Assembly (NCBI GenBank): GCA_963205185.1
Contig: CAUJHZ010000069.1
Location: 1 to 35,576, forward strand
DNA: 35,576 bases
Source: Planctomycetota bacterium
Lineage (GTDB): Bacteria; Planctomycetota; Phycisphaerae; Phycisphaerales; UBA5793
Direction: 5' to 3'
Shown here: positions 1-35,576 of the stretch, one piece after another
Position numbering within the stretch: position 1 is the stretch's first letter
Layout of the letters: each line of letters begins with the position of its first letter
The notes under the pieces: generated by a model
The model's input: only the letters and a program-made list of their open reading frames with translations
Database searches by the model: none
What the model was told of the DNA's origin: nothing
Program-made: the position numbers and the translations under genes

Positions 1-141
1 TGCCTGTCGCAATCCCAACGGCCGTTCTGTGGCTTCGCGATCACCGTCGCGCGCCTGGTCTGTGCCGCAAGTGCGGCTACGACTTGCGCGGGGCGAACCA
101 CAAAGTGTGCCCGGAGTGCGGCGCGGCGGCGCCGCGAGAGT
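1..141. repeat. Left arm of exact 141-bp terminal inverted repeat
   Basis: Bases 1-141 are identical to the reverse complement of 35436-35576; the first mismatch is at 142. Weaker similarity continues to about 233. Both arms encode the end of a zinc-ribbon protein. A perfect match of exactly 141 nt equals the largest default k-mer of a widely used metagenome assembler (MEGAHIT), so this is best read as a shared assembly-graph node at a paralog repeat, not as a transposon end. Confidence 0.9.
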
Positions 142-158
142 CGAGCGGGACAACATGA
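1..158 (+). CDS. Zinc-ribbon protein, 3' end only (partial)
   Basis: The first complete codon is at 3 and the stop TGA is at 156-158. The visible 51 residues run from a basic stretch (LRDHRR) into a treble-clef-like zinc ribbon: CRKCGYDLRG, then a short loop, then CPECG, with a short tail. Four cysteines in two CxxC pairs are the likely zinc ligands. Its stop overlaps the start of the next gene as ATGA, which suggests translational coupling. This pattern is common in small planctomycete membrane proteins of unknown role. The 5' part lies outside the window. The same 3' end is found in inverted orientation at the other end of the contig. Confidence 0.75.
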   Translation, partial: PVAIPTAVLWLRDHRRAPGLCRKCGYDLRGANHKVCPECGAAAPRESSGTT

Positions 159-628
159 ACCGGCGCGGGCGGAGCATCCTGAAGTGGGGCTGTACGGCAA
201 CGACCGTGCTGCTGCTGGTCGTGTGGGTGGGCAGTGCGTGGTGGAATGCCGGATTCAAGGGGAGCGTTCTCATCGTGCATTTTGGTAACGGAGTGCTGAC
301 CCTTGCCGTTTACGATTCGCCAACCGAAGGCAGATACTGGGTGGCGTCAGAGCGTGGTCCGCAGGCGTTCAGGTGGTGGTTCCGCATCCCTGACCCGCTC
401 TTTCCCCGAATGAGCCGCGTTGAGATCCCTATCTGGCTCCTCGCTCTCTTGGCAGCCGCGCCTGGATCGTATCTCTGGCTTCGCGACCGTCGTCGCTTGC
501 TTGATCTGTGCCGCAAGTGCGGCTACGACCTGCGAGGCGCGAAGCACGCGGTGTGTCCCGAGTGCGGCGCGGCTGTGCCGGGAGAGTCGAGCCTTCGGCC
601 GGGCTCGGGCCGGGCAGTCGAGAGTTGA
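155..628 (+). CDS. Small two-TM protein with C-terminal zinc ribbon
   Basis: The protein has 157 residues if the ATG at 155 is used; this start overlaps the upstream stop as ATGA and aligns with the paralog start at 35422. An in-frame start at 29 exists but would run through the preceding gene in a second frame. Visible parts are a basic N-terminus, TM helix about 13-28, a roughly 60-residue non-cytoplasmic segment, TM helix about 93-108 (PIWLLALLAAAPGSYLWL), basic LRDRRR, then the zinc ribbon CRKCGYDLRG...CPECG. The first 28 residues are nearly identical to those of the right-end paralog while the middle segments differ, as in a diversifying tandem family. The last codons lie inside repeat unit B. 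The function is unknown. Confidence 0.75.
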   Translation: MNRRGRSILKWGCTATTVLLLVVWVGSAWWNAGFKGSVLIVHFGNGVLTLAVYDSPTEGRYWVASERGPQAFRWWFRIPDPLFPRMSRVEIPIWLLALLAAAPGSYLWLRDRRRLLDLCRKCGYDLRGAKHAVCPECGAAVPGESSLRPGSGRAVES

Positions 629-1306
629 GCGGGAGAGCGTGAAGCGGGCGGCGAAGGCTGGCGGGTCGGCGAAGTGTCGGGTTGCACCTGACCTGCGCGG
701 GGCACTTCGGGCTTGCGTCGGATGCACTCGCACATTCGGCCGCGAATGATGCAGACGAACATCCAACGCCCGTGCTGACGCGTGGGGCTCGGTTCCCGGC
801 TTCGCCGCATCTTTTGATCCGAATCAGGATAGGCCGGGCTCAGGCCAGGCAGTCGAGAGTTGAACGGGAGAGCGTGAAGCGGGCGGCGAAGGCTGGTGGG
901 GCGGCGAAGTGTCAGGTTGCACCTGACCTGCGCGGGGCACTTCGGGCTTGCGTCGGATGCACTCGCACATTCGGCCGCGAATGATGCAGTCGAGTGTCGA
1001 ACACCCGTGCTGACGCGTGGGGCTCGGTTCCCGGCTTGCCCGCATCTTTTGATCCGATTCGGGACAGGGCGAAGTGTCAGGTTGCACCTGACCTGCGCGG
1101 GGCACTTCGGGCTTGCGTCGGACGCACTCGCACATTCGGCCGCGCATGATGCAGGCGAACATCCAACGCCCGTGCTGACGCGTGGGGCTCGGTTCCCGGC
1201 TTCGCCGCATCCGTTGATCCGAATCAGGATAGGGCGGGCTCAGGCCAGGCAGTCGAGAGTTGAACGGGAGAGCGTGAAGCGGGCGGCGAAGACTGGTGGG
1301 GCGGCG
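601..1306. repeat. Composite tandem repeat, units B-A-B-A-A-B
   Basis: Two unit types alternate. Unit B is about 70 bp (601-670, 836-905, 1236-1306) and unit A is about 165 bp (671-835, 906-1070, 1071-1235). Unit B begins GGGCTC and contains GAGAGTTGA followed by GTGAAGCGG. The same junction, with ATGAAGCGG, precedes the zinc-ribbon gene at the right end, so B looks like a gene junction. Read from the GTG at 640 or 875, the A units give 36 residues containing a DLRG and a CxxC, like an eroded zinc ribbon. A2 and A3 contain a perfect hairpin, GTCAGGT-TGC-ACCTGAC (911-927, 1076-1092). There is no convincing intact gene between 629 and 1416. Confidence 0.8.
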
Positions 1307-1378
1307 AATACCGCTTCCTCACGGGCGCGGCTCGTTCTTGGCCTTGCGGCCTCGCGGCGCGTTGTTGCACGTTCGTGG

Positions 1379-1398
1379 ATTCCCGCCTTCGCGGGAAT
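1379..1398. terminator. REP-like hairpin / possible terminator
   Basis: An ATTCCCGC stem and its perfect complement GCGGGAAT enclose a CTTC loop, 18 bp beyond the stop of the minus-strand LolA-like gene. There is no T-run, so rho-independent termination is uncertain. The hairpin core in a TGGATTCCCGCCTTCGCGGG context is a dispersed repeat seen in many bacterial genomes. Confidence 0.5.
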
Positions 1399-1416
1399 GA
1401 CGGAGGACGGAGTCGT

Positions 1417-2214
1417 TCAGCGGGCCGGTTCGTCTTCGAGCAGGCGGATGTCGATGCGCCAGCCGTCTTCGAGCGGGGGGGTGGCGGTGCTGAACTCGGC
1501 TGGATCGACCTCGGCCTGGTTCCCCTTTGTGTTGGCCAGGTCCACCTGCACGGTGTCGCCGCTGCGCTCGGTGATCAGGGCCCGGCCGGGCAGGAGCGTT
1601 TGCGAGTCGTACCACAGGTCGACCATCTCCAGATCATCATCAGCGTTGCGAGCCGTCAGGCGCAGGCGGTAACAGCCCTTGAGGCGGCTGGTCTCATCAC
1701 TCTCGGGTTCGAGGAGTTCGGCGGTGAAGCGTTTGAGGATGGACTCGCGGCTCTGGCCGATGGGAAGCGGCAGCGGGCCGTCGATGGCCATGGGGTCCAT
1801 CTCCTGGCCGGGGCGGACGACTTCGCGCTTGATGAACTGCTTTTCGTCGTTGAGCCGCTCGACGAGGTAGCGGCCGTCGAAGATGTAGTCGCGGCTCTGC
1901 TCTTCGAGGCCGCGGCTGCTGATGAACTGCGTGAACGAGACGCGGAACTGCTTGAGTTTGCGGTCCGGTGAGATGTGCAGCACGGCCGTGCCCTTGCGGA
2001 CCTGCTTGTCATCGAGCAGGTCCTGCACGGTCTCGTAGCGGATGGTGGTGTGCAGCGTGTCGATCTTCGCGTCGGAAGCGGCGACGGCGTCGAGCAGTTG
2101 CTCGGCGGTGGTGAAGGGCTCGCTCGCGGCCGGGGGCTCAGTTGCGGCGGCGCCCGCCGGCGGCTGGCCGGCGATCAGTGCGATGGCGATGAGAATCGAT
2201 GCAAACCACGCCAC
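1417..2214 (-). CDS. LolA-like outer-membrane lipoprotein carrier family protein
   Basis: 265 residues. The start is GTG (2214-2212), chosen because AAGGAG lies 7 nt upstream, just past the stop of the previous gene. An N-terminal signal peptide (about 1-24, hydrophobic FASILIAIALIAG then AGAAA) predicts export. The mature part has the alternating beta pattern of LolA/LppX-fold proteins: helix 36-50 (TTAEQLLDAVAASDAKIDTL), then RYETVQDLLD, RKGTAVLHISPDRKLKQFRV and a DYIFDGRYLVERL strand pair. These folds bind lipid or lipoprotein acyl chains in the periplasm. The length fits planctomycete LolA-like proteins, which are longer than E. coli LolA. It is the last gene of the gyrA/ruvC run, 15 bp after its neighbour. 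The specific cargo is not evident. Confidence 0.6.
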   Translation of the reverse strand: MAWFASILIAIALIAGQPPAGAAATEPPAASEPFTTAEQLLDAVAASDAKIDTLHTTIRYETVQDLLDDKQVRKGTAVLHISPDRKLKQFRVSFTQFISSRGLEEQSRDYIFDGRYLVERLNDEKQFIKREVVRPGQEMDPMAIDGPLPLPIGQSRESILKRFTAELLEPESDETSRLKGCYRLRLTARNADDDLEMVDLWYDSQTLLPGRALITERSGDTVQVDLANTKGNQAEVDPAEFSTATPPLEDGWRIDIRLLEDEPAR

Positions 2215-2229
2215 GATGCGGCTCCTTTT

Positions 2230-2760
2230 CTAGTGCGACCCCGTCGCGGCGGCCGGCCCGGGTTGCGAGCGGTCGCCGAGGGCCTCGAGGATCTCATCGG
2301 ATAAGACGCTGTTGGCGCCGATGTATTTCCATTCGACTTTTGCGGCGTAGAGGCTCACCAACAGGGCGAGCCAGGCGCTGATGGCCGCCCAGCCGCGCCA
2401 GATGGCCCCTTCGCCGGCCGAGGCGCCGGACCAGAAGTGGAGCATCATGGCCACGGAGGTGAAGACGATGGCGATAAAGCCGTAGCGGAAGGCCTTGAGT
2501 TTGTAGGATTTGGCCCGCTGGCGGGCGGTGGCGTCGTGGTAGCCGTGCTCTTCGATGGCGCTTTGCACGAACTTGCCGCTGGCGATGAAATAGGTGTAGA
2601 TGATCGAGTGGACGGTGAGCGAAAAGAGCCCGGCCATGCCCACGAGCACATCGAACTGCCGGCTCCACGACGAATCGCGGGCGATGAAGTGGCCCCAGAC
2701 GATGACCACGGCCAGAAGGAGGAGATTGGAGACGGTGAGTTGGAGCAGGAGGCGCTTCAT
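2230..2760 (-). CDS. Four-TM membrane protein of unknown function
   Basis: 176 residues. Four hydrophobic helices are visible at about 7-25, 37-61, 92-110 and 121-140. A soluble linker (about 62-91) is rich in charged residues (EEHGYHDATARQRAKSYKLK) and there is a short cytoplasmic-looking tail. I do not recognise the family. The start ATG overlaps the stop of yqgF as ATGA, and the downstream LolA-like gene begins 15 bp after its stop, so it is co-transcribed and probably translationally coupled. The position suggests a conserved operon passenger rather than a partner of RuvC/YqgF. Confidence 0.6.
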   Translation of the reverse strand: MKRLLLQLTVSNLLLLAVVIVWGHFIARDSSWSRQFDVLVGMAGLFSLTVHSIIYTYFIASGKFVQSAIEEHGYHDATARQRAKSYKLKAFRYGFIAIVFTSVAMMLHFWSGASAGEGAIWRGWAAISAWLALLVSLYAAKVEWKYIGANSVLSDEILEALGDRSQPGPAAATGSH

Positions 2761-3218
2761 GTCGGCCCAACGGTAGGGGGGGCGTCGCGATCCGTCCGCG
2801 AGGCGGCGGCGCCGCGCGATTCGAAGAAGCCGCGGAGGATGGCGGCTGCGGCAAGCGCATCGCGCCGCTGCTTTTTCTGCTTGTGCGTCAGGCCGGTGCG
2901 GGCCATGGCCTCATCGGCGGCGAACGAACTGAGCCGCTCATCCTGAAGATGAATCGGCAGCAGGACCGCCTCGGCGAGGCGCTCGGCGAGTGCGGCGATC
3001 TTCTTGGCGCGCGGGCCGTGCGTGCCATCCATGTTGAGCGGCAGGCCGACGACGAGTTCATCCGGCTCGTGTTCTTCAATGAGCAGTGCGATGCGATCGA
3101 GCAGCGCCGCTTCGGCGGCCACTTCGATCATCCCCAGCGGGCTGACGATCCAGGTCTCATCGTCGCCGAGAGCCGCGCCGGTCCGTTTGTCGCCGATGTC
3201 GAGGCAGAGATAGCGCAT
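2757..3218 (-). CDS. yqgF: YqgF/RuvX-family putative Holliday-junction resolvase / pre-16S rRNA nuclease
   Basis: 153 residues from ATG 3218. The reading frame stays open upstream, but this start has AAGAGG 8 nt before it and begins exactly at the family N-terminus MRYLCLDIGDKRTG. RNase H-like fold markers are visible: first-strand Asp7 with GDKRTG, VVGLPLNMDGT (56-66), DERLSS (93-98, Glu94) and the late Asp120 in RRDALAAAAIL. The family is implicated in 16S rRNA 5'-end maturation and related to RuvC resolvases. It follows ruvC by 11 bp and overlaps the next gene by 4 bp. The C-terminal tail after 136 is low-complexity and likely disordered. Confidence 0.88.
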   Translation of the reverse strand: MRYLCLDIGDKRTGAALGDDETWIVSPLGMIEVAAEAALLDRIALLIEEHEPDELVVGLPLNMDGTHGPRAKKIAALAERLAEAVLLPIHLQDERLSSFAADEAMARTGLTHKQKKQRRDALAAAAILRGFFESRGAAASRTDRDAPPTVGPT

Positions 3219-3229
3219 CAATGAACCTC

Positions 3230-3733
3230 TTACGTCAGGGCCGCGGATCGGCGGCCGATCAGGCGGCGGGCGGCGCACAATCCGATGGCGATCGCGTCGG
3301 CCACGTCGGGCGGGTGCGGCATCTCGCGCAGCCGGCACTGGGCCTGCACGGCAATCTGCATCTGTCGTTTGCTGGCGTGCCCGTTGCCGGTGATGGACTT
3401 CTTGATCTCGGTGGCGCCGAGTTCGTCGATTTCGATGTTCCGCTGGCGGGCGGCGAGGAGGATGACGCCGCGCGCGTGTCCCATCTTGATGGCGGTTGTG
3501 GGGTGCGCGTAATGGGCGTAGAGTTTTTCCACCGCCATGCAGTCGGGCCCGAGTTGATCGAGTATTGAGCCGAGGTCAGTCAGCAGTTCGACGAGGCGGT
3601 TGGAGACGGGCTCGGAGGCGGTGAGGCGGATGACGCCGGCTTCGATGAGCGTGGGTTCGGCGCGGCCGGGCTTGAGTTCCACGCACCCGTAGCCCGTCAG
3701 TCTCAACCCGGGATCGATGCCGATGATCCGCAT
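3230..3733 (-). CDS. ruvC: Crossover junction endodeoxyribonuclease RuvC
   Basis: 167 residues, the usual RuvC length. It resolves Holliday junctions as a dimer with the RuvAB motor. All four acidic catalytic residues can be placed: Asp7 in MRIIGIDPGLRLTGYG, Glu69 in AVEKLYAHYA, and Asp143 and Asp146 in PPDVADAIAIGLCAA. The family stretch KKSITGNGHASKRQM (111-125) is present. The start ATG at 3733 lies 6 bp after the ABC ATPase stop and has AAAGG close upstream. ruvA and ruvB are not in the window; instead it is paired with yqgF, another RNase H-fold nuclease. Confidence 0.95.
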   Translation of the reverse strand: MRIIGIDPGLRLTGYGCVELKPGRAEPTLIEAGVIRLTASEPVSNRLVELLTDLGSILDQLGPDCMAVEKLYAHYAHPTTAIKMGHARGVILLAARQRNIEIDELGATEIKKSITGNGHASKRQMQIAVQAQCRLREMPHPPDVADAIAIGLCAARRLIGRRSAALT

Positions 3734-3739
3734 GCGCCT

Positions 3740-4543
<804 letters not shown>

Positions 4544-4607
4544 GCAGCCAAGTGTACCGGTGAAGCGGCATTCAGGTTCGACGCAGCGGGAGATTCAGAG
4601 CCTCACC

Positions 4608-4958
4608 TCACGAGTCGGCGTCGGCCGCCAGTTGCAGGGCGGCGAGCGCGCTGGCGGTGTCTTCTTCCTGGTGGAAGAGGCGGTCGAGGTGCGTCACTTC
4701 GAGCACGGAAGCGATACTTGAGTTGATCGAGCACAGGCACAGCCGACCGCCGCGGCGGCGCGCCGCTTCGCGGACGCGCAGCAGCTGGCTGATGTTCGAG
4801 CTGTTGAGAAATCCCACGGCGTGAAAATTGAGTACGACATCGCGCTGGTCGGCGCGCGCTTCGAGCCGCTCGGCCAGGACGAGAAGATCATCGCTCAGGA
4901 GCGGTTCGTTCTGGAGATCGACCACCAGAACCTGCTCCGACCACTCATGGATCGCCAT
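4608..4958 (-). CDS. STAS-domain protein, anti-sigma-factor-antagonist like
   Basis: 116 residues forming a single STAS domain: strand VLVVDLQ, helix SDDLLVLAERLEARA, strand DVVLNFHAV, then GFLNSSNISQLLRV, which matches the SpoIIAA-type loop and helix. Ser53/Ser54 occupy the place of the phosphorylated serine. Next come GGRLCLCSI and HLDRLFH, the usual last strand and helix. In characterised systems such proteins bind a kinase/anti-sigma factor and are switched by serine phosphorylation. No cognate kinase or sigma factor is adjacent. AAGGG lies about 5 nt before the ATG. It begins 49 bp after the gyrA stop, so read-through from gyrA is plausible. Confidence 0.8.
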   Translation of the reverse strand: MAIHEWSEQVLVVDLQNEPLLSDDLLVLAERLEARADQRDVVLNFHAVGFLNSSNISQLLRVREAARRRGGRLCLCSINSSIASVLEVTHLDRLFHQEEDTASALAALQLAADADS

Positions 4959-5007
4959 ACCAACCCTTGTCCGGACTCTCGCTCGGGCGGCAAGTCAGCG
5001 TGGACTG

Positions 5008-7593
5008 TCAGCCTTCGTCGTCCTCACTGTCTGATTCGACAACCTTTGCCACGGCGATCAGGCGATCGCCTTCCTTGAGGCTCGTGACGCGAACCCCCTG
5101 GGTGTTGCGCCCGATGCGGCTGATCGATCTGGCCGCAATGCGCACCACCATCGCCCACTCGGTCACCAGCAGGACGCTGTCCTCTTCGCGCACGGCCAGA
5201 ATAGCCACGCTCCGGCCGTTGCGCTGCGAGACCCGAATGTCGCGGCGACCTTTGCCGCCCCGCGACTGCACACGCGTGGTGCCGTCATCGGACTGAACCA
5301 GATATTCGGCCATTGCGGTCCGTTTTCCGTAACCAAACTCGGTTACGGTAAGCAGATCGCACGAATCGTCGGCGATGATGAGGCCGATGACGTGATCGCC
5401 CTCCTCGAGGTTGATGCCCCGCACCCCGGCAGCGGTGCGGCCCATGACGCGCACATCCTGCTCGTTGAAGCGGATGGCCATCCCGTTGGCCGTGGCCAGC
5501 AGCAGGTCGTTCTCGCCGGAAGTCAGCACCATGCTCATGAGTTCATCGCCCTCGCGCAGACTGATGGCGATGATGCCGCTTCGATTGACGTTGCGATAGT
5601 CTTTGAGCGCCGTGCGCTTCACCGTGCCGTTGGCCGTGGCGAAGACGAGGTAATCCTCGCGCTGCTCGAAATCCTTGACGGGAATGAACGCGCGGACCCG
5701 CTCGCCATCGCGCAGGTCGATGTAGTTGACGATGGGGCGGCCCTTGCTCGTGCGGCCCATCTCGGGCGCCTCGTACACCTTGATCTTGAACATGCGGCCG
5801 GTGTCGGTCAGGCAGAGCAGGTCATCGTGCGTGGAGGCCACGAACAGGTGCTCGATGAAGTCGTTGTCCTTCTTCTCCGAACCCTTGATGCCGCGCCCGC
5901 CGCGTCCCTGCTCGCGGTAAGTGTCCGCCGGCAGGCGCTTGATGTAGCCTTCGTGGCTGATGGTGAGAACGACGTCCTCCACGGCGATGAGATCGGCGTC
6001 GTTGATGTCCTCGGCGGACTCGACGATCTTGCTCCGACGGACATCGCCGTACTTCTCGCGCATCTCGATCACGTCTTCGCGGATGATGTCGAGCACGAGC
6101 CGGTGGTCGGCGAGGATCGCTTCGTAGCCCTCGATCTCGCCGACGATCGCTGTGTAATCGCCGGTAAGTTTTTCAATCTCCAGCCCGACGAGTTGGATGA
6201 GCTGCAGGCGTCCGATCGCCTCGGCCTGGACCCTGGTCAGCGCGACACCGTCGGCCGCGCGGGCCAGCAGCTTGCGCGGGATGCGCGGGGCATACTTGTG
6301 GTCCGGCGGAATCTGGAAGCGCCGCTCCATGAGCCGGTCGATGGCTTCGTCGCGCGTCGCGCTGCTGCGAATGAGCCTGATGACTTCGTCGATGTCGCAC
6401 ACGGCATAGATCAGGCCCTCGAGAATGTGGGCCTTCTTGCGCGCTTCCTTGAGCAGGTGCGACGTGCGGCGGCGGATCACTTCCACCCGGTGATCGACGT
6501 AGCAGTCGATCATCTGCCGCAGCGTCAGTGTGCGCGGCTGGTGGTTGACCAGCGCGATGTTGATGATCGAAAACGTCGATTGCAGCGGCGTGAACTGGTA
6601 GAGCTGGTTCTCGACGATCGCCGGATCGGCGCCCTTCTTGAGTTCGAGCACCACCCGAGTGCGGCTCTTGCGGCCGGATTCGTTGCGGATCGCCGAGATG
6701 TCCTTGATCCGGTCGTTCTTCACCGCGTCGGTGATCTTTTCAATGAGCGAGTTCTGCACGAGGTGGTAGGGGATCTCGTCGATGACGAGCTGCTGCCGGC
6801 CGCCGGGCCGATCCTCCACGTGCACCACCCCGCGCACCACGGCCCGGCCGCGCCCGGTGGCGTAGGCGGCGCGAATGCCGCTGCGGCCGCAGATCATCCC
6901 ACCCGTGGGAAAGTCCGGACCGGGCACGATCTCCATCAACTCGTTGAGCGAGATCTCAGGATTGTTGATCACCGCCTCGATGGCGCGGCAAATCTCGCCG
7001 AGGTTGTGCGGCGGGATCGAACACGACATGCCCACCGCGATGCCCGTCGATCCGTTCACCAGCAGGTTGGGGAACTTGCTCGGCAGGACGACCGGCTCCT
7101 GGCGCGTGTCATCGTAATTGGCCTTGAAATCGACCGTGTCGAGTTTGAGATCCTCGAGCATGTCGCCCGAGGCTTCCGTCATGCGCGCTTCGGTGTAGCG
7201 CATGGCCGCCGGCGGATCGCCGTCGATCGAGCCGAAGTTGCCCTGCTTGTCCACGAGCAGGTAGCGCATCACCCAGTCCTGGGCGAAGCGAACGAGCGTG
7301 GGGTAGATGACCGCCTCGCCGTGCGGGTGGTAGTTGCCGCTCACGTCGCCGCAGATCTTGGCGCACTTGCGGTGCTTGGCGCGGGCGCCGAGATTGAGGT
7401 CGTTCATCGCAACGAGGATGCGCCGCTGCGAAGGCTTGAGACCGTCACGGGCATCGGGCAGGGCCCGGTCCATGATGGTGCTCATCGCGTAGGTGAGGTA
7501 CGAATCCTGCAGTTCCCGTTCAATGTTCAGATCGACGATCTGATCCGGATTCGGCTGGTCGGGAAGCAGGGGGGCGGTGGGGGTTTCAGCCAT
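5008..7593 (-). CDS. gyrA: DNA gyrase subunit A
   Basis: 861 residues. It forms the cleavage-religation core of gyrase with GyrB (not present here) and introduces negative supercoils. The winged-helix domain carries [12 protein letters not shown] (49-60), the HPHG motif (89-92) and catalytic Tyr133 in [11 protein letters not shown]. The C-terminal beta-pinwheel starts with a GyrA-box QGRGGRG (562-568), which favours gyrase over topoisomerase IV. A second box-like QSRGGKG is at 776-782. The tail ESDSEDDEG is acidic, as in some gyrases where it tunes activity. At the quinolone pocket, E. coli Ser83 and Asp87 correspond to Ala94 and Pro98. The Shine-Dalgarno is weak; a possible TATTAT -10 box lies about 75 bp upstream. 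Confidence 0.95.
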
Positions 7594-7665
7594 GAATGGA
7601 GGGCCTCGATCGGTCGCTTCTGGACCTGAAAACCAGTGCCCGCGACGGGAGGCGCAGGCTCATGG

Positions 7666-7671
7666 ATAATA
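7666..7671 (-). promoter_or_regulatory. Possible -10 box for gyrA
   Basis: TATTAT on the minus strand lies in the 137-bp gap between the tlyA-like stop and the gyrA start. No good -35 hexamer is present at 16-18 bp, so this is a weak call. The rest of the gap shows nothing else. Confidence 0.25.
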
Positions 7672-7730
7672 GGCCCGGCAACGTGGTTTTTCGCTGTGCA
7701 GGGCGAGCGAAATCGGCCCGCCGAAGGGCG

Positions 7731-8345
7731 TTATTCGAACTCGCCGGCTGCGCCCAGAAGCGCGAGAAACTCGAGGTTTCCGCGCCGCCCCTTCGACGCC
7801 CCGCCGCGAACCGGAGACACCACCAGACCCAGCACCGGCGCGATGGTTGCCGCCAGATCGTCAGCGACACGGCGGGCTATTCGCGCGGCGTCGTCATCTT
7901 CGAGCACGCCGCGCTGCAGAGGCTTTCGGCCGCGATGTTGCCCGCTTGCGGATTGCTCGTAGTGGGGTTTGATGAGCGTGATGATCCGCCCCTCACTTCG
8001 TCCACCCAGCCAGCGCAGCGCCGCGGGCACGATCAGACGCTGAGGGGTCCACCCCGCATCGATCACCACCAGATCCACCGGTTCATCGGGCGGCGGGGCA
8101 TGCAGTGCGTTGGTGCGCTCCATGACCACAACGCGCCCGTCGCGCCGCAGGTTGTAGTCGAGCATTCCGTAGCCGGTGTCTACGGCATAAACGCGTCGGG
8201 CGCCGTGTCGCAGCAGGCAATCGGTGAAGCCGCCGATGTTGCAGCCGAAATCCGCCGCGACCAGTCCGGTGCAATCCACTCCGAACTCGCGGAGGGCGTG
8301 TTCGAGCTTGAGCCCGCCGCGCCCGACGTAGGGTCCTTCCGCCAC
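7731..8345 (-). CDS. TlyA/FtsJ-like RNA methyltransferase without S4 domain
   Basis: 204 residues. VGRGGLKLEHALREFGVD (7-24) is the TlyA linker just before the methyltransferase domain. The SAM-binding motif DFGCNIGGFTDCLL (32-45) follows, then ARRVYAVDTGYGMLDYNLR and VVVMERTNA, all characteristic of TlyA 2'-O-ribose methyltransferases. LVVIDAGW and TLIKPHYEQ supply the Asp and Lys of the K-D-K-E type catalytic set. TlyA proteins normally have about 60 N-terminal residues forming an S4 RNA-binding domain; here the protein starts right after it, and no S4-like reading frame is joined upstream because lpxI ends only 6 bp away. It may therefore act on a different RNA or need a partner. It is in an operon with lpxI. 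Confidence 0.8.
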   Translation of the reverse strand: MAEGPYVGRGGLKLEHALREFGVDCTGLVAADFGCNIGGFTDCLLRHGARRVYAVDTGYGMLDYNLRRDGRVVVMERTNALHAPPPDEPVDLVVIDAGWTPQRLIVPAALRWLGGRSEGRIITLIKPHYEQSASGQHRGRKPLQRGVLEDDDAARIARRVADDLAATIAPVLGLVVSPVRGGASKGRRGNLEFLALLGAAGEFE

Positions 8346-8351
8346 GGCCGA

Positions 8352-9197
8352 CTACTCGATCCCCACGATCGCGACGCCGAGTCGATTCGCGGCGTCGATG
8401 ACCTGCGGTTTGTCGATCAGGATGACGCGTCCGACGCCCAGCGCGACAGCCCGGCCGCCCGCCGCGTGAAAGCGCTCAATCGTCTCCACGCCGATGGTGG
8501 CCACATCCGCGCGCATGTCGTGATCGCGCGCGGAAGCCTTGAGCAGCAGCCAGGGCCGCCGGCCGCAGATGGCGCCGGCGCGATCGATCATCCCGTTGGT
8601 TCCTTCGGCCGCTTCCACGGCGATGACATCGCGCCCGCGAACGGCAATGGCCTGCCCCACGCCCAGCGCGAGCACCTGTTCGAGCAGCGGCCAGCCGAAA
8701 TCGATGTCGCGCTGCAATTCGGCGGTGGGGGAGGTGCGCGTCATCAGTCCCCGCGACGCGAGATGATCCGAAATGTACGTCCGACTGTCGATGAGCGTCA
8801 CTCCATTGCGACCCAGTTCCTCCGCCAGCGCCGTGAGGACGGCCGGAGTGCGCCGGTCGTGGCGCAGATAACGATACCACAGCAAGATGGCCCGCCAATC
8901 CGGCGGGTGGCGCAGGAACTGAAGTCGGGCAAACTTCCGCTTCTGCGAGACGCGGCCGACCATGATCGCTTCGCGCACCTGCCACTTGTGGAACGTGGAA
9001 ATCCACCGGCCCAGGCTCGTCAGACCCACCTCGCGGAACGAATCGCAATGCCCGGGCAGAGCCGCATCGAATTGACCTGCCAGCCCGATCGCCGCGACGC
9101 GCCCGCCTGCCGCGCGGATGCCGTCCGCCACGAGCAGGGGAAGCCTGCCCTGGCCGGCAATCAGGCCGATGCTGTCAAGCGGTTTGCGCCCGGACAT
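8352..9197 (-). CDS. lpxI: UDP-2,3-diacylglucosamine pyrophosphatase LpxI
   Basis: 281 residues. It hydrolyses UDP-2,3-diacylglucosamine to lipid X in lipid A synthesis, replacing LpxH. The N-terminal domain begins IGLIAGQGRLPLLVA (10-24). The catalytic domain has KRKFARLQFLR (86-96), the helix around ELQRDIDFGWPLL (160-172), AIAVRGRDVIAVEAAEGTN (183-201) and the late motif with Asp231 in DMRADVATIG. The usual EGTD motif reads EGTN here. No Shine-Dalgarno is seen; a TAACAT -10-like hexamer ends 6 nt before the ATG, so the mRNA may be leaderless. Its presence implies a lipid A-bearing outer membrane. Confidence 0.9.
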   Translation of the reverse strand: MSGRKPLDSIGLIAGQGRLPLLVADGIRAAGGRVAAIGLAGQFDAALPGHCDSFREVGLTSLGRWISTFHKWQVREAIMVGRVSQKRKFARLQFLRHPPDWRAILLWYRYLRHDRRTPAVLTALAEELGRNGVTLIDSRTYISDHLASRGLMTRTSPTAELQRDIDFGWPLLEQVLALGVGQAIAVRGRDVIAVEAAEGTNGMIDRAGAICGRRPWLLLKASARDHDMRADVATIGVETIERFHAAGGRAVALGVGRVILIDKPQVIDAANRLGVAIVGIE

Positions 9198-9290
9198 GTG
9201 CCAATGTTAGCGACCGCCGGCGTGGCAACGAAAGCGGGGGCCGGCGCTGGGCCGACCCCCGGGGAACGATTGATCTCGCCGCCAGAGCGA

Positions 9291-10106
9291 TTACGGCGCG
9301 TAATTGCGCGAGAGGTGCAGGTAGCGGAACCCGCCGCTGGTCATGATCGTGCGGACCAGCGTGCCGTCGAGGCCGTACTCATACAGTCCCGAGTTGCTCG
9401 ACACGAGCAGGTTGCCGTTGCCGGCCTGGATGATGCCGCGACCCGACCCCGTGATGGGGAACGTGGACTCCACGGTGCCGCTTGGCGTAATGATCGTGAC
9501 ACTCTGCGCGGTGAACCCGACGACGGCCACGCGCGGGCCGTTGGTCGTGTTGATGAGCGTCGCCTGCTCGGGGAAATCGATCGTGCCGTTGGGCAGTCCG
9601 CCGATCAGCTGGCCGCTGAGGTTGTAGACATCCACCGTGTCATCGCCGAGATCGCTGGCGACGAGGCGGTTCTGCACGTAGAACACGTCGAAGAAGTCGC
9701 CGGGGATGTTCTGTGAAAGGACATCGCCGTTGCGGTCCCAGGCGTAGATGCCCGAGGCGGCGGCGCCGACGACATAGCCGTTGGGCAGCAGGTTGATGCC
9801 GCGCAGGTTATCGACGGGGGCGCTGATGTACTCGCCGATGAGCGAGCCATTCGCATTCATGTGCCAGATCGTGTCGCCGGACTGGTCGCTCATGAGCAGC
9901 GTGCCGCCGGGGCCGTCGATCACGGCGATTCCCAGCGAGGAGAAGCTCACATCGAAAGTGCCGAGCGGATCGCCCGTCATGCGGTCGAGCACCTGAACGG
10001 TATCGGCCGTCGCGTCGTTCATGAGGATCACCTGTCCGGGGGCGACCGAGCCGGCCGCAAAGGTGAACGCCGCCGCGACAAATCCTCTTGTCATGCATTT
10101 GAACAT
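9291..10106 (-). CDS. Secreted single-domain beta-propeller protein
   Basis: 271 residues from ATG 10106, chosen because AAGGAG lies 11 nt upstream and a signal peptide follows directly (MTRGFVAAAFTFAAGSVAPGQ). The mature part is built of repeated four-strand units with motifs such as TVQVLDRMTGDPLGTF, GTLLMSDQSGDTIWHM, GYVVGAAASGIYAWDR and GNLLVSSNSGLYEYGLDG, as in YVTN/NHL-like propellers. It aligns along its length with the C-terminal half of the HAF-repeat protein at 20309-22126; shared wording includes the ends GGFRYL and GGYQYL. No catalytic residues are evident. It is probably an exported binding or structural protein. It stands alone, with 182 bp upstream free of genes. Confidence 0.7.
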   Translation of the reverse strand: MFKCMTRGFVAAAFTFAAGSVAPGQVILMNDATADTVQVLDRMTGDPLGTFDVSFSSLGIAVIDGPGGTLLMSDQSGDTIWHMNANGSLIGEYISAPVDNLRGINLLPNGYVVGAAASGIYAWDRNGDVLSQNIPGDFFDVFYVQNRLVASDLGDDTVDVYNLSGQLIGGLPNGTIDFPEQATLINTTNGPRVAVVGFTAQSVTIITPSGTVESTFPITGSGRGIIQAGNGNLLVSSNSGLYEYGLDGTLVRTIMTSGGFRYLHLSRNYAP

Positions 10107-10288
10107 ATCTTTCACAACTCCTTGCGTGACTCCGAAGTCGCGCTCGCGGCACCTGCTCGTGCTGCCTCTCAGCACGGCCACTCAGGCGCTCGGTTCACAA
10201 GCGAGGAGCTTCGTCGTCCTCAGAGCCAGTATACCGGAATGGGAAGCGAAGTGCGCGCCGATTGAGAGGGCGCGGGTGGAAATCATGG

Positions 10289-10834
10289 TCAGCCGAGGCG
10301 TTCGATCGCCTGCTCCGGCTCGCTTACCACCTCGAGAAGGGCGACCACATCGGCCGTCATAAAGCCCTCATCCACACCGCGCTGCAGCATGGCAATGAGT
10401 GGATCGAAGTATCCATTGACGTTGACGACAATCAGCGGCTTGTCGTGGTCTTGCAATTTTCGGGCCACGAGCATCTCGAAGAGTTCTTCATACGTCCCCA
10501 CGCCGCCGGGCAGGGCGATGAACGCGTCGGCCAGTTCCTCCATGCGCTGCTTGCGAATGCGCATCGTCGGCACGATTTCGAGTTCATCGCAGGTCTCGCG
10601 GGCGTACTCGAGCGCTGCCAGCTTTTCGGTGATGATCCCATGCACGCGCCCGCCGTGGCGGTGCACACTGTCGGCCACGCAGCCCATGAGCCCGAAACTC
10701 CCGCCGCCGTACACCAGCATCAGGCCCGAGCGCGCAATAGCCCGGCCGAGCCGTTCGGCCGCGTCAAAGTAGACGCGATCGAGGTCCTGGCTCGAAGCGC
10801 AATACACGGTGACCTGGTGGATGGCGTGAGGCAT
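10289..10834 (-). CDS. LOG-family protein (nucleotide 5'-monophosphate phosphoribohydrolase)
   Basis: 181 residues from ATG 10834; the frame stays open upstream but that sequence is low-complexity and the family begins at VTVYCASS. The Rossmann-like fold shows LMLVYGGGSFGLMG (39-51), then MRIRKQRMEELADAFIALPGG (91-111) and the signature PGGVGTYEE (109-117), with the Arg and Glu used by LOG enzymes. Characterised members cleave the N-glycosidic bond of cytokinin ribotides or other nucleoside monophosphates, once misannotated as lysine decarboxylase. No Shine-Dalgarno is evident. It lies 52 bp downstream of the metallopeptidase gene. Confidence 0.85.
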   Translation of the reverse strand: MPHAIHQVTVYCASSQDLDRVYFDAAERLGRAIARSGLMLVYGGGSFGLMGCVADSVHRHGGRVHGIITEKLAALEYARETCDELEIVPTMRIRKQRMEELADAFIALPGGVGTYEELFEMLVARKLQDHDKPLIVVNVNGYFDPLIAMLQRGVDEGFMTADVVALLEVVSEPEQAIERLG

Positions 10835-10886
10835 CGCAGTCGGAACAATCAGAGGCGATCTTAGGCCCGCCGCCCGACCGGCCGAC

Positions 10887-11954
10887 TCACGGCTCTTGCA
10901 GTTGCCGCCGGGCCAGAAACGCCGCGATGATCTCATCAACCGCTTGCGCGGCGGGGGTGGCCTCGGTGAGATGATGCCGCCACGCCGGCCGAACGCACGC
11001 CGCCGCCTCGGGCACCTTGTCGTAATAGCCGGCGGCATCGCCGTAGTCACGGTGAGTGTCATCGATGAATCGCCGCACCGTTTCACCCGCCTGCACGAAC
11101 ATCAGCGTGTGCGGCACGTCGCGCCAGGCTGCGTCCGTGCGAGCCACGCCGTTGGCGACGAGTCGGCCGCGCAGCAGCTGTAATGCCGTGTCCTGCGATT
11201 GCGTGGCAAGATCAAGCGCGTGAATCGACTCGTGCAGCACAACTTCATCCAGCAGCGAGCCGCTCGCGTGCTCGACGCCGACGAAGCAAACGCCGCCTCC
11301 GCCGCGCTGACGGTGGGTAAACCCGCCCGGCGCCGGAGACTCGGCCACGAGGTAGACCGGAATCGTCAGATCACTCACGGTCATCGCCAGCGCGGTGGTG
11401 ATGAATTCGTAGCACTCGTCCTGCCTGGCGAGGAGATCGTGCGCCAGCCCCAATCGTGCCTGCTCGATCTGCTCTCGATGCTGCGGCCAGACTGCCTCCA
11501 TGAACGCAGGTTCGACTTCGGCGTAGGCGGCGGCGAGGCGAATGGCGCCCTCGCGCAACCTCACCGCGCCGCCGGATGCGGGCTTGAACGACTCGGGCAG
11601 ATTGCCGCACGCCGCCATGGCGTCGGCGGCTGATGCGTAGCCGGCGAGGAGCGGTTCGATGAGCCCCCAGCCGCGCTCACCGCCGAGATCGGACTCGAGT
11701 TGTGCCGCGGCATCGATTGCGGCGTCGAACTCATGCGCCGCGTCGCCTTCCGCGAACGCATGGCCGCGCGATTCCAACGGTTGATCGCCTTGCGCCCGCA
11801 CGTAGAAATGCAGGTCGATGAACGAGTTTGTGCGCAAATCCAGGCGCACTGATCCAGATGGCGAGGCGGCGCGGGCGCCTTCCTGGGCCTCGACGGGGCC
11901 GCTCAGCAGGACCAGAAGCAGAATGGAGATGAGCGGGCGGGCGGATCTTTGCAT
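10887..11954 (-). CDS. Secreted HExxH metallopeptidase-like protein
   Basis: 355 residues from ATG 11954, which has GGAGAG 8 nt upstream. The signal peptide is SARPLISILLLVLLSGPVEA (4-23). The zinc-binding motif is HESIHALD (241-248); Glu291 in QAGETVRRF is a candidate third ligand. The sequence GGVCFVGVEHASGSLLDEVVLHE before the motif is typical of peptidases whose fold puts a long strand ahead of the active-site helix. Substrate and MEROPS family are not clear. Its upstream region, shared divergently with the next plus-strand gene, contains the first dif-like repeat about 127 bp from the start. Confidence 0.6.
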   Translation of the reverse strand: MQRSARPLISILLLVLLSGPVEAQEGARAASPSGSVRLDLRTNSFIDLHFYVRAQGDQPLESRGHAFAEGDAAHEFDAAIDAAAQLESDLGGERGWGLIEPLLAGYASAADAMAACGNLPESFKPASGGAVRLREGAIRLAAAYAEVEPAFMEAVWPQHREQIEQARLGLAHDLLARQDECYEFITTALAMTVSDLTIPVYLVAESPAPGGFTHRQRGGGGVCFVGVEHASGSLLDEVVLHESIHALDLATQSQDTALQLLRGRLVANGVARTDAAWRDVPHTLMFVQAGETVRRFIDDTHRDYGDAAGYYDKVPEAAACVRPAWRHHLTEATPAAQAVDEIIAAFLARRQLQEP

Positions 11955-12079
11955 CAGCGGAACTCTCCCCAAGTGCTGGATGTGGCGAGTATATGGAAGC
12001 GAGCCCGTTGCTCGCCGGGAGAGCCGGCGATGGATGGGTTGCCCGCGCGACCTCGGAAACTGGAGCCCTATCCGGCTCT

Positions 12080-12107
12080 GCTTAACATAACATGTATGCT
12101 CACTGAG
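12080..12107. other. dif-like recombination site, copy 1
   Basis: Reading the plus strand, an 11-bp arm GCTTAACATAA is followed by spacer CATGTA and arm TGCTCACTGAG. The first arm matches the XerD arm of canonical dif (ATTTAACATAA in this orientation) at 9 of 11; the second arm is poor. Bases 12081-12097 are identical to 13350-13366. The site also opens a 50-nt foldback with GTTAGGT at 12123-12129. It is AT-rich in a GC-rich setting. Confidence 0.4.
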
Positions 12108-12151
12108 AATGTAATACGTTACGTTAGGTCCGCACAGGCGCGAGGTGTGTG

Positions 12152-12784
12152 ATGTTATATTCATCGTTCGATGATTTCTACGTGCAGGTGTTCAAGGAAT
12201 TCGATCGGAATGGTGCGAAGTGGGCACTGCTTCGGCGGTGGGAGTTTCGAGGGGTGGACGAGGGCGACGTGGTTGATGCGTTCCATGATGAGATGGTATG
12301 GGTGGAGCAGCAGTGGGAGCGTGGGCGTGATGTTACGGTAGAGGCGTTCAAGGGGGAGACGCCGTCGCAAGTGTGCGCGTGGTTTAGGTGGGCGGCCAAT
12401 CGGCGGTTGGTCATGATCGTTTCGAATCGGTGTCGACGCGTGAGTGCGTGGCATCGATACGTGGCTAGGTACGGGAAGTACCGGCTCGAGGAAGCCGGGG
12501 GGGGCGGGTGGAGTGAGGGGTGGGACGGTGTTTGTCCTGGCTGGCTTGTGAGGGCGATTGGAAGCGTGTACGGCGATGTGCTGTGGCGGGTTGCCGTGTG
12601 CGGCGACTCGGAGCTGGAGTACGCGGTTCGTGAGCAGCTGTCGTCGATTGAAGTGCGGCGCCGGTATCGTGCGGCAAAGCAGGTGTGCCGCGATCTTCTG
12701 TGGCCGGGGTGTCAGGGGTCGCCGGGGTGGGTTGGCGTGCCTGAGGCCGTCAGGGAGCGTCTGCGGCGTCTGACGGCCGCGTAG
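12152..12784 (+). CDS. Hypothetical protein, weakly like sigma-70 region 2
   Basis: 210 residues from ATG 12152 (a GTG at 12149 is also possible; GAGGTG lies just upstream). I do not recognise the family. Two stretches recall ECF sigma region 2: GVDEGDVVDAFHDEMVWVEQQ (about 33-53), in the place of the DAEDLVQETF helix, and CAWFRWAANRRLVMIVSNRCRR (about 75-96), in the place of the FRxWLxxIARN...RR helix. No region-4 helix-turn-helix is obvious in the rest, which is rich in Trp and Arg and ends RERLRRLTAA. Codon use is heavily G-skewed. It is the main gene of the repeat-bounded module. It could be a divergent regulator, or this resemblance may be chance. Confidence 0.55.
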   Translation: MLYSSFDDFYVQVFKEFDRNGAKWALLRRWEFRGVDEGDVVDAFHDEMVWVEQQWERGRDVTVEAFKGETPSQVCAWFRWAANRRLVMIVSNRCRRVSAWHRYVARYGKYRLEEAGGGGWSEGWDGVCPGWLVRAIGSVYGDVLWRVAVCGDSELEYAVREQLSSIEVRRRYRAAKQVCRDLLWPGCQGSPGWVGVPEAVRERLRRLTAA

Positions 12785-12850
12785 CGGGCAAGATGGACCA
12801 TCTCGCGGGGGCGGGTCGAGCGGGCGTCGAGCGGAAGCTCCGACCGCCGA

Positions 12851-12877
12851 ACCGCCCCCTCTCTAACAAGGGGCGGT
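12851..12877. terminator. Perfect 8-bp GC hairpin after the module's first gene
   Basis: ACCGCCCC (12851-12858) pairs fully with GGGGCGGT (12870-12877) around an 11-nt loop, 66 bp past the stop at 12784. There is no T-tract, so it may terminate weakly or belong to the structured stretch that follows. Confidence 0.4.
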
Positions 12878-13085
12878 GAGTGAAGCGCATAGCGGGTGTG
12901 TTGGCGTCGTAAGTGGTTGGTTTTTCAGACGCTTGGCGGTTTCACTCTCTCTGACGCTCGATCCGGGCCCCAAACCTCACCCTGACCACCTGCGTGAGGG
13001 GGTTTTCGCCGATTGGCAAATGATTCTCACGCGGGTGGCCTGGGTGACTGCTGGGTCCGCGGCTCGACGCCGCCGGGCCCAGTCG
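12878..13085 (+). other. Hairpin-dense non-coding stretch
   Basis: Three more foldbacks follow in sequence. GAGTGAA (12878-12884) pairs with TTCACTC (12941-12947), with GCGTC/GACGC nested inside. A 13-bp stem with one mismatch joins 12986-12998 and 13026-13038 around a 27-nt loop. CTGGGTCCG near 13051 can pair with CGGGCCCAG near 13078. No convincing gene occupies this part. A structured RNA or single-stranded DNA folding element is possible, but GC-rich sequence forms such stems readily. Confidence 0.3.
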
Positions 13086-13120
13086 AGGGTGCTGTGCCAG
13101 CCGATGACGTGCCAGGTCAG

Positions 13121-13276
13121 ATGTGGCTATTCCCGGACTGGATGAGGTGCCAGCGTTGCGGGTGTCCGATGCGGCGGGGATGTGCGTTCTATTGCTCGAC
13201 GCGATGCCGGGTGGCCGCGTGGCGGGCAAGGCGGCGGGCAGAGGTTATACCTGGCGAATCTCGTTCAAGCGGTTGA
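13121..13276 (+). CDS. Small zinc-finger protein (51 aa)
   Basis: From ATG 13121 the product begins MWLFPDWMRCQRCGCPM and continues with FYCSTRCRVAAWRARRR. The CxxCGxP...YCSxxCRxxAWRxR arrangement is a small zinc-binding motif seen in short proteins and near DNA-binding or mobile-element genes; four cysteines plus a basic helix suggest nucleic-acid contact. The frame stays open to a TTG at 13013, but the added 36 residues show no conserved feature and that start falls in a hairpin loop. AGGT precedes the ATG. It lies 73 bp before the second dif-like repeat, inside the repeat-bounded module. Confidence 0.5.
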   Translation: MWLFPDWMRCQRCGCPMRRGCAFYCSTRCRVAAWRARRRAEVIPGESRSSG

Positions 13277-13348
13277 GGTCGGACGTCCGATGGGAGTACC
13301 ATGTGTAGGGGTGGTCGGCGTGGCCGCCCCAAGTCTCTGACCAGCGGC

Positions 13349-13376
13349 ACTTAACATAACATGTATTATAGGACGA
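13349..13376. other. dif-like recombination site, copy 2
   Basis: The plus strand shows arm ACTTAACATAA, 6-bp spacer CATGTA, then arm TTATAGGACGA. Compared with E. coli dif in the same orientation, the first arm matches ATTTAACATAA at 10 of 11 and the second begins with the conserved TTAT. The 11-6-11 layout is right for XerC/XerD. It is the better of the two copies. The 119 bp between it and the stop at 13496 holds no other feature. Confidence 0.45.
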
Positions 13377-13495
13377 TGTACCAAGGCCGCGAAACGGCAG
13401 GGGGCTGAGGCCGGCGATGCCTCGTACGTTGCTGCAATTGCCAGACTTACGTCGCAATCCACCGGTGGCTTCGTCCGAGGCCCTGGCACATGGCT

Positions 13496-15811
13496 CTACT
13501 CGATCTGCGTCTCCACGACGTTGCTTACGGCGGCACGCTGGGCGGCCTGGAACCAGACCGTCCTCGGGTTGATGTTGGGGATCGGAAGCGTCCATGTGAC
13601 AGTGCCGTTGGCATCAGTCATCTTCGGGCTGCCCGCCTGGGTCGGGTTTCGCAGCCCGATCGTCACGTTGAGCTGAGGCACGTACGTGCTCCCCAGGCCC
13701 TGCAGGCTGTAGCCGAGGTGTGTCTGCTCATTGGGCCAGGCGCAGGTGACGGTGAATCGGCCGGTCTGGCCGCCGATGAGGCGGCTGACCGCGAGTTGCG
13801 GCTGGCCGAGATTGCACTCCTGGTAGATCAGCGTGACGGTCGCGGTGTTCGAGTCGCCATTGGGGTGCGTCCAGCGGAAGGTCAGCGAGTCGGTGCCGGT
13901 TGCGTTCGGATCCGCCTGACAGACGCGGTACGGCCCGGGCGTGGTCGAGATGATCGTGGACTGACTCGGCGGCGTGAGGATCTCGTATCCCAGGCTCGAC
14001 GAGAACTGATTGAACGAGCCGGGCAATTCGAGCAGGAACGGCTCGCCCGCCAGGACGTATTTCGTAAAACTGTGCGCGATCGGCGTGATCACCGTCGGCT
14101 CACCTGGATCATCCCACACAAATTCGTGGAGAGGCTCCGTGCGAACCTTGCGGCCGTCGGTGTAGAGCACCTCGCCCTGCACGTAGACGTCGCCGGCACC
14201 GAGCGTGGCGCCGTAGATGAGAATCGGCTCGAATGGTTGCGTCGTGGCTCCGAGCACGCGGCCGTTGAGAATGACGCGAAACTCGGCGATCGGCGTGCCG
14301 AACCCTTCGACGGTAAAGTTGAACCGGCTGTCGTAGTTGCCCGCGGCACGGTTGCAGCTGATCGATGCAGTGCGGATGTTGTTGTTGATCATGATGCTGC
14401 CCACCCACCGGCCGGTGGCGCGCACATCCGAATCGTCGTACGCGAGCACGCGCAGATCGTGATAGCCATCCGCGTATCGGCGCGTGTCCAGTGAGAAAGT
14501 CCGATTGCGCGCGACGGATTGAACGAGCACGCCGTCGATCAGCAGGTCGAAATGATCGATGCGCGCCGTCGGGTGGCTGGTCGTGGCGGTGGGAGTCAGC
14601 GTGATCACGCCGGAGACGGGGTCAACCGGCGCATCAGCCACATCCACCTGCGGAATGTACGTGAACGGCTGAGTGATCGGGTCGCCGAGCAGGAGCAACT
14701 GATACGGGATGTAGGCGACGCTGCGCAGCACCGACTCGCCCAGCGTGAGTCCCTGGTAGTAGTACAGCTGCATCCGCGCCTGCGGGAACTTGCCCGGGTA
14801 GTTGCACGGCTCTTCGACGGTGCCGGTGGTGCCGCTGGCGCCATTGGCGATCCAGCGCGACATCTTGGTCTGCGAACCGTTGTCGAACGTGCCGGCGTAA
14901 CTCGTCAGATGGTCGCAGTAGGCGCCGGGCAGGATCGTCATGTTCGCGCCTTCGATGTCGAGCGTGGCAGCGCCGGTAAGAATGCCCATCACATCCTGCT
15001 CGCCCGTGGGCAACGGATCACAGCAGCGGTTCTCCGCCTGCCCGCCGCGCGCGAGGATTTCGCTGACAATGATGGGATACAGCCCGTCGCGCGGCCCACT
15101 TCGCGCCACGTCGTTGGTCTTCATGAAGTAGAACGTCCCCACCGGATGCGTGCCGTCTGCGGCGACGCTGCGATCGATCATGTCGAGCACTTCGCTGACC
15201 GTATTGCCTCGCGTGCCCGTGTAGCCGAGCATGGCGCCGATGAAATAGCGCTCCGCATCCGAGCGCTCGCTCGGTTCGCCGCTGAACCAGGCGATGTTGC
15301 TGTCAAAGCCGATGGGCACGTTGCTGGCGCTGAAATAGCGATTGGTGCGCGTGGAGAAGTTGCCCCCCACCCGGACCGAATCCGTGATGTGGGCCATCGT
15401 GAATGCCGAACTCGTTGCAAAGCGCGTCACCGGCGAGCACGAATCGCTCACCAGGCCCGGGGCGCTGACGAAAAAGTCGCTTCCAGGCGCGACCACGATG
15501 TAGTCGATGTGGTCGCCGAGCTGGCGGTTGGCCAGCGCGCCGAGCAGCGCGCTGACGTTCTCATCGGCGAACTGCTGATAGTTGGCCGTCGCCGCCGTCA
15601 GATAGAGGACGTTGCTCTCGGGGATGTCGCGCCGGAGGCGGTAGTAGTTGCCCACCAGCAGCGAATCCTTGTCCATCGGGTTGATGATGAGCAGGACGTT
15701 TTCCGCACCGCCCGACGCCAGGCAGGGTGAGGCCGCCGGCATCACGAGCCCGGCCCCCACTGCGATCGCGTTTACGACATATCGGACCCGCGTGCGACTG
15801 AACCAGCCCAT
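13496..15811 (-). CDS. TIGR03790-family secreted protein with extra C-terminal domains
   Basis: 771 residues from ATG 15811, preceded by a GGGGAGGGGAG Shine-Dalgarno. The N-terminus is basic then hydrophobic (VNAIAVGAGLVMPAASPCLASG), an export signal. ENVLLIINPMDKDSLLVGNYY, then RRDIPESNVLYL, HIDYIVVAPGSDFF and a late ILPGAYCDHLTSYAG are the TIGR03790 pattern, a family of unknown biochemical role with a caspase/gingipain-like layout. A beta-sandwich stretch (about 400-560) and an Ig-like part follow. Residues 669-771 form a domain also found at the C-terminus of the divergent neighbour at 16111. The protein is probably extracellular or surface-bound. Confidence 0.75.
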   Translation of the reverse strand: MGWFSRTRVRYVVNAIAVGAGLVMPAASPCLASGGAENVLLIINPMDKDSLLVGNYYRLRRDIPESNVLYLTAATANYQQFADENVSALLGALANRQLGDHIDYIVVAPGSDFFVSAPGLVSDSCSPVTRFATSSAFTMAHITDSVRVGGNFSTRTNRYFSASNVPIGFDSNIAWFSGEPSERSDAERYFIGAMLGYTGTRGNTVSEVLDMIDRSVAADGTHPVGTFYFMKTNDVARSGPRDGLYPIIVSEILARGGQAENRCCDPLPTGEQDVMGILTGAATLDIEGANMTILPGAYCDHLTSYAGTFDNGSQTKMSRWIANGASGTTGTVEEPCNYPGKFPQARMQLYYYQGLTLGESVLRSVAYIPYQLLLLGDPITQPFTYIPQVDVADAPVDPVSGVITLTPTATTSHPTARIDHFDLLIDGVLVQSVARNRTFSLDTRRYADGYHDLRVLAYDDSDVRATGRWVGSIMINNNIRTASISCNRAAGNYDSRFNFTVEGFGTPIAEFRVILNGRVLGATTQPFEPILIYGATLGAGDVYVQGEVLYTDGRKVRTEPLHEFVWDDPGEPTVITPIAHSFTKYVLAGEPFLLELPGSFNQFSSSLGYEILTPPSQSTIISTTPGPYRVCQADPNATGTDSLTFRWTHPNGDSNTATVTLIYQECNLGQPQLAVSRLIGGQTGRFTVTCAWPNEQTHLGYSLQGLGSTYVPQLNVTIGLRNPTQAGSPKMTDANGTVTWTLPIPNINPRTVWFQAAQRAAVSNVVETQIE

Positions 15812-16110
15812 GACTCCCCTCCCCTGCTGATCGTTTGGCCATCCCGCCCGCGCCCCAGCCCGGGAGCCGGCGGCGGCAAGAACAAGATACACGCAATTGC
15901 CGTGTTTTGCATGAGCAAATGCCTGTTTTTCGGAACGATTGCGCCATTTCGACGGCTGCCGAAGGTCGCCCGTCGCTCGCTCGGGCGACCGATCGCTTCG
16001 GCTTTACGCTCGATTTGGACACGAACCGCTTCGGATCCCCTGAAAATCCGTTATGATGGGTCCACCGGCTTCAGACGGTTGATCGATGTGGCCGGCCAAG
16101 GAGGAATTCG
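15812..16110. promoter_or_regulatory. Divergent intergenic region with a perfect 9-bp hairpin
   Basis: This region separates two divergent secreted-protein genes. GGTCGCCCG (15964-15972) pairs exactly with CGGGCGACC (15982-15990) around a 9-nt loop, midway between the two starts. It could be an operator-like palindrome or a structured leader. TATGAT at 16052-16057 is a possible -10 box for the plus-strand gene but lacks a matching -35. No gene is evident. Confidence 0.35.
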
Positions 16111-18708
16111 ATGCTGCTACGTCGCTCTGTCGGTCTGTGCGCAGCTCTGGCTGCGCTGCTGCCCCTGTGGATCGGTTGCGCCAGTCGGGACGCGTCTCTC
16201 GGGTCGGACGAGTCGGAGCGGCTCGAGCACGACGAGCCGCTCGCCGCTGCGCGCTTCCGCTACCAGCAGCGCCTCAGCGAAGACGGCACGATCCCGGCCA
16301 ACGCTCTCATGCGGGCCAAGAACCAGCGCGATCGGCTGCTCGACAACCCCCTGGATGGCGCCGGCATCTCACCTGATGCCTGGACATGGCTCGGGCCCGG
16401 CAACATCGGCGGTCGGCTGCGCGCCGTCATCATTCATCCGAGCAACCCGAACACGATGTGGGTTGGCTCGGCGAGCGGCGGCGTCTGGAAGACCACTGAC
16501 GGCGGCGCGTCCTGGTTTCCGCTCGATGACTTCATGCCATCGCTCTCCATCGGCTGCATGGCCATCGATCCGACCAATCCCGACGTTCTCTACGCGGGCA
16601 CCGGTGAAGGCTTCTTCGACACGATCGACGGCTCGTCCAACACCGCGGCCATTCGCGGCGCGGGCGTGTTCAAGACAACCGATGGCGGCACGACGTGGAA
16701 CCAGCTGCCCAGCACCGCCAATGAGGACTGGTACTTCGTCAACCGGCTCGTCGTCGATCCGAGGAATCGGGACACCATCTACGCGGCCACGGCGAGTGGG
16801 ATCTATCGCACGATCGACGCCGGCGCCTCCTGGACGCGCACGGCCAGTTTCGGCACGCTGGACATCCGCATCGATCCGAACGATTCATCGCGCCTCGTCG
16901 CAGGCGGTGATCACCACGATCCGGGACCGTACTACTCGGCCGATGGCGGCTCGACGTGGCAAACCGCAACCGGAATTCCTGCGCCCGATCGGGTGGAACT
17001 GTCCTACGCACCCGCCACGCCGAACATGGTGTACGCCTCGGTCAGCGACGGCGGAACGATCCGCATCTATCGATCGGTTGATGGCGGCGCGACATACGCG
17101 CTGCGCGGCAGCAGCATCGGAACCTACTCGGGGTACAACAACACGATCTGGGTTGATCCGCTCAATTCGGAAACGCTGGTCGTGGGCGGCATTTACATCT
17201 ATCGCTCGACCAACGGCGGAACGTCGTCATCTCGGGTCTGGAACGGCATGCATCCGGATTTCCACGTCGTAGTGAATCACCCGCAGTACGACGGCTCATC
17301 CAACCGGACACTCTTCATCGGACACGACGGCGGCATCAGCCGCGTGCCCGACGCCTATGGCTCGTCCTACACGAATCTGAACAACAACCTCGGTGTGACT
17401 CAGTTCTATGGCGTGGCAGTCAGCGCCAACGGCAGCGTCGTCGTGGGCGGTACGCAGGACAACGGCACGCTGCGCTACGCCGGCAATCCGCAGGGATGGC
17501 AGATGACCTTCGGCGGCGACGGCGGATTCTGCGCTGCCGATCCGGCTGATCCGAACTACCTCTATGGCGAGATCTACTACTCCCAGATCTTCCGCTCGAC
17601 CAACGGCGGGCAGAACTGGTCGTACATCCACAGCGGCATCAGCGACACGAACCGCGCCAACTGCAACTTCATCCCCCACTTCATCATCGACCCGAACAAT
17701 GCCAACCGCATGCTCTCGGGCTGCCGGCGGCTGTGGCGCACGAACAACGTCAAGGCCGGCTCGCCAACCTGGACGGTGATCAAGCAGGCGATTGGCTTCG
17801 GCCCTGAGCCCGATCCCTTCGCTACTCCCCTGCCGCAGGATCACTTCGCCGAGAACGATCCGCGCAACATCAGCACCATCACCGTCGCGCCCGGCGATTC
17901 GAATCGCATCTACGTCGGGCACAACAATGGCCAGATCTACCTGACCAGCAACGGCCAGGATGCCTTGCCGGACTGGACGCGCATCGACACCCTGGGCAAC
18001 ACGAACCCGCCGGCGCGCTGGGTGTCGCACATGGTCGTTGATCCGACCAATCCCAACATCGTCTACGTCTCGTTCATGGGCTGGGAGGCGGACAACATCT
18101 GGATGTTCGACGTCGCCCAGGGCCGGTGGACGGCCATCAGCGGCACGGGAGGCGACTGGCCGCTGCCCAGCGCACCGGTCAGTGCACTCGAAGCGCACCA
18201 GACCATGCCCGGCTGGATCTATGCCGGCACCGACATCGGCATCTTCACCTCGACGGATGGCGGTGCGACGTGGTCCGCTTCGACGCAGGGGCCGGGCACC
18301 GTCCCCATCGACGAACTGCTGTGGAAGGATGCGTCAACGCTCGTGGCGGGTACGCACGGCCGCGGCGCGTTTCTCGCCGATGTCAGCCTCGAAATCACTC
18401 TGCTCGATCCGGTGCCCGGAATCGCCGGTCAGGAGAACCGCCTGACGACGACCAACGGCACATCCGGCCGGCGCGTGTACTTCATCTACAGCCTGCGCGG
18501 CGGCACGACCAATGTGCCCGGCTGCAACGGCGTGGTCGTGAACATGAGCCAGCCGACCATCGCCGGCGATGCCATCGTCGACGGCAACGGCGAAGCGACT
18601 CTCAACCTCAACGTGCCGCAGGCGGCATCGGGGCGGACTGTGCGCATCCAGTCTGTCGAACGCGCCACGTGCCGGGTGAGCAATCTCGTGCAGTTCACGT
18701 TCCAGTAG
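16111..18708 (+). CDS. Secreted Asp-box (BNR) beta-propeller protein
   Basis: 865 residues; ATG 16111 follows AAGGAGG by 7 nt. The N-terminus MLLRRSVGLCAALAALLPLW ends at IGC, so a lipoprotein is possible, though Trp at -3 is a poor lipobox. The body contains at least eight Asp-box motifs of S/T-x-D/N-x-G-x-x-W/Y type (TTDGGASW, TTDGGTTW, TIDAGASW, SADGGSTW, SVDGGATY, STNGGQNW, STDGGATW), each following an hPxNPxxhyhG strand. This is the sortilin/VPS10-sialidase-like propeller family without sialidase catalytic residues. Residues 760-865 share a domain with the TIGR03790 protein. Its stop is 3 bp from the convergent nitroreductase stop, with no terminator between. Confidence 0.8.
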   Translation: MLLRRSVGLCAALAALLPLWIGCASRDASLGSDESERLEHDEPLAAARFRYQQRLSEDGTIPANALMRAKNQRDRLLDNPLDGAGISPDAWTWLGPGNIGGRLRAVIIHPSNPNTMWVGSASGGVWKTTDGGASWFPLDDFMPSLSIGCMAIDPTNPDVLYAGTGEGFFDTIDGSSNTAAIRGAGVFKTTDGGTTWNQLPSTANEDWYFVNRLVVDPRNRDTIYAATASGIYRTIDAGASWTRTASFGTLDIRIDPNDSSRLVAGGDHHDPGPYYSADGGSTWQTATGIPAPDRVELSYAPATPNMVYASVSDGGTIRIYRSVDGGATYALRGSSIGTYSGYNNTIWVDPLNSETLVVGGIYIYRSTNGGTSSSRVWNGMHPDFHVVVNHPQYDGSSNRTLFIGHDGGISRVPDAYGSSYTNLNNNLGVTQFYGVAVSANGSVVVGGTQDNGTLRYAGNPQGWQMTFGGDGGFCAADPADPNYLYGEIYYSQIFRSTNGGQNWSYIHSGISDTNRANCNFIPHFIIDPNNANRMLSGCRRLWRTNNVKAGSPTWTVIKQAIGFGPEPDPFATPLPQDHFAENDPRNISTITVAPGDSNRIYVGHNNGQIYLTSNGQDALPDWTRIDTLGNTNPPARWVSHMVVDPTNPNIVYVSFMGWEADNIWMFDVAQGRWTAISGTGGDWPLPSAPVSALEAHQTMPGWIYAGTDIGIFTSTDGGATWSASTQGPGTVPIDELLWKDASTLVAGTHGRGAFLADVSLEITLLDPVPGIAGQENRLTTTNGTSGRRVYFIYSLRGGTTNVPGCNGVVVNMSQPTIAGDAIVDGNGEATLNLNVPQAASGRTVRIQSVERATCRVSNLVQFTFQ

Positions 18709-18711
18709 GAG

Positions 18712-19314
18712 TCAGTCGAGAAAGGCGGCAGGCGATTCCCAATCGCCATCAAAGACGAACTCGTGCAGCGGCTTGCGCGGCCGCGCGGCGGTGTCGCGCT
18801 CGCGATAGTCGCCGGTGATCTGCTCCTCGGGCTTTCGATAGCCGACGGCAATGCCCGTGGCCACTTCGAACCCATCGGGGACGTTGAATGTCTGGCGCGC
18901 TTTGTCGAGATCGACGCCCGCCATCTGGTGCACGTACAGACCGCGAGCCGTGGCTTCGAACGTGAGACTCGCCGCGGCCAGGCCCAGGTCATGCAGAGCG
19001 ACGCGGTTGGGTTTCCCATTGCGGCTGAACGTGGTGCGAATGCATCCCAGCGCCAGCAGGCCCGCGTGCCGGGCCCACTGCTGGTTTGCCTCGAGGAGGC
19101 ATGAGAGGATCCGCTCGAATCCCTCTCGATTGGTGCGCAGGGCCGCGACAAAGCGCCAGGGCTGCTCGTTGTAGGATGACGCTGCCCATCGCGCTGCTTC
19201 GAACAGCGCCAGGGCATCATCCTTCGAGACTGGCCGATCGTCAAACGCGTACGGGCTCCAGCGGCGCGTGAGCAGATCATGAATTGGATGGTCCGGTTGG
19301 GCGATTTTGGTCAT
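18712..19314 (-). CDS. Nitroreductase-family FMN oxidoreductase
   Basis: 200 residues from ATG 19314, with AAGGAA 9 nt upstream. The family opening is clear: IHDLLTRRWSPYAFDDRPVS (11-30) with the Arg-Ser FMN phosphate contacts, then ALFEAARWAASSYNEQPWRF (36-55). LALGCIRTT, HDLGLAAASLTFEATARGLYVHQMAG and the late VATGIAVGYRKP are the FMN-binding and dimer-forming elements. Such enzymes reduce nitro groups, quinones or related acceptors with NAD(P)H; the natural substrate cannot be told from sequence. It is transcribed towards the propeller gene and divergently from the zinc-ribbon membrane gene. Confidence 0.9.
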   Translation of the reverse strand: MTKIAQPDHPIHDLLTRRWSPYAFDDRPVSKDDALALFEAARWAASSYNEQPWRFVAALRTNREGFERILSCLLEANQQWARHAGLLALGCIRTTFSRNGKPNRVALHDLGLAAASLTFEATARGLYVHQMAGVDLDKARQTFNVPDGFEVATGIAVGYRKPEEQITGDYRERDTAARPRKPLHEFVFDGDWESPAAFLD

Positions 19315-19493
19315 CTGTCGATTTCCTTCAGTAGTGATGCTGGCGTATGGTAGTGCGCCCCGCCGAAGCCGAATCCTCTGCAACCGATCTGAGCGGGTTC
19401 CGAACAAGAAGTGCAGGCGAGAGCGCCGAGCGGTACGATGTGAGCCGTGTCTCTGCCCGCGCTGGTGCACCCTGGACCGGGAAGGAGCGGCAC

Positions 19494-20183
19494 ATGCCGT
19501 GGAACCTCTTCGCGGCGTCGACGGACGGACGGTCGATGTGGCTCGATCTGCGCCGGGGGCGACTGTCGTTTTTCGGCCGCCTGGTGCTCAGTGTCGCCGG
19601 CTTCGGCGCAGCGCTTTCGCTGTGCCTGGTGGCGATCGCGATCTCGGCGCCGAACCATCGCGTGCAGGAAGAGGTTGCGATGTCGATCCTCGCGTTCGGC
19701 GCGCTGCTCTGGGTTCTGCTTCTTGCGTGGCTGTGGGTGGGGCACGCGGTCATGGGGCCGCTGCTGCGCGGCCTGTTTGTCGTCGCCGCGATCTGGTTCG
19801 TCGTCATTCTGCTGGCGGTGTTCATCGCCAGCCGCCTGCCCAACGACGAACTTTGGATCGGCGCGCTGATCGTCGCGGGCATCACCGGAACGATCCTCTA
19901 CGTCGCGAGCGTCATCTACACGGGACTGCGCGGCCGGGAGATTCACTCGCATGCCGGGATGGTGAATGTGCAGTGCGCCGAATGCGGCTACTCGCTCGTG
20001 GGCAAGACGGACTGCACCTGCCCGGAATGCGGCAGGCAGTACACCGTGGATGAACTCATCGCTCTGCAGGATTACGACGCGCTGCGATGGCGGCCCGAAG
20101 CCGGTCGCGCCTCCGAACCCGCCGCCCGAGCCGCCGCGCAGGCGCTGCACCGACCCGTGCTGCCGGGCGAGTCGTCGCGCTGA
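19494..20183 (+). CDS. Four-TM membrane protein with C-terminal zinc ribbon
   Basis: 229 residues from ATG 19494, preceded by AAGGAG at 7 nt; the open frame before it is non-coding in character. Four hydrophobic helices are visible at about 24-48, 60-80, 85-106 and 113-136. The cytoplasmic tail carries CAECGYSLVG and CPECGRQYT, a zinc ribbon of the type seen at the contig ends, followed by DELIALQDYDALRW and a low-complexity Ala/Arg tail. The family is unknown. In planctomycetes the ribbon is attached to many small membrane proteins, so it may be a docking module. It ends 18 bp before the tRNA-Gly gene on the other strand. Confidence 0.7.
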   Translation: MPWNLFAASTDGRSMWLDLRRGRLSFFGRLVLSVAGFGAALSLCLVAIAISAPNHRVQEEVAMSILAFGALLWVLLLAWLWVGHAVMGPLLRGLFVVAAIWFVVILLAVFIASRLPNDELWIGALIVAGITGTILYVASVIYTGLRGREIHSHAGMVNVQCAECGYSLVGKTDCTCPECGRQYTVDELIALQDYDALRWRPEAGRASEPAARAAAQALHRPVLPGESSR

Positions 20184-20201
20184 CCGGTGGCGGACATCAA
20201 G

Positions 20202-20273
20202 AGCGGGCGAAGGGACTCGAACCCTCAACATTCAGCTTGGAAGGCTGACACTCTACCATTGAGTTACGCCCGC
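20202..20273 (-). tRNA. tRNA-Gly(TCC)
   Basis: 72 nt. Acceptor GCGGGCG pairs with CGCCCGC; the D-loop has AATGGTAGAGT, the anticodon loop CTTCCAA holds TCC, and the T-arm has GGGTTCGAGTCCC. The 3' CCA is not encoded. Confidence 0.95.
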
Positions 20274-20308
20274 AGGCGGCGATTGTACGCCGCAATCTGC
20301 CCTCGGGT

Positions 20309-22126
20309 TCAAGGATCAAAGTTGTAGCACTTGCTCAGGTACTGGTATCCTCCGCCTGCCAGAACGGTTCGCACGAACGTGCCGTTGACCTGGTATTCGT
20401 GGAGGCCGGTCGTCGTACTCACGAGCAGATGACCCGACGGCAACTGGATCACGCCGCGCGGCGAGCCGTTCACGGCGAACGATCCCTGCAACTGGCCCGT
20501 CGTCACACGGACCTTCTGGATGCGGCCGGCGTTGAACGCGGCGATCGCATACTGATTGTTGTTGTTGATCGTGGTGATCTGCTGCGGGAAGTCGATGGCG
20601 CCCCGGGTCGTGCGGCCGAAGAAGCGCAGATTGAGGCGATAGCCTTCGATGGCGTCATCGTTGATCTCGCTCATGACGTAGTACTTGTGATTGCCGCCGA
20701 GCGCGAGCAGGAAGACGTCGTAAAAGTTGCCGCTGACCGTATCCGTTTGAAGCGTGCCGAAACGGTTCCAGGCGCGAAAGCCGGTGGACGTCGCGCCGAC
20801 GATGTAGTCGCCGAACGAAGTGGCGATGCCGCGCAACTGCCCCGACGGAATGGTGCCGAACGTGCCGAACAGATCGCCATTTTCCTGGAGCTTGAAGATC
20901 GTGCCCGAGGCCCGATCCGCGAGCAACAGCAGTCCGCCCTGCAGTGGGCTCAGATCGTCATCGATGATCTCCACGCCGTCGTCGGCAAAGGCCGTGCTGA
21001 ACGTCCGCAGGAAATCTCCCGTGTCCGGATTGAGCACGTACATGCGATCTTCGTCGGAGTTGTTGCACATGATCGTGCCGCGCGTGTAGTTGGGAATGAG
21101 CACGAAGCCCTGGGTGCGGCCGTTCTTCTCGCCGTAGCCGCAGATCTCGCCCTCGTTGTTGACGCCGGTGGCCACCTGCAGCGTCCAGCCGGAGCTGAGC
21201 GGTATCAGGTCGTTCAGATCGGTCATCTGCCCGCGGTACCACATGATGGCGCGGCTGCCGGAGCCGTTGAAGTAGCAGTCACCGACGATGACGCCGTCGT
21301 CATTGATATCGTTGGCCCTGACGGAAGCGCCGCCGGGCAGCACGCCGAGGTTGGTGCGCACGCCGTTTTCCCAGAGAAAGGCGCGCTCATCCGCGAAGCC
21401 GTTGAAGTTGAACGCATCGCACGCAACCTGGTTGTGTTCGTTCACCGCGTTGGCGACGGAATCGGTGAACGGCGAGATCGTGCCGAGATCGGTGATCCCC
21501 CCGCCGCTGCTCCAGATGAATGCATGCAGGGTGCTGCTGTTGAGGATGCGCGCCCCGCCGCAGACGACGTCGCTGTTGTTCACATCGTATCCGAAGCCCT
21601 GGTTGCCGCCGAGCGTGGGCAGATCGACAAAGCCGCCCGACGACGACCACAGATAGGCGCGCGGCCCGTTGGCGGTGTCGCGGTAGCCGGTGATGTGATC
21701 AAGCCGGTTGATTCCTTCAGCCGAGCGGGTCGAGCCGCCCATGGCCGTGGCGCTCGAATTGGAGCCGATCCAGCGCACGGGCTCGATGTCGGAGACGCCG
21801 ACGACGGTGCCGACGTAACTGATGTCGTAACCCTCGGTCTCGAAGTCGCCGGCGAGCGGATCAAGCAACGTGGATTGGCCGGTATGGGCGCGATAGCGGA
21901 ATGCGGTGCGCACATCGAACGCCGTCGCGTGGTAGCCGGTGACCACGCCAAAGTCATTGATCGCCAGCGCGCGGTTTCCGTCGTGGTTGCTGATGATCGG
22001 AATCTCCTGCACGCGGTAGCGTGAGGTGATCTGCGCATCGACTTGGCAGGTCAGGACCAGGGTGAATGAAGCGGTGGTTACAGCCAGCGCCGCAAGCCGG
22101 CGCCTTCGCGGATAGCGATGCATCAT
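20309..22126 (-). CDS. Secreted HAF-repeat protein fused to a beta-propeller domain
   Basis: 605 residues from ATG 22126, with AGGAG 8 nt upstream. The signal peptide is RRLAALAVTTASFTLVLTCQVDAQ. The N-terminal half has HAF-type extracellular repeats: each pairs an INDFGVVTGY/VNNSDVVCGG element with a strand such as AFRYRAHTG, AYLWSSSGGFVDLPTLGG, AFIWSSGGGITDLG or AFLWENGVRTNLGVLPGG. The last ~255 residues (about 20312-21085) are homologous to the whole mature protein encoded at 9291-10106, so this is a two-domain fusion of a domain that also occurs alone. It is probably exported; the biological role is unknown. The stop lies 35 bp from the tRNA-Gly gene. Confidence 0.75.
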   Translation of the reverse strand: MMHRYPRRRRLAALAVTTASFTLVLTCQVDAQITSRYRVQEIPIISNHDGNRALAINDFGVVTGYHATAFDVRTAFRYRAHTGQSTLLDPLAGDFETEGYDISYVGTVVGVSDIEPVRWIGSNSSATAMGGSTRSAEGINRLDHITGYRDTANGPRAYLWSSSGGFVDLPTLGGNQGFGYDVNNSDVVCGGARILNSSTLHAFIWSSGGGITDLGTISPFTDSVANAVNEHNQVACDAFNFNGFADERAFLWENGVRTNLGVLPGGASVRANDINDDGVIVGDCYFNGSGSRAIMWYRGQMTDLNDLIPLSSGWTLQVATGVNNEGEICGYGEKNGRTQGFVLIPNYTRGTIMCNNSDEDRMYVLNPDTGDFLRTFSTAFADDGVEIIDDDLSPLQGGLLLLADRASGTIFKLQENGDLFGTFGTIPSGQLRGIATSFGDYIVGATSTGFRAWNRFGTLQTDTVSGNFYDVFLLALGGNHKYYVMSEINDDAIEGYRLNLRFFGRTTRGAIDFPQQITTINNNNQYAIAAFNAGRIQKVRVTTGQLQGSFAVNGSPRGVIQLPSGHLLVSTTTGLHEYQVNGTFVRTVLAGGGYQYLSKCYNFDP

Positions 22127-22285
22127 GTTCTTCTCTCCTCTTTTGGAGCCGCGCCGCCGCATTCACGCAACACGCCGGAACGCCCCCGCCACGTTTCCTC
22201 CACTGGCATTGTTCCTGTCAGGACGGACCGAAACAGCGCCAGCGTCATGCAATCTCGTGCGGCCGCACGCGAGCCGCGAGAAAAA

Positions 22286-22373
22286 CGGTGAGGGTGGGAT
22301 TCGAACCCACGGTAAGAACAAGTCCTACACCGGTTTTCAAGACCGGTCCCTTCAGCCGCTCGGGCACCTCACC
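22286..22373 (-). tRNA. tRNA-Ser(TGA)
   Basis: 88 nt with the long variable arm of serine tRNAs. Acceptor GGTGAGG pairs with CCTCACC; the anticodon loop CTTGAAA holds TGA, flanked by the ACCGGT/ACCGGT stem; the T-arm has GTGGGTTCGAATCCCAC. The CCA is not encoded. Confidence 0.95.
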
Positions 22374-22408
22374 AGGCTGGGCAACTCTACGCGGCGCCCG
22401 CGCCATCG

Positions 22409-23512
22409 TCACTTCGGCTCGGGGAGAGACACGCGGGCAAAACTCGGCCGCGAGAGGCTGCCAAGGTAGAGCACGCCGCCGTCCTCTTCGACGCTGGTAA
22501 TCAGCGAGAAGTGCTCGCCGAGCGGATCGCGCAGAACTTCGACAGCAGCGCCATCGAGATCGAGTCCGAGCACGAGGCCGTACTGCTGCGGCTTGGGAAG
22601 CATGGCGCGCGGCAGGCGGCACATGGCCCGCTTGAGCCACGGCCGCGGATGGGCAAAATCCAGCACCGCCGAGCGCGGCGAAACGATCGCCACCCAGAAC
22701 CGATCCTTCCCGTTGCACGAGACGCCATCGGGGAAGCCGGGAAGATTGTCGATGAAGTTCTCCGACTGGCCGGCGCGGTCTCCTGTGAGCCACACACGAT
22801 GGATGCAGTAGCGGGCGGTTTCGTTGACCAGAACGAACGATTCGTCGGGAGATACCGCGACGCCGTTGGCGAAGTTGAGTTCCCCCAGCAGCAGTTCCGT
22901 CTCCTTCGTGGCCGGGTCATAGCGCATCAGACGGCCGGAGCCGCGCTGTTCGATGAAGTCGATGTCGTAGTCATACAGCCCGTGACGGCTCGATGCGTCG
23001 GTGAAGTAGATCATCCCGCTTGGCGCGACATCCACATCGTCGGTAAACATGAACGGCACGCCGTCGTGCTCGACAGCCAGGACGGTGATGGCGCCGTCAT
23101 TGCCGATGCGAAGCAGCCCCTTGAATGCGTCGGCGACGATCAGATTCTCCTCGGGATCGAAGTCGAGGCCGAGCGGACGACCGCCCGTATCGGCAAAGAG
23201 TTCGCCGCGCGTGCCATCGTGATCGAAGCGCATGATGCGCCCGTCGAGCATGCCCGCGTACAGTCGCCCCTGTGCGTCGATGGCCACGTCTTCCGGCCCG
23301 TCACTGGCGCCCTGACCGAGGAGTTTGACTGACGAGAGGTCAAACTCGGCAGGCTTCGCTCCTGCAAGCGGCGGCTCGGTCGGCGGCTGCCATCCGAGTG
23401 GATCGACGTCGATCGGCCAGAGCAGCAGGTAGCCCAGCGCCGCTCCCACTGCAGCAAGCACGATCGCGGCCCATCTGCGGCGACGCGGTTGCTTCTTCGA
23501 CCCTTGTGCCAT
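22409..23512 (-). CDS. Strictosidine-synthase/APMAP-like six-bladed propeller, membrane-anchored
   Basis: 367 residues. A basic N-terminus and one TM helix (about 14-32, WAAIVLAAVGAALGYLLLW) anchor a soluble domain outside the membrane. The domain follows the strictosidine-synthase-like/SMP-30 pattern: GPEDVAIDAQGRLYAG, GRPLGLDFDPEENLIVADAF, TDDVDVAPSGMIYFTDAS, GRLMRYDPATKETELLL then LNFANGVAVSPDESFVLV and NETARYCIHRVWL, and FPDGVSCNGKDRFWV. Relatives include lactonases and arylesterases using a central calcium; the plant alkaloid function should not be transferred. It lies 36 bp from the tRNA-Ser gene. Confidence 0.8.
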   Translation of the reverse strand: MAQGSKKQPRRRRWAAIVLAAVGAALGYLLLWPIDVDPLGWQPPTEPPLAGAKPAEFDLSSVKLLGQGASDGPEDVAIDAQGRLYAGMLDGRIMRFDHDGTRGELFADTGGRPLGLDFDPEENLIVADAFKGLLRIGNDGAITVLAVEHDGVPFMFTDDVDVAPSGMIYFTDASSRHGLYDYDIDFIEQRGSGRLMRYDPATKETELLLGELNFANGVAVSPDESFVLVNETARYCIHRVWLTGDRAGQSENFIDNLPGFPDGVSCNGKDRFWVAIVSPRSAVLDFAHPRPWLKRAMCRLPRAMLPKPQQYGLVLGLDLDGAAVEVLRDPLGEHFSLITSVEEDGGVLYLGSLSRPSFARVSLPEPK

Positions 23513-23561
23513 GCGCCCATCGTAGCGGGCAGTTCGCTGCGGCTTCAGCTCCTCGCGGTTC

Positions 23562-24245
23562 TCAATCGCGCCGTCCGCTGGCCAGCGAGACGAAGTAGAG
23601 CAGTTGCAGCACCGCCGTCAGCGTGGCGGCGACGTACGTCATCGCCGCGGCGTTGAGCACCTTGCCGACCTGCGCATCTTCAGCATGTGAGACAATGCCG
23701 GTTCGAAGCAGTTCCACGCGGGCTCGCTTGCTTGCGTCGAATTCCACGGGCAGGTTGACCAGTTGAAAGATCACGACCGATGAGAAGAGCGCGATGCCGG
23801 CCCAGATGAGGCCGGTGATCGCCATGAACATGCCGGCGATGATGAGGATCCACGACAAGCCACTTCCGATGCTGGCCACCGGGACCACGGCGTTGCGGAT
23901 CGCCATCGGGCCGTAGTTGCGCGCGTGCTGCAGCGCGTGGCCCGCTTCGTGGCAAGCCACCCCCACCGACGCGATCGAGCGGCCGGAGAACACCTGCGGA
24001 CTCAAACGCAGGACCTTGTGCCGCGGGTCGTAGTGGTCGCTGAGCATGCCCTGGGTCATCTCGATGCCGACGTCAAAGCAGCCGGCATCGCGCAGCACGC
24101 GCTGGGCGGCCTGGGCGCCCGTCAAGCCGCTGCTCACCGGTACGCGGCTCATCTTTGCGTACGCGCTGCTGATCTTTGCCTGTGCCCATAGGGCGAGAAT
24201 CATCGCCGGCGCCAGGAAGACGAAGTACATGGGATCGAAGATCAT
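23562..24245 (-). CDS. YugP-type membrane zinc metallopeptidase
   Basis: 227 residues from ATG 24245 (AGAGG 10 nt upstream). The first TM helix is at 5-22, followed by SGLTGAQAAQRVLRDAG, then GMLSDHYDPRHKVLRLS (66-82), the hallmark of this neutral zinc metallopeptidase family, and HEAGH (99-103). Further TM helices span about 118-160 (VVPVASIGSGLSWILIIAG and IWAGIALFSSVVIF), then LPVEFDASKRARVELL, which supplies a conserved Glu as probable third zinc ligand, and a final helix. The peptidase is predicted to be integral in the inner membrane. Substrates are unknown. An alternative upstream start (24350) adds no conserved sequence. Confidence 0.88.
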   Translation of the reverse strand: MIFDPMYFVFLAPAMILALWAQAKISSAYAKMSRVPVSSGLTGAQAAQRVLRDAGCFDVGIEMTQGMLSDHYDPRHKVLRLSPQVFSGRSIASVGVACHEAGHALQHARNYGPMAIRNAVVPVASIGSGLSWILIIAGMFMAITGLIWAGIALFSSVVIFQLVNLPVEFDASKRARVELLRTGIVSHAEDAQVGKVLNAAAMTYVAATLTAVLQLLYFVSLASGRRD

Positions 24246-24451
24246 GGATGAGTGAACCTCTGAAAGGATCATCGGGCCGCGTGGCGCCGGTTCCCCCATT
24301 ATTGGGAAGTGCCGCCAGCGGCTGCATGAGTGATACTCTGGAGCGGCCATGAATGTTCGCTCAACCCGCGCGGCTTATCCAGTCTTGCTGTTTGCGGAGA
24401 AGCTGTCGCAGATGCCGGCCGATCGAAAACCTGGCCCGAGATCGCGCCTGC

Positions 24452-24886
24452 CTACATCTCGAGCAGGATTCGTTGCTTCCATCTCCCCCTCCTCGAATGC
24501 GGATCCTCGATCCAGATCTCGAACTCGGTTTCGCTCACCCATGTAACTCGCGCCGGGTCGTCGTCGGCGACGGCCGGGGCATGGAAATAGACACGGCGAA
24601 ACCCAAGTGCGGTCTTTTGGAATACGGAGATGCCGCCGTACCCGAGTGCGCCTTGATCTGTGATCAGAACGCGTATCTCGTTCGTACCCCCCGGCGAAGT
24701 GTACGTTTCGTCAACCGCTGCCAACGAGGAGAGCACACGCATCCGCGTGCAGCGTCCGAGGCCGATGCAACTGGCCAGCAGCAACACAACTGCAACGATC
24801 GCCAGTGCGACGCGATACCGGGGCCGCCGCCAAGCGGGCGCGACGAGTCGTATGCCGCCTACGTTCGATTCTGGTTGCGCACTCAT
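24452..24886 (-). CDS. Small membrane-anchored hypothetical protein
   Basis: 144 residues. A basic N-terminus precedes one TM helix (about 27-43, ALAIVAVVLLLASCIGL). The exported part reads as a compact beta domain: SPGGTNEIRVLITDQGALGY, then FRRVYFHAPA, RVTWVSETEFEIWIED and a basic end. The SPxG-K/N...V...W.sdxxhxI pattern recalls DUF5412-like domains, but that is a guess. It starts 14 bp after the C15-like gene, so they probably form an operon. The 206 bp from its end to the metallopeptidase start shows nothing clear. Confidence 0.55.
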   Translation of the reverse strand: MSAQPESNVGGIRLVAPAWRRPRYRVALAIVAVVLLLASCIGLGRCTRMRVLSSLAAVDETYTSPGGTNEIRVLITDQGALGYGGISVFQKTALGFRRVYFHAPAVADDDPARVTWVSETEFEIWIEDPHSRRGRWKQRILLEM

Positions 24887-24900
24887 TTCATGTCCGCGCC

Positions 24901-26157
24901 TCAGCGCAGAAACTCCAGCCGCACCGCGTTGGTGATGGCCTTGCCCTGCGGCTGGCCCGGATCTTCGCAGATCGCCTGGAGGTAGAACGAGTACGGCCCG
25001 CGGCCGCCCATGATTCCGGGCCGGAAGTACCTGCCGTTCTCATCGGTCGTCACGCGCTTCACGATGCTCGGCGGCAGCGGCACGACCGTGCCGCCCGCGT
25101 AGTTCCGTGGGCGGAACTGGCGCGATCCGAGCAGGACCACTTCCGCGTTCGCCGGCGCGTCGTAGATCATCAGGTCCGCCAGGCCGCCGGGCCCGAGTGC
25201 ATCACCCGCGACGGCGAGCCTCGCGCTGCCCGGCCCGCCGTATCCGATGTCTTCCTGCACGACCGTGGTCGCCACGACGTCATCGACGCGGCGGATCACT
25301 TCGCGCAGCGTAACCTCCGCGGCGAGCCGCGCCGTCTCCCACGAAATCAAGCCTCCCACGTGCACGTGCCCGCCGGCGATGCACCAGTCCGGATCGGCGG
25401 GCGAGTTGTGGATCGCCTGATACCACACGCCGTGGTACGCCTCGAACTCGGAGAGAAAGCCGCCGCCATCGTGGGCGTAGCACACAAACGCATTCAGGCC
25501 GAGGTTCGCGTTGCGCACCGCCGTCGCAATCTCTTCGACAGGCAGTTTCGAGGTGCGCAGGTGGTTCGCCGGCACCGAATCATCGGGCGGGGCGGGCGTT
25601 GGCTGATACGGCGGTGTGTAGTCGTTGATCCATACGAGGCGGTTGTACTGGTTGAACTCCACCTCCCAACTGAAATCGATCTGCCCGCGGCTGAAGGTGA
25701 TGATGGCGATGGGCTTGAGCGAATCAGCAATGCGCCAGAAGTCTTCTGATGTGTCCTGGTAATCGACTTCGAGATCGCCCATGCCCCGGCCGCAGTTGTT
25801 GCAGTTGCGCGGGTTGAACTCGGGGAAATAGGACATCACGTCGTATCCGCTGCCTTCCCAGTTCGAGCCGAGCCAGCCATCGGGGTTCTGATCCGGGTTG
25901 GTGCTGAAGCGGCGAAGGGCTTCGTTCGACGGCGGCCAGTAGCCCGTGAGCATGATGATTGGACGCTGCCCCTGCGGATCGAAGCGAGGCGGCAACGGAC
26001 TGTCCGCCGCTACCCGCGGCCGGCTGAGTTCCGGCCAGACCGGCGCCTGGCCTTCACCCCGCTCGGCCACGTGCGTTCCAGGCTGGGCCAGAGCGGAGGC
26101 GACGGGACTCGCGATTCCGAGCCCGAGAACAATGATTCGAAGGCAGCGCATGTTCAT
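24901..26157 (-). CDS. Secreted pyroglutamyl-peptidase-I-like (C15) protein with Ser at the Cys position
   Basis: 418 residues; GGAG lies 6 nt before ATG 26157. The signal peptide is RIIVLGLGIASPVASALAQ. Residues 66-280 follow the C15 order: IIMLTGYWPP (TGFxPF element), ITFSRGQIDFSWEVEFN (GGR...E region), NDYTPPYQP, HLRTSKLPVEEI (stLPv element), CYAHDGGGFLSEFEAYHGVWY and GGHVHVGG. In active enzymes the GxYLCN segment holds the nucleophilic Cys and FIHVP the His. Here FLSE puts Ser236 at the Cys and His266 keeps the His. The C-terminal ~120 residues form a beta-rich, carboxypeptidase-regulatory-like extension (TTDENGRYFRPG). It may be inactive or use serine. C15 enzymes are normally cytosolic, so export is also unusual. 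Confidence 0.6.
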   Translation of the reverse strand: MNMRCLRIIVLGLGIASPVASALAQPGTHVAERGEGQAPVWPELSRPRVAADSPLPPRFDPQGQRPIIMLTGYWPPSNEALRRFSTNPDQNPDGWLGSNWEGSGYDVMSYFPEFNPRNCNNCGRGMGDLEVDYQDTSEDFWRIADSLKPIAIITFSRGQIDFSWEVEFNQYNRLVWINDYTPPYQPTPAPPDDSVPANHLRTSKLPVEEIATAVRNANLGLNAFVCYAHDGGGFLSEFEAYHGVWYQAIHNSPADPDWCIAGGHVHVGGLISWETARLAAEVTLREVIRRVDDVVATTVVQEDIGYGGPGSARLAVAGDALGPGGLADLMIYDAPANAEVVLLGSRQFRPRNYAGGTVVPLPPSIVKRVTTDENGRYFRPGIMGGRGPYSFYLQAICEDPGQPQGKAITNAVRLEFLR

Positions 26158-26204
26158 GAAGACTCCGGGGTACAGATTTGCAGCGACGATCTTGCGGCCG
26201 ATTC

Positions 26205-26210
26205 AGTATA
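26205..26210 (-). promoter_or_regulatory. Possible -10 box of the C15-like gene
   Basis: TATACT on the minus strand lies about 48 bp before ATG 26157, preceded by TG (GTGTATACT). There is no convincing -35. The call rests on a near-consensus hexamer in a GC-rich gap. Confidence 0.3.
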
Positions 26211-26288
26211 CACGCAGTTCTGCCAGCGCCGAGAAGCGATGTTGCCCTCTCCCGGATGGCATGAACGGCGTCCGATCGTTTCCACCAG

Positions 26289-26417
26289 TCATGGTCGCAA
26301 ATCGATCGGCAGCGAGGAGAGATCCCAGATGACGAGGTCCTGAGCGTATTGCAGTCCCCGCGCCGTTTCGGCGGCATTCGGCGGACCCTGCGCCATCGCA
26401 GCCAGCCAACGTGCTCG
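26289..26417 (-). pseudogene. 3' remnant of a WD40-like paralog
   Basis: Read on the minus strand from 26417 to the stop at 26291-26289, the frame gives RARWLAAMAQG..., then ETARGLQYAQ, DLVIWDLSSL and IDLRP. This matches the C-terminus of the intact neighbour (GRWLSARGGG..., NLYVWDLSSLNRDPVP). An in-frame TGA at 26420-26418 and loss of the expected LTVSPSG strand show that the upstream part is broken. It probably arose by tandem duplication of the 26480 gene and later decay. Confidence 0.65.
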
Positions 26418-26479
26418 TCACCAAGTATTCCGGAACCCCTCACGTCTCTGTCGACACTACGTCCGGCTCCAGGCTGGAG

Positions 26480-28054
26480 TCAGGGGACAGGATCGCGGTT
26501 GAGCGACGAGAGGTCCCAGACGTACAGATTTGACGTTGCCGCCGCTCCAGCCGGAGTCGCCGCGGCCGAGGCTCCACCACCACGGGCTGACAGCCAGCGA
26601 CCGCTCGGCGATACGGTGAGATGATCCATGCCGACTGTCCCGGCAGCCGCAAGCCGCGCCACCCAGCGCTGTGTGAGGGTATCTCGCACCCAAATGTCAT
26701 CGCATGCCGCGAACAGCCATCGACCATCCGGTGAGACACCCAGAGAATGGCAAGTACCTGCGGCTGCAGGCAAGTCGAGCGTTCCGAGGGTGCTCAGCCG
26801 AGTCAGGTCGAATCCGCGAATTCGGCGACCGTAGTCGGATAAGTAGTAGATCGTATCGCCGCGCTCTCCGCCGGAGACTACCCCATCGTCAGGCTCATGG
26901 AATGCTGTGACCTCGAGTGAGAACCAGGCAGTTTGAACGCCGTTCGAATCCAATACTCGTGCCGCACGATCGCGAACGTTGGACCCAACGCCACCGAACT
27001 CGACCGAAAGCCAAGCGCCAGAGGCGCTCGCGCCCAGAGGAAAGACACGCTGCTCTGCGGTCGTGCGGCCGGCGCTTCGTGGCAAGACTGCCTGCGCGAA
27101 CAGGTCCACAATGTGGCCGCTCTCCGGGTTCCACTTGATCACTACATTGTCTGATTGTTGCGGATCGAAGCCCGCATAAAAGACGTATCCGGTCTTTGCG
27201 TCCTCGTGCACAATGATGGGAGCGTCCACCGGACAATACACTCCGGGAAAGTCAGAGTCGCGACGTGTTACGCGCCCGCTCTTCGTGTCTATTCGAATGA
27301 TCCCATGCTGACCGACCATGAACAGTGCCGATCCATTCTGCGATACGCTGAGAAGCTGCGGTGTAGGCGAGCAGTCTCGATGCAGCACACGGCGAGGCTG
27401 TCCAGACCGCAAGCTGAAGTCGATCACCTGATCGCCGTAAGCCTCGAATTGGCGCAGCCAGATCCAGTTGTGTCGGGCCGCCAACTCCCGCGCGTGCACT
27501 GATGGCCAGCAGAACCACTCGAGCGCCCGTTGCCGCCAGTGCCCTTGGATCGCGAGGAAGAAGGCGAACACCAAGAGCGCCGCGGCGGTAACACTCACCG
27601 GACCCACCAACCGCCGGACAAGCGTGCGCCCCCTGGCGATCCTTGCGTCGGTGCATAGCGATCCGCATTCCGAGCAACGTGCGCACGCTCCAGCGGCGCG
27701 GTCGGCGCTGGAAGCGAGTCGCCCCTCTACGAGTTGCTCGGTAATGTCGTAGTTGCAGTTGCGGCAATAGACACGCCCCTTGGACTGAGGCCGCCTCACA
27801 AGTCTCACCAACCGCCAGAGCAGGACACCAACGCAAATCGCCGCCAAGATGCCTGCCGGATAGCGCGCATACTCGACGGTCAGCGGCCACAGGTCAACCG
27901 TTAGGGTTTCCGAGTGGATCCACGCCGTCTGGTCGTCGGGATGAAATGCAATTGACTGCGGAGTCTCGGGAGTCGCAAAGGTGAAGTGATGCGTCGGATG
28001 GATGAGGGATACGTCTGATGCGGTCGCGCGAGGGATGTCCGGCTGAATGCGCAT
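26480..28054 (-). CDS. Membrane protein with zinc ribbon and WD40-like propeller
   Basis: 524 residues. A TM helix at about 64-82 is followed by a cytoplasmic zinc ribbon with an insertion: CRNC (97-100), NYDITEQ, about 20 residues, then CSEC (127-130). A second TM helix is at about 152-170, after which the C-terminal ~340 residues form propeller-like repeats: LLSVSQNGSALFMVG, VIKWNPESGHIVDL, GDTIYYLSDYGRRIRGFDL, LGVSPDGRWLFAACDDIWV, LTVSPSGRWLSARG and NLYVWDLSSL. The ribbon differs from the family norm in NYDI for GYDL. The Shine-Dalgarno is weak; it begins 12 bp after the PDZ gene stop, so it is likely the last gene of the methyltransferase-led operon. The function is unknown. Confidence 0.65.
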   Translation of the reverse strand: MRIQPDIPRATASDVSLIHPTHHFTFATPETPQSIAFHPDDQTAWIHSETLTVDLWPLTVEYARYPAGILAAICVGVLLWRLVRLVRRPQSKGRVYCRNCNYDITEQLVEGRLASSADRAAGACARCSECGSLCTDARIARGRTLVRRLVGPVSVTAAALLVFAFFLAIQGHWRQRALEWFCWPSVHARELAARHNWIWLRQFEAYGDQVIDFSLRSGQPRRVLHRDCSPTPQLLSVSQNGSALFMVGQHGIIRIDTKSGRVTRRDSDFPGVYCPVDAPIIVHEDAKTGYVFYAGFDPQQSDNVVIKWNPESGHIVDLFAQAVLPRSAGRTTAEQRVFPLGASASGAWLSVEFGGVGSNVRDRAARVLDSNGVQTAWFSLEVTAFHEPDDGVVSGGERGDTIYYLSDYGRRIRGFDLTRLSTLGTLDLPAAAGTCHSLGVSPDGRWLFAACDDIWVRDTLTQRWVARLAAAGTVGMDHLTVSPSGRWLSARGGGASAAATPAGAAATSNLYVWDLSSLNRDPVP

Positions 28055-28066
28055 CTCGGGTCAATC

Positions 28067-30400
28067 CTACCACTTGAACTCCAGCATCACCCGTTCACTC
28101 GTGTCGATGAACAAACCGTGCAGCGGGCTGGCCTGGGGGGTTTCGTGATTCGGGCTGCCGGTTGCTTCGGTCTGGCCGTTGAACCGCTCGGCAGAATAGA
28201 AATCCTCCGTGCCGCCGGCGTCGAGGAGCACCGACCAGCTGTAACAGCCGGTCTCGGTGAAGTGATAATCGTTGCCGCCAGACTGGCCGCGCGTCGCGCC
28301 CGCCGGCGCGACGTAGCGATCGACGCCATCGAGATCAACCAGCCAGGCAATCGCCTGCTGGGCTGCCGCGCCCTGAGCCAGCCCGTCGGCCTGATACGAA
28401 TCGTTGCCGGCGCGGTCGATCAGCAGCGTTGCGCTGATGTCCCACGATCCGCTCTGGCTGGCAGCGGTCATCGTCCAGTACGTGTCATCTCCCGCATCGT
28501 CGGCGAGTATGCCCAGCGCCTGGTGAGCCGCCCAGGCCTGGCCGTAGCGATTGCCGTAGTAAAGGTCGTTGCCGCTGCGATCATTGAGGATGCCCAGAGC
28601 CCAGTAGTATCCGCCGCCCTGGCAGAATTCGCCGCCTTCGTAGCGGTCATCGCCGCCGAGATCGGAGATCACGCCGATGCCGCCGGAGTCGTAGAGCCGC
28701 ACACCGACGCCGACGCCCTGGCTGAAGCCGACGAACACCGCGGGCGTGCCGTAGGCCGATGGCGCCGGCCCGTTCACGCGATAGAGGTCGCGGCCGTTCT
28801 GATCGATGATGGCGCCAAAGCCGCGCGGCCCGCCGACGCCCTGGCTCATCAGCTCGGCGATGTAGGTGTCGCTCTCGGTGCCGTTGTCGATGATGGCGCC
28901 CAGGCCGTAGAAGGCTGTGCCTATCGACCAGCGCGTGCCGCGGTAGGTGTCCGCGCCGCCCCTGTCGACGATGAGGCCGACGCCCATGACACCCACGCCG
29001 CATGAGCGCTCAGCGCCTTCGTACAGGTCGTTGCCCACCTGATCAACGATGAGACTCACGCCAAGCAGCGCGCTGGCGGGTCCGCGAGTCGGGCTGGTGT
29101 ACGAGTCATCGCCGGCGAAATCCACGATCAACTGGGCATCGGGCCGGGCTTCCTGCGGCCATCGATACGCGTCGTTGCCGCCGGAGTCGATGACCGCGGC
29201 GATGCGCGTCATGTCATACGAATTGGCGGCCGGACCGCCGTAGATGATCCACTCTTCACCAACCTGTTGCGCGCCGAGGATCTCTCCCTGCACGGCGCCG
29301 GCGAGTGCATCGGGCACGGGCACTCTCGCCGCATCCGCAGGCGCTGCGTTGCCGGGCCGCATGAAGCCGGAAAGATTCGATGCCGCGGCCAGCAGCGCAT
29401 GATAATCGATGCTGAGACTGGCCCGCAGGCCGCCGATGAGTCGCTTCGCTTCGGGATGCCCGTGAATGTAGAGGTCCTGCGCCACCGTGTCGGTGATGTC
29501 AATCATCGTCAGCGACAGCGATTCGCGCAGACTCGCATCGATGCCGCCGAACGCGGTTTCGAGATGGAGGTTCGCCTGCTCAATGGCGCCCGCAGCATGG
29601 TCAAGCGTCTGCAGTACGTCGCCGCAATCGACCGGCGGCGGCGGGTGCGGAGGCGGGCAATCCAGGTTTGCGGCCGCCTGCTGCAGAATCAGCGCGGGAT
29701 CGTTCGGCACGGCGCTGAGCGGAGAAGTGATCGTCCGCTCCAGTTCGGCAAGCCGGCCCGGCCGGTGAAAGCCGTAGCGCACGCGTGACAGCATGTTCGC
29801 GCCGGCGCTGCTCTCTACGGTAGTACGGAAATAGTCGAGCAGTTTGTCGATCGGTTCGGCCAGGTCCTGCTCCCGTACCTGCGCGCGGATGTAGTTGTCC
29901 AGAATGCCACTCTGCGGCGTTTCCGGCACAACTTTCTCCGGATCAAAGGGTGGCGCATCGGGTTGCACGTGCGCGATCGGACCCGACCACTGCTCGCGCG
30001 AGGCAAGTGTGATCTCGTAATCCGCTTCATCGCCGCCCGCTCCAGCGGCGGGAACGGCTGTCTCAGGGTTGCCCGCCGTGTGCCGCACGCGCAGCGTCAC
30101 GCGATCGCCGGGGTTGGCCGATCGCATGAACTGATCCAGAGCCTCGCGGTCCATCTTCTGACCGTTCACGGCAAGGATGAGATCGCCGCGGTTCACGACG
30201 TCGGAGGTGAAGCCGAGACCGTTGAGCGGTCCGGGCAGAATCCAGCCCACCAGAAGGCCCGACGCATCATCGCGCACGAGCAGACCGTGATGAGGCTGCT
30301 CCGCCAGGGGCCGCAAGTCTGTCTGGGCGGTAAGCGACGGTGCGGTCGCCAGGAGCCCGAGCGAAACCGCCAGCGGTACGACGTGATGTGCCAAACTCAC
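28067..30400 (-). CDS. Secreted PDZ protein with twelve GNDxY-like repeats
   Basis: 777 residues from GTG 30400, chosen because AAGGAG lies 7 nt upstream and a signal peptide follows (VPLAVSLGLLATAPSLTAQ). A PDZ-like domain covers about 35-135 (GLLVGWILPGPLNGLGF, NRGDLILAVNGQKMD, RVTLRVRH). A helical region (about 160-345) follows, with a Pro-rich insert flanked by two Cys. From about 402 to 760 there are about twelve repeats of the form hhDxGGNDxY: IDSGGNDAY, VDFAGDDSY, VDQVGNDLY, VDRGGADTY, IDQNGRDLY, SDLGGDDRY, NDRSGNDLY, ADDAGDDTY, IDRAGNDSY, VDLDGVDRY and others. The Asp/Asn-rich turns suggest calcium binding in a solenoid. The start overlaps the methyltransferase stop as GTGA. Confidence 0.7.
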   Translation of the reverse strand: MSLAHHVVPLAVSLGLLATAPSLTAQTDLRPLAEQPHHGLLVRDDASGLLVGWILPGPLNGLGFTSDVVNRGDLILAVNGQKMDREALDQFMRSANPGDRVTLRVRHTAGNPETAVPAAGAGGDEADYEITLASREQWSGPIAHVQPDAPPFDPEKVVPETPQSGILDNYIRAQVREQDLAEPIDKLLDYFRTTVESSAGANMLSRVRYGFHRPGRLAELERTITSPLSAVPNDPALILQQAAANLDCPPPHPPPPVDCGDVLQTLDHAAGAIEQANLHLETAFGGIDASLRESLSLTMIDITDTVAQDLYIHGHPEAKRLIGGLRASLSIDYHALLAAASNLSGFMRPGNAAPADAARVPVPDALAGAVQGEILGAQQVGEEWIIYGGPAANSYDMTRIAAVIDSGGNDAYRWPQEARPDAQLIVDFAGDDSYTSPTRGPASALLGVSLIVDQVGNDLYEGAERSCGVGVMGVGLIVDRGGADTYRGTRWSIGTAFYGLGAIIDNGTESDTYIAELMSQGVGGPRGFGAIIDQNGRDLYRVNGPAPSAYGTPAVFVGFSQGVGVGVRLYDSGGIGVISDLGGDDRYEGGEFCQGGGYYWALGILNDRSGNDLYYGNRYGQAWAAHQALGILADDAGDDTYWTMTAASQSGSWDISATLLIDRAGNDSYQADGLAQGAAAQQAIAWLVDLDGVDRYVAPAGATRGQSGGNDYHFTETGCYSWSVLLDAGGTEDFYSAERFNGQTEATGSPNHETPQASPLHGLFIDTSERVMLEFKW

Positions 30401-31284
30401 TTCGGTTCTCCTTTCGCGACCGTCGCGCTGCGGCCGGCTGCACCAACCTGTACGGTGGGAGGTGGAGTGTTCGCTGGCGCGGCGAATCTGCGGCGCATGA
30501 TCTCGACGGCGGCGGGGTTGGAATCGACCAGAGTGCACGCTCGGCCGTGTCGCCGCGCCGCTTCGCCCAGCGTTCCGCTGCCGGCAAAGAAGTCCAGCAG
30601 CCGGTCGCCGGGCCGCGAGTGCACGCGCACGATGCGTTCGAGCAAACCTACGGGCTTTTGCGTCGGGTAGCCGGTGCGCTCGCTGCTGTTGGTCGGGACG
30701 ATGGTGTGCCACCACACATCAGTGGGCGTCTTGCCGCGCGCCGCCTTTTCAGGACCCACGAGGCCGGGCGCCATGTAGGGCACGCGATCGATCGCCTCGT
30801 AATTGAACGTGTAGTGAGCGGGGTCGCGGGCGTACCACAGGATCGAATCGTGCTTGGCCGGCCAGCGCCGCTTCGACCGGCCGCCGTAGTCGTAGGCCCA
30901 GATGATCTCATTCATGAACGATTCGCGCCCGAAGATGCGATCGAGCAGCACCTTCACGTAGTGGACTTCCCGCGCATCGAGATGCACGAAAAGGGAGCCG
31001 TCCGGGGCCAGCACCCGGCGCGCCTCGACCATTCGCGGCTCGAGAAATCCCAGGTAGTCGTCGAACGCGTCTTCATACGACGTGCGAGTTCCGGCTTCGG
31101 TGCGGTACCGGCGTCCGCCAAAGCCGGTCCGGTCGCCTTCCTGCTCGTCGCGCACCGTTCGGAGGCGTGTGTGCGCGCGACTGGCGCCGGTGTTGAAGGG
31201 TGGATCGATGTAGACGAGATTGAATGACCCGTCGCCGCAGCCCTGGAGGAACCGGAGGTTGTCATTGTGAACGATGTCGATCAT
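30397..31284 (-). CDS. Site-specific DNA methyltransferase (N6A/N4C, beta class)
   Basis: 295 residues from ATG 31284 (AGGTGAGG directly upstream); a GTG at 31332 is less likely. Catalytic motif IV DPPF (27-30, VYIDPPFNTG) comes before the SAM-binding motif FAGSGT (233-238, LLDFFAGSGTLGEAARR), the circular order of beta-class enzymes. SLFVHLDAREVHYVKVLLD (97-115) and YPTQKP (206-211) are the conserved accessory motifs. It transfers methyl from SAM to adenine N6 or cytosine N4. No restriction endonuclease is adjacent, so it is an orphan here. The target-recognition region (about 40-75 or 130-200) gives no readable site. Its stop overlaps the start of the PDZ-repeat gene by 4 bp. Confidence 0.9.
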   Translation of the reverse strand: MIDIVHNDNLRFLQGCGDGSFNLVYIDPPFNTGASRAHTRLRTVRDEQEGDRTGFGGRRYRTEAGTRTSYEDAFDDYLGFLEPRMVEARRVLAPDGSLFVHLDAREVHYVKVLLDRIFGRESFMNEIIWAYDYGGRSKRRWPAKHDSILWYARDPAHYTFNYEAIDRVPYMAPGLVGPEKAARGKTPTDVWWHTIVPTNSSERTGYPTQKPVGLLERIVRVHSRPGDRLLDFFAGSGTLGEAARRHGRACTLVDSNPAAVEIMRRRFAAPANTPPPTVQVGAAGRSATVAKGEPK

Positions 31285-31379
31285 CCTCACCTGACGGTAT
31301 GACGGCCGGCGCGCCGGGCACAGCACCGGCACGGGCGGGAACTGTTCAGATCGCCGCCGGGACGCTATGCTGCCCTGCC

Positions 31380-31844
31380 ATGGCGCTGCAGCCCTACATC
31401 CGGCCTGAACTGACCTTCATCTTCGACGATGTCCAGTCGCGCGATGACCTGTTCCGGCGCCTCGCCGGGGCGGTCGATTCGATGATTCCCGCGCTGCGCG
31501 GCGAAGCGCTGGTGCAGCGGCTCATTGCGCGGGAAAAGCAGATGCCGACTTCGACTCCCGAGGGCGTCGCCTTCCCGCACGCGCTGGCGGCCGAGATCGA
31601 CAAGACGATGGTCACCGTCGCGCTGCTCAAGCCGGGCGTCGACTTCGGCGTGGCGCACCACCCGGTTTCCGATCTCATCTTCTGCATGTTCGGCCCGACG
31701 AGCGACCCGTGGGATCACGTGCGCCTGCTGGCCCGGCTGGCCCGCATCGTTCGCGCCGAGCCGGCCCGCAACCGCCTCCGGGCCTCCGACGATGCGACCC
31801 AACTCTACGAGAATCTGCTCGCAGAGGATCGCTCGCATGGATGA
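31380..31844 (+). CDS. PTS EIIA type-2 domain protein (fructose/nitrogen type)
   Basis: 154 residues, a single EIIA domain. The phosphorylatable histidine is His67 in PEGVAFPHALA, preceded by the expected helix (ALVQRLIAREKQMPTSTP). DKTMVTVALLKPGVDFG and VSDLIFCMFGP complete the domain. No EIIB/EIIC permease is nearby, so a regulatory role like EIIA-Ntr, which controls potassium transport and nitrogen responses in proteobacteria, is more likely than sugar uptake. No Shine-Dalgarno is seen; TATGCT ends 8 nt before the ATG, compatible with a leaderless transcript. It overlaps the next gene by 8 bp and heads the antiporter operon. Confidence 0.85.
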   Translation: MALQPYIRPELTFIFDDVQSRDDLFRRLAGAVDSMIPALRGEALVQRLIAREKQMPTSTPEGVAFPHALAAEIDKTMVTVALLKPGVDFGVAHHPVSDLIFCMFGPTSDPWDHVRLLARLARIVRAEPARNRLRASDDATQLYENLLAEDRSHG

Positions 31845-32178
31845 AGACGGCAAGTCCAACGTGCGCCTGCTCATCCTCATTGCGCGCAGCGAGGCGGCGC
31901 TGGATGAACTTGTGACCGGCATGCTCGACGTGGGCATCACCGGCGCGACCGTGGTCGAGTCCAAGGGGCTGGGCGCGATCCTGCGGCAGGACATGCCGAT
32001 GTTCGCCGGATTGGCGGCCCTGCTGCCGCAACACACGGGCAGCCGCGTCGTCATTTCGCTGACGAATCTCGACGAAATCGCGGAACTTCGCCGCTACGTG
32101 GATGACATGGAGCCGGACCAGCAGCCGATCGCGATCTCGCTGCCGGTGGATGAGTCGTGGGGTCCGATTCGAACCTGA
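31837..32178 (+). CDS. PII-like signalling protein
   Basis: 113 residues. The ferredoxin-like pattern is clear: strand VRLLILIARSE, helix AALDELVTGMLDVG, strand ITGATVVESKGLGAIL, then MPMFAGLAALLP in the T-loop place, strand GSRVVISLTN and helix LDEIAELRRYVDDM. GITGATVVESKG corresponds to the GxTGxTV element of the PII superfamily. The classical uridylylated tyrosine and the long T-loop are absent, so this is a PII-like rather than GlnB/GlnK protein. Such proteins are often encoded beside transporters they gate on binding a nucleotide or second messenger. The start ATG lies inside the previous gene's last codons; the next gene follows after 15 bp. Confidence 0.7.
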   Translation: MDEDGKSNVRLLILIARSEAALDELVTGMLDVGITGATVVESKGLGAILRQDMPMFAGLAALLPQHTGSRVVISLTNLDEIAELRRYVDDMEPDQQPIAISLPVDESWGPIRT

Positions 32179-32193
32179 GCAGGTGATCTGGAC

Positions 32194-33528
32194 ATGCACG
32201 CAGCCATGCCCATCGACCAACACCAGTGGCGCGCGGTGCTCAGCCTCGCCGCGGAGGCAGACGCGGGGAGCGGCGCGCTGCGCATCTTCGCCGCGATGCT
32301 CGTGCTCTCGATGCTCGCCCTGGCCGCGACGAGCAAGTCGTTCTACCGCTTTCAGCGCCACCGGCTCATGGCCCGCTACATGAGCGGCGGCTGGCTCGCC
32401 GTGCTCATCGGCTTTCTGCTCGGCCGGTGGGGCGCGAACGTGGTGACCGAAGACATGCTGCTCGAAGTGCGGCCGGCTCTCACGTTCGGTCTCGGGTGGA
32501 TCGGCGCAATCATCGGCCTGCAGGCGCGCGGCGCCCTCATCCGCGCCGTCCCTACTGCCGTACGGAGATGGGTGCTGCTGGATGCGCTTGTCGCGATCGT
32601 TCTCATCGGCGGCCTTTGCGCATTGGTGCTCGCGTTCTTTCTCGTTCACCGAGCGCCGGCATGGTGGATGGCGCCCATCGGCCTGCTCGTCACAGCCGGC
32701 ATCGGCTGGGCCGCGGAAACGCGCTCGCTGGGCGAAGAGCGCAAAGCCTCGGGCATGCATCTGGCCGTGCTCGTCCAGGCCGGCGCGGGGCTCGCGGCCA
32801 TCACCGCCGTGGCGCTGCACGGCCTGCTCATTCTCATTCCCACGCGCAACAACATCGGCGAAGTGGGATTCTCGCTCTCCACCAGCGCGCTGCGGCTGCT
32901 GGCGACGGTCCTGCTTGCGAGCACGATGGGCATCATCGGCCGATTCCTCCTCCAGCAGGCCGGGCGCGAGCGGCGCGAGATGTTTGTCGTTTACATCGCG
33001 ATGATCGCGCTGATGAGCGGCATCGCTTCGGAACTGGGCGTCTCGCCGCTCTTTGCCGCGATGCTCTGCGGCATCGTCATCACCAATCTCGGCGGACCCA
33101 AGCTCCGCGAGTTCGACCGCTTCGTCCTCCGCGCCGAGCAGACGGTGGCGATCCTCTTTGCGCTGCTGGCCGGAGTGTTCGCCGATCCGCGCATCGGCGT
33201 GTGGGGCTGGCTGCTGGTGGCGGCGCTGGTGCTCAGCCGCCTGGCCGTCAAGTCGCCGCTCATGCGCTGGAGCCTGCGCGGCCAGCACCAGGCGCTGCCC
33301 GCGGCGAGCCCGCTCTATCTGGCGCCGATGCGCCAGTCGCTGGTAGCGGTGGCGCTGGGGGTGGCCGTGGTCGTGGATGAGCCTTCGCCGCTGAACCAGG
33401 AACTGCTCACCGTCGTGCTGCTCGTGGGCGCGCTGAGCGAGCTGCTGCCCTTTGCCTTTTCATGGTGGCGCGGCGAGTCCTCGACGGCGCCGTCGCCGCG
33501 CCCCCAGAGTGCAGGAGCGCCGTCTTGA
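32194..33528 (+). CDS. CPA2-type cation:proton antiporter-like protein, ion-site Asp missing
   Basis: 444 residues with about twelve hydrophobic helices (31-47, 66-80, 98-116, 128-152, 158-172, 189-210 and onward) and the antiporter element GVSPLFAAMLCGIVITN. Aligned with its downstream neighbour, the stretch AVLVQAGAGLAA (191-202) falls where the neighbour has AVTVVKDLVVVV, so the ion-binding aspartate pair is replaced by Ala/Gly. The protein is therefore unlikely to exchange ions by the usual mechanism alone and may act as a partner or regulatory subunit. AGGTGA lies about 12 nt before ATG 32194; a second ATG at 32206 is possible. The stop overlaps the next start as TTGA. Confidence 0.75.
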   Translation: MHAAMPIDQHQWRAVLSLAAEADAGSGALRIFAAMLVLSMLALAATSKSFYRFQRHRLMARYMSGGWLAVLIGFLLGRWGANVVTEDMLLEVRPALTFGLGWIGAIIGLQARGALIRAVPTAVRRWVLLDALVAIVLIGGLCALVLAFFLVHRAPAWWMAPIGLLVTAGIGWAAETRSLGEERKASGMHLAVLVQAGAGLAAITAVALHGLLILIPTRNNIGEVGFSLSTSALRLLATVLLASTMGIIGRFLLQQAGRERREMFVVYIAMIALMSGIASELGVSPLFAAMLCGIVITNLGGPKLREFDRFVLRAEQTVAILFALLAGVFADPRIGVWGWLLVAALVLSRLAVKSPLMRWSLRGQHQALPAASPLYLAPMRQSLVAVALGVAVVVDEPSPLNQELLTVVLLVGALSELLPFAFSWWRGESSTAPSPRPQSAGAPS

Positions 33529-34901
33529 AGACCCTCGCACGACTGCTCGCGGTCCTGCTCATGCTGCTGCTGGCCATCGGCCTGCTGCGCCACTTCACGC
33601 CCGGCTACGCCTCGGCTCGGTACCTCGACGCGATGGACCGCCCCTTCTCCGCGCCCGAGTACGACCTCGTCGCCACGACCACCACGCTCGCGTTCATCCT
33701 CGTAGGCGCCTGGCTCACGGGCAAGGTCTTCAAACTGCTCCGCCTGCCGCGCATCACCGGCTATCTTGCGTTCGGCGTGCTCATCGGGCCGTCGTTCATC
33801 ACGCTCTTCACATCCGACATCCGGCCGATCCTTCCCAAACTGCAGATGGAGCACCTGCGCATCTTCAGCTCGCTCGCCATCGCGCTGATCGGCCTGACCG
33901 CCGGTGGCGAGATCAAAGTCGAACTGCTCCGCCGCGGCCTGGGCACGGTGCTTGGCATGCTCGGCATCGTCATCGTCGCGGTGCTTGCGACGGTTTTCAT
34001 CGGGCTGTACCTGGGCCGAGGCGTGCTCGGGTTCCTCGGCGAACTGCCGCGCGCTGAACTCCTGGTCGTCTGCCTCATGGCTTCGGTGCTGGCCACCTCC
34101 AACTCGCCGGCCGTCCTCGTCGCCATGCTCAGCGAACTGCGCAGCCGCGGACCCATGTCTGAAACCGGCCTCGCCGTCACCGTCGTCAAAGACCTCGTCG
34201 TGGTTGTGCTTTTCACCATCGCCAGCGGCATCGGCGTGAGTCTCCTGCTTGGCGGCGAGGCGGCGTCGCAGGGCACGATTGTCAGAGACCTCGCCTGGCA
34301 CCTGCTCGGCTCGGTCGGCGGCGGCGCGCTGCTGGGCGCTCTCATGTCCACCGTCCTGCATCGCCTCAGCCGGCACATGCTCCTGTTCGTGCTGGCCATG
34401 TCGCTGGGCATCGTGCTCGTGAGCGAGTCGGCTCACTTCGAGCCGCTGCTCGTCGCGCTGTCTGCCGGGTTCATCCTTTCCAACCTCTGGCCGGAGCAGA
34501 GCGAAAAACTCTTCCACTCCGTCGAGGAACTCTCCCTGCCGGTTTACTGCATCTTCTTTGCCATCGCCGGGGCGAAAATCGATCTCGCAGCCCTGCGCGA
34601 ACTCTGGCCGCTCGCGCTGGCGCTGGTCACTCTGCGATCGGCGGCCGTGTGGGCGGGGATCACCCTGGGCAGCCACGCCTTCCGCATGCCCACCCCAGCG
34701 CGGAACTGGATCTGGACGGCATTCATCCCGCAGGCCGGCGTCTCGCTGGCCCTGGCGACCACCATCGAGAGCCTCTTTCACGACTTCGCATGGAGCGCCA
34801 GCCTTTCGAGCCTGCTGCTGGCGACGATCGCCATCTTCGAATGCTTCGGCCCGATCCTCCTGCGGCTGGGCCTCATCAAAGCCGGCGAAGCCAGCGGCTG
34901 A
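33525..34901 (+). CDS. CPA2-family cation:proton antiporter (Kef-type)
   Basis: 458 residues from TTG 33525, chosen because AGGAG sits 7 nt upstream and TTGA overlaps the preceding stop. Family features are RLPRITGYLAFGVLIGPS (73-90), AIALIGLTAGGEI (118-130), ASVLATSNSPAVLVAMLSE (186-204) for the unwound helix, then AVTVVKDLVVVVLF (217-230). In electrogenic antiporters the last element has an Asp-Asp pair; here it is Lys222-Asp223, so one carboxylate remains, nearer to the KefC-like QD form. PQAGVSLALATTIES near the end is also typical. There is no RCK/TrkA-N domain at the C-terminus. The last gene of the EIIA/PII-like operon; probably moves potassium or sodium against protons. Confidence 0.85.
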   Translation: MKTLARLLAVLLMLLLAIGLLRHFTPGYASARYLDAMDRPFSAPEYDLVATTTTLAFILVGAWLTGKVFKLLRLPRITGYLAFGVLIGPSFITLFTSDIRPILPKLQMEHLRIFSSLAIALIGLTAGGEIKVELLRRGLGTVLGMLGIVIVAVLATVFIGLYLGRGVLGFLGELPRAELLVVCLMASVLATSNSPAVLVAMLSELRSRGPMSETGLAVTVVKDLVVVVLFTIASGIGVSLLLGGEAASQGTIVRDLAWHLLGSVGGGALLGALMSTVLHRLSRHMLLFVLAMSLGIVLVSESAHFEPLLVALSAGFILSNLWPEQSEKLFHSVEELSLPVYCIFFAIAGAKIDLAALRELWPLALALVTLRSAAVWAGITLGSHAFRMPTPARNWIWTAFIPQAGVSLALATTIESLFHDFAWSASLSSLLLATIAIFECFGPILLRLGLIKAGEASG

Positions 34902-34957
34902 GCAGCCGCGCAAAGCGCCATGAGGGAAACCGGCTCCACCGACCTGCTCTCTCCTGC

Positions 34958-35422
34958 TCAACTCTCTGCTTTCAATGCTCTCGGCGCAGCCGCGCCGCAC
35001 TCCGGGCATACGACGTGATCCGTGCCGCGCAGGTCGTAGCCGCATTTGGCGCACAGGCCGGGAGCGCGGCGGCGGTCGCGGTACCATAGGCACATCGCGA
35101 GAGCGCCTGTCGGTGCTGAAAGGACCCAGACTGGAACGGACACCTCGAATCCGGCAACCGGGGGGGCGGAGTGCCGGCGAAGCTCGAACCACCATCGAAT
35201 CACCGGACGATCATTCGTTTCGATAAGGAGCCCGTCGTCACTCCAAGCGCCGGGCGGTCTCAACCAGCCGAACTCAACGCGGCCTTCCACGACGGCAACG
35301 TAGGTATTGTCTGTCAGCGGGCTCCCAACCAGCACTGACGCACTCCCCACCCACACGACCAGCAGCAGCACGGTCGTTGCCGTGCAGCCCCACTTCAGGA
35401 TGCTCCGCAGCCGCCGCTTCAT
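34958..35422 (-). CDS. Small two-TM protein with C-terminal zinc ribbon, paralog of 155-628
   Basis: 154 residues from ATG 35422, which overlaps the stop of the preceding partial gene as ATGA. Residues 6-28 are identical to those of the left-end protein (RSILKWGCTATTV, then LLLVVWVGSA). The middle (about 29-100) diverges, then come a TM helix (about 98-113), YRDRRR, and the ribbon CAKCGYDLRG...CPECG. After the stop the sequence again reads GAGAGTTGAGCAGGAGAG, the same junction seen in repeat unit B, so a further gene may once have followed. The function is unknown. The 56 bp between its stop and the antiporter stop carry no other feature. Confidence 0.75.
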   Translation of the reverse strand: MKRRLRSILKWGCTATTVLLLVVWVGSASVLVGSPLTDNTYVAVVEGRVEFGWLRPPGAWSDDGLLIETNDRPVIRWWFELRRHSAPPVAGFEVSVPVWVLSAPTGALAMCLWYRDRRRAPGLCAKCGYDLRGTDHVVCPECGAAAPRALKAES

Positions 35423-35576
35423 GTTCTACCGCTCAACTCTCGCGGCGCCGCCGCGCCGCACTCCGGGCACACTTTGTGGTTCGCCCCGCGCAAGTCGTAG
35501 CCGCACTTGCGGCACAGACCAGGCGCGCGACGGTGATCGCGAAGCCACAGAACGGCCGTTGGGATTGCGACAGGCA
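35419..35576 (-). CDS. Zinc-ribbon protein, 3' end only (partial)
   Basis: This frame runs in from the right edge. The visible part is identical to the left-edge partial gene up to the last few codons, where PRESSGTT becomes PRELSGRT, and ends in TGA overlapping the next ATG. The zinc ribbon CRKCGYDLRG...CPECG is intact. The 5' part is outside the window. Confidence 0.75.
   Translation of the reverse strand, partial: PVAIPTAVLWLRDHRRAPGLCRKCGYDLRGANHKVCPECGAAAPRELSGRT
35436..35576. repeat. Right arm of exact 141-bp terminal inverted repeat
   Basis: Exact reverse complement of bases 1-141; see the left arm. Both arms lie in the 3' end of a zinc-ribbon gene, so reads from at least two loci would collapse here and stop the assembly. 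Confidence 0.9.

Follow-up and report, generated by a model that had tools for sequence, protein, structure and literature searches.

A block of 1,269 bp in the window (the whole stretch of 35,576 nucleotides that was analysed) is most probably an integrative mobile element exploiting Xer (IMEX), that is, a small circle recombined with the chromosomal dif by the host XerC and XerD, and a probability of about 0.87 is given to this reading. Four features of an IMEX were found: the block lies exactly at dif, direct copies of the dif core and an empty site are present, the block has no recombinase of its own and the host encodes both XerC and XerD. The first-pass annotation had proposed a minimal Xer-dependent passenger module without a recombinase; the empty site, the unique repeat and the XerC/XerD pair support this proposal, the use of Xer being its putative part. 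The block and its junctions are composed as follows.

12081 to 13349, plus strand: integrated element of 1,269 bp, absent from the collinear locus of relative G003.
12081 to 12097 and 13350 to 13366: 17-bp direct repeat CTTAACATAACATGTAT, both copies identical and in direct orientation.
12080 to 12096, plus strand: left junction, with the native XerD-side arm GCTTAACATAA (12080 to 12090) and the 6-bp centre CATGTA (12091 to 12096).
12097 to 12107, plus strand: XerC-arm position of copy 1, occupied by the element-derived TGCTCACTGAG, with no recognisable XerC arm on direct reading.
13349 to 13376, plus strand: complete dif (copy 2), 11-6-11 layout.
13349 to 13359, plus strand: XerD-side arm of copy 2, ACTTAACATAA, element-derived.
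13360 to 13365, plus strand: centre of copy 2, CATGTA.
13366 to 13376, plus strand: XerC-side arm of copy 2, TTATAGGACGA, native; the alignment to G003 restarts at 13351.

The arms were named by their similarity to E. coli dif, according to which the XerD side (TTAACATAA) was retained and the XerC side was lost. The XerD arm was the more conserved dif arm in a published survey (PMC3025954). The perfect 17-bp repeat described at first pass was exact in the sequence. The 11-6-11 layout, ascribed there to copy 2, held in full for this copy, which reads CTTAACATAA-CATGTA-TTATAGGACGA and is the chromosomal dif, as had been suspected for one of the copies. The layout did not hold for copy 1, which reads GCTTAACATAA-CATGTA-TGCTCACTGAG and has the XerD-side arm and centre only; relatives carry TTATAGGACGA or close variants where copy 1 has TGCTCACTGAG. 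Position 12080 is G, as in G001 to G004 (GTTTAACATAA), while the right copy has A at this place. This difference indicates that native sequence makes up the left arm as well as the XerC-side arm on the right, and that the element supplied the XerD-side arm on the right and TGCTCACTGAG on the left.

The pattern of native and element arms is the product expected if dif and a circular attP recombine once. We infer that the element had a circular form and that its insertion was catalysed by Xer. In the proposed mechanism a circle of 1,269 bp would cross once with the chromosomal dif, mediated by XerC/XerD. The attP would read ACTTAACATAA-CATGTA-TGCTCACTGAG, having a good XerD-side arm, the host centre and a degenerate XerC-side arm. 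After the crossover, the left side would have the native XerD half joined to element sequence, and on the right side a full dif would be rebuilt. As the element gives the XerD-side arm and the host gives the XerC-side arm, the right junction would again be a full dif, and thus chromosome-dimer resolution would be preserved. Because the flanking sites are unequal, stable residence should be favoured, and the left half site should make excision inefficient, as was shown for Legionella LME-1 (PMC9765430).

The block has a GC content of 63%, similar to its surroundings. Its GC skew of 0.274 was the highest of any 1.27-kb stretch in the window, against approximately 0.00-0.01 in both 4-kb flanks, which confirms the G-skewed block noted earlier; the skew came largely from ORF1 (0.40), the non-coding part showing 0.07. 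The unusual codon use noted at the same time was also seen, with third-position G of 0.54 and C of 0.18 in the block compared to C of 0.36-0.56 in the neighbouring ORFs examined. The block is known from one genome, a draft assembly of 76 contigs. Its genes had no match in 60 relatives, and by DNA search no relative carried it, with two short partial matches only (the host genome and G026). Neither ORF matched a family above cut-off, in line with the two unrecognised genes of the first-pass annotation, and genes for an integrase, for replication or for a capsid were not found. Neither family matching of every ORF nor the six-frame reading gave a recombinase in the block, and no known phage or plasmid gene was recognised in it. 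The two reading frames are given below.

12152 to 12784, plus strand: ORF1, 210 aa from ATG 12152 (211 aa from GTG 12149), no family.
13094 to 13276, plus strand: ORF2, 60 aa, GTG start with GAGGG 4 nt upstream, containing a Cys-finger CxxC...YCSTRCRVAAWRARRR.

ORF1 has a ribosome site GAGGT 5 nt upstream of its ATG and a codon-position GC of 0.67/0.49/0.72 with A3 of 0.07, which is a coding pattern, and its G-ending codons are unlike those of the flanking genes. Searches of 60 relatives, of viral contigs, of phages and of plasmids gave no relative of ORF1, and 392 genomes of the phylum gave marginal matches only (E 0.0009-0.007), which were not credited. The predicted structure was uninformative, with a mean pLDDT of 37. 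A sigma-factor-like helix pattern was considered for ORF1 and set aside, as family searches gave no support. With low confidence, ORF1 may be a DNA-interacting helper. The finger of ORF2 resembles phage proteins in IMG/VR, of the phage primase type and others; its match to PHROG 8643 (E 0.0015) lies below the family cut-off. After its stop codon, ORF2 is followed in frame by an unusual stretch.

The non-coding core between the two ORFs showed strong folding, and parts of it are common to two small elements integrated at tRNA-Glu genes.

12851 to 12888, plus strand: short hairpin with a CTAACAA loop, plus TGAGTGAAGCGC, common to the tRNA-Glu element of G000:C70.
12979 to 13086, plus strand: folded core, with the long imperfect hairpin H1 (about 12979 to 13047) and hairpin H2 (about 13050 to 13085).
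G000:C70:107677-110090 (L082 14229-16642): tRNA-Glu(CTC) element of 2,385 bp (2.4 kb) with 29-bp att repeats.
G001:C72:24142-26347 (L087 9143-11348): tRNA-Glu(TTC) element of 2.2 kb in a congener.

The z score of the RNA fold was -5.6 for 12785-13110 and -6.6 for 12940-13099, and that of the single-strand DNA fold was -3.9 for 12960-13066. The short hairpin matched G000:C70 at 92% over 38 bp (E 6e-8, genome DNA search) and occurs as a variant in G001:C72. H1 and H2 align to G000:C70 without large gaps, and the consensus structure kept 35 of 35 pairs in both the window and C70, six of them with both sides changed. As this consensus was derived from both sequences, each was also folded alone, and the pairs kept were compared with the numbers that random bases in these places would give. 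Of the 35 pairs in the fold of C70 alone, 29 were kept in the window (23.7 expected; P 0.0014); of the 40 in the fold of the window alone, 31 were kept in C70 (27.8 expected; P 0.07). The covariance model R1 found the third copy, in G001:C72, and gave scores of 124, 124 and 116 bits for the core; beyond the genus it gave nothing convincing, and the folded core had no Rfam match above gathering. An integron attC site was rejected for the hairpin on reading, with no GTTRRRY/RYYYAAC pair at its ends.

The tRNA-Glu elements have the same folded core and a version of the CTAACAA hairpin, although the order of the two differs from that in the dif element. They have their own tyrosine integrase and excisionase-like HTH protein, as encoded in G000:C70, with 28-29 bp tRNA-Glu repeats, all of which the dif element does without. 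The G001:C72 element is 97% identical to that of G000:C70 over 325 bp (integrase tail and folded core), and their middles differ. The att repeats of G000:C70 fall inside the end of the integrase gene, and in a circular form the integrase would extend into a further C-terminal tail. No relatives of the C70 integrase were found in viral contigs and phages, no attP-like 19-mer or short-hairpin 24-mer was found in viral contigs, and the unassigned ORF of the C70 element had no similarity to ORF1. From sequence comparison, the dif element and the tRNA-Glu elements probably share the core by descent or exchange. The core would most likely serve as a signal for replication, transfer or packaging, and its sharing suggests that very small elements have such a signal, for replication or transfer, in common. 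A tentative extension, held to be somewhat improbable as it stands, is a family of tiny planctomycete-like elements that share the folded DNA/RNA core and swap integration modules, using either their own integrase at tRNA-Glu or the host Xer at dif through an XerD-half attP.

These contents bear on the strongest competing explanation, namely that the block is what decay has left of a larger phage or plasmid integrated by Xer, the other genes having been lost by internal deletion. The very small size of the block is in accordance with such decay, as are an ORF2 that holds no more than a finger which larger phage proteins also have and the stretch past its stop. However, the element is intact at both ends, ORF1 is an open frame that has a good ribosome site and a coding pattern, the folded core is conserved and the related tRNA-Glu elements are likewise tiny, so decay is a real possibility but the less probable course.

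The reading as an inserted IMEX draws on the relatives of the host. One dif each was found in the same-genus genomes G001, G002, G003 and G004, in the same gene neighbourhood. G003 was the nearest relative examined (a flanking-gene protein is 91% identical), and window positions 2186-11840 and 13351-20281 align to it at 88.5% and 86.1%. Its counterpart is one continuous contig stretch with a single dif and without the block, which is an exact empty site. Thus the empty site to be looked for according to the first-pass annotation is present in G003, with single-dif loci in the three other congeners, and the host xerC and xerD whose presence was to be confirmed are both encoded. The host XerC scored 337.8 bits, above the NCBIfam cut-off, and XerD scored 322.9 bits, 7 bits under it; both also scored in the relatives checked. 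The GC-skew switch at copy 2 that was also to be looked for was not visible, and the skew of sampled stretches of G058, calculated for terminus position, was noisy. That the block is ancestral and was lost from the relatives through Xer deletion between both sites is very improbable: such a deletion would leave an identical single dif, but neither the four congeners that have the site nor the 60 relatives carry the block, and its composition is foreign.

Two further observations concern the surroundings of dif. The gene to its left (window 10822-12080) is present in G000 and G003 and gave no alignment in either G001 or G004; this flank of dif thus varies within the genus. The Sortilin/BNR protein at window 16111-18705 has a C-terminal domain (residues 750-865) with more than 80 relatives in the host and two congeners and 65 in a third, which is likely a shared secretion or surface domain.

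At a tolerance of 3 mismatches, the 17-bp repeat matched twice in the window (0.00 expected) and twice in the entire 4.55-Mb genome of 76 contigs, both times at the block edges. Other blocks with the same repeat, which had been suggested as a check, were absent from the host genome. As the repeat is unique to the locus, its occurrence at many promoters, named at first pass as contrary evidence, does not apply. The least credible account takes the repeat for a promoter repeat, a chance repeat or an artefact of assembly, and not for a recombination site. In its favour, TTAACA in the left copy may be taken for a -35 box located upstream of ORF1; against it, only two sites exist in 4.55 Mb at this tolerance, the block boundary falls where relatives have their dif, and the empty site contradicts it.

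The pattern of XerD arm plus centre, with at most 1 mismatch, matched in 118 of 301 genomes of the order; many of these matches are plainly dif-like, and AT-richer genomes also give chance and control matches. The Lentisphaerae contigs L004, L011, L012 and L016 carry a full dif built in the same way, with the sequence CTTAACATAACATGTATTATGCGACG or one close to it. The Victivallaceae contig L007 has at 740-756 an identical XerD arm and centre followed by CCGTTGCG in place of TTATGCGACG, which is possibly another XerD-half junction; synteny with other Lentisphaerae contigs was looked for and none was found. A dif survey of 2011 predicted no dif in Planctomycetes (PMC3025954). The present locus and its relatives provide a candidate dif for a lineage that, in our judgement, probably belongs there, and the natural insertion is evidence that this candidate is a recombination site. 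An element of 1.27 kb without a recombinase would be near the lower size limit for IMEX. To our knowledge, the block is among the smallest IMEX known.

Among known systems, the PHROG and Pfam search recognised in the block no phage morphogenesis or replication gene, which sets it apart from the filamentous (inovirus) IMEX such as CTXphi and VGJphi. The Acinetobacter dif modules (pdif) are likewise small gene modules between Xer sites without a recombinase, but their sites are inversely oriented, going by the title of Blackwell and Hall 2017 as cited in PMC12907356, whereas the block has two direct copies at the chromosomal dif. Legionella LME-1 uses a 22-bp partial dif as att and has one intact and one modified site, stabilising residence (PMC9765430); the block similarly has a partial-dif att with one intact and one altered site, although LME-1 belongs to a single-recombinase XerL system. 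In the satellite phage TLCphi of Vibrio cholerae the XerC arm is retained, and it is the XerD arm that is degenerate (PMC5357621, PMC4246890). Like the block, TLCphi has no integrase, carries a dif-like attP with the host centre and one good arm, and rebuilds dif. The block departs from the TLCphi pattern by keeping the XerD-side arm, and no TLCphi-like gene was recognised in it. The gonococcal genetic island (GGI, 57 kb) and EludIMEX-1 (29 kb) also reside at dif with one full and one degenerate flanking site, and both keep the XerC side (PMC5357621), in contrast to the block, which at 1.27 kb keeps the XerD side. Retention of the XerD half was not described for IMEX in the literature examined, in a non-exhaustive search. 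This reversed arm polarity makes it testable which recombinase must start the reaction and which arm is dispensable.
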